Shown piece by piece: positions 1 to 64,000 of a DNA stretch of 64,000 nt. Source of the DNA: Thiobacillus sp. (GTDB taxonomy: Bacteria; Pseudomonadota; Gammaproteobacteria; Burkholderiales; Thiobacillaceae); NCBI GenBank assembly GCA_024708885.1, contig JANJXT010000027.1:1-64000 (forward strand), written 5' to 3'. How positions within the stretch are numbered: the stretch's first letter is position 1; each line of letters opens with the position of its first letter. The translations under genes and the position numbers were made by a program. The notes below the pieces were generated by a model. It was given only the letters and a program-made list of their open reading frames with translations. It made no database searches and was not told where the DNA came from.

Positions 1-70
1 CAGGGGTGCCGGCCTCGGCCTGCTTGAGCACGGCGATGATCTGGCTGTCGGTAAAACGCGATTTCTTCAA
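1..70 (-). CDS. IS3-family transposase OrfA, N-terminal 23 residues (partial)
   Basis: Reading leftwards from a TTG at 70, the peptide begins LKKSRFTDSQIIAVLKQAEA, the usual N-terminus of the helix-turn-helix OrfA protein of IS3-family elements, which normally starts MKKSRFT. An AGGAGG ribosome site at 76-81 supports the TTG start. The reading frame runs off the window, so activity cannot be assessed. OrfA normally works with a frameshifted OrfB integrase, which would lie further left. Confidence 0.75.
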   Translation of the reverse strand, partial: MKKSRFTDSQIIAVLKQAEAGTP

Positions 71-140
71 GGGAACCTCCTCGGGTTAGATTACGAGAAA
101 ATTCCACTTCTGACTCCTGCTGTTTTACGGGGGGATTACC
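1..140 (-). mobile_element. Terminal fragment of an IS3-family insertion sequence
   Basis: The window opens inside an insertion sequence. On the minus strand a transposase OrfA start is preceded by about 70 bases of non-coding DNA ending near position 140, where the strand reads GGTAATCCCCCCGTAAAAC. That is the expected place and style of an IS terminus. The rest lies left of the window, so intactness and target duplication cannot be judged. The family call rests on the OrfA residues; the exact edge at 140 is inferred. Confidence 0.6.
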
Positions 141-202
141 AAATCGCTTGCTACCTCATGACACCAGATGCCACGCTAACCAACTGATTTTCAAGGAGTT
201 TT

Positions 203-222
203 AGGATGGCATGTGCCGTCCT
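203..222. other. Small inverted repeat downstream of yicC
   Basis: Nine bases (203-211, AGGATGGCA) and nine bases (214-222, TGCCGTCCT) form a stem with one G-U pair and a two-base gap. It lies 7 bases beyond the yicC stop. No T-run follows on either strand, so it is not a standard intrinsic terminator, though it could stabilise the 3' end of the message. Confidence 0.35.
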
Positions 223-228
223 GAAACC

Positions 229-1095
229 TCACTCTATGTTCTGCACCTGTTCGCGCATCTGCTCGATCAACACCTTCAGTTCGAGCGAAACGCGCGAAGT
301 CTCCACGGCCACCGATTTCGAGCCCAGCGTGTTCGCTTCGCGGTGCAGCTCCTGCATCAGGAAATCCAGTCGTTTGCCGACTGCGCCAGGGCGGTCGAGT
401 ACGCGGCGCACTTCGGCGAAGTGGGTGGTCAGGCGCGCCAGCTCCTCGTCGATATCCGCTTTCTGCGCGGCCAGGGCGACTTCCTGCGCCAAACGTTCGT
501 GGCCGGTCTCGCCCAGCGCCTCGCGCAAGCGCTGCGCGAGTTTGTCGCGCTGGGCGGCGGCGAGCGCAGGCAGCAATGGTTGCAGGGCGGCCACCTGCGC
601 TTCGGCGGCGGCAAGCCGGTCGAGGATGTGCTGGCGCAGGCGGCCACCCTCGCGGCGGCGGCTCTCCAGCAGATCGTCCAGCGTGGCGCGCATGCCATCC
701 AGTACCATGTCGTTCAGCACGTCCTGGGGGACGGCGGCGGTCTGGACCGTGCCCGGCCAGCGCAGCACCTCGTTGACCGACAGCGCCACAGCGCCCGGCA
801 GGCGCTGGCGGACGTCGTCCTGCCAGCGCGCCAGGCGCTCAAGAATTGCTCCATCCAGGCCGTTATCCAGCGAAGCGGCGGACGCCAGGACGAGCCCGAT
901 GCGACATTCCACCTTGCCGCGCGCAAGGCGCTGCTGGATCAGTTCCCGTAACTGGGGTTCCAGCGGCCGGAATTCGTCGGACAGACGGAAATGGAGTTCG
1001 AGGTAGCGCTGGTTGACGCTGCGCAGGTCGATGCTGACACTGGCATGGTCCACATTGAGGGTACGGGCGGAAAACCCGGTCATGCTGGCGGTCAT
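229..1095 (-). CDS. yicC: YicC family endoribonuclease
   Basis: A 288-residue protein with the family's opening MTGF motif (residues 5-8), an N-terminal YicC domain over about the first 155 residues and the C-terminal DUF1732 region ending EQMREQVQNIE. Length and both ends match the full-length family, so the nearby insertion sequence has not truncated it. Escherichia coli YicC is reported as an endoribonuclease acting on small and messenger RNAs; the function here follows from family membership. The gene diverges from the kinase gene at 1199, leaving about 100 bases for both promoters. Confidence 0.92.
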   Translation of the reverse strand: MTASMTGFSARTLNVDHASVSIDLRSVNQRYLELHFRLSDEFRPLEPQLRELIQQRLARGKVECRIGLVLASAASLDNGLDGAILERLARWQDDVRQRLPGAVALSVNEVLRWPGTVQTAAVPQDVLNDMVLDGMRATLDDLLESRRREGGRLRQHILDRLAAAEAQVAALQPLLPALAAAQRDKLAQRLREALGETGHERLAQEVALAAQKADIDEELARLTTHFAEVRRVLDRPGAVGKRLDFLMQELHREANTLGSKSVAVETSRVSLELKVLIEQMREQVQNIE

Positions 1096-1198
1096 GGATA
1101 ATGTTCGAGCAGAGTTTTAATGGGTCCCGGAGCGGAGCCGGGACAGGTATTTGCCGGCTTGCCCGGCTGTAAACAGCAACGATAATAGACGTTCGATT

Positions 1199-2143
1199 AT
1201 GGCGACTCAACCCAATCAGTCTCTGCCCAACGGCTACCGGCTGAAGGAATACACCATCGTCCGCAAGATCGGCGGCGGCGGCTTCAGCATGGTCTATCTT
1301 GCCCGCGACGACAACAACCAGTCTGTCGCGATCAAGGAGTACCTGCCAGGCGCGCTGGTGCTGCGCACCGAAGGTTCGGTCATCGTGCAGGCAAGTTCGA
1401 CCGAAAACAGCAACATTTTCCGTCATGGCCTGAAGTGCTTCTTCGAGGAAGGGCGGGCGCTGGCGCGCATCGATCATCCCAACGTCGTGCGCGTGGTGAA
1501 TTTCTTCCGCGCCAACGAGACCGTCTACATGGTCATGCGCTTCGAGCGCGGCAAGACGCTGCAGCAGCACATCCAGGCCAACCGCGGCAACATCCGCGAA
1601 AGCTTCATCCGCCGGGTGTTCGCCCAACTGCTGAACGGCCTGCGTGAAGTGCACACGCACAAGCTGCTGCATCTGGACATCAAACCGTCCAACCTCTATA
1701 TCCGTCTCGACGGATCGCCGGTGCTGATCGACTTTGGCGCGGCACGGCAGACCCTCACCCTGGAAGAGAGCAAGCTGCAGCCGATGTACACGCCAGGTTT
1801 CGCCGCGCCCGAGCAGTACCACAACCGCGAGCGGCTGGGGCCGTGGACCGACATCTACAGCATAGGTGCGAGCCTGTATGCGTGTCTGGCCGGGCATCCG
1901 CCGCAGGCGGCCGATGCCCGGCTCGCCGGTGACAAGCTCGAACTGGCGGCCGAGAAGTGGCGCGGGCTCTATTCCGACCAGTTGCTCGAGACCATCGACC
2001 ACTGCCTCAAGCTCAACTACATGGAACGCCCGCAAAGCGTATTCAGCCTGCAGAAAGTGCTGATGGACCGCAGCGCCATGATTCCGCCGCGCACCTCCCT
2101 GCTTTCCAGCCTCAAGCGTTCGCTGAGTCGCGACCTGTTTTGA
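1199..2143 (+). CDS. Serine/threonine protein kinase (Hanks type)
   Basis: A 314-residue soluble kinase domain with no membrane segment. The glycine-rich loop is at residues 25-30 (GGGGFS), the ATP-binding lysine at 46 (VAIKEY), the catalytic loop HLDIKPSN around Asp160 and the DFG motif at 178-180, followed by a PGFAAPEQY activation segment. The residue before the catalytic Asp is Leu rather than Arg, so this is a non-RD kinase that may not need activation-loop phosphorylation. I chose the ATG at 1199, ahead of MATQPNQS, over an upstream in-frame ATG because conserved sequence begins there. A PP2C phosphatase gene follows 147 bases later on the same strand, making a likely kinase/phosphatase pair. 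The substrate is unknown. Confidence 0.85.
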   Translation: MATQPNQSLPNGYRLKEYTIVRKIGGGGFSMVYLARDDNNQSVAIKEYLPGALVLRTEGSVIVQASSTENSNIFRHGLKCFFEEGRALARIDHPNVVRVVNFFRANETVYMVMRFERGKTLQQHIQANRGNIRESFIRRVFAQLLNGLREVHTHKLLHLDIKPSNLYIRLDGSPVLIDFGAARQTLTLEESKLQPMYTPGFAAPEQYHNRERLGPWTDIYSIGASLYACLAGHPPQAADARLAGDKLELAAEKWRGLYSDQLLETIDHCLKLNYMERPQSVFSLQKVLMDRSAMIPPRTSLLSSLKRSLSRDLF

Positions 2144-2290
2144 TGTGGAGCCTCGGTTGAGCGCCCCGTACTCCAGTCGGCATCGCATGAATACTGAATT
2201 TCACGCCGCCGCTCGCCTTCGCTTGCTGGATGAATCCGCTGCGCACCCGCCGGCACGCCCAACTGGGGTTTCTGGGTTTAAACTGCGCGC

Positions 2291-3199
2291 ATGAAATTCA
2301 CCATCTACCAGGCGTCACGTCAGGGCGGGCGCAAGAACAACCAGGACCGGGTCGCCTATTCCTACAGTCGCGAAGCGCTGTTGATGGTGGTGGCCGATGG
2401 CATGGGTGGACACATGCACGGGGAATTGGCGGCGCAGATTGCGGTGCAGACGCTGACCGACCAGTTCCAGAAACTCGCCAAGCCGCGTCTCGCGGACCCC
2501 ATGGGCTTTCTCGCCGACACCATTTCGCGCGCGCATTTCGGCATCAACGATTACGCGGTCGAGCAGGATCTGCTGGAAATCCCCCACACCACCATCGTTG
2601 CGGCCGTGGTGCAGGACAACACGGCCTACTGGGCGCACGTCGGCGACTCGCGCCTGTATCTGTTCAGCGACGGTGAACTCATCGCGCGCACCGAGGATCA
2701 CACCGCGGTTGCGCAGATGGTGCGCGACGGCATCATCAGCGAGGAAGAGGCCGGCAACCACCCGGAGCGCAACCGCGTATCCAACTGCCTCGGCGGCTAT
2801 TCGACGCCGCAGGTGGAATGCAATGCGCCGATTCCGCTGGGCGACGCCGACACCATGCTGCTGTGCACCGACGGCATCTGGGGCATGATCAACGTGCACG
2901 AACTGTCCGCCCTGCTGCATGCCTACACCCTGGAGGACGCGGTGCGACACCTGATGGACCATGCCGAATTCCGTGGCGGCGAGCATGGCGACAACCTCAG
3001 CCTGGTCGCCATGACCTGGGGCGAGCCGCGCATGCCGAGCAAGGATTCGATTTCCACCCTGGCGCTGCCGGATGGCGGGGTCACCACGCAGATCAATTCG
3101 CTGCGTCCGCTGCCGGGCACGCCGATCGTGTCCGACGACGAGATCGAGCGCGCCATCGCCGAAATCCAGCAGGCGATCAAGAACATCTCGTCGAAGTAA
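2291..3199 (+). CDS. PP2C-family serine/threonine protein phosphatase
   Basis: A 302-residue protein with the PP2C metal-binding motifs in order: an early NNQDR (Asp19), VVADGMGGH (Asp36), AHVGDSRLY, CTDGIWG and HGDNLSLVAM near the C-terminal end of the catalytic domain. These place it in the Stp/PrpC group that removes phosphate from Ser/Thr and depends on Mn or Mg. About 60 residues of low-complexity tail follow the domain. It sits directly downstream of the kinase gene and probably reverses its action. No transmembrane segment is visible, so it should be cytoplasmic. Confidence 0.87.
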   Translation: MKFTIYQASRQGGRKNNQDRVAYSYSREALLMVVADGMGGHMHGELAAQIAVQTLTDQFQKLAKPRLADPMGFLADTISRAHFGINDYAVEQDLLEIPHTTIVAAVVQDNTAYWAHVGDSRLYLFSDGELIARTEDHTAVAQMVRDGIISEEEAGNHPERNRVSNCLGGYSTPQVECNAPIPLGDADTMLLCTDGIWGMINVHELSALLHAYTLEDAVRHLMDHAEFRGGEHGDNLSLVAMTWGEPRMPSKDSISTLALPDGGVTTQINSLRPLPGTPIVSDDEIERAIAEIQQAIKNISSK

Positions 3200-3253
3200 A
3201 CTCGGCGCGGGCGGGCGCGGTAAAATCGCGCTTTTGCCGTTTCGACTCCCGCC

Positions 3254-3970
3254 ATGTCCGACCTCATCCGTCCCAGCGGCCGCGCGCTCGATGCGCTGCG
3301 CGCCCTCTCGTTCACCCGCGGCTACACCCGACACGCCGAAGGCTCTGTGCTCGTCGCCATGGGCGATACGCGCGTGCTGTGCACGGCCAGCGTGCTGGAG
3401 AAAGTGCCGCCGCACAAGAAGGGCAGCGGCGAGGGCTGGGTCACCGCGGAATACGGCATGCTGCCGCGTTCCACGCACACCCGCACCGACCGCGAGGCGG
3501 CACGCGGCAAGCAGTCGGGACGCACGCAGGAAATCCAGCGCCTGATCGGGCGCAGCCTCAGGGCGGTGGTCGATCTGAAAAAGCTCGGCGAGCGCACGAT
3601 CCATCTCGACTGCGACGTGCTGCAGGCCGACGGCGGCACCCGTTGCGCCAGCATCTGCGGCGCGTATGTCGCACTCGCCGACGCCGTCGCCGGCTTGCTG
3701 CAAGGCGGCGCGCTTGCCGAAACACCGCTCACGGGCAGCGTGGCCGCCGTCTCGGTCGGCGTCTGGCAGGGCGTGCCGGTGCTCGACCTCGACTACACGG
3801 AAGACTGTGGCTGCGACACCGACATGAACGTGGTGATGACCGGCGCGGGCGGTATCGTCGAGGTGCAGGGCACCGCCGAAGGCGAACCCTTTTCGCGCGC
3901 GACGCTCGAAGCGCTGCTCGATCTGGCGACTGCCGGTATCGCGCAGATCACCACCGCGCAGCAAAGCTGA
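3254..3970 (+). CDS. rph: Ribonuclease PH
   Basis: A 238-residue phosphorolytic 3'-5' exoribonuclease that trims tRNA 3' ends. The start [13 protein letters not shown], the [20 protein letters not shown] stretch around residues 76-95 and the [13 protein letters not shown]-like segment with its metal-binding aspartates (around residues 180-188) are typical. Length equals the family norm. A repeat element (R1) begins 6 bases after its TGA stop and separates it from rdgB; rph-rdgB adjacency is common in Proteobacteria. Confidence 0.97.
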
Positions 3971-3976
3971 AAATGC

Positions 3977-4077
3977 AACCACAGAGACACGGAGGCACAG
4001 AGAAAAACAAGACGGACAAAGTCCGCGCAATGTTATTGATTCGGTTCTCTCCGTGTCTCTGTGCCTCTGTGGTGAAA
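3977..4077. repeat. Dispersed palindromic element R1 (short form)
   Basis: Left arm 3977-4006 and right arm 4045-4077 are inverted copies of a CACAGAGA/CACGGAGG-type octamer run, separated by about 38 bases unrelated to the other copies. The element fills the junction between the rph stop (3970) and the rdgB start (4089). AAAGG at its right end lies 9 bases before the rdgB ATG and could serve as the ribosome site. Confidence 0.9.
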
Positions 4078-4088
4078 GGTTTACCCCT

Positions 4089-4688
4089 ATGAAAAAACTC
4101 GTCATCGCCTCGGGCAACCCCGGCAAACTGCGTGAGATCGCGCGCATTCTCGCGCCGCTCGACATCGAGGCGGTGCCGCAGTCGGATTTCAACGTGCCCG
4201 ACTGTCCCGAACCGCACGTCACCTTCGTCGAGAACTGTCTTGCCAAGGCGCGCCACGCAAGCCGCCACAGCGGCCTGCCGGCGCTGGCCGACGATTCGGG
4301 CATCTGCGTCGAAGCGCTCGGCGGCGCGCCCGGCGTGTTCTCCGCGCGCTACGCCGGTGAACCCAAGTCGGACGATCGCAACAACGAAAAACTCGTCGCC
4401 GACCTCAAGGGGCAGGAAAACCGTCGCGCCCACTACACCTGCGTCATGGTCTACGTGCGCCACCCCGACGACCCCGAGCCGGTCATCGCCGAAGGCCGTT
4501 GGTACGGTGAAATCATCGACACCCCGCGCGGCGAAAACGGCTTCGGCTACGATCCGTATTTCCTCGACCCCGAATTCGGCAAGACCGGCGCCGAGCTCGA
4601 CGCGGACACCAAGAACGCCATCAGCCATCGCGGCCAGGCGCTGCGCGACCTGGTCGACAAGCTCAAACGGCTGAAGCGGCTTGGCTGA
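4089..4688 (+). CDS. rdgB: RdgB/HAM1 non-canonical purine NTP pyrophosphatase
   Basis: A 199-residue protein that hydrolyses dITP, XTP and ITP to monophosphates, keeping deaminated purines out of DNA. The substrate-binding start KLVIASGNPGKLREI, the LADDSGICVEALGGAPGVFS block (about residues 64-83) and the GENGFGYDPYF motif are all present. The ATG at 4089 is chosen because conserved sequence begins at once; an in-frame upstream ATG would add residues encoded by repeat R1. Its last 8 bases overlap hemW. Confidence 0.96.
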   Translation: MKKLVIASGNPGKLREIARILAPLDIEAVPQSDFNVPDCPEPHVTFVENCLAKARHASRHSGLPALADDSGICVEALGGAPGVFSARYAGEPKSDDRNNEKLVADLKGQENRRAHYTCVMVYVRHPDDPEPVIAEGRWYGEIIDTPRGENGFGYDPYFLDPEFGKTGAELDADTKNAISHRGQALRDLVDKLKRLKRLG

Positions 4689-5913
4689 AGCGGTCGTCCG
4701 CCTGGCCGGGCGCGGTCTCGCAGCGCCGCCGCCGCTGGCGCTCTATATCCACCTGCCGTGGTGCGTGAGGAAGTGCCCGTATTGCGACTTCAATTCGCAC
4801 GGCCTTCTCCCCTCGCCCGCGCGCGGGAGAGAGGGAGGCGGAGAGGGGGATCTTCCCGAAGCCGCCTACGTCGACGCCCTGCGCGCCGATCTCGAACACG
4901 CGCTGCCCGACATCTGGGGGCGGCGAATCGTCAGCGTGTTCTTCGGCGGCGGCACGCCCAGCCTGTTCTCCCCCGACGGTATCGATCGCATCCTGACTGC
5001 GGTGCGTACGCTCACCCCGCTTGTGCCGGGCGTGGAAGTCACCCTGGAGGCGAACCCGGGCACGGTCGAGGCGACGAAGTTCAAGGGCTTTCGCGAAGCC
5101 GGCGTGACGCGGCTTTCGCTCGGCATCCAGAGCTTCGATCCGCGCCATCTGCGCGCGCTCGGCCGCATCCATGACGACGCCGAGGCGCGTCGCGCCGCCG
5201 AGCTGGCCGCCACGCATTTCGAGACCTTCAATCTCGATCTCATGTACGCCCTGCCGGGGCAGACGCTCGCCGAGGCGCTCGCCGACGTCGAGTTTGCGCT
5301 GGGTTTCGCGCCGACGCATCTGTCCGCCTACCATCTCACGCTCGAACCCAACACGCCGTTCGGCCACACTGCACCGGCGAATCTTCCGGATGACGATCTT
5401 GCCGCCGACATGCAGGTGGCGATCGAGGCGCGCCTCGCCGACGCCGGCATGGCGCATTACGAAACCTCCGCGTTCGCGCGTCCCGGGCACGCCTGCCGCC
5501 ACAATCTCAACTACTGGCAGTTCGGCGACTATCTCGGCATCGGGGCCGGCGCGCATTCCAAGCTGAGTTTTCACGACCGCATCATCCGGCAGATGCGTAC
5601 CAAGCATCCGCAGCAGTACATGGATGCGGTGAAGGCCGGCGCGCACATCGCCGACACGCGCACCCTCATGCGCGCCGACCTGCCATTCGAATTCATGATG
5701 AACGCCCTGCGCCTCAACCAGGGCGTGCCCACTGCACTGTTCGAGGAACGCACCGGCCTGCCGCCGGGGATGTGCAATGCCGCGTTCGGACGTGCGCGCG
5801 AGCTGGGCCTGCTGGAAACCGACACGATGCGGCTACGCCCCACCTTACGCGGACGGCGCTTTCTCAACGACTTGCTGGAACTGTTCCTGGCAGACGGCGA
5901 TACGCGGCACTGA
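4681..5913 (+). CDS. hemW: Radical SAM haem chaperone HemW
   Basis: A 410-residue radical SAM protein. The cluster-binding motif CVRKCPYC is at residues 28-35, preceded by the usual LYIHLPW, with FFGGGTPSLF for SAM binding and a HemW C-terminal domain ending LLELFLADG. HemW is thought to bind haem and deliver it to targets; it was once called HemN-like coproporphyrinogen oxidase. The start is a TTG at 4681 that overlaps rdgB by 8 bases, implying coupling. It is about 30 residues longer than E. coli HemW. Part of the excess is a Pro/Gly/Arg/Glu-rich insertion at residues 43-57, encoded by a small palindrome. Confidence 0.92.
   Translation: MAEAVVRLAGRGLAAPPPLALYIHLPWCVRKCPYCDFNSHGLLPSPARGREGGGEGDLPEAAYVDALRADLEHALPDIWGRRIVSVFFGGGTPSLFSPDGIDRILTAVRTLTPLVPGVEVTLEANPGTVEATKFKGFREAGVTRLSLGIQSFDPRHLRALGRIHDDAEARRAAELAATHFETFNLDLMYALPGQTLAEALADVEFALGFAPTHLSAYHLTLEPNTPFGHTAPANLPDDDLAADMQVAIEARLADAGMAHYETSAFARPGHACRHNLNYWQFGDYLGIGAGAHSKLSFHDRIIRQMRTKHPQQYMDAVKAGAHIADTRTLMRADLPFEFMMNALRLNQGVPTALFEERTGLPPGMCNAAFGRARELGLLETDTMRLRPTLRGRRFLNDLLELFLADGDTRH
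4803..4851. repeat. Small palindromic insertion inside hemW
   Basis: TCTCCC (4806-4811) and GGGAGA (4825-4830) face each other across a GC-rich loop, followed by a purine-rich tail to about 4851. It falls just after the HemW cysteine motif and keeps the frame open, adding about 13-15 residues absent from typical HemW. A similar TCCCGC-TT-GCGGGA palindrome occurs in repeat R6 (50146-50159). Confidence 0.6.
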
Positions 5914-5950
5914 AGATGACTCTCTGCCATTCCAACCCGGATTGTTTCAT

Positions 5951-7285
5951 ATGAGTCCTTCTGCAATGCGCCCCCCCGAACTTCTGGCGCCCGCCGGCTC
6001 GCAGGCCATGCTGGAAACGGCCTTCGCCTTTGGCGCCGACGCCGTGTATGCGGGTCAGCCGCGCTACAGCCTGCGCGTGCGCAACAACAACTTCCGCGAC
6101 GAGCGCGCGCTTGGCGTCGGCATCGACTACGCGCGCAGCCGGGGCAAGCGGTTCTATGTCGTCAGCAACGTCTTCCCGCACAACAGCAAGGTCAGGACCT
6201 ATCTTGCCGATCTCGCTCCGGTGGTTGCACTGCGCCCCGATGCGCTGATCATGGCCGACCCGGGTCTCATCGACATGGTGCGCGAAGCCTGGCCGGACAT
6301 GCCGGTCCATCTTTCCGTGCAGGCCAATACGGTGAATTTCGCCGCGGTGCGCTTCTGGCGGAAGCTCGGCATCCGGCGGGTGATCCTGTCGCGCGAGCTG
6401 TCGCTCGACGAGATTGCCGAGATCCGCCAGGAATGCCCCGACACGGAACTCGAAGTCTTCGTGCACGGCGCATTGTGCATTGCGTATTCGGGGCGCTGCC
6501 TGCTGTCGGGCTACTTCAATCACCGCGATCCCAACCAGGGCGCCTGTACCAATTCCTGCCGCTGGGCGTTCGACACCCACCCCGGCACCGTGGCGCCGGA
6601 CGGTGACGTGTTTCTGCTGGAAGAGCGCTCGCGGCGCGCAGGCAGCTACATGCCCATCGAGGAAGACGAACACGGCACCTACATTCTCAATTCGAAGGAT
6701 CTGCGTGCGATCGAACACGTGCAGCGCCTGACCGGGATCGGTGTGGATTCGCTCAAGATCGAGGGGCGCACCAAGTCCCCCTACTACGTTGCCCGCACCT
6801 GCCAGGCGTATCGGCAGGCCATCGACGATGCCGTGGCCGGTCGCCCGCTCGATGCCGGCCTCCTCGGCGGGCTCGACGGTCTGGCGAACCGGGGCTACAC
6901 GAGTGGTTTCTACGAGCGTCACCCGGATCGCGACTACCAGAACTATCTGCGCGGCCATTCCGAATCCGTGCGCAGCCTGTATGTCGGTGACGTGGTGGCG
7001 TATGACGCCGAAGGGCGCGCCGAGATCGAGGTGAAGAACCGCTTTTCGGTGGGCGACCGCATCGAGCTCGTCCACCCGACGGGCACCCGGGAGTGGGCCA
7101 TCGCCTCCATGCAGGACATGTCAGGCAAGCCGGTCGAGGTCGCGCCGGGCAGCGGCCACCGCGTGCGCATTGCCCTGCCGCCCGGCTATGAAGGTGCGTT
7201 CGTCGCGCGCTTCGTGACGGTGGATGCGCAGGACGGTGAGCGGTGTTTCAGCGCCGGCGCGGGGGCGGTTGCCACCCATCGGTGA
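5951..7285 (+). CDS. trhP: U32-family tRNA hydroxylation protein TrhP (YegQ)
   Basis: A 444-residue peptidase-U32-family protein close in length to E. coli YegQ/TrhP, which helps form 5-hydroxyuridine at tRNA position 34. The start PPELLAPAGSQAML and the signature HGALCIAYSGRCLLSGYF followed by DPNQGACTNSCRW carry the conserved cysteines. The ATG at 5951 is chosen at the conserved start; longer in-frame options lie inside hemW. The 3' end overlaps the convergent peroxidase gene by 38 bases. Confidence 0.92.
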   Translation: MSPSAMRPPELLAPAGSQAMLETAFAFGADAVYAGQPRYSLRVRNNNFRDERALGVGIDYARSRGKRFYVVSNVFPHNSKVRTYLADLAPVVALRPDALIMADPGLIDMVREAWPDMPVHLSVQANTVNFAAVRFWRKLGIRRVILSRELSLDEIAEIRQECPDTELEVFVHGALCIAYSGRCLLSGYFNHRDPNQGACTNSCRWAFDTHPGTVAPDGDVFLLEERSRRAGSYMPIEEDEHGTYILNSKDLRAIEHVQRLTGIGVDSLKIEGRTKSPYYVARTCQAYRQAIDDAVAGRPLDAGLLGGLDGLANRGYTSGFYERHPDRDYQNYLRGHSESVRSLYVGDVVAYDAEGRAEIEVKNRFSVGDRIELVHPTGTREWAIASMQDMSGKPVEVAPGSGHRVRIALPPGYEGAFVARFVTVDAQDGERCFSAGAGAVATHR

Positions 7286-8420
7286 GGGTGTGCATGAAGG
7301 CGACGATGTCGTCGATCTCGCGCTCGCTCAGACCGAGATCGCCGAGTTCCTCGTCGTTGACGTTGGCGGCGACTTCCGGCGCGGGCCAGCACTGGTGCTT
7401 CAGCGCTTCGGCCTCGCTCACCCAGCCGGACTTGCAGCGCGGCTTCTTGTCGCGGTCGTTGTAGAACACCACGCTGCCGCGCAGCGTCGTGAAGTAACCG
7501 TTGTGCATGTAGGGTGCGGTCAACGCAATGTTGCGCAGCGTGGGCACCTTGAATTTGCCGTCTTCCTCGCGCTCGTTCAGCGCGCCGCCCAGGCCCGGAT
7601 CGACGAAGTTCGCGCCGGCAGGGTTGAGCTCGGGCGGCAGCTTGTAGAAGGGATTGTGCGGATTGCGCGGCACACCAAGATTGTCATAGGTGAAATCGGT
7701 GAACAGCGGCGGCGCGCCGTCCGGCCCCTGCTGGCTGGGATGGCAGGCGGCGCAGTTGCCTTTCTTTTCGTCCTCGAACAGGCGCAGGCCGCGCTTCTCC
7801 TGCGCGGTGAGCTTGGCCTTGCCGGCGAGATAAGCGTCGTACTTGGACGTGAACGGCGCGAACTGTCGCGTGCGTTCGAATGCGGCGATCGCCTGGGCGA
7901 TGCGCTCGAAGGCCTGGCCCGTGTCGGCGAGCGCGCCGGGGCCGAAGGCAGTGTCGAAATCGGCCGCGTACGCCGCGCGGCGCACCTTGTCCACCACGCT
8001 CGCCTTGTCCGGGTTGGCCATTTCCAGCGGATCGAGGAGAGGCCCCTTGGCCTGCTCTTCCAGCGTGGCGGCTCGTCCATCCCAGAACTGGCCGCCGACG
8101 TAGTGTTCCTCCTCCTTGTCGAAATGGAATTCCGGGCTGAATTGCGCGTACATGGCGGTCTGGCTGTTGCGGCTGCCTACCCGTCCCGGCAGCGCGCCCT
8201 TGGATACCGGCAGGCTGCGATCAGGGTCGGCGAACGCGGCGCCGACAGCGTGACAGGTGGCGCAGGATTGCCCTACGGGGGAGGACAGACCGGGATCGAA
8301 GAAAAGCGTTTGCCCGAGCTGTTCCAGCGCAGCCTGGCGGGAGAGGCTGGCCTTGTCGGCCAGTGCCGGCATGGCGCATGCGAAAATGGTCGCGCTGGTG
8401 AGAAAGGTCTGTTTGAGCAT
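7248..8420 (-). CDS. Di-haem cytochrome c peroxidase (MauG/CcpA family)
   Basis: A 390-residue secreted protein. A signal peptide (residues 1 to about 21, ending AMPALA) precedes two c-type haem sites, SCATCH and NCAACH, spaced as in bacterial cytochrome c peroxidases and MauG. The C-terminal region has the VPTLRNIALTAPYMHNG stretch typical of the family. It probably reduces hydrogen peroxide in the periplasm using cytochrome electrons; a MauG-like modifying role cannot be excluded. The ATG at 8420 starts the signal peptide; an upstream in-frame ATG adds 13 residues. It converges on trhP with a 38-base overlap. Confidence 0.9.
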   Translation of the reverse strand: MLKQTFLTSATIFACAMPALADKASLSRQAALEQLGQTLFFDPGLSSPVGQSCATCHAVGAAFADPDRSLPVSKGALPGRVGSRNSQTAMYAQFSPEFHFDKEEEHYVGGQFWDGRAATLEEQAKGPLLDPLEMANPDKASVVDKVRRAAYAADFDTAFGPGALADTGQAFERIAQAIAAFERTRQFAPFTSKYDAYLAGKAKLTAQEKRGLRLFEDEKKGNCAACHPSQQGPDGAPPLFTDFTYDNLGVPRNPHNPFYKLPPELNPAGANFVDPGLGGALNEREEDGKFKVPTLRNIALTAPYMHNGYFTTLRGSVVFYNDRDKKPRCKSGWVSEAEALKHQCWPAPEVAANVNDEELGDLGLSEREIDDIVAFMHTLTDGWQPPPRRR

Positions 8421-8569
8421 CGTGATTTTGAACGCGGTGAACAAATATAAACTTATCATGACGCGTGATGTCGCGCCGAGTTCCTGTCAATACCGTGCCG
8501 CCCGTGTGCTTGTGGCCGAACGCGCCGGCGGGGTATGCTTTTCCCTTGTCGTCGTGCGAGGAGCGTTCC

Positions 8570-9352
8570 ATGAAATCCCTGCTGGCTTTTTCGTTGCTGT
8601 TTCTTTCTTCCTCCGCCATGGCCGCGATCGTCGGCAAGGATGTCCAGTATCGGGCGGGTGACACCGTCATGCGGGGTTATCTTGCCTACGATGACGCCGC
8701 AAAGGGCAAGCGTGCCGGCGTGCTGGTGGTGCCCGAGTGGTGGGGGGCGAACGACTACGGCCGCAAGCGCGCGCGCATGCTGGCGGAGGAGGGCTATGTC
8801 GCGCTGGTGGTCGACATGTACGGCAACGGCCAGGTCGCCGACAACCCCAAGGATGCCGGCGCGCTCGCCGGCAGCGTGAACCGCAACCCGCCGCTTGCCT
8901 ACGCACGCTTCGACGCGGCGCGCACCTTCCTCGACGGCCAGCCCAACGTGAAGAAAGGCGAAATTGCCGCACTGGGCTACTGCTTCGGCGGCGGCGTGGT
9001 GCTCAACATGGCGCGCGCCGGCATGCCGTTGAAGGCCGTGGCGAGCTATCACGGCGTGCTGGCGAGCGACGTGTCGCCCAAGCCGGGCGAGATCAAGGCG
9101 AAGATCCGCGTCTTCCATGGCGAGGCCGATCCCATCGTGCCGCCGGAACAGGTCGACGCGTTCAAGACCGAAATGGCCAACGCCAAGGCGGACTACATGC
9201 TGGTCGCCTATCCCGGCGTGAAGCACACCTTCACCAACCGTGAGGCCGACAGCTACGCCGCACAGTTCGGCATGCCGCTCAAGTACGACGCCGAGGCCGA
9301 CCGCGATTCGTGGACGCGCACGCTGGAGTTTCTGAAAGCGACCCTCAACTGA
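8570..9352 (+). CDS. Dienelactone hydrolase family protein, exported
   Basis: A 260-residue alpha/beta hydrolase with a clear signal peptide (residues 1-18, ending SSAMA). The nucleophile elbow has Cys (GYCFGG), as in dienelactone hydrolase, with Asp in HGEADPIVP and His in GVKHTF completing the triad. The natural substrate is not evident. The start at 8570 has GAGGAG upstream. Its TGA stop shares one base with the ATG of the next gene, so the two are probably co-translated. Confidence 0.88.
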   Translation: MKSLLAFSLLFLSSSAMAAIVGKDVQYRAGDTVMRGYLAYDDAAKGKRAGVLVVPEWWGANDYGRKRARMLAEEGYVALVVDMYGNGQVADNPKDAGALAGSVNRNPPLAYARFDAARTFLDGQPNVKKGEIAALGYCFGGGVVLNMARAGMPLKAVASYHGVLASDVSPKPGEIKAKIRVFHGEADPIVPPEQVDAFKTEMANAKADYMLVAYPGVKHTFTNREADSYAAQFGMPLKYDAEADRDSWTRTLEFLKATLN

Positions 9353-9987
9353 TGGCCTGTGACCACGAAGGCTGCGGCGCTCAACCCGGCGGCCTCGGCA
9401 TTCCGCAAATCAAGCCGTTCGACGCGGCCGCGTTCGAGCGCGCGGTGAATGACCTGCTCGTCGCCTCCGGCGTGGCGCCGGATTCGGTGCACACCGGACG
9501 CACCGCGGAGCGCGTGCGCGAACTGTGGCAGCGGCGCCTGCTCGGCGGCTACGCGATTGCGCCGGCGGAGGCGCTGGGCGAAGGCTTTGCCGACGACCGC
9601 GACGACATGGTGGTGGTGCGCGGCATCGCCATCCACGGCGTGTGCCCGCACCATCTGGTGCCGTTCCGCGGCGTGGCGCACGTGGCCTACATCCCAGGCG
9701 GCCGCCTGCACGGCTTCGGCCGCATCGCGCGCATGGTCGACGCCGTCGGCCACCGCTTCACCTACCAGGAGTGGATGACCCGCGACATTGCCGAGGCCCT
9801 GGTGACCCACGGCATGGCGCGCGGCGCGGCGTGCATCATCGAGGCGGAGCAGCTGTGCCTGCTGCTGGGCGAGGACCGGCGCGGCGACGAACGCGTCGTC
9901 ACCCAGGCCTTCACCGGCAGCTTCCGCGACAGCGACCAGCAGCGAAATGAATTCCTGCGCGCGGTCGCGCATCGCGCGCTCGACTGA
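9352..9987 (+). CDS. folE: GTP cyclohydrolase I-like protein with a substituted catalytic His
   Basis: A 211-residue protein with the FolE fold. GVCPHHLVPF carries the zinc ligands Cys and His and a catalytic His; GRLHGFGRIARMVD matches the family core; the third zinc Cys is in EAEQLC; the end FLRAV is typical. GTP cyclohydrolase I makes dihydroneopterin triphosphate for folate. Where most bacterial enzymes have His-Leu/Tyr-Cys (His179 in E. coli) this protein has Gln-Leu-Cys, and the following MRG is replaced by LLG. It may be slow, may stop at an intermediate, or may be a paralogue with another role. TGATG overlap with the upstream hydrolase gene. Confidence 0.75.
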   Translation: MACDHEGCGAQPGGLGIPQIKPFDAAAFERAVNDLLVASGVAPDSVHTGRTAERVRELWQRRLLGGYAIAPAEALGEGFADDRDDMVVVRGIAIHGVCPHHLVPFRGVAHVAYIPGGRLHGFGRIARMVDAVGHRFTYQEWMTRDIAEALVTHGMARGAACIIEAEQLCLLLGEDRRGDERVVTQAFTGSFRDSDQQRNEFLRAVAHRALD

Positions 9988-9989
9988 AC

Positions 9990-10343
9990 ATGCAATTTGA
10001 ACTCCACGGCAAGGCCGTCGACCTTCGCCTCACGGCGGCAGCCGAGGCGGCGCTGGCAAAGCGCACGGCGCCGCTGATCGTCGAGATGGAGCTGCTGTTC
10101 TCCTGCCTGCACAGAAAGCGCGTGCTGTTCGATGGTCCGGCCGAGGGTGCGGCTGCGGTGAACGAGCGCCTCGCCGTGCGCTTCCGTCCCATCATGACGC
10201 GCCGCTGCAGCGTCGCAGAAGGCGGCGCCAGGCCGCCGTCCGAAGCCTTCCCGCTGGAAAACCCGCGCCCCTACGTGCCGCACTGGCTGAAGCTCGACTT
10301 CCGCCGCGGGCAGTGGACGGGCGAATTCGGCTACGCCGAGTGA
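9990..10343 (+). CDS. Hypothetical protein
   Basis: A 117-residue protein I do not recognise. It begins MQFELHGKAVDLRL two bases after the FolE-like stop, so it is probably in the same operon. It has no signal peptide or membrane segment, one Cys in LLFSCLHRKR, another in RRCSVAEGG, and a Pro-rich segment before a Trp-containing end (PHWLKLDF, GQWTGEFGY). Codon usage matches the neighbours. No function can be assigned. Confidence 0.7.
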   Translation: MQFELHGKAVDLRLTAAAEAALAKRTAPLIVEMELLFSCLHRKRVLFDGPAEGAAAVNERLAVRFRPIMTRRCSVAEGGARPPSEAFPLENPRPYVPHWLKLDFRRGQWTGEFGYAE

Positions 10344-10386
10344 AGCGCGGCCGGTGGCGCCGGTCGTTTCCAGATTGCCTGAGTGA

Positions 10387-10866
10387 ATGTCGATGAGCCC
10401 TTCGTCCCACCTTCGCCCGCGCACCCTGGTCTTGCCGCCCGCGCCCTACGCCGCCGCGCTCCTCGGCGGCTGGTGGCTCGACCGCCATGTCCTCGCGCTG
10501 CCGCTCGACTGGGGTGTGGCGACGCGGCCGCTTGGCTGGCTGCTGACCGGCATCGGCCTCGCGCTGATGGCGTGGACCTTCGTCACCTTCCAGCGCCACC
10601 ACACCACGGTGAACCCCTACAAGGCCGCGTCGACCCTGTGCACGGCGGGACCGTTCCGCTTCAGCCGCAACCCCATCTATCTCGGCGACGGGTTCATCCT
10701 CGGCGGCGTGGCGCTGCTGCTGCAAACGGCCTGGCCGCTCGTCTTCGCGCCGCTGGTGTGGGCGCTGCTGCGCTACGGTGTGATCCGCCACGAGGAGGCG
10801 CATCTCGAAGCGCGCTTCGGTGACGACTATCGCGCGTACAGGAAGCGGGTGCGGCGATGGCTGTGA
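10387..10866 (+). CDS. Isoprenylcysteine methyltransferase-like membrane protein
   Basis: A 159-residue integral membrane protein with about four hydrophobic segments. The C-terminal half has the ICMT/PEMT signature: GPFRFSRNPIYLG, then two membrane stretches, then HEEAHLEARFGDDYRAY. Members bind SAM at this site and methylate membrane-located substrates; the bacterial substrates are generally unknown. Two ATGs (10387, 10393) are possible. The last 10 bases overlap the next gene. Confidence 0.82.
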   Translation: MSMSPSSHLRPRTLVLPPAPYAAALLGGWWLDRHVLALPLDWGVATRPLGWLLTGIGLALMAWTFVTFQRHHTTVNPYKAASTLCTAGPFRFSRNPIYLGDGFILGGVALLLQTAWPLVFAPLVWALLRYGVIRHEEAHLEARFGDDYRAYRKRVRRWL

Positions 10867-11915
10867 GGCGGGCGCTGGGGACCGTCGCGGCCATGGCCCT
10901 GCTCGCCGGCTGCGCGGGCCTGCACGAGAATCCCTATTACGATCCGGCGAAGCCGCATCACACGCCGGGCGGATTTCGCAACACCGACCCCGCGGCGCAG
11001 AAACCCGGCGGCTTCTGGCGCTGGCAGTGGGAGCGCCGCGTCGCCGGCGTGCCAGGACCCGCAGCTGCGTCGCACCGCGACGGGTGGGTGATGCCGAATC
11101 GCGCCCTGCTGCACGCTCCGGCGGGCAACCCGGGCGTGACCTGGATCGGCCATGCGACCCTGCTGGTGCGGCTCGGCGGGCTCAACGTCCTCACCGACCC
11201 GCACTTCTCCGAGCGCGCCTCGCCGTTCGCTTTCGTCGGGCCGAAGCGCCACCTGCCGCCGGGTGTCGCGCTCGATGACCTGCCCGAAATTCATGCGGTG
11301 GTGATCTCGCACAGCCACTACGACCACCTCGACGTCGACAGCGTGCGTCGGCTGCATGCGAAATACGGCGCTGCGCTGCACTTCCTGGTGCCGCTGGGGC
11401 TCAAGCCCTGGTTCGCTCGGCTCGGCATCGACCACGTGACCGAACTCGACTGGTGGGAGCACGTGGACCTCGACGGCGTGCGTTTCACCCTGACGCCGGC
11501 GCAGCACTGGAGCGCACGCGGCCTGTTCGACCGCAACGACACCCTGTGGGGCGGCTGGGCAATCCGTGCGCCCGGATTCAATTTCTTCTTCGCGGGCGAC
11601 ACCGGCTATTCGCGCGATTTCACCGCCATCGGTGCGCGCCTCGGCCCCTTCGACCTCGCCGCGCTGCCGATCGGTGCCTACGCGCCGCGCTGGTTCATGC
11701 GCATGCAGCACATCGACCCGGCCGAGGCGGTGCGCATCCATCGCGACGTGGGCGCCCGGCAGTCGGTCGGCGTGCACTGGGGCAGCTTCGAGATGTCGGA
11801 CGAGTCGCTCGACGAGCCGCCGCGCGAACTGGCTGCGGCGCGGCGGGCCGCCGGCCTTGCCGACGACGAATTCTTCGTGATGAAGGTCGGAGAGACGCGC
11901 CGCTTCAGCGAGTAG
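10857..11915 (+). CDS. Metallo-beta-lactamase-fold lipoprotein, NAPE-PLD/RomA-like
   Basis: A 352-residue protein. The N-terminus is a lipoprotein signal with lipobox LLAGC, so it should be membrane-anchored outside the cytoplasm. The metal-binding motif SHSHYDHLD and later ligands in FFAGDTGYSRDF and GVHWGSFEMSD fit the branch related to NAPE-phospholipase D, UlaG and RomA. A role on membrane lipids is possible but unproven. It overlaps the upstream methyltransferase gene by 10 bases and the convergent tatD by 11. Confidence 0.82.
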   Translation: MAVRRALGTVAAMALLAGCAGLHENPYYDPAKPHHTPGGFRNTDPAAQKPGGFWRWQWERRVAGVPGPAAASHRDGWVMPNRALLHAPAGNPGVTWIGHATLLVRLGGLNVLTDPHFSERASPFAFVGPKRHLPPGVALDDLPEIHAVVISHSHYDHLDVDSVRRLHAKYGAALHFLVPLGLKPWFARLGIDHVTELDWWEHVDLDGVRFTLTPAQHWSARGLFDRNDTLWGGWAIRAPGFNFFFAGDTGYSRDFTAIGARLGPFDLAALPIGAYAPRWFMRMQHIDPAEAVRIHRDVGARQSVGVHWGSFEMSDESLDEPPRELAAARRAAGLADDEFFVMKVGETRRFSE

Positions 11916-12711
11916 GGGCGAGGCCGAGCAGCGCGCAGGCGTTGGCGCTGGTCTGGCGGGCGACGGTGTCGACGTCGACGCCGCGCAGTTCGGCGAGTGT
12001 CGCCGCGATGCGCGGCAGTTCGCCCGGCGCATTGCGGCCGCGCCCGATCCACACCGGCGGAATGTCGGGGCTGTCGGTTTCCAGCACGATGGCGTCGAGC
12101 GGCAGATCGACCGCGAGCCGCCGCAGATGGTTGGCGCGCGGCCAGGTGAAGGCGCCGCCGAAGCCGAGCTTGAAGCCAAGCTTGATGAACGCGTCCGCCT
12201 GCTGCGGACTGCCGTTGAAGGCGTGGGCGATGCCGCCGCGCACGCGGATCCGGCGCAGGTGCTTGAGCAGTTCGTCGTTCGCCTTGCGGCCGTGCAGCAG
12301 GACCGGGAGGTCGCAGTCCTTCGCGATTTTCAGTTGTTCGATGCAGAAGAATTCCTGCGTTGCCCGGTCGAGGTCGCGCACGAAGAAGTCGAGCCCGATC
12401 TCGCCGATCGCCACCGGGCGCTGCGTCTCGATCTGCGCGCGCAGCCCGGCCAGATGTTCGGGGCGGTGCGCGGCGATGTACATCGGATGCAGGCCCCAGG
12501 CCGGCAGGCAGCCGGGATGGCGCGCGCAGGTGGCGGCGACCGCCGCGAAATTGTCGTGGCTGATCGCGGGGATGACCTGGATGCCGACCCCCGCGGCGAC
12601 CGCGCGCGCGTAGACGTCCTCCCGATCCGCGTCGAATTCCGCAGCATCGAGATGGCAGTGGGTGTCGATGAAAAACGGCACCGCGGAGGGTGCCGTTCTT
12701 GCGGGAGTCAT
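11905..12711 (-). CDS. tatD: TatD family metal-dependent DNase
   Basis: A 268-residue TIM-barrel metallohydrolase. Metal ligands are in FIDTHCHLDAAEF, GEIGLDFFVRD, LLHGRKANDE and ETDSPDIPP, all in family order. TatD proteins are 3'-5' exonucleases and can act as D-aminoacyl-tRNA deacylases. The ATG at 12711 has GAGGA eight bases upstream and gives a short N-terminal extension; a GTG at codon 11 would start the protein right at the conserved core. The extension codons overlap a terminator-like hairpin. Confidence 0.88.
   Translation of the reverse strand: MTPARTAPSAVPFFIDTHCHLDAAEFDADREDVYARAVAAGVGIQVIPAISHDNFAAVAATCARHPGCLPAWGLHPMYIAAHRPEHLAGLRAQIETQRPVAIGEIGLDFFVRDLDRATQEFFCIEQLKIAKDCDLPVLLHGRKANDELLKHLRRIRVRGGIAHAFNGSPQQADAFIKLGFKLGFGGAFTWPRANHLRRLAVDLPLDAIVLETDSPDIPPVWIGRGRNAPGELPRIAATLAELRGVDVDTVARQTSANACALLGLAPTR
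12671..12697 (-). terminator. Terminator-like hairpin in the first codons of tatD
   Basis: On the minus strand AACGGCACC (12697-12689) and GGTGCCGTT (12682-12674) form a perfect 9-bp stem with a 6-base loop, running into TTTTT (12675-12671) and then C. This is the form of an intrinsic terminator for the upstream BI-1 gene, but it lies 14 bases inside the chosen tatD reading frame. Confidence 0.6.
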
Positions 12712-12776
12712 CGAGGATTTCCTCTTTGCGGCCCTCCACCACGGATGGGGGAGGGCGAACGCCAGGCCAGAACCGC

Positions 12777-13445
12777 TCAATCGCTGCTGGCGAAGCCAAG
12801 CAGGTGCAGCAGGCTGGTGAACAGGTTGAAGATCGACACGAACAGCGTGACCGTCGCCATGATGTAGTTGGTTTCGCCACCGTGGATGATGTTGCTGGTC
12901 TCGTACAGGATGAGGCCGGACATCAGCAGCACGAACATGGCGGACACCGCGAGCGACAGCGCGGGCATCTCGAAGAAGATCGCGCCCAGGCCGGCGAGAA
13001 AGGCGACCAGGATGCCGACCATGAGAAAGCCGCCCATGAAGCTGAAATCCTTGCGCGTGGTCATCGCGTAGGACGACAGGCCGAGGAAGATCGCGGCGGT
13101 GCCGCCCATCGCCATCATCACCACCTGGGTGCCGTTGGGCAGCGCGAGGTAGGCGTTGAGGATGGGGCCGAGCGTGAAGCCCATGAAGCCGGTGAGGGCG
13201 AACACGAACAAGAGGCCGAGCCCGCTGTCGCGGAACTTGGTGGTGAGGAACAGCAGGCCGAAGTAGCCGACCAGGGTGATGATGAGGCCCGGATGTGGCA
13301 GGTTCAGCGACATCGAGACGCCGGCCGTGAGCGCGGCAAACGCCAGCGTCATCGACAGCAGCATGTAGGTGTTGCGGACGACCTTGTTGGTCGACGTGGA
13401 TGCAGCCGCCGTGCTGCGGCCGATCGTGGTGACTTGCGGGTTCAT
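12777..13445 (-). CDS. BI-1/YccA family membrane protein
   Basis: A 222-residue protein with seven predicted membrane segments after a short polar N-terminus. It matches the Bax inhibitor-1 family (E. coli YccA/YbhL), including a conserved polar C-terminal region (SLFVSIFNLF). YccA modulates the FtsH protease and other family members act as calcium leak channels; which applies here is unknown. The ATG at 13445 follows a strong AAGGAGGACAG ribosome site. The terminator-like hairpin 80 bases downstream suggests separate transcription from tatD. Confidence 0.88.
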   Translation of the reverse strand: MNPQVTTIGRSTAAASTSTNKVVRNTYMLLSMTLAFAALTAGVSMSLNLPHPGLIITLVGYFGLLFLTTKFRDSGLGLLFVFALTGFMGFTLGPILNAYLALPNGTQVVMMAMGGTAAIFLGLSSYAMTTRKDFSFMGGFLMVGILVAFLAGLGAIFFEMPALSLAVSAMFVLLMSGLILYETSNIIHGGETNYIMATVTLFVSIFNLFTSLLHLLGFASSD

Positions 13446-13591
13446 CTGTCCTCCTTCGTAAGGGTTCAAAAACACTGCGCTACTGAGACCGGGTCAGGCA
13501 GGCGCAGGTTCCCGGGCAGCCGGGGAAACCGAAGCATAGCCTGATCGCTCCCGGCTGGCCACCACGACCCTGCGGGTATTGGGGGCGGGCG

Positions 13592-14350
13592 TCACTCGCC
13601 TCGCTTCATGCCGTGCATCAGCACGTCCATGAACTCGCCCGGTACCGGGAAGACGATGGTCGACGACTTGTCGCCGGCGATGCTGGTGAGCGTCTGCAGA
13701 TAGCGCAACTGCATCGCCTGCGGGCGGGCGGCGAGAATTTCGGCGGCGGCGAGGAGTTTTTCAGAGGCCTGCAGCTCGCCCTCGGCATGGATCACCTTGG
13801 CGCGCCGCTCGCGTTCGGCCTCGGCCTGCTTGGCGATCGCGCGCACCATCGACTCGTCGATGTCGACGTGCTTGATCTCGACGTTGGACACCTTGATGCC
13901 CCAGGCGTCGGTCTGGCTGTCGAGCAGGTGCTGGATGTCGGTGTTGAGGCGCTCGCGCTCGGCCAGCATGTCGTCGAGCTCGTGCTTGCCCAGCACCGCG
14001 CGCAGCGTCGTTTGCGCGAGCTGACTGGTGGCGCCGAGGTAATCCTCGACCTGCAGAATCGCCTTGGCCGGATCGATGACGCGGAAGTACACCACCGCGT
14101 TGACCTTGACCGAGACGTTGTCGCGCGAGATCACGTCCTGGCTGGGCACGTCGAACACCACGGTGCGCAGGTCCACCCGCACCATCTGCTGGATGCCGGG
14201 GAGGATGACCACCAGTCCCGGGCCCTTGACCTTCCAGAAGCGTCCGAGCATGAATACCACCGCACGCTCGTATTCGCGCAGGATGCGCAGGCTCGCCGCC
14301 AGCAGCACGACGACGAACAGGAAGAGGGTGAGGCCGCCGAATTCAAACAT
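13592..14350 (-). CDS. Slipin (SPFH/Band 7, stomatin-like protein)
   Basis: A 252-residue protein with one N-terminal membrane helix (residues 5-22), an SPFH domain ([14 protein letters not shown], then [11 protein letters not shown] and [17 protein letters not shown]) and a coiled-coil stretch rich in Glu/Arg/Ala ([11 protein letters not shown]). Bacterial slipins form membrane-bound rings and pair with NfeD partners. Here the upstream nfeD gene overlaps it by 8 bases, the standard arrangement. It probably organises a membrane microdomain. Confidence 0.93.
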
Positions 14351-15701
14351 GTGTGTGCTCCTTGTCGGGTTCCACTTCGAGAACGAGGTCGTGCCGGGCG
14401 CGCACGCGAACCAGGCTGCCGCGCTTCAAGGGTACGCGGCTGCGTACCCGCCATTGCTCGCCGTGCACGCGCGCCCAGCCTTCGTGTTCGAGATCCCCGA
14501 GAATCTCGCCGGCGGCACCGATCATCTGCTCGGCACCGGTGACGATCGGGCGCAGGCGTGCCTTGATCGCCATGCCGGCGACAAAAAAGCTGAACAGTGC
14601 GCTCGCCACGGCGACCGGGACGATGAGCATCCAGGGGATGCCATAGCCGGGTATGTCGGTGTCGATCAGCATCACCGAGCCGATGACGAAGGCGATGATG
14701 CCGCCCACGCCCAGCGCACCGAAGCTCGGAATGAACGCCTCCGAGATCATCAGCACGATGCCGAGGATCATCAGCGCGAGTCCGGCGTAACTGATCGGCA
14801 TCACCTGCAACGCGAACAGGCCGAGCAGGAGGCAGATGCCGCCGACGACGCCGGGGAACAGCATGCCGGGATTGGCAAATTCGTAGATCAGGCCGTAGAT
14901 GCCGAGCAGCATCAGGATGTAGGCGATATTCGGATCGCCGATGACCGCGAGCAGGCGGCTGCGCCAGTCGGGTGCGACACGTTCCACGGCGGCGTTCCGG
15001 GTGTCGAGGCTTACCGTTGCGCCATCGAGATGGATCACGCGCCCGTCGATCTGGCGCAACAGATCATCGAGGTCGGTCGCCACCAGATCGATCACCTTCA
15101 GCGCGACGGCTTCCGATGCCTGCAGGCTGACGGACTCGCGTACCGCGCGCTCGGCCCATTCGGCGTTGCGTCCGCGCAGCTCGGCAAGCCCCCGGATGTA
15201 GGCTGCGGCATCGTGCACGGCCTTGCGCGCCTTGGCATCGGCGGGCGGTGACGGGGCGGGTGTGTCGGTATCCGGCTTGGCAGGTCTGTCGGCGTGTCCG
15301 CCGGGTGCCAGTTCCACCGGGGTCGCGGCCCCCAGGTTGGTTGCCGGCGCCATGGCGGCAATGTGGCTGGCATACAGGATGTAGGTGCCGGCACTCGCGG
15401 CGCGTGCCCCCTTGGGCGAAACATACGTGGCGACCGGAACCGGCGAGGCGAGGATGGCCTTGATGATGTCACGCATCGAGGTGTCGAGCCCGCCCGGTGT
15501 GTCCATTTCGATCACCACCAGCTGCACCTTGTCCTCGATGGCCCGTGCCAGGCCGCGCATCAGGTAGTCGGCGCTGGCCGGGCCGATCACGCCCTCGACG
15601 CTCAGCAGCCGCACCGTTGCCGCGTGCGCCGGCAGGGCGAGCAGCGTCACGCAAACCAGCAGCGCCAGTCGGCGCACGAAAGATCGAAATCGCGAAGCCA
15701 T
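14343..15701 (-). CDS. NfeD long form: ClpP-class membrane serine protease
   Basis: A 452-residue protein. A signal/anchor (residues 1-27) leads into a ClpP-class serine protease domain with [13 protein letters not shown] and the nucleophile segment [12 protein letters not shown] Pro/Lys/Ala-rich linker (about residues 140-165) is followed by four or five membrane helices and a C-terminal OB-fold NfeD domain with the GRVHGEQWR-like stretch near residue 415. Archaeal homologues cleave stomatin, so the overlapping slipin gene encodes the likely partner. The ATG at 15701 is preferred because the signal peptide begins there. Confidence 0.92.
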
Positions 15702-15928
15702 GGGTTCACTGTAGACGCAATTTCGCGGAACCGTAATCAGACGGCGGCGTGGCCGCACCGGCATCCACGCCGTGACGCGCCTGATGGGGCTCATGGCGCA
15801 TGATCTTGCCAGGGCGGCGTTCTATCATGTAAAAGTCGTGGCTGCGTGAAAACAGCGGGCCTTGTGCAGGCGTGGCGCGGCCCTCCCGCCAGCTGGACAA
15901 TCCGCGGTCAAACTTCAAGGAGAAAACC

Positions 15929-16843
15929 ATGCAATTCGGACTCGTCGGACTCGGCCGCATGGGCGCCAACATGGCGCGGCGGCTCGCGCGCAAGGGCGTG
16001 CGCGTCGCCGTGCAGAATCGCAGCCACGACGTTGGCACGGCGCTCGCGGCGGAGACGGGGCACCTTGCCTGCGCATCGCTCGCCGATCTCGTCGCCGCGC
16101 TCGACGCGCCGCGCATCGTGTGGCTCATGCTGCCGGCGGGCGAGGCCACCCAGACTGCGCTGGACGCGCTGGCGCCGCTGCTCGCGCCGGGCGACCTCGT
16201 CGTCGACGGCGCCAACGGCCACTACAAGGACGACGCGCCGCGCGCGGCGGCACTGGCGGCACGCGGCATCGATTTCGCCGATGCCGGCGTGTCGGGCGGC
16301 GTGTGGGGCCTAGAGAACGGCTACTGCATCATGTTCGGCGGCAGCGATGCGGCGGCCGCGCGCCTCAAGCCCTGGATGGAAGCCCTTGCGCCCACGCCGA
16401 CGACCGGCTGGCTGCACACCGGTCCGGTCGGTTCCGGCCATTTCGTGAAGATGGTCCACAACGGCATCGAGTACGGCATGATGCAGGCCTTCGCCGAAGG
16501 CTTCGCGCTGATGCAGGCGAAGCCCGGCTTCGATCTTGATCTGGGCGCCATCGCCGAACTGTGGCGCCACGGCAGTGTGGTGCGCTCGTGGCTTCTCGAC
16601 CTGTCGGCGGATTTTCTCGCGCATGACCAGACGCTCGACGCCATCCAGCCCTTCGTCGCCGACTCCGGCGAAGGCCGCTGGACCGCGCTCGAGGCCGTCG
16701 AGCAGGGCATCCCCGCGCCGGTGATGACGCTGGCGCTGATGATGCGCTTCGCGAGTCAGGGACGCAACGACTTCGCGGCGAAAATGCTGGCCAAGATGCG
16801 CCAGGGCTTTGGCGGGCACGCCGTGAAGGAAGACCGCGCATGA
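15929..16843 (+). CDS. gnd: 6-phosphogluconate dehydrogenase, short NAD-type
   Basis: A 304-residue decarboxylating dehydrogenase. The dinucleotide fold begins MQFGLVGLGRMGANMARRL; the substrate motif GVSGGVWG and catalytic Lys in HFVKMVHNGIEYGMMQ follow. It is much shorter than the 470-residue NADP enzyme of E. coli and belongs to the GndA-type short form usually linked with NAD use. It converts 6-phosphogluconate to ribulose 5-phosphate. AAGGAG lies upstream of the ATG, and the stop overlaps the zwf start (ATGA). Confidence 0.93.
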   Translation: MQFGLVGLGRMGANMARRLARKGVRVAVQNRSHDVGTALAAETGHLACASLADLVAALDAPRIVWLMLPAGEATQTALDALAPLLAPGDLVVDGANGHYKDDAPRAAALAARGIDFADAGVSGGVWGLENGYCIMFGGSDAAAARLKPWMEALAPTPTTGWLHTGPVGSGHFVKMVHNGIEYGMMQAFAEGFALMQAKPGFDLDLGAIAELWRHGSVVRSWLLDLSADFLAHDQTLDAIQPFVADSGEGRWTALEAVEQGIPAPVMTLALMMRFASQGRNDFAAKMLAKMRQGFGGHAVKEDRA

Positions 16844-18314
16844 CCGCCAACCTCGATGAGCTGCCGTGTACGTTCGTCATCTTCGGCGCCACCGGCAACC
16901 TTGCCACCAACAAGCTGCTGCCCGCGCTGTATCACCTCGAAGCCGCTGCACGCCTGTCGGAGTCGCTCAGCATCATCGCCTTCTCGCGGCGGGAATGGGA
17001 CACCGCGCGCTGGCGCGAGCATGTGCGGACGACGCTCGCGGCGCGCATCAAGGGCGATACCGAGGGCCCGGTGTTCCAGCGTTTTCTCGCGCGCTTCAGC
17101 TATCAGCCGGGCGATCTCAATGACGTCGAATCGTATCGTGTGCTTGCAGTCCGGCTGCCGCCCGAATCGGCATGCTCGGCGGCGGTGTTCTACTTGGCGG
17201 TCAAGCCGTCGGAATTTGCCGCGGTGGTGCAGAACCTCGAAGCGGTCGGCCTCAACAAGCCGCGCGGACTCAACCGTATCGTCGTGGAGAAGCCTTTTGG
17301 CGAGGACATCGAATCGGCGCGCATGCTGAACCAGTTGCTGCACCAGCATTTCGACGAGGAGCAGATCTACCGCATCGACCATTTTCTTGGCAAGGAAACC
17401 GTGCAGAACCTGCTGGTGTTCCGCTTCGCCAACACTCTGATCGAGCCCTTGTGGAACCGCAATTTCATCGACCACGTGCAGATCACCGTCGCCGAATCGA
17501 TCGGCATCGAGAAACGCGCGGAGTATTACGACCACGCCGGCGCGCTGCGCGACATGCTGCAGAACCACCTGATGCAGCTGCTCACCGTGGTGGCGATGGA
17601 GCCGCCGCCCGCACTCGAGGCCGACGCGCTGCGCGACGAGAAGGTCAAGGTGCTGCGCTCGATCCGCCCGATCGCCAAGCGTGCCGTCCACGCCCATGCC
17701 ATCCGCGCCCAGTACGCGCGCGGCAGCGTCGACGGCCGGCCCGTGGCCGGCTACGCGCACGAAGCCGGCGTCGAGCCGAATTCCGTCACCGAGACCTACG
17801 TCGCCGCCAAGTTCTACATCGACAACTGGCGCTGGCGCGGGGTGCCGTTCTACCTGCGCACCGGGAAGCGGCTGCCGAAGCAGACCTCGATGATCGCCAT
17901 CCGCTTCCGCCAGCCGCCGCAGCAACTGTTCCGCGAAACGCCCCTGGAGATGATCGACCCCAACTGGATCCTGCTGTCGATCCAGCCGGAAGAATCCATG
18001 CACATGGAAATCCACGTCAAGCAGCCCGGCCTCGACATGGACACGCGCGTGATGCAGATGAACGCGAGCTTCGTGACCACCGACGAAGAGACATTGGACG
18101 CTTACGAAACCCTGCTGCTCGATGTCATCGAAGGCGACCGTACCCTGTTCATCCGCTTCGACGAAGTCGAATGGGCCTGGCGCGTGGTCGATCCCATTCT
18201 CAAGAACTGGGCCGTCGAGCGCGAGTACATCCCGACCTATCCCGCCGGCACCTGGGGGCCGGCCGACGCCAACCGCCTGTTCGACAGCGACGACCAGACG
18301 TGGCGCAACGAACT

Positions 18315-18318
<4 letters not shown>
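16840..18318 (+). CDS. zwf: Glucose-6-phosphate 1-dehydrogenase
   Basis: A 492-residue enzyme of the usual length. The nucleotide-binding start FVIFGATGNLATNKLLPALY, the active-site signature RIDHFLGKETVQN and EKPFGEDIESAR are present. It oxidises glucose 6-phosphate to the 6-phospho-lactone. The ATG overlaps the gnd stop and the TGA stop overlaps the pgl GTG, so the three pathway enzymes are translated as a coupled unit, with the gene order reversed relative to the reaction order for gnd. Confidence 0.97.
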
Positions 18319-19025
<707 letters not shown>

Positions 19026-19118
19026 GCACACCCGCCATCCACGCCAGCGGCTGACGTACGGCGGATCGGTGCTTCGCCCTGTGTGCGCCTCGTAATGACG
19101 GCCGCATGACGAGAGCGC

Positions 19119-22100
19119 TCAGGCCAGGCTCTCCAGCGGCTGCGGCGCCCCGATGAAATACCCCTGCACGCAATCGACGCCCATCTCGGTCAATTTCGCC
19201 AGCGTTTCCGCGTCCTCGACGAAGGCCGCCACGGTCCTGACGCCGAGGAAGTTACCGGTTTCCAGGATGGACTGCACCAGCGCCTCGTCGATCATGCTGG
19301 TGCCGAGTTCACGCACCAGGGCGTGATCGATCTTGAGGAAATCGAGCTTCATGCCCTTCAGGCGCGTGTAGGAGCTTGCGCCGGTCCCGAATTCGTCCAG
19401 GGTGAAACGACAGCCGTGGCGCTGCAACTGGCGCATGAACAGATGCGTCTGCGCGTGGCCCTCGGCGGCGTCGGTTTCGCTGATTTCGAACACGAGCTTG
19501 TCGCCGGGAATGTCGCCGCGTGCCAGTTCGGCAAGCAGGAACCTCAGGAGCACGGGGTTGGTGAGGGACTGGCCGGACAGGTTGATTGACAGGCCGCCCA
19601 GCTCGGCGGTGCGTTCGGGATGGTCGCGCATCCATTGCAGCACGTTCTTTATCACCCAGCGATCGATTTCGGTGATGCGCTGGAGGCGTTCGGCCACCGC
19701 GATGAGATCGCGCGTGGCGAGGCGCTGCGCGCCGCGGGTGTCCGGGTGGAGCCGCACCTCGTAATACACCGGCGTTTGCGCGGCGTCTCCGATGCCGACG
19801 ACCGGCTGGCAGTTGAGGCCCAGTTCGTTGTTGGCGAGGATGGCGGTCAGCCGATGCGCCTGTTCGGCGAGCGCCTGCACGCTGCCGTCCGCGGCCTCGC
19901 GGTCGAATGCGACGACCGCGTTGCCGGATTCGCGCGCGCGCGTGCACGCCGCATTGGCGTTGTCGTAGTACCCATCCGGGTCGAGTGCGTCAGGTACGCC
20001 CATGAGGCCGGCCGCGGCCTGAACCGGGTAGCGCGCACCGTCGATTTCGTGGGGGCGCGACGCGATGGCCTGGAGCAGGGCGTGCGCCTGCGCTTCGGCC
20101 GCGCCGGTGTCGGCGGCCTCGATCCAGAAGGCGAGACCGGATTCGCCGGCGCGCGCGAGCGGTGTTCCGGCAGGCAGGGTGGCGGGCAGCCACTGCGTCA
20201 GATCGTGCAGGATGGCGGAACGGATGTCGGCGCCGGCGGGTTCGCCGGCAGCGGTCGTGATGTCCAGCTGGATGATGCCAAGCGCGAAACCGGCGTCCGT
20301 GTGCCTGCTGCGCAGCCAATGACGGCGGATGGCGCGGAAAAAACTCTTGCGGTTGAGCAGACCGGTCGTGGTGTCGTGGGTGGAGCGCCACAGGAGCTCG
20401 CGCTGCATCTTCTGGATCATGGCGCTGTAGGAGCGGTCCATCAGCGGCAGTTCGAGGTCTTCGGTCCATTGCGCGTCGCCGGTTTCCAGCGCCTGCAGCA
20501 GATCCTGCCGCTTGAGATCCAGCTTCTTGATGCCGCGGTAGTTGGCGAACACGTAGACCGGTGGCTGGTCGCCGATCCAGATGAGGTTGAGCGGGGTGTC
20601 CGGTGACTTGAATTGCAGCCAGTCGCCGACGCGCAGACGTTCGGCGAGTTCGTCCTGCGCCGCCGTCAGCGCCTCGTCGGCAGCGTCGTTCAGGCGTGCG
20701 GCAACCGGGGTGCGCGGCTGGCGCGAGCGGTCGCCGTCGAACAGCGCGGTGGCGAGCTGGTCGATGATGCGATCCTGCACCAGCTTGTCGGCGCAGACGC
20801 GGGTCAGTGCTTCGTCGATGCGCTGCAGCAGCATCTGCGCTTGCGCCGGAGTCGCGGCGGGCTGGTCGGGATCGAGGCGGGCGCACAGCTGTTCGAGCAC
20901 CTCCCAGGCGTCGCGCGCCGCCTCGCTGTCGCTGCCGTGACGCAGTTCCGCCATCAATAGCACGTTGCGCCAGCCGCCGTTGAGGAGCTCGATCACGGCA
21001 TTCGGCGTGGGGCGTTCACCCAGGCGGGTCAGCAACTCATGCAGGATGCGGTGCTTGACCACGTCCGCACGCTGACGGCCTTCGCACACTTCCTGCAGAC
21101 GGAAGATGCGCCCCGCGCGCTCGTTCATCAGCGGCTTGATCACGCGTTCGAGCTGGATGCGCGCTTCCTCGAACACCGCAGGATTCTTCTCGGCTTCGGC
21201 GTTGATGCGGTCGGTCCAGCGCTGCATCAGCGCGAGCAGGCGCTGGTCGGCGATGCGGCCGTCGTCGCCGGCGACCATGCTGAGGCGGTCGAGCGTGTTG
21301 AGCACCTTGTGCGCCGGATGCGAGGCCGAGGCGAGGAAGTTTGGGTCCGACAACGCCAATCGGGCGAGGCTGCTTTCCAGTTGCTGGAACAGCGGGCGCA
21401 CGCCTTCGCTGACGGATTTTTCAGCATGCACGGTGTCGAAGAGTGCGCCGAACATGTCGACCGAGCGCTGCATCTCCTGTGTAAGCGTGGCCGGCAACGC
21501 ACCCGAGCGGGCGAGACGTTCCAGCACGGGCGAGGCGCCCGCCGATCCCATGCGCGATGCCCCGGCCGCTGCGGCCGGTGGCATCGCGCCGACAGGAGAG
21601 GTGCCGGCGGCTTGCGCCTGCGGTGCCTGCATCGGCCCGGGCACCGACTGTCCGCCGCCCATCGGTGCACCCGCAACGGTGGCCGGCTGGTTGCGGAAAA
21701 AATCGAATAGCGAACTTGCCAGACGCCCGAGCGTGCTTCGTGGCCGCTCGGGTGGAGGCGTGGTGGCGGGCGTGGCGCTCGGCTCGAATGCCGGCGCGTC
21801 CCCGGCGGCATGCGCGGCGGATGCGTCGGGTGTCGCCGCGCTCGCATTCTGCCGCTGTCGCGTCTCGGCTTCGGACACCGGCAGCATCGCCAGCAATTCG
21901 GCATACAGCGGTGCGAGCTGCTCGGCCAGCGCCTCGCGCAAGGTGGCGTAGGCGACCTGGCGTGCCCGCGCGAGCAGCGGCAGATTTGCCAGCGCCTCGC
22001 GGTAGGCATGCACGATGACGGCCGGGCCGAAGGGATTGTTGCTGTGATCACAGGCCATGCCGAACAACTGCCCGACGCGCGGTTCGAGGTCGAAGAGCTG

Positions 22101-22868
22101 GTCCTGGAACTGCTCTTCCAGGTGGGATGCCTCCGACCCCGTGGCGAGCCAATCCTCGAAATCACCTTCATCGACCAGGGACAGTCCGCCTTGGGCATGG
22201 TCTGCGGTCGCCTGTGTGCGCACGGGGCGGTGATGCTGCAGCGCACCCATCACCCGCTCGATGAAACGGGCCTGGACGTCCGGCGCATGGCGCGCAAGCT
22301 CGGGCACTGCGCCGAGCAGGCCGCTATGGTCGGAAATGCCGGTCGCGTGCAGCGCCGCGTTCTGCAATCTGTCCCCCAAAACGCGTTGTGCCTGTTCGTG
22401 TGCATGGAGCAGGGTTTCGCGCAGCAGGGTCGCGCTGGCTTCGCGCAGGTGGGGGAACGCGTCGCTTGTCGGCAATGCGGCGAGTTTCTGCCGGTGGCTC
22501 GCCATGCGCAGTTTCTGCAGGGCGCGCAGCGCCTCGGTCGGCTGGTGGGTGAAGGCGACGCCGGTGCCGAGCGGGCCGAGGCGTTTGAGCATCGCCGGAA
22601 CACGAAAGGTCTGCGTCGCCGAAAGGGGCACGGGGGTGAACACGATGTCCACATCCGCACTGGCGCGCTGCGTGAGCGCAGCAATGGCGGTCTGTGCATT
22701 GACGAACCGCAGAAACAACCCACCGAGGCAGAAGTCGCGGATTTCGCAGGCGATGTCCGGCTGCCCTGGCTGCGTGATGAGTGCGGCCTGCGACACCTGA
22801 AAGCGCATGTCGCGCCGCTGCTCATGGCCTGGATGGCGATTCGCCGTCACATTTGCTGTCGGTTCCAT
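19119..22868 (-). CDS. DUF1631 protein with degenerate GGDEF and EAL domains
   Basis: A 1249-residue cytoplasmic protein. The N-terminus (to about 110) resembles a PilZ-type region (EQRRDMRFQVSQAALI, EIRDFCLGGLFLRF); a long helical DUF1631 region runs to about residue 750; then come GGDEF-like and EAL-like domains. The GGDEF site reads RAGESGLAFW, lacking the catalytic motif. In the EAL domain the signature is EVR, DDFG is DEFGTG and AEGVE is AAFVE, while INLSGQS and FEISETD remain. It is therefore likely a c-di-GMP sensor or scaffold rather than a cyclase or phosphodiesterase. It diverges from the aroG leader. Confidence 0.85.
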   Translation of the reverse strand: MEPTANVTANRHPGHEQRRDMRFQVSQAALITQPGQPDIACEIRDFCLGGLFLRFVNAQTAIAALTQRASADVDIVFTPVPLSATQTFRVPAMLKRLGPLGTGVAFTHQPTEALRALQKLRMASHRQKLAALPTSDAFPHLREASATLLRETLLHAHEQAQRVLGDRLQNAALHATGISDHSGLLGAVPELARHAPDVQARFIERVMGALQHHRPVRTQATADHAQGGLSLVDEGDFEDWLATGSEASHLEEQFQDQLFDLEPRVGQLFGMACDHSNNPFGPAVIVHAYREALANLPLLARARQVAYATLREALAEQLAPLYAELLAMLPVSEAETRQRQNASAATPDASAAHAAGDAPAFEPSATPATTPPPERPRSTLGRLASSLFDFFRNQPATVAGAPMGGGQSVPGPMQAPQAQAAGTSPVGAMPPAAAAGASRMGSAGASPVLERLARSGALPATLTQEMQRSVDMFGALFDTVHAEKSVSEGVRPLFQQLESSLARLALSDPNFLASASHPAHKVLNTLDRLSMVAGDDGRIADQRLLALMQRWTDRINAEAEKNPAVFEEARIQLERVIKPLMNERAGRIFRLQEVCEGRQRADVVKHRILHELLTRLGERPTPNAVIELLNGGWRNVLLMAELRHGSDSEAARDAWEVLEQLCARLDPDQPAATPAQAQMLLQRIDEALTRVCADKLVQDRIIDQLATALFDGDRSRQPRTPVAARLNDAADEALTAAQDELAERLRVGDWLQFKSPDTPLNLIWIGDQPPVYVFANYRGIKKLDLKRQDLLQALETGDAQWTEDLELPLMDRSYSAMIQKMQRELLWRSTHDTTTGLLNRKSFFRAIRRHWLRSRHTDAGFALGIIQLDITTAAGEPAGADIRSAILHDLTQWLPATLPAGTPLARAGESGLAFWIEAADTGAAEAQAHALLQAIASRPHEIDGARYPVQAAAGLMGVPDALDPDGYYDNANAACTRARESGNAVVAFDREAADGSVQALAEQAHRLTAILANNELGLNCQPVVGIGDAAQTPVYYEVRLHPDTRGAQRLATRDLIAVAERLQRITEIDRWVIKNVLQWMRDHPERTAELGGLSINLSGQSLTNPVLLRFLLAELARGDIPGDKLVFEISETDAAEGHAQTHLFMRQLQRHGCRFTLDEFGTGASSYTRLKGMKLDFLKIDHALVRELGTSMIDEALVQSILETGNFLGVRTVAAFVEDAETLAKLTEMGVDCVQGYFIGAPQPLESLA

Positions 22869-22938
22869 ATTTTCCCCCGCGTTCCTGCCTGTATCCGGAC
22901 CGATGCCATGACGGCGCGCGACACCCGCCGCGGCATGC

Positions 22939-22968
22939 TTGGCAGCATCCCCCCCATTTTGTTAGACT
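22939..22968 (+). promoter_or_regulatory. Candidate promoter for the aroG leader
   Basis: TTGGCA (22939-22944) and TAGACT (22963-22968) are separated by 18 bases, matching the vegetative -35/-10 boxes at 5 and 4 of 6 positions. Transcription would start close to the leader-peptide ATG at 22976, leaving almost no untranslated leader. Confidence 0.45.
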
Positions 22969-22975
22969 GCCATGC

Positions 22976-23044
22976 ATGATCCGTGCCGCAAAGCGTTTTT
23001 TCAGCTTTTTTTATCCCACGCCCCAGGCGGTCGGGAGGCGCTGA
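22976..23044 (+). CDS. Phe/Tyr-rich leader peptide of the aroG attenuator
   Basis: A 22-codon reading frame that begins MIRAAKRFFSFFYPTP and ends at a TGA at 23042. Five of six consecutive codons (22997-23014) encode Phe or Tyr, the pattern of the pheA and pheST leader peptides of E. coli. A terminator hairpin follows 17 bases after the stop and aroG follows that. Ribosome stalling on Phe/Tyr codons would be expected to favour read-through. No Shine-Dalgarno site is visible; the putative promoter would give a nearly leaderless message. Confidence 0.75.
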   Translation: MIRAAKRFFSFFYPTPQAVGRR

Positions 23045-23060
23045 CGTACGCAGCCAGCCT
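23026..23060 (+). promoter_or_regulatory. Candidate antiterminator and pause structure
   Basis: GGCGGT (23026-23031), inside the last leader codons, can pair with ACCGCC (23067-23072), the left arm of the terminator, and so prevent it. AGGCGCTG (23036-23043) can alternatively pair with CAGCCAGCCT (23051-23060) with a two-base bulge. A ribosome at the leader stop would cover GGCGGT and let the terminator form. Confidence 0.5.
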
Positions 23061-23095
23061 AACGAAACCGCCAGCCCGCTGGCGGTTTTTTCGTT
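23061..23095 (+). terminator. Intrinsic terminator of the aroG attenuator
   Basis: AAACCGCCAG and CTGGCGGTTT pair around a four-base loop, and the right arm runs into six T residues (23086-23091). Two flanking bases of AACG and CGTT extend the symmetry. Placed 43 bases before the aroG ATG and after a Phe/Tyr leader, it is best read as a conditional terminator. Confidence 0.8.
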
Positions 23096-23137
23096 GTGTG
23101 CGCCGCCGCGGGTCGATCTGACAAACGGAGCCTGACC

Positions 23138-24214
23138 ATGCATGCCACCCGAACCGACGATACGCGCATCGAGCAAAGCGGTGAACTGCTCGCGCCGATG
23201 CAGATCATGCGCGAATTGCGCGCCAACGAACCGGTCCTCGCCCACGTCGCGCGCGCGCGCCGCGCCATCCACGACGTGCTGCACGGTGCCGACGACCGCA
23301 TGTTCGTCATCGTCGGTCCCTGCTCGATCCACGATCCCGCCGCTGCGCTGGACTATGCGCGACGGCTGAAGCCGCTGGCCGACGAACTGGCGCACGATCT
23401 CATCGTCGTCATGCGCGTGTATTTCGAAAAGCCGCGCACCACGGTGGGCTGGAAGGGACTGATCAACGACCCGCATCTCGACGAGAGTTTCGACATCAAC
23501 GAAGGACTGCGCCTGGCGCGCAAGCTGCTGCTCGGTATCAACGAGGTCGGCCTGCCGTGTGCCACGGAATTTCTCGACCTCATCTCGCCGCAGTACATCG
23601 CCGACCTGGTGAGCTGGGGCGCGATCGGCGCGCGCACCACCGAGTCGCAGTCGCACCGCCAGCTCGCCTCCGGGCTGTCGTGCCCGGTCGGCTTCAAGAA
23701 CGGCACCGACGGAAGCCTGCGCATCGCGGTCGATGCGATCAAGGCGGCGGCCGCGCGCCACCATTTCATTTCCGTCACCAAGTCGGGCCACGTCGGCGTG
23801 TTCAGCACGGCCGGCAACGAGGACGCCCACGTCATCCTGCGCGGCGGCAAGACGCCCAATTTTGATGCGGCCAGCGTCAACCACGCATGCGCCGAGCTCG
23901 CCGCGGCGGGGCTGCGCCAGCAGCTGATGATCGATTTCTCGCACGCCAATTCGAGCAAGCAGTATCAGCGCCAGCTGGAGGTGGGGGCGGACGTCGCCGC
24001 ACAGGTCGCGGCGGGCGACACCCGCATCATCGGCGCGATGATCGAGAGCCACCTCAACCCCGGCCGGCAGGACCTGATCCCCGGTCAGAGGCTGGAATAC
24101 GCCAAGTCGATCACCGATGCGTGCATTGGCTGGGACGACACCGAACCGCTGCTGCGCCTGCTGGCCGATGCCGTGAAAAAACGCCGCCTGACCGCGCCGG
24201 CGGACGAGGAGTGA
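23138..24214 (+). CDS. aroG: DAHP synthase, class I (AroG type)
   Basis: A 358-residue enzyme joining phosphoenolpyruvate and erythrose 4-phosphate, the first step of aromatic amino acid synthesis. Motifs include VGPCSIHDP, MRVYFEKPRTTVGWKGL, GARTTESQSHR, GFKNGTDGS and the metal site DFSHANSSKQ. Length fits E. coli AroG (350). The ATG at 23138 follows GGAGCC. The upstream leader peptide suggests control by Phe and perhaps Tyr charging, in addition to any feedback inhibition. Confidence 0.96.
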   Translation: MHATRTDDTRIEQSGELLAPMQIMRELRANEPVLAHVARARRAIHDVLHGADDRMFVIVGPCSIHDPAAALDYARRLKPLADELAHDLIVVMRVYFEKPRTTVGWKGLINDPHLDESFDINEGLRLARKLLLGINEVGLPCATEFLDLISPQYIADLVSWGAIGARTTESQSHRQLASGLSCPVGFKNGTDGSLRIAVDAIKAAAARHHFISVTKSGHVGVFSTAGNEDAHVILRGGKTPNFDAASVNHACAELAAAGLRQQLMIDFSHANSSKQYQRQLEVGADVAAQVAAGDTRIIGAMIESHLNPGRQDLIPGQRLEYAKSITDACIGWDDTEPLLRLLADAVKKRRLTAPADEE

Positions 24215-24222
24215 CGGGTAAC

Positions 24223-24386
24223 CTGCATTCCCCACCACAGAGACACGGAGGCACAGAGAAACCTGAAAAACAGGGCGTCTCCCCGCTTGTCTCCGCTCAT
24301 CCATCGGGTGAACCGCGGAGGGAATGCAAGCATATGTTTTTGCCCGATGTTCTCTGTGTCCCTGTGGTTCAACTGTTTTTTCCAGG
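24223..24386 (+). repeat. Dispersed palindromic element R2 (long form)
   Basis: Octamer arms at 24234-24262 and 24349-24371 enclose about 85 bases that match R3, and R4 and R9 in inverse orientation. These include a small hairpin (CTCATCC-ATC-GGGTGAA) and GGAATGCAAG. It starts 9 bases after the aroG stop and ends 14 bases before the 4.5S RNA, so it must contribute the -35 region of ffs. Confidence 0.9.
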
Positions 24387-24387
24387 G

Positions 24388-24393
24388 TAAAAT
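24388..24393 (+). promoter_or_regulatory. Probable -10 box of ffs
   Basis: TAAAAT (5 of 6 matches to TATAAT) lies 7 bases before the folded 5' end of the 4.5S RNA. No good -35 box stands at 16-18 bases upstream, where repeat R2 occupies the DNA. Confidence 0.5.
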
Positions 24394-24399
24394 ACAGAT

Positions 24400-24494
24400 G
24401 GCGGGCCTCCCCGCATGGCCAAGTCGTCAACCGGGTCAGGTCCGGAAGGAAGCAGCCCCAGCGACCCATGCCAGTGCCGGGGTTCTGGCTCGCC
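24400..24494 (+). ncRNA. ffs: Signal recognition particle 4.5S RNA
   Basis: The universally conserved SRP domain IV loop is present at 24434-24457, containing GGTCAGGTCCGGAAGGAAGC. The ends close as a helix: GGCGGGCC (24400-24407) pairs with GGCTCGCC (24487-24494). The length, about 95-105 bases, is right for bacterial 4.5S RNA, which binds Ffh and targets membrane proteins to the translocon. Position just upstream of the dnaX-ybaB-recR string is common in Betaproteobacteria. Confidence 0.95.
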
Positions 24495-24513
24495 ACCCCA
24501 TCGTCTTGTGAAC

Positions 24514-25074
24514 ATGGTCTTTATGGGCAGGGGCAAAATCAACCGCTGTTCTGTTTTCGCGCTGATCGTTTCCAGCTTGATGCTGGCACCCGCCAGCCGG
24601 GCAGCCGGGGGCATGGCCATCGAGTACGGCCATGGTGAAGACTCGACCCGCATGGGACGCGTCGTCCTGATCCATCCCTGGAACAGACAGTGGTTCACCG
24701 GCGGAAACTGGTACCTGACCGGCTACTGGGAAGCCTCCGTGGGACGTTGGCACAGCAGCGCGAGCGGCGGCAAGACGCTCTGGGACCTGGGGCTGACCCC
24801 GGTATTCCGCCTGCAGACCCGGGCCGACAGCGGCTGGCGGCCGTATGTGGAAGGCGCCATCGGCGTGCACGTTCTCAGCCATACGCATGTCAATGCCGAA
24901 CGCGACCTCGGCAGCGCCTTCCAGTTCGGCGATCACCTCGGTGTGGGGCTGGTGTTCGGCGACAGGGGGCAGTTCGATCTGGGTTACCGCTTCCAGCACC
25001 TGTCCAATGCCGGTATCCAGAAGCGCAACGACGGCATCGATTTTCAGCAGCTTCGTTTTACCTACCGGTTTTAG
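24514..25074 (+). CDS. PagL-like lipid A 3-O-deacylase
   Basis: A 186-residue outer-membrane beta-barrel protein with a signal peptide (to about residue 30, ASRA). The PagL active-site block is in the last strand region: FQHLSNAGIQKRNDGID. The His and Ser of the His-Ser-Glu triad are present, but the third position, Glu140 in Pseudomonas PagL, is Asp here. The family removes the 3-O acyl chain of lipid A. The ATG at 24514 or 24523 could be used. Longer in-frame starts lie inside the 4.5S RNA and are rejected. It ends in a C-terminal Phe, as expected for barrel proteins. Confidence 0.8.
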   Translation: MVFMGRGKINRCSVFALIVSSLMLAPASRAAGGMAIEYGHGEDSTRMGRVVLIHPWNRQWFTGGNWYLTGYWEASVGRWHSSASGGKTLWDLGLTPVFRLQTRADSGWRPYVEGAIGVHVLSHTHVNAERDLGSAFQFGDHLGVGLVFGDRGQFDLGYRFQHLSNAGIQKRNDGIDFQQLRFTYRF

Positions 25075-25128
25075 GCGCCGAAGGGCGTGCCCGGACGGGC
25101 ACGGGTGCCGCTCTGATAAAATCGTCCG

Positions 25129-26799
25129 ATGACTGACCTGTTCGGTACTTCCTCCCAACCGGCCGTGGCCCTGGCCCGCAAGTGGCGGCCGCGCGGATTC
25201 GCCGATCTCAAGGGGCAGGAGCACGTGGTGCGCGCGCTGTCGAACGCGCTCACCCAGGGCCGCCTTCACCACGCCTATCTCTTGACCGGCACGCGCGGGG
25301 TGGGCAAGACCACGCTGGCGCGCATCCTTGCCAAGTGCCTCAACTGCGAGACCGGCGTCACTGCGACACCGTGCGGCACCTGCTCGGCGTGCACGCAGAT
25401 CGACGCCGGGCGTTTCGTCGATCTGCTCGAACTCGACGCGGCGTCGAACACCGGCGTCGACAACATGCGCGAGGTGCTCGACAACGCGCAGTACGCACCG
25501 ACGGTCGGGCGCCACAAGGTCTACATCATCGACGAAGTGCACATGCTGTCGAAGCCGGCGTTCAATTCCATGCTGAAGACGCTGGAAGAGCCGCCGGCAC
25601 ACGTGAAGTTCATCCTCGCCACCACCGATCCGCAGAAGATTCCGGTGACGGTCTTGAGCCGCTGCCTGCAGTTCAACCTCAAGCCGATGACGCCGCCCCT
25701 GGTGGCGCAGCATCTCGGCGAAGTGCTGGAGCAGGAGAACGTCGCTGCCGAACCGGCTGCGCTGAACCTGCTGGCGCGTGCCGCCGCCGGCAGCATGCGC
25801 GACGCGCTGTCGCTCACCGATCAGGCGATCGCCTACGGCGGCGGCCGCGTCGAGGCGGAGGCGGTCGAGGCCATGCTCGGCACCGTGCGGCGCGATTATC
25901 TGTTCGACCTGCTCGACGCCCTGGCGGCCCGCGACGCCGATGCGCTGATGATGCAGGCGCGCAGCCTCGCCGAGCGTGGTATCGCGTTCGACGCTGCGCT
26001 GCAGGACTTCGGCAGCCTGCTCGCACAGCTCGCCCTGGCCCTGCACGCACCCGCTGCCGTCGAGGCCGGCAGCGAGACGGAGCGCGTCCAGGCCGCCGCC
26101 ACGCAATTCGATGCAGAAACGGTGCAGCTCTATTACCAGATTGCGCTCAATGGCCGCCGCGATCTGCCGTTCGCGCCGGACGAGTTGTCGGGCTTCAGCA
26201 TGACGCTGCTGCGCATGCTGGCATTCACCGCGGGCGCGGCCGGCGGTACGCCGCGCCCGCGTGCAGCGGAACGGCCGGCACCGGTGCCGCGCAGCGAGCC
26301 GGTGGCACCGGCAGCGCGTGCCACGGCGCCGGCCGTTCCGCCGCCCGCTGCCGTGCAGGTGGCGCCGCCGGCCGCACCCGTGATGACGGCACGCGAACCC
26401 GCGCCGGTGGCGGCGTGGGATTGGCCGGAAATCGTCACGCACCTGCGTCTGGGAGGCATGGCCAGGATGCTTGCCGACCATTGCGAACTCGCCGCGCAGA
26501 CGGGCGATGCCGTGACGCTGCGCGTGGGTGCGGCGCACAAGCATCTGCTGGACGGTGCCTATCGCGCCAAGCTGGTGGCCGCCCTGCATGAGCGCTTCGG
26601 CGCGACCCTCGATGTGCGTTTCGAGGTGGGCGCCGCCGCCGAACAGACCCCGCAGCAGGTGCGTACGCGTGTGCGCGAAGCGCGCCAGGCCGAGGCCGTG
26701 GCGGCGATCGAGGCGGATCCGTTCGTGCGCGAACTGGTCGAGCGCTTCGACGGTCGCGTCGACCCCAACACCATACAACCTCTAGGAGAACACCCATGA
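25129..26799 (+). CDS. dnaX: DNA polymerase III subunit tau (and gamma, if made)
   Basis: A 556-residue clamp-loader ATPase. Walker A is [10 protein letters not shown]; the zinc cysteines lie in [19 protein letters not shown]; Walker B with DEVHMLSK and the sensor [12 protein letters not shown] follow. A Pro/Ala-rich linker (about residues 365-430) leads to the tau C-terminal domain that binds polymerase and helicase. I see no A-rich slippery heptamer, so programmed production of gamma is not evident. The stop overlaps the ybaB ATG. Confidence 0.96.
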
Positions 26800-27122
26800 T
26801 GAAGGGCGGTATTGGCAACCTGATGAAGCAGGTGCAGCAGGTGCAGGACAACATGGCCAAGATGCAGCAGAAGCTCGCGGACATCGAAGTCGAGGGCGAG
26901 AGCGGGGCCGGCATGGTCAAGGTGACGATGACCTGCAAGTACGACGTGCGCCGTGTCAGCATCGATCCCGGCCTGATGGGTGACGACAAGGAAATGCTCG
27001 AGGACCTGGTCGCCGCGGCGATGAACGACGCGGTGCGCAAGGTCGAATCCACGGTGGCGGAAAAAATGGGCGGCGTGACGGCCGGCCTGCCGATTCCGCC
27101 CGGCATGAAACTGCCGTTCTGA
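26796..27122 (+). CDS. ybaB: YbaB/EbfC family nucleoid-associated protein
   Basis: A 108-residue DNA-binding protein that starts at an ATGATG overlapping the dnaX stop. The N-terminal helix is rich in Gln/Met/Lys ([19 protein letters not shown]), followed by the conserved [20 protein letters not shown] core and a Pro-rich end. Family members bind DNA as tweezer-like dimers and are nearly always encoded between dnaX and recR, as here. Confidence 0.95.
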
Positions 27123-27138
27123 CGCCCGGGGCCGTTCC

Positions 27139-29131
<1,993 letters not shown>

Positions 29132-29204
29132 ACCACGATCGCCCGCGTACGGGCCGAGCAGGCGTTCATGGACGATCCTGGCTGAAGGAAGACGGAGACT
29201 CGAC

Positions 29205-30047
29205 ATGAGTGAACACGCGCTTGACGTCGGCCAGGCCGACTTTGACCAGAACGTCATCGAAGCCTCGCGGCAACGCCCGGTGGTGGTGGATTTCTGGGCG
29301 CCGTGGTGCGGGCCGTGCAAGGTGCTGAAACCGCTCCTTGAAAAGCTCGCGGCCGAGTACGAGGGCAAGTTCCTGCTTGCCAAGATCAATTCCGACGACA
29401 ACCAGGCGCTTGCCGTGCGCTACGGCGTGCGCGGCATTCCCAGCGTCAAGGCCTTCATCGACGGCGACGTGGTCGACGAGTTTTCCGGCGCGCTGCCGGA
29501 AGGCGAGGTGCGCGCCTTTCTCGACCGGCTCATTCCCAGTCCCGCGCAAGCCTTGCACGGCGAGGCCGCAGCGGCGCGCAGTGCGGGTGATTTGCCGGGT
29601 GCGCTGCGCTTGCTTGCGGAGGCATCGAAGCTCGATCCCGCGCACGTCGGCGTGCGTCTCGACGCGGCCGGGATCATGCTCGATCTTGGCGAGACCGCCG
29701 AGGCCGAGCGCCTGATCGCCAGCGTTGCGGACGACGCCGATCCGCGCGTGGCGCAGTTGAAGGCACGCCTGCGCTTCCTCTCAGCCGCGGGCGAGGACGA
29801 AGCCGCCCTGCGCGCACGGGTGGCGGCCGACGGCAACGACCTCGACGCGCGCCTGAAGCTTGCCAGGCTGCTCGTTGCAGTCGGACAGCACGAAGCCGGC
29901 ATGGCCGAACTCCTGGAGATCGTGCGACGCGACCGCAGCTTCGACGACGACGTGGGCCGCAAGACGCTGCTGTCCGTATTCGAACTGCTCGGCGGCGGCG
30001 AATTGGTCAGCCGTTACCGGCGCATGCTGGCGAGCGCGCTGAACTGA
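29205..30047 (+). CDS. cnoX: CnoX/YbbN-type thioredoxin with TPR domain
   Basis: A 280-residue cytoplasmic protein. An N-terminal thioredoxin domain with active site WAPWCGPCK (residues 29-37) is followed by about 170 residues of TPR-like helices. The E. coli homologue CnoX is a holdase that hands oxidised proteins to GroEL and has a non-canonical active site; here both Cys are present, so it may also work as a reductase. AAGGAAG lies upstream of the ATG. Confidence 0.9.
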   Translation: MSEHALDVGQADFDQNVIEASRQRPVVVDFWAPWCGPCKVLKPLLEKLAAEYEGKFLLAKINSDDNQALAVRYGVRGIPSVKAFIDGDVVDEFSGALPEGEVRAFLDRLIPSPAQALHGEAAAARSAGDLPGALRLLAEASKLDPAHVGVRLDAAGIMLDLGETAEAERLIASVADDADPRVAQLKARLRFLSAAGEDEAALRARVAADGNDLDARLKLARLLVAVGQHEAGMAELLEIVRRDRSFDDDVGRKTLLSVFELLGGGELVSRYRRMLASALN

Positions 30048-30107
30048 GGGTCAGGGATCAGGGATCAGGGATCAGGGGGGCAAATCGCCTCACCCCTGAC
30101 CCTTCAC
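30047..30107. repeat. Tandem heptamers and inverted repeat between cnoX and greB
   Basis: GGGATCA occurs three times in tandem (30054-30074), preceded by the variant AGGGTCA. The block AGGGTCAGGG at the left faces CCCCTGACCCT at 30093-30103, so the spacer between these convergent genes can fold into a long stem. It may end transcription from both sides, though no T-run is present. Confidence 0.6.
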
Positions 30108-30668
30108 TCACTCCACCGCAACGTAACGCACTTCGACGATTTCCACCTCGCGCGGGCCTTCCGGCGTGTGTACGCTGACGGTGTCGCCCTCGCGCGCTTT
30201 CATGAGTGCGCGCGCCATGGGTGAAATCCACGCGATGCGGCCGCGCGCGGCGTCGGCCTCGTCGATGCCGACGATGGCGTAGGTGGCTTCGTTGCCGCTC
30301 GCGTCGGCGACGGTGACGGTGGCGCCGAAGAACACCTGGTCGGTGGGCTCGCGCGTTGCCGGGTCGACGACCTCGGCGTGCTCCAGGCGTTTGGAGAGGA
30401 AGCGGAGCCGGCGGTCGACTTCGCGCAGGCGTTTCTTGCCGTAGATGTAGTCGCCGTTTTCCGAACGGTCGCCGTTGCTCGCGGCCCAGGCGATGGTTTC
30501 CACCAGCTTCGGCCGCTCGACTGTCCACAGCTGGTTGAATTCTGCGTTCAGGCGCGCGTAGCCGGCCGGGGTGAGGTAGTTTTTCGAACCCGCAGGCAGG
30601 GCGGGCGCGGCGATGTTGTCCACATCGTCGTCGTCGCTGTCCGATTCCTTGACGAAAGCCTTGTTCAT
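30108..30668 (-). CDS. greB: Transcription elongation factor GreB
   Basis: A 186-residue secondary-channel factor that rescues backtracked RNA polymerase. An acidic N-terminal extension (ESDSDDDDVDN) precedes the coiled coil (YLTPAGYARLNAEF, SNGDRSENGDYIYGKKRLRE, where the acidic tip residues are conserved) and the C-terminal FKBP-like domain (FGATVTVAD, ISPMARALMKAREGD). The ATG at 30668 abuts repeat R3. The acidic extension is longer than in E. coli GreB. Confidence 0.94.
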   Translation of the reverse strand: MNKAFVKESDSDDDDVDNIAAPALPAGSKNYLTPAGYARLNAEFNQLWTVERPKLVETIAWAASNGDRSENGDYIYGKKRLREVDRRLRFLSKRLEHAEVVDPATREPTDQVFFGATVTVADASGNEATYAIVGIDEADAARGRIAWISPMARALMKAREGDTVSVHTPEGPREVEIVEVRYVAVE

Positions 30669-30669
30669 C

Positions 30670-30833
30670 CTGCATTCCGCACCACGGAGACACGGAGGCA
30701 CAGAGAAACCCGAGAAACAGGGATTCTCCGCGCTTTTTCGTACTCACCCATCGGGTGAGCCCCGGAAAGAATGCAAGTCATTTTTTTACTCGCTGTTCTC
30801 TGTGTCTCTGTGGTTCAACTTGTTTTTTCCAGG
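30670..30833 (+). repeat. Dispersed palindromic element R3 (long form)
   Basis: Octamer arms near 30681-30707 and 30796-30815 enclose a core matching R2, with a perfect internal hairpin CTCACCC-ATC-GGGTGAG and AGAATGCAAG. It fills exactly the space between the DUF2905 stop (30835) and the greB start (30668) of the minus-strand operon. Confidence 0.92.
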
Positions 30834-30834
30834 T

Positions 30835-31035
30835 TCATCGGCCGAAAAGGCGCATCAGCAGGGTGAGTGCCAGCGACAGCAGGATGACGCTGGCAAACGG
30901 GAAATAGTAGCTGCGCCGTCCGCGTCCGATGCGCACGTCACCGGGCAGGCGTCCGAGTCCCAGGCGTTGCAGCCAGGGCGTGGCGAGCCCCAGCACGAAG
31001 AGGATCGCGACGAGCGTGAGCAGCCATTTCAGCAT
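30835..31035 (-). CDS. DUF2905 family small membrane protein
   Basis: A 66-residue protein with two membrane helices around a short basic loop containing LPGDVRIGRGRRSYYFPF, the DUF2905 signature. The function of this family is unknown. It follows the small lipoprotein gene by 6 bases and its stop abuts repeat R3. Confidence 0.88.
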   Translation of the reverse strand: MLKWLLTLVAILFVLGLATPWLQRLGLGRLPGDVRIGRGRRSYYFPFASVILLSLALTLLMRLFGR

Positions 31036-31041
31036 GAGTGA

Positions 31042-31269
31042 TCAGTCACCCTGCGGATCGCGCGCCGACTGTTCCGCCGCCTCGATCTGGCGGCGCTGCG
31101 CCTCGGCGGCGTCCTGCAGCTGGCCTTCGACCGCGCGCGCCTTTTCCACCGCCTGGATTTGCGTCTCGAACACGGGATTGGGTTGACGCTCGGTTTCTGG
31201 CTGCGACGGCGGCGTGGGATCGCAGCCGGCCAGGGACACGAGCAGCATGGGAAGCAGTCTATGTATCAC
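31042..31269 (-). CDS. Small hypothetical lipoprotein
   Basis: A 75-residue protein from a GTG inside a GTGA overlap with the upstream oxidase-family gene. The N-terminal signal ends with lipobox SLAGC, followed by a Pro-rich stretch and a Glu/Ala/Gln-rich helix (VEKARAVEGQLQDAAEAQRR) likely to form a coiled coil. I do not recognise a family. It resembles small envelope lipoproteins of variable sequence. Confidence 0.7.
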   Translation of the reverse strand: MIHRLLPMLLVSLAGCDPTPPSQPETERQPNPVFETQIQAVEKARAVEGQLQDAAEAQRRQIEAAEQSARDPQGD

Positions 31270-31817
31270 TGAATGTCCTCCAGGAGTCCGCTCGCGAGAC
31301 CGTCGATGCTGACCTGGTTCTTTTCGCGCCAGTAGTCGGCGAGACCGGTCGCGCCTTTCTTTTCGGCCCAGCGCGCCAGCGTCTCGCGTTCGCCGTCATA
31401 GGTGTAGTGGGGCACGCCGTAGCCGCACGAGGTCTGCACCGCTTCGATATCGAGCACGATGATCTGGCGCTCGCCGGCCAGGGCGGGGAAGTGGCTGCGC
31501 AGCGCGGCCCACGCCGCGTCCTGCCGGCGCACCACGCGGCCGCGGCCGTACAGCCGCAGGATCAGCGGGCTGGCGTCGAAACTGCACCACATCAGCGTGA
31601 GACGGCCATCGTGGCGCAGGTGGGCGGCGGTCTCGTTGCCGCTTCCGGTGAGGTCGAGATAGGCGACGCGCTGCTCCGACAGCACGCGCAGGCTGTCCAT
31701 GCCCTTGGGTGACAGGTTGATGCGGCTGTCGGCGGTGCCGCTCGCGGTGAAGAACAAATGCTGCGCCGCGATGAAGGCGCGGTGCGTGTCTTCGAGCGCG
31801 GGATGGAAGCGGGCCAT
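31266..31817 (-). CDS. Pyridoxamine 5'-phosphate oxidase family (FMN-binding) protein
   Basis: A 183-residue protein with the split-barrel flavin fold: FTASGTADSRINLSPKG, YLDLTGSGNETAAHL and LTLMWCSFDASPLILRLYG resemble the PPOX family, whose members bind FMN or F420. The substrate is unknown; it lacks features of true PdxH. Overlaps the upstream LON-domain gene by one base (TGATG) and the lipoprotein gene by four. Confidence 0.82.
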   Translation of the reverse strand: MARFHPALEDTHRAFIAAQHLFFTASGTADSRINLSPKGMDSLRVLSEQRVAYLDLTGSGNETAAHLRHDGRLTLMWCSFDASPLILRLYGRGRVVRRQDAAWAALRSHFPALAGERQIIVLDIEAVQTSCGYGVPHYTYDGERETLARWAEKKGATGLADYWREKNQVSIDGLASGLLEDIQ

Positions 31818-32413
31818 CAGTTGATCTGCCTTTTCAGGAATTCGGTGAGGATGCGCAGGCGTGTGACGCTGTCGTTCATTTCGAGAAGGTCCTGCCGCAC
31901 CGGGAGTTTCAGCGGCAGCACTTCCGAGAGGCGGAAACCGACCCAGCTTGCGTCGTCGAAGGCGAACGGCGGGGGAAAGCGTCCGTGCCCCAGTTCGTCG
32001 ATGATGCCGCGCAGGATCTCCACGGCCAGCTCGAACTCGTCCGGCACGGCGCAGACGGGTTCCGCGCTCATGCTGTCGACGATGCCGACGACGAGACCGC
32101 CCGGCAGCGTTTCGGTGCTGCGCACCACGAAGCGCTCCTCGGCCTGCGTTTCGATGTGCAGGATGCCGGTCTGCGGCATGTCCCAGTCGGTGATGCGCAC
32201 CAGCGTGCCCACCTCATGGGGCACCGCCGGCGTGCCGATCTCCTGGCCTTCGCGGATCGCGCAGATGCCGAACGGCGTGCTGTCGGCGATGGCCTGCTTC
32301 ACCATGTCGAGGTAGCGCTGCTCGAAAATCCGCAGCGGCAGGCGGCCGCCGGGAAACAGCACGGTGTTGAGCGGAACGAGCGGCAGCCGCGCCTGCCGCA
32401 GCGCGAGGCTCAC
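31817..32413 (-). CDS. LON peptidase substrate-binding domain protein
   Basis: A 198-residue stand-alone Lon N-terminal domain, without the ATPase and protease parts. [28 protein letters not shown] is spread over residues 9-36 and is the family hallmark. Related proteins may bind unfolded or regulatory substrates; the role is unproven. The GTG start at 32413 overlaps the ubiX stop (GTGA). Confidence 0.87.
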
Positions 32414-33027
32414 CGTTCGTCGCCCCAGGGCGTGACCAGCGCATGCTGCACGCCGAGCTGGTCGAGGATGCGCGCAACGACGAAATCGATGAGCGCTTCG
32501 ATGTTTTGCGGATCGTGATAGAAGCCGGGGTTGGCGGGCAGGATCACGGCGTTCATGCGCGCCAGCGTGAGCATGTTTTCCAGATGCAGCGCAGAGAATG
32601 GTGTTTCGCGCGGGACCAGGATCAGCATGCGCTGTTCCTTCAGCATGACGTCGGCCGCGCGCTCGATGAGGGAATCGGACAGGCCGTGCGCGATGGCGGC
32701 AAGCGTGCCCATGGAGCAGGGGCAGACGACCATGGCGTCGGCGGCGTTCGAGCCGGAAGCGGCCGGCGCGTACCAGTCTTCGCGGCCATAGACGCGCAGC
32801 TGGCCATCGCGCGCGCCGAGGCCTTCGGCGAGCTGGTGCTCCAGGTCGCTCGCGCGCGGCGGCAGCGCAATGCCGAGTTCCTGCTTGGCGACGACATGGG
32901 CGGCCTGCGATACCAGCAATTGGACGTTGAGGTCTGCGGCGAGCAGACATTCGAGCAGGCGCAGGCCGTAGGCCATGCCGGATGCGCCGGTGAGCGCAAG
33001 GGTGACGGTGTTCAATGGTGTTTGCAT
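32410..33027 (-). CDS. ubiX: Flavin prenyltransferase UbiX
   Basis: A 205-residue enzyme that prenylates FMN for the decarboxylase UbiD. The flavin-binding start [20 protein letters not shown], the [19 protein letters not shown] segment and the [19 protein letters not shown] block are typical. It supports ubiquinone synthesis through prenylated FMN. No ubiD is visible in the window. Confidence 0.95.
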
Positions 33028-33060
33028 GGGGCGGATTGTCGCTTGGAAACCGCCAATAAT

Positions 33061-33597
33061 CTACTCGGAATCGGCCATGGTGGACGGATGGGCGGCGAGC
33101 AGTCGCGCGACGACGATGCCGTTGACCGCTCCGAAAACCAGCGCGGCAGCGGCGAAGAGCGGCAGCAGCGTGTCGATGGCCGGACCCGGCAGCAGCCAGC
33201 CCGCCGCCAGCGCGAGCTGGCCGCCGATGTGGCCGAAGGCCGCCAGCACCGACAGGCTGACCGGCCCGAAGTGGCGTGCCGGCAGGTGCTGCGCCAGTGC
33301 GAGGACGGTCAGGCTGGTCAGCGCGCCGGCGGCGGCGAGCCAGAATCCCGGAGCGAACAGGGTGCCGAGCAGAATGCCGCCGCCGAGGAGGCGCAGGGCG
33401 GATACCCAGGCCGCCGCGCGCCAGCCATATTGCAGCAGTACCAGCAGGATGACGATATTGGCGAGCCCCGGCTTGATGCCCGGTATCGGGCTCGGCAGCG
33501 CGGCTTCGGCGAGGGTGAGGCCGATCGCCAGCGCTGCCAGCCGTGCGATGCGGCGGTCGTCGGCGCTGACCGGCAGCTCAATAGCCGAGGGTGTCAT
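33061..33597 (-). CDS. Gx transporter family membrane protein
   Basis: A 178-residue protein with five or six membrane segments. It matches the family once called heptaprenyl diphosphate synthase component I, now Gx transporter, with the hallmark PIPGIKPGLANIVILLVL. Those proteins look like the S component of ECF-type importers; the cargo is unknown. The start overlaps the NusG-domain gene by 20 bases, so the two are translationally coupled. Confidence 0.85.
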   Translation of the reverse strand: MTPSAIELPVSADDRRIARLAALAIGLTLAEAALPSPIPGIKPGLANIVILLVLLQYGWRAAAWVSALRLLGGGILLGTLFAPGFWLAAAGALTSLTVLALAQHLPARHFGPVSLSVLAAFGHIGGQLALAAGWLLPGPAIDTLLPLFAAAALVFGAVNGIVVARLLAAHPSTMADSE

Positions 33598-33940
33598 AGG
33601 CCGGATCGCGGCCGCGGATTTCCACGCTGACCTGGTTGGGCAGGCACAGCGCCGCTTCGCCTGCGCGACTCAGCCAGCCCTGCTTGACGCACAGCTGGCG
33701 CGGCGATGGGTCGGCCGCGACGCGCGCGCGGCCCGGTACGATTTCGACCCGCGTGGTGCCCAGCGGACCGGAAACGGCAAAGGCCTGCGCGCGGGCGAGC
33801 GTCGCGGTTTCGACCACCTTGCCGGCGGCGCGTATCACCACGGTGTCCGCGGCCCCGCCGCCCCAGGCCGACATGGCGAACGCCGCCACGGCGCCGGCAC
33901 CGGCGACGAGCACACCGATATCGCCCGTGCGCAGGATCAT
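33578..33940 (-). CDS. NusG domain II-containing membrane-anchored protein
   Basis: A 120-residue protein with one N-terminal membrane helix and a C-terminal domain related to NusG domain II ([18 protein letters not shown], then [28 protein letters not shown]). It contains two Cys in the order seen in this family. It is commonly encoded next to Gx transporters, as here, which suggests a joint function. It overlaps rapZ by four bases and the Gx gene by 20. Confidence 0.82.
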
Positions 33941-34776
33941 GCCGCGAGCTCCCGGTGCCGCAGCAGCACCTGCTCGCGTTCGCGGAATGCGGCGGCGAGC
34001 GTCTCCGCGAAGTAGACGCTGCGGTGCTGCCCGCCGGTGCAGCCGATGGCGACGGTGAGATAGGCGCGATGGTCGCGGATGAAGCACGGCAGCCAGTTCT
34101 CGACGAAGCCGCGGATATCCGCCAGCAGCGCCATGGCGTCGGCACTCGCTTCAATGTAGTCCTTCACCGGCTGGTCGCACCCGGTGAGCGGGCGCAACTC
34201 CGCGACATAGTGCGGGTTGGGCAGGCAGCGCACGTCGAACACCAGGTCGGCATCGAGCGGGATGCCGTGCTTGAAGCCGAAGGACTGGAACAGCAGGGTG
34301 ATGCGCGAGCGATCCTGGCCGACCAGATCCTTGATCCACAGGCGCAGGGCCGAGGCGGACAGGTCGCTGGTGTCGATGCGGTGCGCCAGAGGCGCGACGT
34401 CGACGAGCATTTCGCGTTCGAGCTGGATGGCTTCCTGCAGCGATACCGTGTCGCTGGAGAGCGGATGCCGGCGGCGCGTCTCGGAAAAGCGCTTGACCAG
34501 GGTGAGCGTCTTCGCTTCGAGGAAGACCACGCGCAGGTCCGCGCCATCGGCGCGCAGCGTTTCGGCGATCTGCGGCAGTTGCGCGAGGCTTGCGCCGCTG
34601 CGCGCGTCGATGGCGATGGCGACGCGCGTCTGGCCTTCGCTCGCGAGATACTCGACGAGCGTCGGCAGCAGCGCCAGCGGCAGATTGTCGACGCAGTAGT
34701 AGCCGATGTCGGCGAGCACGGCGATGGCGATGCTCTTGCCGGATCCCGACAGGCCGGATATGAGGACGATCTGCAC
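33937..34776 (-). CDS. rapZ: RNase adapter protein RapZ
   Basis: A 279-residue protein with Walker [11 protein letters not shown] near the N-terminus and the C-terminal [14 protein letters not shown] motif. In E. coli RapZ binds the sRNA GlmZ and directs RNase E to it, controlling glucosamine-6-phosphate synthase; it also senses glucosamine 6-phosphate. Whether such sRNAs exist here is not visible. It directly abuts hprK. Confidence 0.94.
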
Positions 34777-35727
34777 TCAGCCTCCTGCGTCGATCGCCGC
34801 GTGCTGGCGCTGGATGAACCGGTCGAGCGGATTGATGCCGCGGCTCTTGAGGATGTGATTGCGCACCGCGACCTCGACCAGCACCGCGAGGTTGCGGCCG
34901 GCGGCAACGGGAATGCGCACCTTGGGGATCTCGACGCCGAGCAGGGTTTCGGTGGAGGCGACCATGTCGAGCCGGTTCAGGCCGGCTTTGCCGACCGTCT
35001 CGGGGCGTACCAGTTCGACGATGAGCTTGAGGTTCTTGCTGCGCTTGACCGAGGTCTCGCCAAACAGCGTGCGGATGTCGAGAATGCCGAGTCCGCGCAC
35101 CTCGAGAAAGTCGCGCAGCAGCGGCGGGCAGTTGCCCTCGAGCGTCTGCGGCGCAACGCGCTTGAGCTCGACGCAGTCGTCGGCGACCAGGCGGTGGCCG
35201 CGCGTGACGAGCTCGAGCGCCAGCTCGCTCTTGCCGACGCCGGCGTCACCCTTGATGAGCAGGCCGATGCCGAGCACTTCCAGGTACACGCCGTGCACCG
35301 CGGTGGTTTCGGCCAGATGCTGGGTGAGGTAATGGCCCAGATGGGACATCAGAATGGGACTTGCCAGCGGTGACGCGAGCAGCGGCGTGACCGTGCGCTC
35401 GGCGGTGTCGCGCAGTATTTCGGGCACGGTCTCGTCGTTCGAGACGACGATGGCGGCAAGCTCGGTGGAAAAGAGCTTGCGGATGGCCTCGGCGAGGCCG
35501 TCCTCCGACAGGCCGCGCAGGTGGCCCATCTCGGCACAGCCGAGCACCTGCACGCGGTTGGGATGAACGAAATTCAGATGGCCGATCAGTGCAAGTGTCG
35601 GTGTCTGCGCCGTTTCCGAGGACAGGATGCGTTCCGCGCCCCCGCGCCCCGCCAGCCATCGCAACTGCAGGCGTTCCGCGAGGTCACGGAACAGCATTTC
35701 GACGCTGACGTGATTCAGCTGGTCCAT
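34777..35727 (-). CDS. hprK: HPr kinase/phosphorylase
   Basis: A 316-residue bifunctional enzyme that phosphorylates or dephosphorylates HPr on Ser46. The P-loop GDAGVGKSELALEL (about residue 155) and the signature EVRGLGILDIRTLFG are complete. In Betaproteobacteria it is part of the regulatory nitrogen PTS. Its start overlaps the ptsN end by 13 bases. No HPr or enzyme I gene follows in this window, unlike several relatives. Confidence 0.95.
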   Translation of the reverse strand: MDQLNHVSVEMLFRDLAERLQLRWLAGRGGAERILSSETAQTPTLALIGHLNFVHPNRVQVLGCAEMGHLRGLSEDGLAEAIRKLFSTELAAIVVSNDETVPEILRDTAERTVTPLLASPLASPILMSHLGHYLTQHLAETTAVHGVYLEVLGIGLLIKGDAGVGKSELALELVTRGHRLVADDCVELKRVAPQTLEGNCPPLLRDFLEVRGLGILDIRTLFGETSVKRSKNLKLIVELVRPETVGKAGLNRLDMVASTETLLGVEIPKVRIPVAAGRNLAVLVEVAVRNHILKSRGINPLDRFIQRQHAAIDAGG

Positions 35728-36170
35728 GCGCCGATCAGCGCAATGAGGTCGGTGGACGTGGGCGCGGCCAGCATGCGGGCGCGCATGGCCTCGTCACCGA
35801 ACATCTGGGCAAGTTCGCCGAGGATCTGCAGGTGCTGCTCGTTGGCGTTCTTCGGCACCAGCAGGATGAAGCACAGCGATACCGGCTGGTTGTCCGGGGC
35901 GTCGAATTCCAGCGGCGTCTTCATCCGGTAGAGCGCACCGCAGGCGTCATCGAGACCCTTGATGCGCCCGTGCGGAATGGCGATGCCATAGCCCAGGGCG
36001 GTTGAACCGAGGCGCTCGCGTTCGAACAGGCTGGTGAAGACGTCCGTCGCCTTGAGGGCGTGGCGCGTGGCCAGCAGTTCGGCCGCATGCTCGAACAGCT
36101 TCTTCTTGCTGGAAAAGCTCTGCTCCAGCAAGACGGTTTCGGGGGAAAGGAGGGGGGCGATCAGATTCAT
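35715..36170 (-). CDS. ptsN: PTS nitrogen regulatory IIA protein
   Basis: A 151-residue EIIA-Ntr protein. The phosphorylated His is in LGYGIAIPHGRIKGL (His about 73). It receives phosphate from NPr/HPr and regulates potassium transport, nitrogen and stress responses through protein contacts. The ATG at 36170 begins at the conserved MNLIAPLLSPETVLL. Gene order hpf-ptsN-hprK-rapZ is typical for the class. Confidence 0.95.
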   Translation of the reverse strand: MNLIAPLLSPETVLLEQSFSSKKKLFEHAAELLATRHALKATDVFTSLFERERLGSTALGYGIAIPHGRIKGLDDACGALYRMKTPLEFDAPDNQPVSLCFILLVPKNANEQHLQILGELAQMFGDEAMRARMLAAPTSTDLIALIGAWTS

Positions 36171-36271
36171 GCTCGGACAGGCGTCGGTCAATGATTGGCG
36201 ACCCTGTTGGTGATTATACGCTGGGCTGCGAGGCGTGGCCGGGCGCCAAGGCGTCCGACCGGGCCGCATCC

Positions 36272-36607
36272 TCAGGCGGGGTTTTCCACGGGCTGGTGCT
36301 TGACGCCCCCCGTGCTCTGGTGGACGTCGGAGATTTTCTCCTTGTACTTCACGATCTGCCGGTCGAGCTTGTCGGCAAGCAGGTCGATGGCGGCGTACAT
36401 GTTGCCGTCCTCGCTGCGGGCATGGAAGTCGTGGCCCTTGACGTGCAGCGTCGCCTCCGCTTTGTGGACGAGTTTCTCCACCTGCATGATCACATTGATG
36501 GCAATGAGGTGATCGAAATGGCGTTTGACACGGTCGAGTTTCTCGGAAACATAGTCGCGGATGGCGGGGGTTACTTCCAGATGATGACCGGAAATCGTCA
36601 AATTCAT
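36272..36607 (-). CDS. hpf: Ribosome hibernation promoting factor
   Basis: A 111-residue short HPF/YhbH-type protein that binds the 30S decoding site and stabilises idle ribosomes. MNLTISGHHLEVTPAIRDYV at the start and KLVHKAEATLHVKGHDFHA in the middle are typical. The strong AGGAGG six bases before the ATG contrasts with other genes here. About 160 bases separate it from repeat R4, enough for its own promoter. Confidence 0.94.
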   Translation of the reverse strand: MNLTISGHHLEVTPAIRDYVSEKLDRVKRHFDHLIAINVIMQVEKLVHKAEATLHVKGHDFHARSEDGNMYAAIDLLADKLDRQIVKYKEKISDVHQSTGGVKHQPVENPA

Positions 36608-36770
36608 AGAGCCTCCTGATTCTGAAGGAAGGAAACGGACGCCGGCTGTGCGCCGACTGCCCCGAGCGCACGGGCGCTCGTGTTCATTGTCGGCCGAAAG
36701 CGGGGGACATTCAAGCGCCCGCGGTGAAGCTGCCGGACGCGGCAGAGTGGAGATGCTTGAGAGACCGCCA

Positions 36771-36924
36771 ACCTGGAAAAAGCATGTGCGCCACAGAGGC
36801 ACAGAGAACACGGAGCAGAAACATACGTTTGCATCATTTTGCGGTTCACCTGACGGGTGAGTGCGCACGCAAAGTGAATCCCTGTTTTTCGGGATCTTCT
36901 GCGCCTCTGTGCCGCTGTGGTACG
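36771..36924 (-). repeat. Dispersed palindromic element R4 (long form, inverted)
   Basis: Matches the core of R2/R3 in the opposite orientation, with more divergent arms (36791-36808 and 36899-36921) and an internal hairpin TCACC-TGAC-GGGTGA. It lies between the rpoN stop and hpf, in a 338-base gap (36608-36945). The rest of that gap, 36608-36770, shows only the hpf ribosome site and no clear gene. Confidence 0.85.
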
Positions 36925-36925
36925 A

Positions 36926-36948
36926 AATACAGATTTAATACAGATTTA
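36926..36948. repeat. Tandem 11-base duplication at the rpoN stop
   Basis: ATACAGATTTA occurs twice in succession; the second copy ends in the rpoN TAA stop codon. It is probably a replication-slippage duplication next to R4. Confidence 0.6.
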
Positions 36949-38367
36949 AAGCGCGCGCCGCATGTTCGCGGGCGGAATCTGCATAGATTCGCGGTACTTG
37001 GCAACCGTGCGGCGCGCAACGACGATGCCCTGCTGGCCCAGAACCTCCGCGAGCTGCCCGTCCGACAGGGGCTTGCACACGCTTTCCGCGGCCACCAGCT
37101 GCTTGATCAGGGCGCGGATCGCGGTGGAGGAGCAGGCGCCGCCGCTTTCGGTGGCGACGTGGCTGCCGAAGAAGTATTTCAGTTCGAACAGGCCGCGTGG
37201 CGTCATCATGTATTTCTGCGTGGTGACGCGGGAAATGGTCGACTCGTGCAGATCGACCGCGTCGGCAATCTCGCGCAGCACCAGTGGACGCATCGCCACC
37301 TCGCCATGCTCGAAGAAATGCTTCTGGCGGTCGACGATGGCCTGCGAGACGCGCAGGATGGTGTCGAAGCGCTGCTGCACGTTCTTGATCAGCCAGCGCG
37401 CTTCCTGCAACTGGGTGGTGAGCTGGTTGCCGCCGGATTCGCGATGGCGCGCCAGGATGTCGGCATAGACGCGGTTGACGCGCAGCTTGGGCATGGCATC
37501 GGCGTTGAGACTGGCGATCCACATGCCCTTGACCTTGCGCACGTACACATCCGGCACGACGTAATGCACCTCGTCGGCACCGAATGCCGCACCGGGCCGC
37601 GGGTTCAGCGAGAGGATCAGGGTGCGTACGGTGCGCAGGAGGAAATCGTCGATGCCGAGCATCTTCTTCAATTTGCCGACATCGCGCGCGGCGAGCAGCT
37701 CGAGATAATGCGTGGTGAGCTGCATGGCGGCATCGCGCGCCGGCGTCTCGGGTGGCAGGGCGCGCAATTGCAGGGTCAGGCACTCGGCGAGGTTGCGCGC
37801 GCCCACCCCCGTGGGATCCATGTTCTGCAGGTGCTTGAGCGCGGTCTCGACTTCCTCGGGTTCGAGGTCGTCGATTTCTTCGGCCAGGGCGGCAGTGATG
37901 TCGGGAAGCGGCTGGCTGAGGAAACCGGATTCGTCGAGGTCGTCGATCAGTGCCGCAACGAGCATGCGGTCACGCAGGGTCAGCGGGCTGACGATGAGCT
38001 GGTTGAGCAGGTGCTCGCGGAGCGTCGAACCGGAAATCGGGCCCTGCGCGCGGTCACTCTCCTCGTCGTCGCCGGGGGTGCCGGCGTAGTCGTTCCAGTC
38101 GGCATCGTCCAGATCGGTAACGGCGTCCTCGCTGCCGGATGTCGCGGCCTCGGAGACTTCGTTGCCGCTGATCGGGGCGGCACCCTCGCCCGTCTCGCCC
38201 GCTGCGGTGTCCTCGTCCTCGCGTTCCAGCAGCGGGTTGTCCTGCAGCATCTGCTCCAGTTCCTGGTTCAATTCCAACGTCGACAACTGCAACAGCCGGA
38301 TCGACTGTTGCAACTGGGGAGTCAGGGTGAGGTGCTGACCGAGCTTGAGTTGAAGGCTGTGTTTCAT
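36946..38367 (-). CDS. rpoN: RNA polymerase sigma-54 factor
   Basis: A 473-residue factor. The Gln/Leu-rich activator-contact region I (LTLTPQLQQSIRLLQLSTLE), an acidic region II, the core-binding domain and the C-terminal RpoN box ARRTVAKYRE are all present. It recognises -24/-12 promoters and needs AAA+ activators; one such activator is encoded at 58205-59635. A sequence that matches its own promoter consensus lies at 38575-38590, about 200 bases upstream. Confidence 0.97.
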   Translation of the reverse strand: MKHSLQLKLGQHLTLTPQLQQSIRLLQLSTLELNQELEQMLQDNPLLEREDEDTAAGETGEGAAPISGNEVSEAATSGSEDAVTDLDDADWNDYAGTPGDDEESDRAQGPISGSTLREHLLNQLIVSPLTLRDRMLVAALIDDLDESGFLSQPLPDITAALAEEIDDLEPEEVETALKHLQNMDPTGVGARNLAECLTLQLRALPPETPARDAAMQLTTHYLELLAARDVGKLKKMLGIDDFLLRTVRTLILSLNPRPGAAFGADEVHYVVPDVYVRKVKGMWIASLNADAMPKLRVNRVYADILARHRESGGNQLTTQLQEARWLIKNVQQRFDTILRVSQAIVDRQKHFFEHGEVAMRPLVLREIADAVDLHESTISRVTTQKYMMTPRGLFELKYFFGSHVATESGGACSSTAIRALIKQLVAAESVCKPLSDGQLAEVLGQQGIVVARRTVAKYRESMQIPPANMRRAL

Positions 38368-38412
38368 ACGTCAGGATAACGGCAATTCACCAATCGACTT
38401 GAGGTGGCGCCA

Positions 38413-38439
38413 AAGCGTGCAATAGGTGAGCGCACGCTT
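38413..38439. other. Hairpin in the rpoN leader
   Basis: AAGCGTGC (38413-38420) and GCACGCTT (38432-38439) are perfect inverted arms of 8 bases around an 11-base loop. It lies in the 243-base lptB-rpoN spacer, 46 bases before the rpoN ATG, within the transcript expected from the sigma-54-type promoter. No T-run follows. The same spacer also has a 58-codon frame from ATG 38560, which I do not recognise as a gene. Confidence 0.45.
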
Positions 38440-38574
38440 CGATGGTTGAAGTCGGGGCGTATCGGCGAATCGAAAATCTGGTGTATCGAGGGGCGTGCGA
38501 CATGGAAAAAATGCGTGTGCAAGCAACGGGCGGCTCGGCAGGCGCTCCGGGTTGAAGCATAAGCGCGGATTGTA

Positions 38575-38590
38575 CGCAATTTTTGTGCCA
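38575..38590 (-). promoter_or_regulatory. Predicted sigma-54 (-24/-12) promoter upstream of rpoN
   Basis: The minus strand reads TGGCACAAAAATTGCG, a full match to TGGCAC-N5-TTGC with the GG and GC pairs exactly 12 bases apart. It points towards rpoN and lies in non-coding DNA 21 bases past the lptB stop. The start site would be near 38563, giving a leader of about 195 bases. Confidence 0.65.
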
Positions 38591-38610
38591 AGGCACAGAT
38601 CGTGCTGGCG

Positions 38611-39329
<719 letters not shown>

Positions 39330-39333
<4 letters not shown>

Positions 39334-39854
39334 GGTTGTGGCGACTCGCTGCGCGGTTTCGGGCGGATCACGGCGCGTACGCGCCCGGACGGCGTCTGCG
39401 CCCCCGGTTCGCCGCCGACCTTGTAGAACTCGGTGTTGGCGTTGTAGGAGATCTGCGCGCCGCGCAACTCGTCGCTGCCGCGGCGCAGGCGGGCCTGGCC
39501 AATCAGTTCGAGCTGGCTGGTGACGCCGTTGTATTCGATGCGGTCGGCGAAGCCTTCGATGAATTCCTCGCGGTCGTCGAGCTTCTGGCGGAACGCCACC
39601 GGCCGGCCGGTGGCGCTCACGCGTTCGAGCCCATCGGCGTTCTGCGTCACCTGCAGGCGATCCGCGCGCAGCATCAGCGTGCCCTGGCTGAGAACCACGT
39701 TGCCCTGGTAGACGCTCACCTTGCGGATGTCGTCGAGGGTGACGGTGTCGGCTTCCAGGTTCACCGGCTTGTCGCGGTCGCCTTTTTCCGCGTGGGCGGG
39801 CATCGCCAGGAGGGCGATGCCGAGCATGAGGATTCGGATATGCATGGGACTCAT
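39330..39854 (-). CDS. lptA: LPS transport periplasmic protein LptA
   Basis: A 174-residue OstA-type protein with a signal peptide ending AMPAHA. The beta-jellyroll repeat region is typical: VNLEADTVTLDDIRKVSVYQ, GTLMLRADRLQV, EFIEGFADRIEYNG. LptA forms the bridge across the periplasm between LptC and LptD. It overlaps lptC by four bases and lptB by four. Confidence 0.94.
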
Positions 39855-40423
39855 CTTGTCACGGGTTGAAGGCGGGCTTTCACCCGTCCGCTCAGTTTGA
39901 CCACACGCCGCTTGGCGTCGTATTCCATTGCACCTGCCTGCACGGCGACCGTGCCGTCGTTCAGCGTGACCGCCCCGGGCGCGTGCAGCAGGTCACGTTC
40001 GGGATACACCAGCAGACGCTCGGTGCGCAGGGTCATTTCGGCCTGGCCCGGGCGCGCGGCACGGACGATGACGACCTTGCCCTGCAGGTCGATCTCGTCA
40101 CCGTCGGGCGAGACGGCCGCACGCTCCGCTTCCGCCCGGACGTCACCCGCACTCGCGTCCAGCTGGGTAAAGCGCGGCGCGTCCATTTCACTGTGCTTGC
40201 TGCCGCTGTAGTGTTTCAGCGTCTTCGCCGACAGGCGGTATTGCGGGCGACCGTCCGCAGCGGTGCGCAGGGCCTTGAAATTCTCCATGATGCCTTCGGG
40301 CTCGATCCGGGACGCGGGGCTGTCGCTGGCCGGCAGGCGCACGGCCTGCTCGATCCAGAAGCTGAGTGCGGCCAGCAGCAGGAGGATCGCCAACGGCAGC
40401 CACAACGGTCCGCGCGCAATCAT
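39851..40423 (-). CDS. lptC: LPS export protein LptC
   Basis: A 190-residue protein with one N-terminal membrane helix (PLAILLLLAALSFWIEQA) and a periplasmic jellyroll domain (MENFKALRTAADGRPQYRL, then SKHSEMDAPRFTQL). It receives LPS from LptB2FG and passes it to LptA. It lies 13 bases after kdsC and overlaps lptA. Confidence 0.93.
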   Translation of the reverse strand: MIARGPLWLPLAILLLLAALSFWIEQAVRLPASDSPASRIEPEGIMENFKALRTAADGRPQYRLSAKTLKHYSGSKHSEMDAPRFTQLDASAGDVRAEAERAAVSPDGDEIDLQGKVVIVRAARPGQAEMTLRTERLLVYPERDLLHAPGAVTLNDGTVAVQAGAMEYDAKRRVVKLSGRVKARLQPVTR

Positions 40424-40436
40424 CCCGTGTGCGGCT

Positions 40437-40979
40437 TCATTTCAGGAAGGGGGCGAGCGCGGCGTCCAGCGTGCCCTGTGCGCGCATGAGAAACTCGCAC
40501 GCCTCGCGCACCGCGCCGCGTCCGCCTTCGCGCACCGTGATGTAATGGCTGTAGGCCTTGACCAGATCGGGTGCGGCCGGCACGGTGATGGCGAGGCCGG
40601 CGCGGCGCATCACCGGCAGGTCGACGACGTCGTCGCCCATGTAGGCGGTCTCCTCGCAGGCGATGTCGAGCTCGCGGCACAGTGCCTCGTACACCGCGAG
40701 CTTGTCGTGCGCGCCCTGGTGCACGATGTCGATGCCGAGGTTTTTCGCGCGGCATTCGACCACGCGCGAACTGCGGCCGGTGATGATGGCCAGCTCGACG
40801 CCGCTGCCCTTGAGCATTTTCAGGCCATGGCCGTCGAGCGAGTTGAAGCCCTTGTATTCCTCGCCGTCGTCGCCGAGAAACAGGGTGCCGTCGGTCATCA
40901 CGCCGTCGACGTCGAAGGCGATGAGCTTGATGTTCCTGGCGCGTGCGAGGAGGGCTGCATTCATCCCGTCGCCGTTCAT
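40437..40979 (-). CDS. kdsC: Kdo 8-phosphate phosphatase
   Basis: A 180-residue HAD-family enzyme. The nucleophile motif is FDVDGVMTDG; later motifs IITGRSS, AHDKL and YMGDDVVDLPVM complete the active site. It makes free Kdo for the LPS core. The ATG at 40979 overlaps the kdsD stop (ATGA); a second ATG five codons in is possible. Confidence 0.95.
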   Translation of the reverse strand: MNGDGMNAALLARARNIKLIAFDVDGVMTDGTLFLGDDGEEYKGFNSLDGHGLKMLKGSGVELAIITGRSSRVVECRAKNLGIDIVHQGAHDKLAVYEALCRELDIACEETAYMGDDVVDLPVMRRAGLAITVPAAPDLVKAYSHYITVREGGRGAVREACEFLMRAQGTLDAALAPFLK

Positions 40980-41965
40980 CACACCACCCCCGCGCGCAGC
41001 AGGTCGTGCATGTTGAGCGCGCCCACCAGGGCGTTGTCGGCGTCGACCGCGAGAAGGCCGTTGATCTTCAGGGTTTCCATTCTTTCCACTGCCGCGGCGG
41101 CGAGTTCGTCCGCGCGGATCGTTTTCGGGTTGCGGGTCATCAGCTCGGCGATCTTCGCCTGTTGCAGGTCGAACGGGTGTTCCAACGTGCGGCGCAGGTC
41201 GCCGTCGGTGAACAGGCCGGCGACGCGGCCTGCCGCATCGACCACGGCCGTCATGCCAAGGCCCTTCCGTGTCATTTCGAACAGGGCCTCCTTGAGCGTG
41301 GCGTCCAGACCCACGCGCGGCAGGGCGTCGCCGGCGTGCATGACGTCGCGTACGCGCACCAGCAGGCGGCGGCCGAGCGCGCCGCCGGGATGGGTGCGTG
41401 CGAAGTCGTCGGCGGAGAAGCCGCGCGCCTCCAGCAGCGCGACCGCGAGGGCGTCGCCCAGCGCGAGCGCCGCGGTGGTGCTGGCGGTGGGCGCGAGGTT
41501 GAGCGGGCAGGCCTCCTTGGCCACGCCGGCGTCGAGATGCGCGTCGGCCTGGCGCGCCAGGGTGGAGCCAGGGTTGCCGGTCATGGCCACGAGGCGCGCG
41601 CCGCGCCGCTTGATGAGGGGCACGATGCTCACCAGTTCGCTGCTCTCGCCCGAATTCGACAGCGCCAGCACCACATCGTCGTGGGTGATCATGCCGAGGT
41701 CGCCGTGGCTGGCTTCGCCCGGATGCATGAAGAAGGCGGGGGTGCCGGTGGAGGCCAGCGTGGCGGCGATCTTGCTGCCGACATGCCCGGACTTGCCCAT
41801 GCCGGACACCACCACGCGGCCGCGGCAGGCGAGCATGAGCTGCACCGCATCGACGAACGCATGGTCGAGCCGGCCCGCCAGCGCGCGCAGCGCGTCGGCT
41901 TCGATGTCGAGAACCTGGCGCGCCAGGGTGATCGCGTGTTCGGGGTCGGGATGCGGTGCCTGCAT
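40979..41965 (-). CDS. kdsD: Arabinose-5-phosphate isomerase
   Basis: A 328-residue enzyme that converts ribulose 5-phosphate to arabinose 5-phosphate, the first step of Kdo synthesis. An N-terminal SIS domain (GMGKSGHVGSKIAATLASTG, ALSNSGESSELV) is followed by two CBS domains (from about residue 205). The ATG at 41965 begins a family-typical start. It diverges from the antiporter gene with 46 bases between start codons. Confidence 0.95.
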   Translation of the reverse strand: MQAPHPDPEHAITLARQVLDIEADALRALAGRLDHAFVDAVQLMLACRGRVVVSGMGKSGHVGSKIAATLASTGTPAFFMHPGEASHGDLGMITHDDVVLALSNSGESSELVSIVPLIKRRGARLVAMTGNPGSTLARQADAHLDAGVAKEACPLNLAPTASTTAALALGDALAVALLEARGFSADDFARTHPGGALGRRLLVRVRDVMHAGDALPRVGLDATLKEALFEMTRKGLGMTAVVDAAGRVAGLFTDGDLRRTLEHPFDLQQAKIAELMTRNPKTIRADELAAAAVERMETLKINGLLAVDADNALVGALNMHDLLRAGVV

Positions 41966-42011
41966 GGAGCGCAAGTATACTAAAAGCTTGGCGTTCCCTC
42001 GTCCGGTCTCG

Positions 42012-43982
42012 ATGCACAGCAGTCTCCATCTCGTTCTCATTCTGCTCGCGGTGGCGGTGCTGGTGACCGCAGCGGCCCGCGTCCTGCGCCTGCCGACCCT
42101 GCTCGGCTACCTCGTCACCGGCATCGCCATCGGCCCCTACGCGCTGGGCTGGATTCCGGACAGCGAAGAAGAACGCTATCTCGCCGAATTCGGCGTGGTG
42201 TTCCTGATGTTCTCCATCGGCCTCGAATTCAGCCTGCCGCGGCTGATGAGCATGCGCCTGACGGTGTTCGGCTTCGGCGGTGCGCAGGTCGTGCTGACGA
42301 TCGCATTGACCGCGCTGATCGCCTGGCTGCTCGGCCTGCCGCCGCTCGCCGCGGTGGCGCTGGGCGGCATCATGGCGATGTCGTCCACCGCCATCGTGTC
42401 GAAGCTGCTCGCCGAGCGGCTGGAAATCCAGACGCCGCACGGGCGGCAGATCTTCGGCGCGCTGCTGTTCCAGGATCTGGCGGTGGTGCCGCTCCTGATC
42501 CTCATTCCGGCGTTTGCCAGGCATGCCGACGACATGGGTGGGGTACTCGGCATGGCGCTGCTGAAGGCGGTGGCGGTGCTGGGATTTCTGCTGTTCGTCG
42601 GCCAGCGCGTGATGCGTCCGTGGTTCCAGTGGGTGGCGGGACGCAAGTCGCCGGAACTGTTCACGCTGAACCTGCTGCTGTTCACCCTGGGGCTCGCGTT
42701 CCTGACCGAGAAGGCGGGCCTGTCGCTCGCGCTGGGCGCCTTTCTCGCCGGCATGCTGGTGTCGGAAACCGAGTACCGCTACCAGGTGGAGGACGACATC
42801 AAGCCTTTCCGCGACGTGCTGCTCGGACTGTTCTTCGTCACCATCGGCATGCGCCTCGATCCGATGCAGGTCATGCTCAACTGGGACCACGTGCTGCTGC
42901 TGGTCGCGGCAATCATTGTCGGCAAGGGCGTGCTGGTGGCGGGGCTTGCCATGCTCTTCGGCAGCAGCCGGCCGACCGCGGTGCGCACCGCGCTGGGCCT
43001 GGCGCAGGCGGGTGAATTCGGCTTCGTGCTGCTGGCGCATGCGGCCGACTTGAAGCTCCTGGGAACCGAAATCTCCCATCCGGTGCTGGCCGCCATGGTG
43101 GTGTCGATGCTCGTCGCGCCGCTGCTGATCCAGCGCATGGACGCGCTGACCCGCCTCATCGCCGGCAGCGAATGGGCCGGGCGGGCGAAGGAGGTGCACG
43201 ACATCGCCGTCAAGACCTTCGGCAAGGCGCAGCACGTGATCGTGTGCGGCTATGGCCGCAGCGGCCAGAACCTGGCGCGCCTGCTGGACGCCGAGGGCAT
43301 CGGCTACATCGCGCTCGACGCCGACCCCGAGCGCATCCGCGCGGTGGCGGCGGCCGGCGTGTCGGTAGTGTATGGCGACGCCAGCCGGCGCGAGGTGCTG
43401 GTCGCGGCGGGGCTGGCGCGCGCGCAGGCCGTGGTGGTCACGTATTCGGACGTGCATTCGAGCATGGCCATCCTGCGCCACGTGCGCGAACTCAGGCCGG
43501 AACTGCCGGTGGTGGTGCGCACCATCGACGACACCCACCTCGACGCGCTGAAGGCCGCGGGCGCGACCGAAGTGGTGTCGGAGGTGATGGAAGGCTCGCT
43601 CATGCTCGCCTCGCACGCGCTGATGCTGCTCGGCGTGCCGCTGTCGCAGGTGTTGAAGCGCATCCGCGGCGTGCGCGAGTCACGCTATGCGCTGATGCGG
43701 GGCTTTTTCCGCGGCGCCAGCGACGTCGACGACGAGCTCGACCGCGAGGCCCAGCCGCGCCTGCATACCGTGCTCATGATGCAGGGCGCGACCGCGGTCG
43801 GACATACCCTCGCGGAGGCGGCGCTTGGCGAACTGCTGGTCGACGTGGTGGCGCTGCGGCGCAAGGGCATGCAGGGCGTGGACCCGCAGCCCGACGCCCG
43901 CATCGAGGCCGGCGACGTATTGGTCCTGCGCGGCGCCGCCGACGGCCTGGCGGCGGCGGAGATCAGGCTGCTGCAGGGTTAG
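42012..43982 (+). CDS. Kef-type cation/proton antiporter with RCK domain
   Basis: A 656-residue protein of the CPA2 family. About 12 membrane helices (residues 1-385) include LLGYLVTGIAIGPYALGW, MAMSSTAIVSKLL and LFQDLAVVPLL. An RCK/TrkA-N domain follows (IVCGYGRSGQNLARLL) and then a TrkA-C domain at the end. It resembles KefB/KefC and YbaL, which export potassium in exchange for protons; glutathione gating cannot be judged. Its TAG stop overlaps the stop of the convergent pseudopilin gene. Confidence 0.9.
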   Translation: MHSSLHLVLILLAVAVLVTAAARVLRLPTLLGYLVTGIAIGPYALGWIPDSEEERYLAEFGVVFLMFSIGLEFSLPRLMSMRLTVFGFGGAQVVLTIALTALIAWLLGLPPLAAVALGGIMAMSSTAIVSKLLAERLEIQTPHGRQIFGALLFQDLAVVPLLILIPAFARHADDMGGVLGMALLKAVAVLGFLLFVGQRVMRPWFQWVAGRKSPELFTLNLLLFTLGLAFLTEKAGLSLALGAFLAGMLVSETEYRYQVEDDIKPFRDVLLGLFFVTIGMRLDPMQVMLNWDHVLLLVAAIIVGKGVLVAGLAMLFGSSRPTAVRTALGLAQAGEFGFVLLAHAADLKLLGTEISHPVLAAMVVSMLVAPLLIQRMDALTRLIAGSEWAGRAKEVHDIAVKTFGKAQHVIVCGYGRSGQNLARLLDAEGIGYIALDADPERIRAVAAAGVSVVYGDASRREVLVAAGLARAQAVVVTYSDVHSSMAILRHVRELRPELPVVVRTIDDTHLDALKAAGATEVVSEVMEGSLMLASHALMLLGVPLSQVLKRIRGVRESRYALMRGFFRGASDVDDELDREAQPRLHTVLMMQGATAVGHTLAEAALGELLVDVVALRRKGMQGVDPQPDARIEAGDVLVLRGAADGLAAAEIRLLQG

Positions 43983-44647
43983 AACAGAACTGCGGCACCG
44001 CAATTTGTTTCGCCAGTGCCGGCTTTCCATTCTCCGGTAGTCGTGTCATAGCAGTTGGCGGCGGTGGGCGTAGTGCCGCCGGCAGCGTAGGCAGAAAAAC
44101 GGATGGCGCCGCGCAATGCATTGCCGTCATCAATCTTCCGGTCGATTTCGGCCAGGATGTTCACGGGAATCTGTGGACCTGTTTTCAGGTTGGTTCGCGC
44201 CGTCGGTGTCCCCGTGTCCGCGTACTCGTCGTCGTAGATGAGTTGAAGACGCGCGCCGTAAGGGTTGTTCGGGGTCGTCGTAGTGCTTTCGGTTGCGTTG
44301 AAGACATAGGTGCCGTTGATGAATCCGGCGTGCGACAGGTGGTCCCACACGGCGATGGCCTCGTTGCCAGTGATCTGTCCGTCGCCATTTCCATCCTCGG
44401 TGGCGTCCGCGATCTGCGTGGTTGCCTTGTTGAAATCACCCGGAAGTGCGCGGTAGCGATCCTGGAAGCCGAAGAAGGCGGCCTTGGTTCCGTCGAGTTG
44501 CGCGATGATGTTGCGCACCCGCGCGCTGGTGATGAGTTCCTGTCCCTTGAGGATGCCGCCGAGCAGCAGGCCGATGATGACCAGCACGATGGCGATCTCG
44601 ATCAGGGTGAAGCCAGACTGTTTTTTTTGTATCCGGATGCGGGGCAT
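43979..44647 (-). CDS. Type IV/MSHA-like prepilin protein
   Basis: A 222-residue prepilin. After a basic leader (MPRIRIQKKQSG) the cleavage motif is GFTLIEIAIVLVIIGLLLGG, with Glu at +5 of the mature protein. The C-terminal part has an Asp-rich, calcium-like loop (DATEDGNGDGQI) and two Cys that may form a disulphide near the end. It is a possible major or minor pilin of the adjacent MSHA-type system but is separated from it by the histidine kinase gene. GGAG lies 9 bases before the ATG. Confidence 0.88.
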   Translation of the reverse strand: MPRIRIQKKQSGFTLIEIAIVLVIIGLLLGGILKGQELITSARVRNIIAQLDGTKAAFFGFQDRYRALPGDFNKATTQIADATEDGNGDGQITGNEAIAVWDHLSHAGFINGTYVFNATESTTTTPNNPYGARLQLIYDDEYADTGTPTARTNLKTGPQIPVNILAEIDRKIDDGNALRGAIRFSAYAAGGTTPTAANCYDTTTGEWKAGTGETNCGAAVLF

Positions 44648-44690
44648 GACGGAAGTCTCCATTTGTGTTGGCATTTTACAATTGCTGCAA

Positions 44691-44719
44691 AATGTATTCC
44701 ATCTGGGCGGATTCGGCAA
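44691..44719 (-). promoter_or_regulatory. Candidate promoter of the prepilin gene
   Basis: On the minus strand TTGCCG (44719-44714) and TACATT (44696-44691) are 17 bases apart, each matching four of six consensus bases. The start would be about 40 bases before the prepilin ATG. No sigma-54 site with correct spacing was found here. Confidence 0.35.
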
Positions 44720-44766
44720 CCCAATGATTCAAAAAGAATATTGAGCGAGGTTGCAAGCCGGAATGG

Positions 44767-44811
44767 CAGGCGCTCGACGAAAAATCGACACGCCTGGCGG
44801 ATTTACGCCAG
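44767..44811. other. Overlapping hairpins before the histidine kinase gene
   Basis: CAGGCG (44767-44772) pairs with CGCCTG (44791-44796), and CTGGCG (44794-44799) pairs with CGCCAG (44806-44811); the two stems share bases and exclude each other. They lie in the spacer between the divergent prepilin and kinase genes. They could be protein-binding or leader structures. Confidence 0.35.
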
Positions 44812-44891
44812 AATGGCGCGGCTCTATTTCCTGTCCGGGGTGCCGTTAGCAAGGATATGTTGCGCTGCCAGCCTTCTCCCGTCCCCTGTCG

Positions 44892-46640
44892 ATGCGTGAC
44901 CCGGCTTCAGTCTCGCTGCGGGTGACGAGGGCCGCTGCCCTCTCCGCGCGTCTCGCCGGCGTGGCGCCGGGGCGCTGGCTCGGCCTCATGCTGCTGGCGC
45001 TGCATGCCGGCGTGGTGCTGGATGCCGAACCGGCCATCACCCGTGCGTTCCTGCTGGCGCACTACGGGCTGTTCCTGCTCTGGCAGCCGCTGGTGCGCAG
45101 CGAGGCCCGCATCGAGCCGCGCCTCGCGCTGCCGGTGTTCGCCATGGCGGCGCTGCTGGTGCTGGTGGACAGCGCCTGGGTGATCGCGCTGTGGCTGGCG
45201 ATTCTGGCGGGTCTGGTGGGTGCGGTGGCGGCTTCGCAGACGGCGCGCAGCCAGCGTCTCGCGTACCTGCTGGCGCTGGCCTACCTGCTGGCGCTGCTGC
45301 TCGCGTGGGTGCTGCCGCAGACGCTCGCGGGCGAGTTGCCTGCGGAAATCCGTGGCGTCGTGCGCTATGGCCTGCCATTGCTGCCGCTCGCCGTGCTGTT
45401 CCTGCCGGCGACGCGGCGCGGCACCGCGTCGTCGACGCTGGACTTCGTCTACGGACTGATGCTTTCGCTGCTGGTCATCGTGCTGGCGCTCGGGGTGTTC
45501 GCGGTGGTGGCCGTGGCGAAGGCGAGCTACGCGTGGGCGCTGGTGCAGACCCTGCTGGGCATGGCGGCGCTGCTGCTGGCGCTGGCCTGGCTGTGGAATC
45601 CGCGCGCCGGTTTTGCCGGCCTGGGACAGGTGACCTCGCGCTATCTGCTGTCGGTGGGGCTGCCGTTCGAGAGCTGGGCGCAGCGGCTGGCCACCCTTGC
45701 CGAGCGCGAGCGTGATCCCGAATCCTTCGTGCGCGACGCGCTGGCCGACCTGCACGAGCTCGACTGGATCCGTGGCGGACACTGGCGCGCGGCACGCGGC
45801 GAAGGCAGCTTCGGCGAGCCGGCGGCACACCGCGTCGACCATGCCTTCCATGGCCTGAGCCTGAGCTGGTATGCGGCACGCCCGCTGACCCCCGCACTGG
45901 CCTTGCACGTGCGTCTGCTGTCGCAGCTGCTGGGCTATTTCTACGCCGCCAAGGTGCGCGAGCAGACCCTGCGCGAGCAGGCCTACAGTCAGGCCATCCA
46001 CGACACCGGCGCGCGCCTGACGCACGACGTGAAGAACATCCTGCAGTCGATGAAAACCCTGCTTGCCGCTGCCGGCACCTCGACCCCGGAAGACAGCGAA
46101 CGCCTGCTCGCGTTGATGAAGCGCCAGTTGCCGCAGCTCGCGGCGCGCCTGTCGCAGACCGTCGACAAGTTGAAGCAGCCGGCCGAGATGGACGTCGCGC
46201 AGACGCCTGCGCAGCACTGGTGGGCGGCCCTGCAGGCGCGCTACGAACATGACCGTGTCGACTTCGTCGCCGAAGGGATCATCGACGATACGCCGCTGCC
46301 GCAGGACTTGTTCGACAGCGTGGCCGACAACCTGCTGACCAATGCGCTGCGCAAGCGTCAGGCCGAGCCCGACGTGCGGGTCGCGGTGCGGCTGGAACTG
46401 CAGCCGCTGGCGACCCTGACGGTGAGCGACAGCGGCGCGCCGGCGCCGGAACACGTCGCGCGCAATCTCTTTCTCAGTCCGGTGGCGTCGGACTTCGGGC
46501 TGGGGGTTGGGCTCTATCAGGCGGCGCGGCAGGCGGCCAAAACAGGGTTCCGCCTGGAGTTGCCGGAGAACCGGGCGGGGCGGGTGACGTTTCGTTTGCA
46601 GGCTACGGACAGCCTCCGGCTGGGCACACCCGGCTCCTGA
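44892..46640 (+). CDS. Membrane sensor histidine kinase
   Basis: A 582-residue protein. About eight membrane helices occupy residues 20-240, followed by a GAF-like region and a kinase core with H-box LTHDVKNILQSMKTLL, an N-box DNLLTNAL and a glycine box GLGVGLYQAA. The layout resembles PrsK-type kinases of exosortase systems. It has no adjacent regulator, but the activator at 58205 lies at the far end of the pilus operon and is the likely partner. Its end overlaps the convergent pseudopilin gene by 38 bases. Confidence 0.82.
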   Translation: MRDPASVSLRVTRAAALSARLAGVAPGRWLGLMLLALHAGVVLDAEPAITRAFLLAHYGLFLLWQPLVRSEARIEPRLALPVFAMAALLVLVDSAWVIALWLAILAGLVGAVAASQTARSQRLAYLLALAYLLALLLAWVLPQTLAGELPAEIRGVVRYGLPLLPLAVLFLPATRRGTASSTLDFVYGLMLSLLVIVLALGVFAVVAVAKASYAWALVQTLLGMAALLLALAWLWNPRAGFAGLGQVTSRYLLSVGLPFESWAQRLATLAERERDPESFVRDALADLHELDWIRGGHWRAARGEGSFGEPAAHRVDHAFHGLSLSWYAARPLTPALALHVRLLSQLLGYFYAAKVREQTLREQAYSQAIHDTGARLTHDVKNILQSMKTLLAAAGTSTPEDSERLLALMKRQLPQLAARLSQTVDKLKQPAEMDVAQTPAQHWWAALQARYEHDRVDFVAEGIIDDTPLPQDLFDSVADNLLTNALRKRQAEPDVRVAVRLELQPLATLTVSDSGAPAPEHVARNLFLSPVASDFGLGVGLYQAARQAAKTGFRLELPENRAGRVTFRLQATDSLRLGTPGS

Positions 46641-47478
46641 GCAAGCCGTCCGAGATCCAGACGACCAGATCGTCGAACTCTTTTTGCCTTTCCTCTTCAC
46701 TATCGTCAGCTGGCTTGTAGGGCGAGCGGCTGACGAAATCTGTGTCGTCGTTGGTGTTTTGCTTCTCATCGTCGCTGGTCGGAACGGCAAGCGGGTTGCC
46801 GCTCACGTTGCGGGCGCCCCAGCCGTTCGGGCCATGGGACAGCAGGACCACAGGCAGATTATCGGCCACCAGGGTTGTGCAGGTGCTGTCACTACACATC
46901 ATCCACACCCGTTTAAGGTTGAGGCCGTCGTAGGGTGGAGTTCTTTCGGAGGGATTGTTTGGCAGCCCTCTCGATTTATTCGTATATTCCCGGCTTTCGA
47001 CGCTGTAGTGCAGCCGGTTTCCCCAGGCATCGTGGGGAGCGGTCCCGAGGTCGGCCCAGGGAAACCAGCCGGACGCGGCCGCGCATCGGTTGCCGTCCCG
47101 GTTTTCCCGCCCATCGTCTATCGTGTCGGGGCAGGGCAGGTAATGCCTGATGATGTAGATGTCGTTTTTCGTAGTATTCGGTTCTCCTTTCGGGGCGCAC
47201 CACGTGTCGGGGAAATTGTATGGTTCATCACATGTTGATGATGAGGAAGAAACCTTGCCTTCGTTGTCGTAAGCGCATGTGCATTTATTGGAAGTCGTGT
47301 GGCTCATCGCATAGCCGATGATCGCCTCGCGTGCCTCCTCCAGCGTCTTCTTGGTTTCCGCAATCCGCCTTGCCTGAATCTGCGCCGACAGCGGCATGGC
47401 CAGCCCGCCGATTAGCACGGTGATGATGACCAGCACGATCGCCAGTTCGATCAGGGTGAAGCCGCGCGCGCGGATCAT
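46603..47478 (-). CDS. Large pseudopilin-like protein of the MSHA-type operon
   Basis: A 291-residue protein with prepilin start MIRARGFTLIELAIVLVII and a cleavage site after Gly6. The mature part is unusually Cys-rich (pairs in NKCTCAYD, STCDEP, LPCPDT, MMCSDSTC, RVCPAGGCP), suggesting several disulphides, and contains an Asp/Asn-rich stretch (DDEKQNTNDDTDF). It may be a tip or minor pilin. The ATG overlaps the mshK stop (ATGA). Confidence 0.82.
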   Translation of the reverse strand: MIRARGFTLIELAIVLVIITVLIGGLAMPLSAQIQARRIAETKKTLEEAREAIIGYAMSHTTSNKCTCAYDNEGKVSSSSSTCDEPYNFPDTWCAPKGEPNTTKNDIYIIRHYLPCPDTIDDGRENRDGNRCAAASGWFPWADLGTAPHDAWGNRLHYSVESREYTNKSRGLPNNPSERTPPYDGLNLKRVWMMCSDSTCTTLVADNLPVVLLSHGPNGWGARNVSGNPLAVPTSDDEKQNTNDDTDFVSRSPYKPADDSEEERQKEFDDLVVWISDGLLRSRVCPAGGCP

Positions 47479-47918
47479 GGCGTCGGGCGCTCGTCGGAGG
47501 TCGGTTGCGCGGACGTCGGCGGCAACAGTTGATAGGACTCGTAGACGCTGCCGCGGGCGCGCGTCTGACCCGGCCGCAGGCTGTGCGGCGCGGCGGTGGC
47601 GGGCTTGCCGTCGACCCAGTGGGTGACCTGGCCGTCGGAGCGGATGATCACGCCGTCGTAGCGCTGCGGGGCCTCTGCGGGGCTGTGTTGCGGCGAGGAG
47701 GCGGGCGAGTGTATGCCGCGGGTGCGCGCGGCTTCGAGCTGCGCCCGCTGCGCCGGCGTATAGAACAGGCGTCCGGGATCGGTGCTTGCTGCAAAACCTG
47801 AACCACAGAGGCACAGAGACACGGAGAAAATCCAGACTGAACCGCGATGCACCATCCCGCGCTGAATGGATCTGCTGTTCTCTGTGCCTCTGTGTCTCTG
47901 TGGTGAACAGGTTTTCAT
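47475..47918 (-). CDS. mshK: MshK-like pilus accessory protein whose N-terminus is encoded by repeat R5
   Basis: A 147-residue frame that begins at ATG 47918 inside an ATGA overlap with mshJ and ends in an ATGA overlap with the next gene. Conserved-looking sequence starts at TDPGRLFYTPAQRAQLEAAR (residues 46-65), with YDGVIIRSDGQVTHWVDGK further on. The first 44 residues come from palindromic element R5, and its right half reads VWIFSVSLCLCGSGFAAS, a plausible signal peptide core. MshK is a short exported protein of MSHA assembly; the name rests on position, size and the DPxR-like mature start. Confidence 0.6.
   Translation of the reverse strand: MKTCSPQRHRGTENSRSIQRGMVHRGSVWIFSVSLCLCGSGFAASTDPGRLFYTPAQRAQLEAARTRGIHSPASSPQHSPAEAPQRYDGVIIRSDGQVTHWVDGKPATAAPHSLRPGQTRARGSVYESYQLLPPTSAQPTSDERPTP
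47793..47915. repeat. Dispersed palindromic element R5 (short form, inside mshK)
   Basis: Arms at 47801-47829 and 47877-47906 are flanked by AAAACCTG (47793-47800) and CAGGTTTT (47908-47915), so the whole unit is symmetric. It is open in the mshK frame and lies two bases after the shared mshJ stop/mshK start. Confidence 0.92.
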
Positions 47919-48514
47919 TGCAAAGTCCTTGATTCTGCCGTCACGGTGAACCACAGTATCTCGCATTCGCCCTTGAGGCGGGCCTGGTTGACGGCCTCGA
48001 AAGGCGCGTCGCCCGTCCGGGCGAGGGTGCAGCCGTGCACGCGATGAATCCCCGCTGCATGGCGTTCGAGCGCGGCGAGGAAGCGCGCGAGGTCGGTCTC
48101 GACCAGCAGCGGGAGGGTGAGCGTCATGCGGGTCTGCTTCAGCGGCAGTCCCTGAGCCAGCGCGGCCGGTGCGTCGGCACGCGGATCGAGCCGATATTCG
48201 AGTGCGGACAGGCCGCTTTCGCGACCGGCCAACTGGGCGGCTTCGATCCATGCGAGACGGTTTTCCGCGCCGACGAATCCGCGTGCGGCAAGCGCCTCGT
48301 AGTCGGCGAGGTGGGCGGCGATGAGTTCCTGCTGCTGGCGGCTGTGGCGCAGCCGGCTTTCGGCCGCGGCGCGCGCCTGTTCGGCGTGGGTGCGCGCCGC
48401 GGTCGCGGCGCGCGTCGCATCCAGGCTCCACGATATCCCGATCGCGGCAAGGAGCGCGGCCGCTGCGACCAGGGCCAGCGGCCATTTCAGCGCGGCGATG
48501 GGTGGCCGGCTCAT
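47915..48514 (-). CDS. mshJ: MshJ/PilO-like pilus assembly protein
   Basis: A 199-residue protein with one N-terminal membrane helix (PLALVAAAALLAAIGISW), a coiled coil rich in Arg/Ala/Glu (AEQARAAAESRLRHSRQQQ) and a C-terminal ferredoxin-like region. This is the layout of PilO/GspM-type alignment proteins; position between mshI and mshK supports MshJ. The start overlaps mshI (ATGA). Confidence 0.75.
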   Translation of the reverse strand: MSRPPIAALKWPLALVAAAALLAAIGISWSLDATRAATAARTHAEQARAAAESRLRHSRQQQELIAAHLADYEALAARGFVGAENRLAWIEAAQLAGRESGLSALEYRLDPRADAPAALAQGLPLKQTRMTLTLPLLVETDLARFLAALERHAAGIHRVHGCTLARTGDAPFEAVNQARLKGECEILWFTVTAESRTLQ

Positions 48515-50013
48515 GGTGCGGCCTCGCGGTATTGCATGTCGATGCTGAAGCGCACGGCCTGCGCGGTGGGGGTGCCGGCGATCTGCGTCTTGCCGGCGAG
48601 GCGTGCGGCGGGGCCGGTGTCGACCGGGCTGCTGCGCAGGCGCACCGCATGCAGGGACGGCACACGCCCGAGCACCTGCATGAAATGTTCGATGCGCTGC
48701 ATGGCGGCACGGTAATTGCCGTCGAAGGACGCGAGCGCGGCGTCGATGCGGAGGGCGGCTGTGCGGCCTGCCGGTGCGTCGTCCGCGGTCCAGTTCAGCT
48801 GCTGCAGCGTGATGCCGGGCGAGCCGTCGAAGGCCGCGCCAAGCGCGGCCATCAATGCCAGCGGGGCGGGTGCTGGACTTTCCAGTGTCCGTGCGACGCT
48901 GACGGTGAGGGCGAGCTGCTCGGGTGCGATGTCCTGGCGTGGGAAGGTGCGCGCGACGGCCTGGTAGCGCGCATCGAGCTGCCGCGCCTGGATGTCGAGC
49001 TGGTAGGTGTCGTCCTTGAGGGATTCGGCGCGGAGCCAGAGCGCGGCCGTGGTGATGAGGCCCGCCAGGGCGATGCCGCCGGCAACGGCATGCAGCGCGC
49101 GGCGCCAGCGGTATGCCACGTGTCGCTGCAACAGGGCGCTTGGCGCCAGGTTGAGCGGCAGCGTCTTGCCGGCAATGGCGGCAAGCGGCACGGTCTCGGG
49201 CGTGGCGAGCAGGAAGTCGTCCGGGATGTGCAGGGTGCGCGCGAGTTCGGCGACATCGATCCTGCGTACGCCGAATGCCGGGTCGGCCGTCAGGGCGGCA
49301 AACGCCGCGTCGAGCTGGGCGGTCGGATCGAGCAGCAGCACGTGCAGGCGCGCGTCGCGCGGAAGGATGCGCTGGCCGACGAGATAGAGCTGGGTCTTGG
49401 CGATTTCGTTGGCCGCGTCGCCCGGCAACTGCGTCGGCGCTTCGCCGGGAATCAGGCGCGAAAAGCGCAGCATGCCGTCCTGGTAGTAGGACAGACGCAG
49501 GCTGTCATGCAGGCGGCAGGCCATGAGCACGTGGGGTTCCGGCACGCGCAGGCGCGCGAGCAGGTGCTGGCAGGCGATCGCCATCGGGGTGATGCCGGCG
49601 AGCGGCACGCCTGCGCGCTGCAGCACGCCAAGCCAGGGTGCCAGCCATTCGTGATCGGTCAGCGCGGCGAAGAGATAGCGGTCGTCGCGGCGGCCCGTGG
49701 TTTCGCGCGCCTGCCGCCAGGCCCCGGCAAACTGCGCGTTGCGGAACGCCTGCTTGAGCTTGCGCGCCACCAGTGCGGCGCGGGCCGCGCCCTGTACGTG
49801 CGGCAGGATTTCGCCGCGATAATCCTCGTCGACGCTGTCGACGACGATCACGGCCGGCAGGTGGGCGAGCCGCGCGACGAGTTGCGCGAACGCGGCCATC
49901 CCGGCGGCATTCGCCGCATGCTGGCCAAGCCAGTGCAGACGCCCGGGACGGCAGTCGAGCACGCCGATATGGCGTGGCGTGGCGAGCAGGATGAGGCGGT
50001 GGTCGAGGATCAT
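48511..50013 (-). CDS. mshI: MshI-like PilM/PilN fusion protein
   Basis: A 500-residue protein. The N-terminal 310 residues resemble an actin-like PilM/GspL domain; a membrane helix (GGIALAGLITTAALWL) and a PilN-like periplasmic part follow. In MSHA systems MshI connects the ATPase and platform to the periplasmic alignment proteins. The ATG at 50013 lies 9 bases after repeat R6. Confidence 0.78.
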   Translation of the reverse strand: MILDHRLILLATPRHIGVLDCRPGRLHWLGQHAANAAGMAAFAQLVARLAHLPAVIVVDSVDEDYRGEILPHVQGAARAALVARKLKQAFRNAQFAGAWRQARETTGRRDDRYLFAALTDHEWLAPWLGVLQRAGVPLAGITPMAIACQHLLARLRVPEPHVLMACRLHDSLRLSYYQDGMLRFSRLIPGEAPTQLPGDAANEIAKTQLYLVGQRILPRDARLHVLLLDPTAQLDAAFAALTADPAFGVRRIDVAELARTLHIPDDFLLATPETVPLAAIAGKTLPLNLAPSALLQRHVAYRWRRALHAVAGGIALAGLITTAALWLRAESLKDDTYQLDIQARQLDARYQAVARTFPRQDIAPEQLALTVSVARTLESPAPAPLALMAALGAAFDGSPGITLQQLNWTADDAPAGRTAALRIDAALASFDGNYRAAMQRIEHFMQVLGRVPSLHAVRLRSSPVDTGPAARLAGKTQIAGTPTAQAVRFSIDMQYREAAP

Positions 50014-50021
50014 TTTCGGGA

Positions 50022-50258
50022 AAAACCATTAACCACAGAGACACAGAGGCACAGAGGCACAAAGAAGAAACGAGACCTTGCAGCCTGTCGAGCTAACGGG
50101 CATGGCGTCTTGCCGCCCCAGACCATGAAACGGGCTCTGCCGGTTTCCCGCTTGCGGGAGAGGGGGATACGGAATCGCTTCGCGCGTTTCACGTCAACGT
50201 CCCGGATGACAAGCTGCAAGAGGGCTCCTCTGTGCCTCTGTGTCTCTGTGGTGAGAAG
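50022..50258. repeat. Dispersed palindromic element R6 (long cargo)
   Basis: Arms at 50031-50064 and 50226-50255 enclose about 160 bases that differ from the other copies and carry a second palindrome, TCCCGC-TT-GCGGGA (50146-50159). A further short inverted pair, CTTGCAGC/GCTGCAAG, lies just inside the arms. It fills the mshG-mshI junction. Confidence 0.9.
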
Positions 50259-50269
50259 GTGTAGTTCAT
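50189..50269 (-). other. 26-codon frame from the mshG stop into R6
   Basis: An ATG in an ATGA overlap with the mshG stop opens a frame reading MNYTFSPQRHRGTEEP that enters R6 after five codons and stops within it. The same ATGA coupling joins most other genes of this operon, so this may mark the former start of a gene interrupted or replaced by R6, or simply chance. Confidence 0.3.
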
Positions 50270-51471
50270 AGCGGCAGATTCCCGATCAGGTCGTAGATCG
50301 GCAGCAGCACCGACACCAGAATGCCGCCGAGCACGAGACCGAGCAGGGCGGTGAGCGCCGGTTCCAGCACCTTGAGGCCGCTTTCGATCGAGTCGAGCAC
50401 TTCGCGGTTGTAGAAGGCCGTCACGTTGTCGAGCGCCTCGTCCAGGGCGCCCGTGGTTTCGCCCACGCGCAGCATGCGGATCACCAGCGGCGGAAACAGC
50501 GCCTGCGCCTGGAAACTCTCGGACAGGCCGCGTCCGTCGGCGATCTGTTGGGTGGCGTGATGAATGGCGCTCGCCACGGTACGGTTGTCCGCCACCGCTT
50601 CGCCGGCGCGCAGGGCATCGAGCACGGTCACGCCCGAGCGGTACATCATCGACAGTGTGCTGGCAAAGCGCGACAGCACGATCTTCTGCACGATGGGACC
50701 CACGACCGGCAGGCGCAACTGGGTGCGGTCCCACCAGACACGCCCCGCCTCGGTCCGGCGCGCCCAAAGCGGCAAGCCGACACCGAGCGCGACGCCCAGC
50801 AGCAGAAAAAACGGCCAGTACGAGCGCAACGCACCCGATACCGCCATCAGGATCAGCGTCGGCAGCGGCAGTTGCACGCCCATGGTTTTTACCAGTCCGA
50901 GCACCTGCGGCACCAGATAGACCAGCAGGAAGATGATCGCCACGCCCACCACCGCCAGCACCAGCGCCGGGTAGATCATCAGCCGCTTGGCTTTCGCGGC
51001 GACTTCCTCCTGCCACTTGAGCGTTTCCGCGAGCCTGTCGAATACCGCATCGAGCAGGTCGGTCTGTTCGCCTGCCTTGACGCTGTGCACGAACACCGCG
51101 CCGAACACCGCCGGGTGCGCCGCCAGCGCCTGCGACAGCACCTTGCCGCCTTCCAGGTCTTCCAGCAACGAGGTGAGCACGTCGCGAAAGCCGGGTTTGT
51201 CCATACTGTCGCGCAGGTCGCGCAGGCCGTCCAGCAGCGGAATGCCGGCGCGCGTGATGTAGCCCATGTGGATGCAGAACGTGATGAGGTCGCGCCGCGT
51301 CACGCGTTCGCGGCCGCGCGGAGCGTACTGGCGCGACAGCTCCGCGAGCGTGACGAGGTCGAGCCCCATGCGCTTCAGCCGCAGTTCGAGATCGACGTCG
51401 TTGACCGCCGACAGCGTGCCTTTGACGCTGCGGCCGGTTTGATCGATGGCGCGGTAGTCGAAGAAAGGCAT
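50266..51471 (-). CDS. mshG: MshG/PilC-type pilus inner-membrane platform protein
   Basis: A 401-residue type II secretion F-family protein with three membrane segments and two copies of the GspF domain (around residues 68-190 and 270-395). Motifs FCIHMGYITRAGIPLLDGL and LSRFASTLSMMYRSGVTVL are typical. It is the membrane platform contacted by the MshE ATPase. The ATG at 51471 is preferred, with conserved PFFDYRAIDQTGR following at once. No normal ribosome site precedes it; R7 abuts the start. Confidence 0.92.
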   Translation of the reverse strand: MPFFDYRAIDQTGRSVKGTLSAVNDVDLELRLKRMGLDLVTLAELSRQYAPRGRERVTRRDLITFCIHMGYITRAGIPLLDGLRDLRDSMDKPGFRDVLTSLLEDLEGGKVLSQALAAHPAVFGAVFVHSVKAGEQTDLLDAVFDRLAETLKWQEEVAAKAKRLMIYPALVLAVVGVAIIFLLVYLVPQVLGLVKTMGVQLPLPTLILMAVSGALRSYWPFFLLLGVALGVGLPLWARRTEAGRVWWDRTQLRLPVVGPIVQKIVLSRFASTLSMMYRSGVTVLDALRAGEAVADNRTVASAIHHATQQIADGRGLSESFQAQALFPPLVIRMLRVGETTGALDEALDNVTAFYNREVLDSIESGLKVLEPALTALLGLVLGGILVSVLLPIYDLIGNLPL

Positions 51472-51473
51472 GA

Positions 51474-51816
51474 AACCGCTAACCACAGAGGCACAGAGAC
51501 ACAGAGAAAATCATAGTTTGATTCTCCGGATGCCGTTCTTGAGTGCGGACACGTTGAAATTGAGCAATAGGCCGGTGTGTAATCCAGTCAGTTTCAGATA
51601 GGTCAGCAATTGCGCTTCGTGCACGGGCAAGAGCTGCTCTGCTGCTTTGAGTTCGAGTATCAATTGTGATTCCACCAGGATGTCCATGCGATAACCGCAA
51701 TCGAGCTGAATGCCTTTGTAATGCACGGTGCACTTCGATTGCTGCGCCAATCACGGCATTGGATAAGGGATCTCTCTGTGTCTCTGTGTCTCTGTGTCTC
51801 TGTGGTGAATGGTTTT
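51474..51816. repeat. Dispersed palindromic element R7 carrying a GxxExxY gene remnant
   Basis: Arms at 51481-51510 and 51771-51810 enclose 260 bases that are nearly all coding remnant of a GxxExxY-family gene. The remnant's stop codon directly touches one arm. The right arm has four octamer units, more than other copies. It fills the mshE-mshG junction. Confidence 0.92.
51511..51772 (-). pseudogene. GxxExxY-family (PD-(D/E)XK nuclease-fold) gene, internally deleted
   Basis: The first frame gives [16 protein letters not shown], the family N-terminus. The sequence then jumps into another frame that reads [18 protein letters not shown] and continues [20 protein letters not shown] to a normal end at GIRRIKL. 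About 40-50 residues that normally lie between (GPGLLE and following) are missing. The break sits at a short GTGCA direct repeat, so a slippage deletion is likely. The retained Asp and Glu-Leu-Lys are the predicted nuclease residues of the family. It is not functional as read. Confidence 0.85.
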
Positions 51817-51829
51817 GTGGTTCATGGTT

Positions 51830-53527
51830 TCACACTCGTCCCGTCAAATCCACCACCCGCGCCACCTCCGCCAGCGAGGTCGAGCCGTCCAACACGCGCT
51901 GCACGCCGTCTTCCGCGAGCGGGCGATAGCCGTGTGCGAGCGCGGCGCGGCGAATGTCGGGCAGCGGCGCGTGGTTGGCGACGAGTTCGTCGAGTTCGGG
52001 GCCCATGCGCAGGAGTTCGATCAGCGCGAGCCGTCCCCTGTAACCCTTGTGAGCGCACGCCGGGCAGCCGGCGGGGCGGTAGACGGTGGGCGGCTGAGCG
52101 GGGTCGGTGCCGAGAATGTGCGCCTCGTTCTCGTCGGGCGTGTAGGCTTCGCGGCAGTGCGGACACAGTTTGCGCACCAGGCGCTGGGCGACGACGCCGA
52201 TGATGTTGCCCGAAAGAATGCCGGGCTGGATGCCGATGTCGGTCAGGCGCGGGAACACCCCCAGCGCGGAATTGGTGTGCAGGGTGGTGAACACCTGATG
52301 GCCGGTCATGGCGGCGCGGAAGGCCATTTCTGCGGTGTCCTTGTCGCGGATTTCGCCGACCAGGATGATGTCGGGGTCCTGCCGCATGATCGAGCGGATG
52401 CCGTTGGCGAAGTCGAGCTTCAAGGTCTCGTTGACCGAACTCTGGCGCATCAGCGTGACCGGGTATTCGACCGGGTCCTCCAGCGTCATGATGTTGACCG
52501 TCTCGTTGTTCAGATGCGAGAGCATCGAATACAGCGTGGTGGTTTTGCCCGATCCCGTCGGGCCGGTGACGACGAGGATGCCTTCGGGACGCGCCATCAT
52601 CAGTTGCAGTTCGCGCAGCGCGTCGGCGGTGAAGCCCATCTGCTCCAGCGGCATGATGGATTTTTCGCGGTCGAGGATGCGCAGCACCAGGTTTTCGCCA
52701 TGGATGCCGGGCTGGCTGGAGACGCGAAAGTCGATCGGGCGGCCGTTCAGCATGAGCGACATGCGGCCGTCCTGCGCCGCGCGCGTTTCCGCGATGTTCA
52801 TGCCCGACAGCACCTTCAGTCGCACCAGAATGCCCGGCCAGTAGGTCTTGTGCAGGCTGCGGATCTGCTCCAGCACGCCGTCGATGCGGTAGCGGATGCG
52901 CAGGAAGGCGTGCTCGGGCTCGAAATGGATGTCGGACGCCTCGCGCTTCACGGCGTCGGTCAAGAGCGCGCCCACCAGCCGCACCACGGGCTGCGTGTAT
53001 TCCTCGGTGTCGGGGCTCAGGCTCGCGTAGTCGACTTCGCCGGTTTCGATCTCGCGCAGGATGCCGTCGAGCGACAGGTCGAAGCCGTAGAACTTGTCGA
53101 TGCACTCCAGGAGCTGCGCCTCGCCGGCGAGCAGGGTGTCGATTTCCAGCTGGCCGCCGAGCGCGGCTTTCAGCTGGTCGAGCGCGACGACGTTGAACAT
53201 GTCGGTGGTCGCCAGCGTCAGCACGTTGCGCGCGGCGTCGTGCGCGATCGGCAACAGATGGTGGCGCCGTGCGAAGTCCTCGGGCACGCGCTGCAAGGCG
53301 TCGGGGTCGGCCACCACCTGAGCGAGGTCGATACCCTGGCTGCCGAGCGCGTTGGCGAGCTGGTCGCGCAGCACCGCCTCGGTCATGAAGCCCAGCGCGA
53401 CGAGCTGGCGGCCGATGGGAAGCCCCGTGGCTTTCTGTTCCTTGAGACCGATGCGCAACTGGTCGACGGTGATGAGACCCTGCGCGACCAGGGTCTCGCC
53501 CATGCGCAGTTTCTTGCGGCGCTCCAT
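51830..53527 (-). CDS. mshE: MSHA pilus extension ATPase MshE
   Basis: A 565-residue GspE/PilB-type hexameric ATPase. The N-terminal MshEN region (LRMGETLVAQGLITVDQL, then GRQLVALGFMTEAVL) matches the c-di-GMP-binding motif known from Vibrio cholerae MshE. Walker A is GPTGSGKTTTLYSML, the Asp box and Walker B include DPDIILVGEIRD, and a tetra-Cys zinc site is formed by CPHC and CPAC. Pilus extension is therefore probably regulated by c-di-GMP. The ATG at 53527 is eight bases after AAGGG of repeat R8. Confidence 0.94.
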   Translation of the reverse strand: MERRKKLRMGETLVAQGLITVDQLRIGLKEQKATGLPIGRQLVALGFMTEAVLRDQLANALGSQGIDLAQVVADPDALQRVPEDFARRHHLLPIAHDAARNVLTLATTDMFNVVALDQLKAALGGQLEIDTLLAGEAQLLECIDKFYGFDLSLDGILREIETGEVDYASLSPDTEEYTQPVVRLVGALLTDAVKREASDIHFEPEHAFLRIRYRIDGVLEQIRSLHKTYWPGILVRLKVLSGMNIAETRAAQDGRMSLMLNGRPIDFRVSSQPGIHGENLVLRILDREKSIMPLEQMGFTADALRELQLMMARPEGILVVTGPTGSGKTTTLYSMLSHLNNETVNIMTLEDPVEYPVTLMRQSSVNETLKLDFANGIRSIMRQDPDIILVGEIRDKDTAEMAFRAAMTGHQVFTTLHTNSALGVFPRLTDIGIQPGILSGNIIGVVAQRLVRKLCPHCREAYTPDENEAHILGTDPAQPPTVYRPAGCPACAHKGYRGRLALIELLRMGPELDELVANHAPLPDIRRAALAHGYRPLAEDGVQRVLDGSTSLAEVARVVDLTGRV

Positions 53528-53530
53528 GTT

Positions 53531-53624
53531 AAAAACCCTTGACCACAGAGGCACGGAGGCACGGAGAAAACCCTGACCCGGGTGGTGTCCTCTGTGCCTC
53601 TGTGTCTCTGTGGTGAGCGGTTTT
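53531..53624. repeat. Dispersed palindromic element R8 (shortest form)
   Basis: Arms at 53541-53570 and 53587-53614 are separated by only about 16 bases, so the unit is nearly pure palindrome. Its outer end reads TGAAAACC, where TGA is the mshN stop; the other end is three bases from the mshE ATG. Confidence 0.92.
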
Positions 53625-54733
53625 CATCGCAGTGTTTCAAGTTGCCGCACGCGTGTTTCGGCCTGGGTACGGTCGAAACGGTGTGCGCCGCCGGCGCCAA
53701 GGGCCTTTTCGTAATAGGTCAGCGCCGCGGCGTGCTCGCGCAACTGGTCGAGACTGACCGCGAGGTTGTAGGCATAGTCGGCATTGTCCGGCGCGCCGCG
53801 CCAGGCATCGAAATAGGCCGCCTGTGCCTCGCGCCAGCGGCCCTGTTCGGCGTACAGGTTGGCGAGCGTCTGGTGGAGCTGTGGACTGGGCTCGCGCTCG
53901 ATGAGCATCTTCAGCCGACTCTCGGTCGCGGCAGCGTCGGTGTTGCCGACGAGGTCGAACAGCGCGGCCTGCGCGGCGGCGTTGCGCGGATCGAGTGCGA
54001 GCACCTCGCGATACAGGCCTTGCGCCTCGGCGTCGCGGTTCTGCAGCGCGGCGATCGCCGCCAGCCCCAGCAGGGCATCTGTGCCAGGCTGACGTGCTTG
54101 CGCCTCGGTATACAGGCGCTGCGCTTCGGCCAGCGCGCCGCGCTGGTAGGCGGCCCAGGCCTGCGCGAGCAGGGTGGTGTGCGCGTCGGGCTGGAACTGG
54201 GGCAGCGGGCGTGCCGTGGGGGCCGGATGATCCCGCGCTGCCGGGGGCACGCGCGGCGGTGGCGGCGGCGTGGCCACGGCGGCGAACGCTGAACGTACTG
54301 GTGTGCGCACAGGCGGTGTCGCGGCAGGCCGTGGCGGCGCGGGCGCTGCGGATTCGAGCGGGGCGGCTGGGGGAGATGCTGCGACGCTTGCTGCCGGCAC
54401 GGGAAGTTCGGCCGGCGCGGCGGCTGTCGGCGTCGGCAGGGCGGCGGGCGGTTGCAGGGAAAAATACAGCCAGGCGCCATAGCCCAGCGCGATCAGCGCG
54501 GCGAGCAGCAGGGTCGCCGGCACCAGCGACAGACGCGGCCAGCGCAGCCCCTGCCGGTGCGCATCCCCCGCCGCGGTGTTGCCGAACAGCAGGCTTGGCG
54601 GCTCGACCCATCCGCGCCCGCGTACGCCGTCGTCGGCCAGCGGCTGGAGCTCCAGGTCGTCGTCGCGCGTCGCGCGACGCGTGTCGGCCGGGGCCGACTC
54701 GGCCTGCTTCAGGGCCTTGAGCAGCAGGCTCAC
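53624..54733 (-). CDS. mshN: MshN-like membrane-anchored TPR protein
   Basis: A 369-residue protein starting at GTG 54733 (MSLLLKALKQAE). One membrane helix (about residues 65-88) is followed by a Pro/Ala-rich linker and at least four TPR units in the periplasm (AWAAYQRGALAEAQRLY, LLGLAAIAALQNRDAEAQGLY, LANLYAEQGRWREAQAAYF, YNLAVSLDQLREHAAAL). It resembles MshN and PilF-like assembly proteins. It is coupled through a 20-codon frame to mshL. Confidence 0.82.
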   Translation of the reverse strand: MSLLLKALKQAESAPADTRRATRDDDLELQPLADDGVRGRGWVEPPSLLFGNTAAGDAHRQGLRWPRLSLVPATLLLAALIALGYGAWLYFSLQPPAALPTPTAAAPAELPVPAASVAASPPAAPLESAAPAPPRPAATPPVRTPVRSAFAAVATPPPPPRVPPAARDHPAPTARPLPQFQPDAHTTLLAQAWAAYQRGALAEAQRLYTEAQARQPGTDALLGLAAIAALQNRDAEAQGLYREVLALDPRNAAAQAALFDLVGNTDAAATESRLKMLIEREPSPQLHQTLANLYAEQGRWREAQAAYFDAWRGAPDNADYAYNLAVSLDQLREHAAALTYYEKALGAGGAHRFDRTQAETRVRQLETLR

Positions 54734-54792
54734 CGCAGGCTCCGCGAATGGGCCGCGATCACGGCGCGCTCCGCGCGTTGGGCCAAATTCAT
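54730..54792 (-). other. 20-codon coupling frame between mshL and mshN
   Basis: An ATG overlapping the mshL stop (ATGA) opens MNLAQRAERAVIAAHSRSLR, and its TGA overlaps the mshN GTG (GTGA). Both junctions are in phase for ribosome re-initiation. The DNA around both ends carries a duplicated GGCGCGCTCCGCGCG, which may have created it. It could carry ribosomes from mshL to mshN or encode a small peptide. Confidence 0.4.
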
Positions 54793-56540
54793 GGCGCGCT
54801 CCGCGCGCTCGGCAGCAGGCGCTGGAACTGGCGCAGCTCCTCGCTTTCCAGCGTCGGATTGGCGACGACGATGGGGCGCAGGAACACGACCAGCTCGGTC
54901 TGGCTGTTGATGCGTTCATGCTGGCCGAATACCGCGCCGACGCCTTCGGGACGCGACAGGCCGGGCAGGCCGTCGCGCGCGTTGTTGCTGTCGTCCTGGA
55001 TCAGACCTCCGAGCACCACGGTCTGGCCGCTTTGCACCTGCAACAGCGACTCCATTTCGCGTACCTGGATCACCGGCACCTGGTTTGGAATGGCGGCCGG
55101 AATGGCGGGGTTGGGGTCGCGCACGAAGCCGACGTTGCGCGAAATTGTCGGCCTCACCGTCAGCGACACCAGGCCGGCCTCGTTGATCTGCGGTGTCATG
55201 GTCATGACGATGCCGACCGGCACGGTTTGCGGCGTGGTGGTGAAGGTGGTCGTGGTGCCCACGTTGGCGGTCGAGGTGGTGTCGGCCTTGACCGTGAAAT
55301 ACACCAGGTTGTCGACCACTTTCAGCAAGGCCGTCTGGTTGTTCAAGGCCATCAGCTTCGGGCTGGACAGCACCTTGGTGTTGCCGAAGGACTCCAGCAG
55401 GTCGATGGCGGCGGTGATGCCGTTGCTCCCTGTGTAGGTTGCGGTCATGAAAGGTTGCAGTGCGTCGGCCAGCGCGCTTTCCCCACCGCGGCTCGCGGTG
55501 TTGATCGACCAGCCGACGGCACCCTGCAGCGTGCGCGTCCAGTCGATGCCGGCGCGATACTGATTTTTGAGCGTGACTTCGACGATGGTCGCCTCGATCA
55601 ATACCTGACGCTGCGCCGATTGCATCACGCGGTCGAGGTAGTGCTGCACCAGCTCCTGCTGGCGCGCGGTGCCGAGCACGGTGACGGTGCCGGCGACCGG
55701 ATTGACCGCGACGTCGTATTTGGCGTCCACCGCGGGCTGGCTGGCAAAGGCCGCGGTGAACAGGCTGGCCGCGCCGGTGCCGGCCTTGCTGGCCGCCTCG
55801 GCCTGCGAGACGCGCTCGGCGCGCGCGGCCTTCTCGGCCTCGATCCGGGCGGCGCGCTCTTCGCTGCTCTGCGTCACGGCGCGGGTGCCGGCGAGGATGG
55901 TGCGGATGTTGTCGGCGAGTACGGCCCACAGGTCGTTGTTCGACTGGCTGGCCACCGTGGTGGTCGAGGAGTTGCCGCTGCCACTGCTGCTCGTGGTGCT
56001 GCTGCCTGCCGTGGAAGCCACGGCGCCGCCGGTACTGGCGATCTGCGCCGCCACGCCGACGCTCGAGGTGGTATTGCGCGCGACGTTGACGTAATTGACC
56101 GTATACGTCTTGACGTAGGGCGTATCCGGCATGACCGACACGGTGCGTCCGTTCATTTCATAGCGCAGGTTGGCCTGCCGTGCGATGCGGTCGAGGATCG
56201 CCGGCAGCGGTTCCTGTACGGCGTTCAGCGAAACCTTGCCGGAAATGCCGGGATAGAGGTCGATGTTGTACTGGGTGTCGCGTGCGATGGAAAACAGCAG
56301 GTCCTTCACCGGCACGTCGTTGACCACCACGGTGTAGGTCGGGACCGGGGCGGCCGGCTTCGGCGCCGGCAGTGCCGGGGCGGCGCGCACCGGCGCGGGG
56401 GGCGGCGGCAGCGTATCCGCGGCGGGGCGGATGATGTGGCCGGGCGAGGTGTCGAAGGCCTGCGGCGGCACGCAGCCGGCCAGCAACAGGCTGGCCAGGA
56501 CCAGGGCGGTCGATGCAGAGCGGCTCAACACGATATTCAT
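54789..56540 (-). CDS. mshL: MshL secretin (outer-membrane pilus channel)
   Basis: A 583-residue lipoprotein (lipobox LLAGC) with an STN domain (VVVNDVPVKDLLFSIARDTQ), a Ser-rich insertion with runs of Ser and Thr near residues 188-206, and the secretin core: VEATIVEVTL-like segment, GAVGWSINT, ELVVFLRP and VQSGQTVVLGGLIQ. It forms the outer-membrane ring for the pilus. The ATG at 56540 touches repeat R9 with no spacer. Confidence 0.92.
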   Translation of the reverse strand: MNIVLSRSASTALVLASLLLAGCVPPQAFDTSPGHIIRPAADTLPPPPAPVRAAPALPAPKPAAPVPTYTVVVNDVPVKDLLFSIARDTQYNIDLYPGISGKVSLNAVQEPLPAILDRIARQANLRYEMNGRTVSVMPDTPYVKTYTVNYVNVARNTTSSVGVAAQIASTGGAVASTAGSSTTSSSGSGNSSTTTVASQSNNDLWAVLADNIRTILAGTRAVTQSSEERAARIEAEKAARAERVSQAEAASKAGTGAASLFTAAFASQPAVDAKYDVAVNPVAGTVTVLGTARQQELVQHYLDRVMQSAQRQVLIEATIVEVTLKNQYRAGIDWTRTLQGAVGWSINTASRGGESALADALQPFMTATYTGSNGITAAIDLLESFGNTKVLSSPKLMALNNQTALLKVVDNLVYFTVKADTTSTANVGTTTTFTTTPQTVPVGIVMTMTPQINEAGLVSLTVRPTISRNVGFVRDPNPAIPAAIPNQVPVIQVREMESLLQVQSGQTVVLGGLIQDDSNNARDGLPGLSRPEGVGAVFGQHERINSQTELVVFLRPIVVANPTLESEELRQFQRLLPSARSAP

Positions 56541-56705
56541 CCAGGAAAAACCCGTTGACCCACAGAGACACAGAGAACGGCGAGCAAGAACATGCGCTTG
56601 CATTCCTTCCGCAGTTCACCCGACGGCTGAGTGGGGACCAGCGCGGAGAATCCCTGTTTTCCGGGGTTCTCTGCGCCTCTGTGTCTCTGTGGTGCGGAAT
56701 GCAAG
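56541..56705 (-). repeat. Dispersed palindromic element R9 (long form, inverted)
   Basis: Matches R4, and R2/R3 in inverse, including GCATTCC and an internal hairpin TTCACCC-GAC-GGCTGAG. Arms lie near 56559-56576 and 56666-56693. It occupies the entire gap between the mshM stop (56707) and the mshL ATG (56540). Confidence 0.92.
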
Positions 56706-56706
56706 G

Positions 56707-58035
56707 TCATGGCTGTTCAGTGGGCAAGACAACGGTGCGCATTCTCCCGACCGTGCGCAAAAACGGTTCCTCCGTGACCCCCGCGGGCAGGTTCTGCAAT
56801 GCAGCGAGCGCTGCGGCCCGATCCGGGAATTCGCCCGTCACGAACATCCACGCGGGGCTTCCCCGGCTGAGGCCGTAGAACACGCGCACCGGCGGCGGCA
56901 GCGTCTGGTCAAGGTCCTCCAATAAAACGGCCGCGCCGGCGGCTTCTTTAGCCGTGGCCACCTGGATCACGTGTGTCGTCGTCGGGGCGTCGGCCAGCCA
57001 CGCGCCCGTCTGCCGGACGCGAAGCTCGAGTTCGGCGGCGGGGGTGGGCCGGGACGCCACGGCTTGCGGGGCGGGCAGCGGGTGTGCCGGGGGCGGCGGA
57101 GCGGGTGGCTGGGTCGGCGCGAGGCCCTCCCAGGCAAGGTAGCCCACCAACGCGAGCACGGCCGCCAGGCCCGCCCCCATCCCCAGCCGCGCACCGCGCG
57201 CTACGCCGCGCCGCGATGCCGGGCGGGCTGCACTGGCCATTTCGGCGTCGCCGGCGGCGGCGTCGAGGTGCGCCGGCGTGAGCGTATGGGTCTGTCCCGC
57301 GTAGGCGGCGAGGAGGGTCTTGTCGGCAAGTATGTTGATGCGGCGCGACAGGCCGCCGGACAGCCGCGCCATGCGCGCGACCAGCGCGGGCGTGAACAGG
57401 TCCGGGCCGCGATAGCCGGCCACGTTCAGGCGCGCGCGCAGATAGTCGCCGACTTCGGCTTCGTCGAGCGGCGACAGCCCAAGGCTCAGGGTGATGCGGT
57501 CCTTGAGCTGGCGGATGCGCGGGTCGGCGAGCAGCGCGTCGAGTTCGGGCTGGCCGAACAGCACGATCTGCAGGAGCTTGTCGGTCGCGGTTTCGAGGTT
57601 GGTGAGCAGGCGCAGGAATTCGAGATTGTCGAGCGCGATGCCCTGGGCCTCCTCGACGAACACCACCACGCGGCGCCCCGCCCGGTGGCGCGCCAGCAGC
57701 ACGGCGTCGAGCTGGGCGAGGCGCGCCTGGCGGCCGTCGACGGGCGCCTCGCCGAGGTCGGCGAGAATCGCCGCCAGCATGTCGTCCGGCCCGAGGGTGG
57801 GATTGCCAAGGTAGACGCTGTCGACGGTATCCGGCAGTTGCGCGACCAGCTTGCGGCACAGCATGGTCTTGCCGCTGCCGACTTCGCCCACCACCTTGAT
57901 GATGCCCTCGCCCTGGCCGATGGCGTAAAGCAGCGCGGCGAGCATGTCGCCACGCTGCCCCCCGGCATGCCAGTATTCGGTGTTCGGCGTGATGCGGAAG
58001 GGCGCTTCTTTGAGGCCGAAAAAATCGAAATACAC
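56707..58035 (-). CDS. mshM: MshM/ExeA-like AAA ATPase with C-terminal SPOR-like domain
   Basis: A 442-residue protein starting at GTG 58035. An AAA+ domain (residues 1-265) has Walker A GEVGSGKTMLCRKL and Walker B VVVFVEEAQ. A membrane helix (about 285-302), a Pro-rich linker and a C-terminal region like a peptidoglycan-binding SPOR domain (THVIQVATAKEAAGA) follow. ExeA/GspA-type ATPases assemble secretins through the cell wall; MshM has the same role in MSHA systems. R10 lies about 27 bases upstream. Confidence 0.87.
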   Translation of the reverse strand: MYFDFFGLKEAPFRITPNTEYWHAGGQRGDMLAALLYAIGQGEGIIKVVGEVGSGKTMLCRKLVAQLPDTVDSVYLGNPTLGPDDMLAAILADLGEAPVDGRQARLAQLDAVLLARHRAGRRVVVFVEEAQGIALDNLEFLRLLTNLETATDKLLQIVLFGQPELDALLADPRIRQLKDRITLSLGLSPLDEAEVGDYLRARLNVAGYRGPDLFTPALVARMARLSGGLSRRINILADKTLLAAYAGQTHTLTPAHLDAAAGDAEMASAARPASRRGVARGARLGMGAGLAAVLALVGYLAWEGLAPTQPPAPPPPAHPLPAPQAVASRPTPAAELELRVRQTGAWLADAPTTTHVIQVATAKEAAGAAVLLEDLDQTLPPPVRVFYGLSRGSPAWMFVTGEFPDRAAALAALQNLPAGVTEEPFLRTVGRMRTVVLPTEQP

Positions 58036-58061
58036 TGGAGGCGCTTTATCCCGAAGAATGC

Positions 58062-58199
58062 AGTTTGAACCACGGAGACACGGAGAAGATCGAAAAACAT
58101 TACGTCACATGCTTTCCTTGATTCATCCGATGGGTGGGAGCGGTTTTGGCAATAAGGTCTTGTCGTCTCCTCGTCTCTGTGTCTCTGCGGTGAGGAATT
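58062..58199. repeat. Dispersed palindromic element R10
   Basis: Shorter arms (58068-58088 and 58165-58193) enclose about 75 bases partly like the long-form core (GATTCATCC-GAT-GGGTGGG). It is the most diverged copy and sits between the response regulator stop (58205) and mshM. Confidence 0.85.
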
Positions 58200-58204
58200 G
58201 AGAT

Positions 58205-59635
58205 TCAGTCGGTTCCGTAGGTCTGCATGCGGCTGTACAGCGTGGTGCGGTTGATTCCGAGGAGCTTGGACGCCTGCGACAGGTTGCCGTGGGTCATGTT
58301 GAGCGCGGCTTCGACGTAGGCTTTTTCCCACTGGCGCAGGGTGACGTCGAGGTTGAAGTTGGCGAGCGTCTGCAGCTGCTTGCGCGCGAGCTCGATCAGC
58401 GCCTTGCTGTCGCTGGCGAGCGGGATTTCCTGGGGAAAGGCCTGGTCGGTATCGAGTTCGGCTTCGAGCTGCTGCGCATTGACCGCCACGCCCGGGTACT
58501 TGGTGGTGAGCCGAATGGCGATGTTGCGCAATTCACGCACGTTGCCGGGGAAATGGTAATCCTCCCACATCTGGCTGGCGCGCGTGTCGAGGGTGAAAGA
58601 CTGGCTCTTCGCCTCGCGCGCGTAGAAATCGCGGAAGTAGTCGAGCAGCACCGTCTTGTCCTCGCCCATGTCGCGCAGCGGCGGCACGGTGATGGAGAAC
58701 ACCGACAGCCGGTGATAGAGGTCGGCGCGGAAACGGCCCGCCTTGATTTCGGCGCGCAGGTCGCGGTTGGTGGCGGTGACCACGCGCGCGTTGGAAAAGC
58801 GCGGCTGGGTTTCGCCGACGCGCTGGTATTCGCCGTTTTCCAGCACGCGCAAAAGCTTGGCCTGCAATTCCAGCGGCAATTCGCCGATTTCGTCGAGAAA
58901 CAGGGTGCCGTTCTCGGCTTCCTCGAAATAGCCGGCGCGGGCGCTGGTGGCGCCGGTGAACGCGCCCTTGGCGTAGCCGAACAGGGTCGGCTCGACCAGA
59001 GTCGGCGAGATCGCCGCGCAGTTGAGCGCGAGGTAAGGCTTGCTTGCGCGCGGCGACAGCTGGTGCAGGCTGGAGGCGACGCGCTCCTTGCCGCTGCCGG
59101 ATTCGCCTTCGATCAGCACCGGGAAGGGTGCCGCGGCGTACTGCTTGATCTGCTCGCGCAGCTTGTGCATGGCCGGGCTGTTGCCAATGATGCCGGTATC
59201 GCGCGCCGGGGCGGGCGCCTTGTCGGCGGTGCGTTCGGCGTCCTGCACCATCAGGGCGTTGAGCAGCAGCGATTTCAGGCGCTCCGGCTCGCAGGGCTTG
59301 GCGACGAAGTCGATCGCGCCCAGCGCGCGCGCGTGGCGCGCGTTGGCTTCGTCGCTCTGGCCGGACAGAACCAGGATCTTGATGTTGGGGGAAATGCCGA
59401 GGAGGTCGGCGATGAGCGCGAAGCCCTCGTCGGGCTTGTGCGGCTGCGGCGGCAGGCCGAGGTCCACCAGGGCGAGCTGCGGCGGTTCGTCGAGCTGCAT
59501 CAGCAGACTCTTGACCTGCGCGCGCGACTCCGCGGCGGAAATCTCGAAATCCTTGCCGAGAACGTAGGTCAGGGTGTCGGAAATCAGCGGATCGTCGTCG
59601 ACGATCAGCAGGCTGGGTTTATCGGTTGGGACCAC
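58205..59635 (-). CDS. Sigma-54-dependent response regulator (NtrC/PrsR-like)
   Basis: A 476-residue activator. The receiver domain has the acidic pocket LIVDDDP and phospho-acceptor Asp in LVDLGLPP, and Lys in AKPCEPE. The AAA+ domain has Walker A GESGSGKE, the sigma-54-contact loop GAFTGA, Walker [10 protein letters not shown], and a C-terminal Fis-type helix-turn-helix ([16 protein letters not shown]). It resembles PrsR-type regulators. GTG start with GGAGG ten bases upstream. It heads the pilus operon and its likely partner kinase is at 44892-46640. Confidence 0.9.
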
Positions 59636-59720
59636 TTTATCTTTTCCTCCGCGCGCAGGAACCCGGCCCGTGTCTGTGCTTCAAGCAGCAACAGGCGCCG
59701 GGCGTGTCGGGTTTTCGACG

Positions 59721-59749
59721 ATTGTGCCAGAGCGGCGCTGAAAGTGAAA
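59721..59749 (-). promoter_or_regulatory. Candidate promoter of the response regulator/pilus operon
   Basis: On the minus strand TTTCAC (59749-59744) and CACAAT (59726-59721) stand 17 bases apart, each matching four of six vegetative consensus bases. Start would be about 80 bases before the GTG of the regulator. Confidence 0.4.
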
Positions 59750-59769
59750 CCGGGCCGTTGCGGCCCGGT
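59749..59769 (-). terminator. Hairpin terminator after the gene at 59791
   Basis: ACCGGGCC and GGCCCGGT are a perfect 8-bp stem with a 5-base loop, followed on the minus strand by TTCACTTTC. It is 22 bases past the stop of the upstream gene and separates it from the regulator operon. The T-run is weak. Confidence 0.55.
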
Positions 59770-59790
59770 CCGGCTGCGGCGCGGCGGCGG

Positions 59791-61485
59791 TCAGACGCTG
59801 GCCGGTTCGGCCGCCACGCGCATCCAGCCTTCGCTGCGCTCGATCGGGCTGCCCAGGGCGATGTGGCCGCGATCGGCAATCCCGGCCACGCGGTAAATCT
59901 TGCCGGGCGCGTAATGCACCGGGTCGACGATGAGGCTGTCCGGCCCGTCATGGCCGTCCAGCCACAGGCTGGCGTGCGGCAGGCTGCCCCCGCTGTTGTC
60001 GACGCCATTGACCGTATAGCCGGGCGTGGCGGTCGTGTATAGCATGACCAGTGCCGGCTTTTGCGGCAGGGTTTCGATGCCGACCGAGAGGAGGTCGTCG
60101 CTGTGGCGTGCCAGGCGGCGCACGATCCCGGCTTTCCAGGTGTCCTCGTCGTGCTGCTTGACCGCGAGCAGGGTGCCGACGCGCAGCCAGTCCATGTCGT
60201 GCGCCTCGACGAAGGCGCCGTAGCCGCACTCGCTCACGTCGTGCATGACCCAGCGTTCCACGTCGGCACCCAGTGTCTTGGAGGAGGTTTTCATCAGCGA
60301 GGTGTCGCCGCGCGTGCGCTCGGTGACGAAACCGTAGATCGCGAGCTCGTCGGACTCCCGGTAGTTCAGCGTCGAGCCGTAGGGCGAATCGCTCGATCCG
60401 CTGTCGCCGGTCTTGAACTGGTTGACGATCGCGGACAGGCCGTGGGCGACGTCGATCAGCCGCTTGACGGCTTCGCGCGGCGCGCGTCGCTGCTCGCGCG
60501 CGGCCGTCGGCGCCCACTGCTGCTGCAGGTGGCCGAGCAATTCGAGGCTTTCGGCCGTGCGGGTGTGCTCGCCGAGTCCCAGCGTGGCCGCCGGCTGCGA
60601 CTGCTGCAGGGCGGTCTGCACCTCCGCGAGCTGGCCCATGAGGCTGGCCGTGTTCCAGCAGCGTGCCGTGGGCGCGGCGTTTTGCGCGCGCGCGCGGCGC
60701 GGGCCATGGTCGGCGGCAAGATCGATGGTGAACTGCTGTGTCTCGGGGTCGCAGTGCGCGGCGAAGCGGAGTTCGCCGTGCCAGTTCAGCAGCCAGCGGT
60801 CGAGCAGGTCGATCTGGCGCGGATACAGCGAGCCGGAGTGGGCAAGCTGCAGCATCAGGATGTGCAGGTAGCTGCTCTCGCAACTGCCCTCGCAGGGATC
60901 GGCCGCATAGGCCTGCATGCGCGTGTGCTGGAAGCCCGACGTTTCGGCGATCTGGTACAGGCTGTGCAGGCGCAGCCAGAGCTTGTCGCCGGCCGGCAGG
61001 TAGCGGATCGCCCGCCACTTCAGCAGCTGGCCGACTGCACGGATGGCGCGCAGCGCAATGCGCGCCGTCAGCGCGGCGTCGCTCTGCCTGCCGGACGCGC
61101 GCGCCATGCGCAGCGCGGCGGCATGATAGCCGCGCGCGGTTTCCCAGTAGAGGGCATAGACGGCATGCCAGAGCCGGCTTTCCTGTGGCCGCGACATGCG
61201 CGGGTTGCGCAGGTACTGGGTGACCAGCGTCTCCTGCAGGTCGCGGACGCGCTCGTCCAGCAGCATCAGGGTGGCGAGCCCGTCGCGCGGGGGCGATGCG
61301 GCCTGCTCGTTCAGACGCTTGATCTGCTGGAGGATCATGTCCTGGCACTTGACGGCGTCGCCTCCCGGCAGCTGTTCGATCCAATGCGTTGCGGCCCGCA
61401 GGCTGGTCAGCGGGTCATTCGACTGTTTGCCGAAGGAAACGAGCCGGGACAGCTTGGAGGAAAGTGTGTCTGCCAGTGGTGTCAT
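59791..61485 (-). CDS. Protein of unknown function with a possible C-terminal PilZ-like motif
   Basis: A 564-residue cytoplasmic protein with no signal peptide or membrane helix. The first 330 residues are helical with many Gln, Arg and Leu (MILQQIKRLNEQ, WETARGYHAAALRMARASG). The C-terminal 170 residues contain HDVSECGYGAFVEAHDMDWL, which matches the D/N-x-S-x-x-G part of PilZ c-di-GMP sites; the RxxxR partner is uncertain. I do not recognise the family. Location between alaS and the c-di-GMP-responsive pilus operon is suggestive only. Confidence 0.7.
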   Translation of the reverse strand: MTPLADTLSSKLSRLVSFGKQSNDPLTSLRAATHWIEQLPGGDAVKCQDMILQQIKRLNEQAASPPRDGLATLMLLDERVRDLQETLVTQYLRNPRMSRPQESRLWHAVYALYWETARGYHAAALRMARASGRQSDAALTARIALRAIRAVGQLLKWRAIRYLPAGDKLWLRLHSLYQIAETSGFQHTRMQAYAADPCEGSCESSYLHILMLQLAHSGSLYPRQIDLLDRWLLNWHGELRFAAHCDPETQQFTIDLAADHGPRRARAQNAAPTARCWNTASLMGQLAEVQTALQQSQPAATLGLGEHTRTAESLELLGHLQQQWAPTAAREQRRAPREAVKRLIDVAHGLSAIVNQFKTGDSGSSDSPYGSTLNYRESDELAIYGFVTERTRGDTSLMKTSSKTLGADVERWVMHDVSECGYGAFVEAHDMDWLRVGTLLAVKQHDEDTWKAGIVRRLARHSDDLLSVGIETLPQKPALVMLYTTATPGYTVNGVDNSGGSLPHASLWLDGHDGPDSLIVDPVHYAPGKIYRVAGIADRGHIALGSPIERSEGWMRVAAEPASV

Positions 61486-61580
61486 GATTTCGTCAGGAGT
61501 GGAGTCCAGGAAAACCTGATGTCAGGGCTCTTTAACGACAGTTCTTCGCAAATTCTGTACCAGCACGCCACATTTTTTGT

Positions 61581-64000
61581 TCAAGCCAGCCGATCGCGGG
61601 CCCAGCCGGCCACGCCGGCCAGCGCCGCAGCCAGTTTTTCCGGCTGGTTTCCACCCGCCATGGCCATGTCCGGCTTGCCGCCGCCCTTGCCGCCGACCTG
61701 GGCGGCGACGAAGTTGACCAGATCGCCGGCCTTGATCCGGCGGGCGGCCTCGGGTGTCGCTGCGGCGATCAGGCTGACTTTGCCGTCGGCGACCGTGCCC
61801 AGTACCAGCGCGCAGGATTTCAGCTTGTCGCGCAGCTTGTCGGCGGTTTCGCGCAAGCCCTTGGCGTCGACGCCGTCGAGCTGCGCCGCCAGCACCTTGA
61901 TCCCACCGATGTCGACCGCCTGCGCGGCCAGTTCGTCGCCGGCGCCGGAGGCCAGTTTCGATTTCAGGCGGTCGAGTTCCTTTTCCAATGCGCGCACATT
62001 GTCGAGCATCTGCGCGAGCTTGGCGCCAAGTTCCGCCGGCTGCGCTTTCAACGCCGCGGCCGCCTGGCGGACTTCCTGTTCGCGGGTCTGCAGGTAGGCG
62101 AGCGCATTGTCCCCGGTCACCGCCTCGACGCGGCGCACGCCGGCGGCGACACCGGATTCCGAGACAATCTTGAACAGGCCGATGTCGCCGGTGCGCGCGA
62201 CGTGCGTGCCGCCGCACAGTTCGCGCGAAGTGCCGATGTCGAGCACCCGCACCTCGTCGCCGTATTTCTCGCCGAACAGCATCATCGCGCCGGTTTTCTG
62301 TGCCGCGTCGATCGCCATCACGCGTGCCTCGGTCGCACTGTTGGCGAGAATCTCGGCGTTGACGCGCGCCTCCACCTCGCGGATCTGCGCGTCGCTCATC
62401 GGCGTGGGCTGCACGAAGTCGAAGCGTGTCTTCTCGCTGTCCACCAGCGAGCCCTTCTGTTGTACGTGCTCGCCCAGCACCTCGCGCAGCGCCTTGTGCA
62501 TGAGATGCGTGACGGAATGGTTGCGCATGGTGCGTGCGCGCGCCAGTTCGTCGACGCGCGCCAGTACGGCATCGCCCACCACCAGCGAGCCGGTTTTCAC
62601 CACACCGTGGTGGCCGAATACGTGTGCCTGGATCTTCTGCGTGTCCTCGACCTCGAACGCGCCGTTCGTGCTCTGCAGCACACCGCGGTCGCCGACCTGG
62701 CCGCCGGACTCCGCGTAGAAGGGCGTGCGGTCGAGCACGACCACGCCGAGTTCGCCTTCCTGCAACGCGCCGACCGCACTGCCGTCCCTGTACAAGGCAA
62801 GGACGGTGGCGTCGTGGGTCAGCGTGTCGTAGCCATGGAAGACGGTCGCCTCGCCGGCGTAGTCGAGGCCGATGCCGAGCTTGAATTTGCCGGCGGCGCG
62901 CGCCTGCGCCTTCTGCCGCGCCATGGCCGCGTCGAATGCCGAATTGTCGACGCTTGCGCCGGCTTCACGGCAGATGTCCGCGGTCAGATCGAGCGGAAAG
63001 CCGTAGGTATCGTGCAGCTTGAACGCCAGTTCACCGTCGAACGTGCCGCCGGCCGGAAGCGCTTGCAGCGCCGCTTCGAGAATGCCCATGCCGTGTTCGA
63101 TGGTCTCGAAGAAACGTTCCTCTTCCTGGCGCAGGAGGTCCATCACGCGGTCTTGTGCCTTCACCAGCTCGGGATAGGCCTCACCCATGGCCGCGGCAAG
63201 ATCCGGCACCACGCGGTGGAAAAACGGGGCGCGCGCACCGAGCTTGTAGCCGTGGCGGATGGCGCGGCGGATGATGCGGCGCAGCACGTAGCCGCGCCCC
63301 TCGTTGCCGGGAATGACGCCGTCGACGATGAGGAAGGCGCACGCGCGGACATGGTCGGCGATCACCTTGAGCGAGTTGTTCGCGAGATCTTCAGTGTGCG
63401 TCTCGCGCGCGGCGGCCTTGATCAGCGTCTGGAACAGGTCGATCCCGTAGTTGGAATGCACGTGCTGCATCACCGCGGAAACGCGCTCCAGCCCCATGCC
63501 GGTGTCGACCGACGGTTTGGGCAGCGGATGCATCACGCCCGCCTCGTCGCGGTTGAACTGCATGAACACGATGTTCCAGATCTCGATGTAGCGGTCGCCA
63601 TCCTCGTCCGGTGAGCCGGGTGGACCGCCCGCGACCTCGGGGCCGTGGTCGTAGAAAATTTCGGTACAGGGGCCGCACGGGCCGGTGTCGCCCATCGCCC
63701 AGAAGTTGTCGGAGGCGTAGCGCGCGCCCTTGTTGTCGCCGATGCGCACCAGGCGCGCCTCCGGCACGCCGATCTCGTTGGCCCAGATGTCCCAGGCTTC
63801 GTCGTCGTCAAGGTAGACCGTCACCCAGAGCTTCTCGGCCGGCAGATTCAGCACCGTGGTGAGGAATTCCCAGGCATACCTGATCGCTTCGCGCTTGAAA
63901 TAATCGCCGAAGCTGAAGTTGCCCAGCATCTCGAAAAAGGTGTGGTGGCGCGCCGTGTAGCCGACGTTTTCGAGATCGTTGTGCTTGCCGCCGGCACGCA
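61581..64000 (-). CDS. alaS: Alanyl-tRNA synthetase (N-terminus beyond window)
   Basis: About 805 codons of the enzyme; the first 60-70 residues lie past the right edge. Visible catalytic sequence begins [20 protein letters not shown], followed by the tRNA-binding and editing domains. The editing/metal residues are in [11 protein letters not shown] and [12 protein letters not shown], with [17 protein letters not shown], and the C-Ala domain ends the protein. It charges tRNA-Ala. The remaining spacer 61486-61580 shows no feature. Confidence 0.97.

Follow-up and report, generated by a model that had tools for sequence, protein, structure and literature searches.

A GxxExxY gene between mirror-image repeats: a probable new kind of selfish element lodged between operon genes

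Why should a broken GxxExxY gene lie between two mirror-image runs of octamers, in the gap between two genes of a Thiobacillus genome? The locus occupies positions 51,474 to 51,816 of the window, by which we mean the whole stretch of 64,000 nucleotides that was analysed. The original prediction was that gene and arms belong together, that the protein is of the PD-(D/E)XK nuclease superfamily, and that gene-bearing and short cargo-less copies form an autonomous/non-autonomous pair. The element and its two neighbours have the following features.

51473..51507, plus strand: arm 3' of the GxxExxY remnant, AAACC..AACCACAGAGGCACAGAGACACAGAGA, inverted-repeat pair I1
51511..51750, minus strand: GxxExxY / PDDEXK_3 gene remnant, in-frame C-terminal two thirds (TIGR04256, PF13366)
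51773..51815, minus strand: arm 5' of the remnant, four perfect octamers plus an outer end pairing with 51473 onwards
51830..53554, minus strand: upstream gene, GspE/PilB-type ATPase (TIGR02533, 505 bits, under the equivalog cut-off of 630)
50266..51471, minus strand: downstream gene, GspF/PilC-type inner membrane protein (TIGR02120, 312 bits, under the equivalog cut-off of 424)

Analysis of this region confirmed that inverted CACAGAG arms enclose a GxxExxY remnant (51511-51750, minus strand) at a gspE|gspF-type junction. The arms pair over 35 nt each (51473-51507 with 51781-51815, 89% complementary), and their octamers stand in tandem at 51484-51507 in one arm and, as a perfect array, at 51773-51804 in the other. 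The ORF between them, of 79 aa, scored 92.1 bits against TIGR04256 (GxxExxY, cut-off 35) and 89.2 bits against PF13366 (PDDEXK_3, cut-off 22), and spans positions 42-115 of the 116 in the TIGR04256 profile. Its translation retains the Asp and the Glu-Leu-Lys, as had been claimed. The N-terminal third, including the GxxExxY signature, is absent from the frame, and a short stretch resembling the start of such a protein sits in a different frame. The window copy is a remnant, with 358 nt from the upstream stop (51830) to the downstream start (51471), compared with 436 nt in the congener L258; it is a dead gene within arms that are still recognisable. A gap of 3 nt separates the remnant's stop from the inner edge of the nearer arm, as close as the prediction had it; the first in-frame start codon lies ~22 nt from the other arm, a distance for which "abuts" is a loose word. 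Both neighbours and the remnant are on the minus strand, with the stop of the GspE/PilB-type gene just ahead of the element and the start of the GspF/PilC-type gene (MPFFDYRAI) at 51471, right after it. The remnant is the sole GxxExxY match in the host genome, a 2.56-Mb MAG judged 84% complete, and an Rfam search of window positions 46000-60000 gave no match.

Copies without a gene were found elsewhere in the window.

50019..50266, no strand assigned: arm pair without cargo, in the gap that follows downstream, octamer cluster FFFRR
53529..53628, no strand assigned: arm pair without cargo where the gspE-type ORF has its 5' end, octamer cluster FFRR; the mechanical ORF start overlaps the pair
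47789..47918, no strand assigned: cargo-less arm pair, octamer cluster FFRR
3965..4087, no strand assigned: cargo-less arm pair, octamer cluster FFRR
58056..58205, no strand assigned: cargo-less arm pair, octamer cluster FR
56546..56707, plus strand: cargo-less copy with conserved core; the core, 56577-56666, served as query
30668..30828, minus strand: cargo-less copy with conserved core in reverse orientation, 79% identity
24236..24346, minus strand: core copy, octamers detected on one side only, 82.5% identity
36792..36893, plus strand: core copy, octamers detected on one side only, 76% identity

The host genome contains 163 matches to CACRGAGNCACRGAG, and a core of ~89 nt is common to 26 places in the available stretches, a number that includes the query copy and one 26-nt partial match; identity in the remaining places is 73-87%. 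Four arm pairs (47789-47918, 50019-50266, 51469-51820, and 53529-53628) sit in or at successive gene boundaries of one pilus/secretion-type cluster.

We asked whether intact GxxExxY genes elsewhere lie within such arms. The genes came from an order sample of 200 genomes, 31 of which have a GxxExxY match (two of them weak), from the phylum, and from a set of named loci, which are the 80 top-ranking of at least 578 confirmed matches; by their record titles, the named loci come from upwards of twelve phyla, with two archaeal loci among them, and, having been picked with one peptide pattern, they are skewed toward the main subfamily. The claim that intact genes carry CACAGAG-type arms stands only if "arms" denotes the architecture. 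Taken literally it fails, since not one of the other 29 order loci had the exact CACRGAGNCACRGAG arm. Inverted arms built from different short units, with a score of at least 20 (a threshold that, like the octamer pattern, arm patterns A and B, and the subfamily regular expression used below, was chosen after data inspection), were present in 24/29 order loci, 18/30 phylum loci, and 55/78 named loci, compared with 13/328 and 47/674 shifted control windows of the same loci, which are themselves able to catch neighbouring arms. A CRCRRAG octamer occurred at least twice on each side, inverted, in 59 of the 78 usable named loci and in 2/664 control windows, and at least one of these two tests was positive in 63/78 named loci versus 48/664 controls. 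Both were negative in the other 15, of which 13 have at least two octamers on one side. Over all usable loci, the window copy included, octamer arms were present on both sides in 102/156 versus 1/501 controls; left out of these counts were L060, a weak non-member, and loci with less than 60 nt of flank (3/159 of all loci, 2/80 of the named loci), and the loci counted are not independent, as there are shared sites, paralogues, and related genomes among them and the flanks of L069 and L187 are identical. An arm pairing score of at least 20 was reached by a locus's own arms in 112/156 cases and by the arms of other loci in 183/2340. Of the archaeal loci, L154 passes the arm test and L141 fails it.

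Taken on its own, the window copy is compatible with a chance or local artefact in which an unrelated pseudogene just happens to lie between the arms. For the family overall, the control windows contradict this reading, and the congeners G577, G578, and G621 each have, at this same gspE|gspF junction, a GxxExxY gene bounded by CACAGAG arms, so that we consider coincidence extremely improbable.

The relation of arm and reading frame varies among loci. The frame is open across the entire left arm in 56/106 loci, and 44/106 have an in-frame ATG within or ahead of that arm. The original prediction also mentioned N termini that look translated from an octamer run; these were found in part of the loci (MNRRDAEAQRENQ, MNHGDTEAQRQKLNE, and MNDLPQRTQGTQRLNE are examples), not in all.

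The assignment of the protein to the PD-(D/E)XK superfamily was borne out by its D..ExK residues and modelled fold order. Across 23 proteins obtained by profile search, E22, D62, E72, and K74 do not vary. D61 and K73 are likewise invariant among the 76 named proteins, where E71 is present in at least 90% and the first Glu is fixed by the search pattern; sequences with internal stops (L129, L161, L180, and L196) were excluded from alignment A2. An AlphaFold2 model (pLDDT 96) predicts the order alpha-alpha-beta-beta-beta-alpha-beta, and in this model GxxExxY has the alpha-beta-beta-beta-alpha-beta core with D..ExK by which the superfamily is recognised. When the model was compared with the PDB by Foldseek, there was no match at E < 0.001; the top matches were Cas4 SSO0001, AddAB, AdnAB, and LHK-Exo, which we take to be PD-(D/E)XK enzymes. 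A weak match (E 0.34) was to the PD-(D/E)XK homing endonuclease I-Bth0305I (3r3p), which has the same superfamily fold; unlike it, GxxExxY is bounded by inverted arms and accompanied by many gene-less copies, and informal inspection showed no intron or intein. A profile search for a solved GxxExxY structure found none and gave one unrelated-looking match at E 0.19. Kinship with the Holliday-junction resolvase Hjc was also considered and set aside, as no such name is among the 50 Foldseek matches listed.

The sites at which the elements lie were compared among related genomes. The trpD|trpC region was recovered from 21 of 23 genomes of another genus, in a different class of the same phylum. An insert of 451-610 nt is present in 14 of the 21, and the GxxExxY signature is readable in 13 of these. 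The site is empty in four, where trpD and trpC overlap by ATGA with nothing between; two others have spacers of 27 and 23 nt, and in one, where the gene called on the left is a different one, a cargo-less arm pair precedes trpC. ATGA is found on both sides in 8 of the 14 filled copies, at positions where stop and start codons are constrained. The arms of a trpD|trpC copy match each other better than they match those at other loci (mean 22.2 versus 17.1, permutation p = 5e-5), with the left arm finding its best partner in its own right arm in only 3/14 loci. The trpD|trpC and ribF|ileS junctions are also filled in distant families, with different arms (L032, L036, L038, L049, L264, and L265; L035, L037, L042, L050, L056, L072, and L089); the names of junction genes were profile-confirmed for L032, L072, and L088 and assigned by eye for the others. 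Repeated insertion or a target preference is a possible explanation for these distant copies.

Among 20 gspE|gspF loci of the window's genus, in five of which the upstream ORF called was not gspE, there are two GxxExxY elements (the window and L258), with further ones in G578 and G621. In L244, L249, and L256 there are arm pairs without cargo, TCAGGGGTCAGGATTCAGG-like and of the four-helix type described below. As this junction holds both GxxExxY and four-helix-type arm pairs, different armed elements share one intercistronic site. Other loci have spacers of 2, 20, and 25 nt, or of 83 and 106 nt without recognisable arms. A third inverted-repeat element, with ends like CTTTCTTTTGCTTCGCCAAAAGAAAGTAACC, was seen at gspE|gspF in L243, L251, L252, L253, and L261; the four copies with a measured gap are 583-614 nt. 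The empty, filled, and cargo-less states of trpD|trpC and gspE|gspF make gain and loss measurable. When the L122 protein was used as a query, it matched 7 of 72,556 plasmid records and none of 50,697 phage records.

Comparison of the arms with the proteins that they enclose showed that arm grammar goes with protein subfamily. In the GFLE-type subfamily (GFLEKVY or a close variant), the arm units end in T or A (CACGAATGAA, CGCAGATGAA), and CRCRRA(T/A)-like arms were found at 19/20 loci and CRCRRAG arms at 0/20. The 136 loci of the main subfamily comprise 98 with CRCRRAG arms, 8 with the other kind, and 30 with neither or ambiguous ones; L057, a fragment without the diagnostic stretch, is included here with the main subfamily, and its genome is included as GFLE-type in the copy-number count. 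The best repeat period is 10 in 11/17 GFLE-type loci and 8 or 9 in 51/105 loci of the main subfamily, in which 42/105 have no clear period. The same association holds within single genomes: in G152, G145, G036, and G169, different paralogues have different arms, and in genomes holding both subfamilies each of the two arm types is found around the gene to which it belongs. A finer correlation between protein and arm is weak (rho 0.20, p = 0.001, 117 loci) and falls short of significance when only the 62 named loci are taken (rho 0.10, p = 0.058). Joint inheritance of gene and arms would yield part of this covariation without recognition.

The abundance of arms was also related to the gene, as had been predicted. 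In the order sample, the median number of A-type arms was 22 in 29 gene-bearing genomes and 0 in the 171 others (p = 9e-12), with the weakly matching genomes G041 and G029 treated as gene-less, and the median number of B-type arms was 41.5 in 8 GFLE-subfamily genomes and 0 in the 192 others (p = 5e-20). The association of arm abundance with the gene remained when genomes were stratified by family (p = 5e-5). Exceptions are 11 order genomes that have at least nine A-arm matches but no gene scoring above the cut-off; likewise, no GFLE-type gene was seen in G131 (16 B matches) or G022 (12 B matches). In the window's genus (56 genomes), the gene is present in nine, and all eight besides the host have inverted arms; gene-bearing and gene-less congeners differ in arm matches (p = 0.008). 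The four genomes of the genus with a CACRGAG-armed gene, all at gspE|gspF, have 330, 180, 54, and 22 matches (p = 2.9e-4 versus the other 52 genomes), and the five gene-bearing congeners with other arms have 0 to 15. The genus has its own gene-less exceptions in G589 (100 matches), G597, and G582. Despite such arm-rich gene-less genomes, the relation holds both across the order and within the genus, and the gene-arm unit and its tie to arm abundance are well supported. At the start of contig C10 of G578 (bases 2-152) there are ~19 unbroken CACAGAGG octamers, a run far longer than a normal arm.

The arm-rich genomes without the gene would also be expected if GxxExxY were a passenger with another job, such as DNA repair or defence, in arm-bounded DNA that another enzyme spreads. 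The different inverted-repeat elements at gspE|gspF and the unrelated four-helix genes in arms of the same design point the same way. A passenger of a foreign enzyme should not, however, predict arm class by subfamily, within genomes too, or the abundance of B arms, which among gene-bearing genomes are far commoner with the GFLE subfamily (p = 6e-6). A slight B excess in genomes with the other subfamily only (p = 0.025, median 0) weakens this objection somewhat, and we hold a passenger role to be quite unlikely.

The arms might be maintained as DNA or as RNA. In an RNA-level element, they would pair in the mRNA with the gene in the loop, RNase III or looping would hide the insert from the operon, much as in the intervening sequences (IVS) of 23S rRNA, which encode the four-helix S23 protein, and the protein would be secondary. 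Consistent with this, gene-bearing copies are co-directional with their neighbours on 117/126 called sides (112 loci; 98 sides uncalled). The cargo-less core copies, however, are mixed in orientation relative to neighbouring genes (6/12 called sides; p = 3.7e-4 for the difference), so the bias may only mirror the gene's need for read-through. Four-helix (S23/IVP) genes in this order are laid out in much the same way, the units being 7 nt long, and the Coxiella IVS, as described in the portion of PMC4990558 used here, has tandem heptamers before its S23 ORF and undergoes RNase III excision. An RNA stem under selection should favour G-U mismatches; on the sense strand of 105 loci, the arm mismatches were 89 G-U and 88 A-C. 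This lack of a G-U excess indirectly favours maintenance of the arms as DNA rather than as an RNA stem, with the qualification that young insertions would likewise be without bias. In addition, none of the 80 named loci has an rRNA context, which an IVS would lead one to expect. We regard an RNA-level element as unlikely.

The gene-arm unit, the arm grammar tied to subfamily, the arm abundance tied to the gene, the empty and filled sites, and the dispersal of cargo-less copies were all obtained directly. Together, a gene in mirror-image repeats and many gene-less copies suggest a new sort of selfish DNA element between operon genes. By analogy, we think it probable that GxxExxY is a compact putative PD-(D/E)XK nuclease in a selfish element that works like REP/RAYT. 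In this proposal, the GxxExxY gene and its two inverted arms would be one element of ~450-600 bp at the stop/start junction of co-directional genes. The gene would be read in the direction of its neighbours and in part of the loci would start at or inside the left arm, making its N terminus a translated repeat. Short copies with arms and a non-coding core would be the non-autonomous partners of the gene-bearing element. The protein would recognise, at the DNA level, the repeated units in arms of its own type and would cut at them, and host repair or replication would then copy the element, with or without its gene, to new intercistronic sites. We infer the nuclease activity, the recognition of arms, the copying step, and the moving of cargo-less copies. 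The predicted autonomous/non-autonomous pair is thus favoured by the gene-arm unit and the copy-number link, and the action of the protein on the arms is its inferred part.

RAYTs are REP-associated tyrosine transposases, relatives of IS200/IS605. In the parts of PMC3686654 drawn on here, the abundance of a REP class tracks its cognate gene, some repeat-rich genomes are without the gene, and the case for REP/RAYT is argued from evidence of a similar kind, with cleavage demonstrated. In the same way, the GxxExxY gene is flanked by its own repeat class, has many gene-less copies, and tracks repeat abundance with exceptions; both systems also occupy the core portion of genomes. The differences lie in the enzyme (PD-(D/E)XK for GxxExxY, the gene of the window element, and a Y1/HUH tyrosine transposase for RAYT), in the repeats (runs of 8-10-nt units around the gene, unlike the tetranucleotide plus palindrome of REP), and in the position of gene-bearing GxxExxY copies, in sense between co-directional genes. 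The elements resemble IS/MITE pairs in their inverted ends, their gene-bearing and cargo-less forms, and a cargo-less family with a conserved core. They differ in that the window element holds a GxxExxY remnant only and no transposase, in that the ends are highly variable, and in that an informal comparison noticed no kinship between core and gene and there is no proven target-site duplication. The proposed element would give a testable function to a family that merely has a name taken from its motif and a likely owner to dispersed octamer repeats, with protein subfamily, repeat grammar, and repeat abundance linked much as RAYT was to REP. If the nuclease acts on the arms, this would be mobilisation without a transposase and entry into operons without gene disruption.

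A search of one collection of open-access papers for six arm strings did not find them, and no paper on such arms with the gene was among the matches listed. GxxExxY is named in PMC8934634 (in a passage not on arms) and PMC12085832, and PF13366 in PMC9756366.

Other small ORFs have arms of comparable design. The 23S rRNA IVS (S23/IVP, TIGR02436, PF05635) is like the GxxExxY elements in having a small ORF within an inverted repeat, and the Coxiella 23S IVS, in the portion of PMC4990558 cited above, encloses such an ORF in a long inverted repeat whose 5' end has heptamers in tandem. GxxExxY differs from S23 in fold and unit length, and the window element lies at a gspE|gspF-type junction, not in an rRNA gene. 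We entertain, as somewhat doubtful, the wider view that GxxExxY elements are a widespread and hitherto undescribed class of selfish element in bacteria and archaea, with a lone PD-(D/E)XK nuclease that stands in for the transposase and recognises its own arms of tandem units, and that they belong to a superclass of armed ORFs at the translational junctions of operons that takes in S23, with the rRNA IVS as a special case. Xanthomonas GGGAATC heptamers are described in PMC4692102, in the part consulted, as G-quadruplex-forming repeats, mostly intergenic and in tandem, of which Xcc has 70 inverted pairs and Xac 75; its main text mentions neither S23 nor GxxExxY. These repeats may be cargo-less forms of the four-helix type. 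Analysis of 30 TIGR02436 four-helix loci from the order sample (L091-L120) showed inverted arms with a score of at least 20 in 16. Since GxxExxY and four-helix genes both lie in arms, armed small ORFs seem to make up a wider class, in which no fewer than two unrelated proteins are represented. Many of the four-helix arms consist of 7-nt units (GTGAGGAGTGAGG, TCAGGGGTCAGG, and GTGACGGGTGACA), and the best period was 7 or 14 in 14/19 loci.
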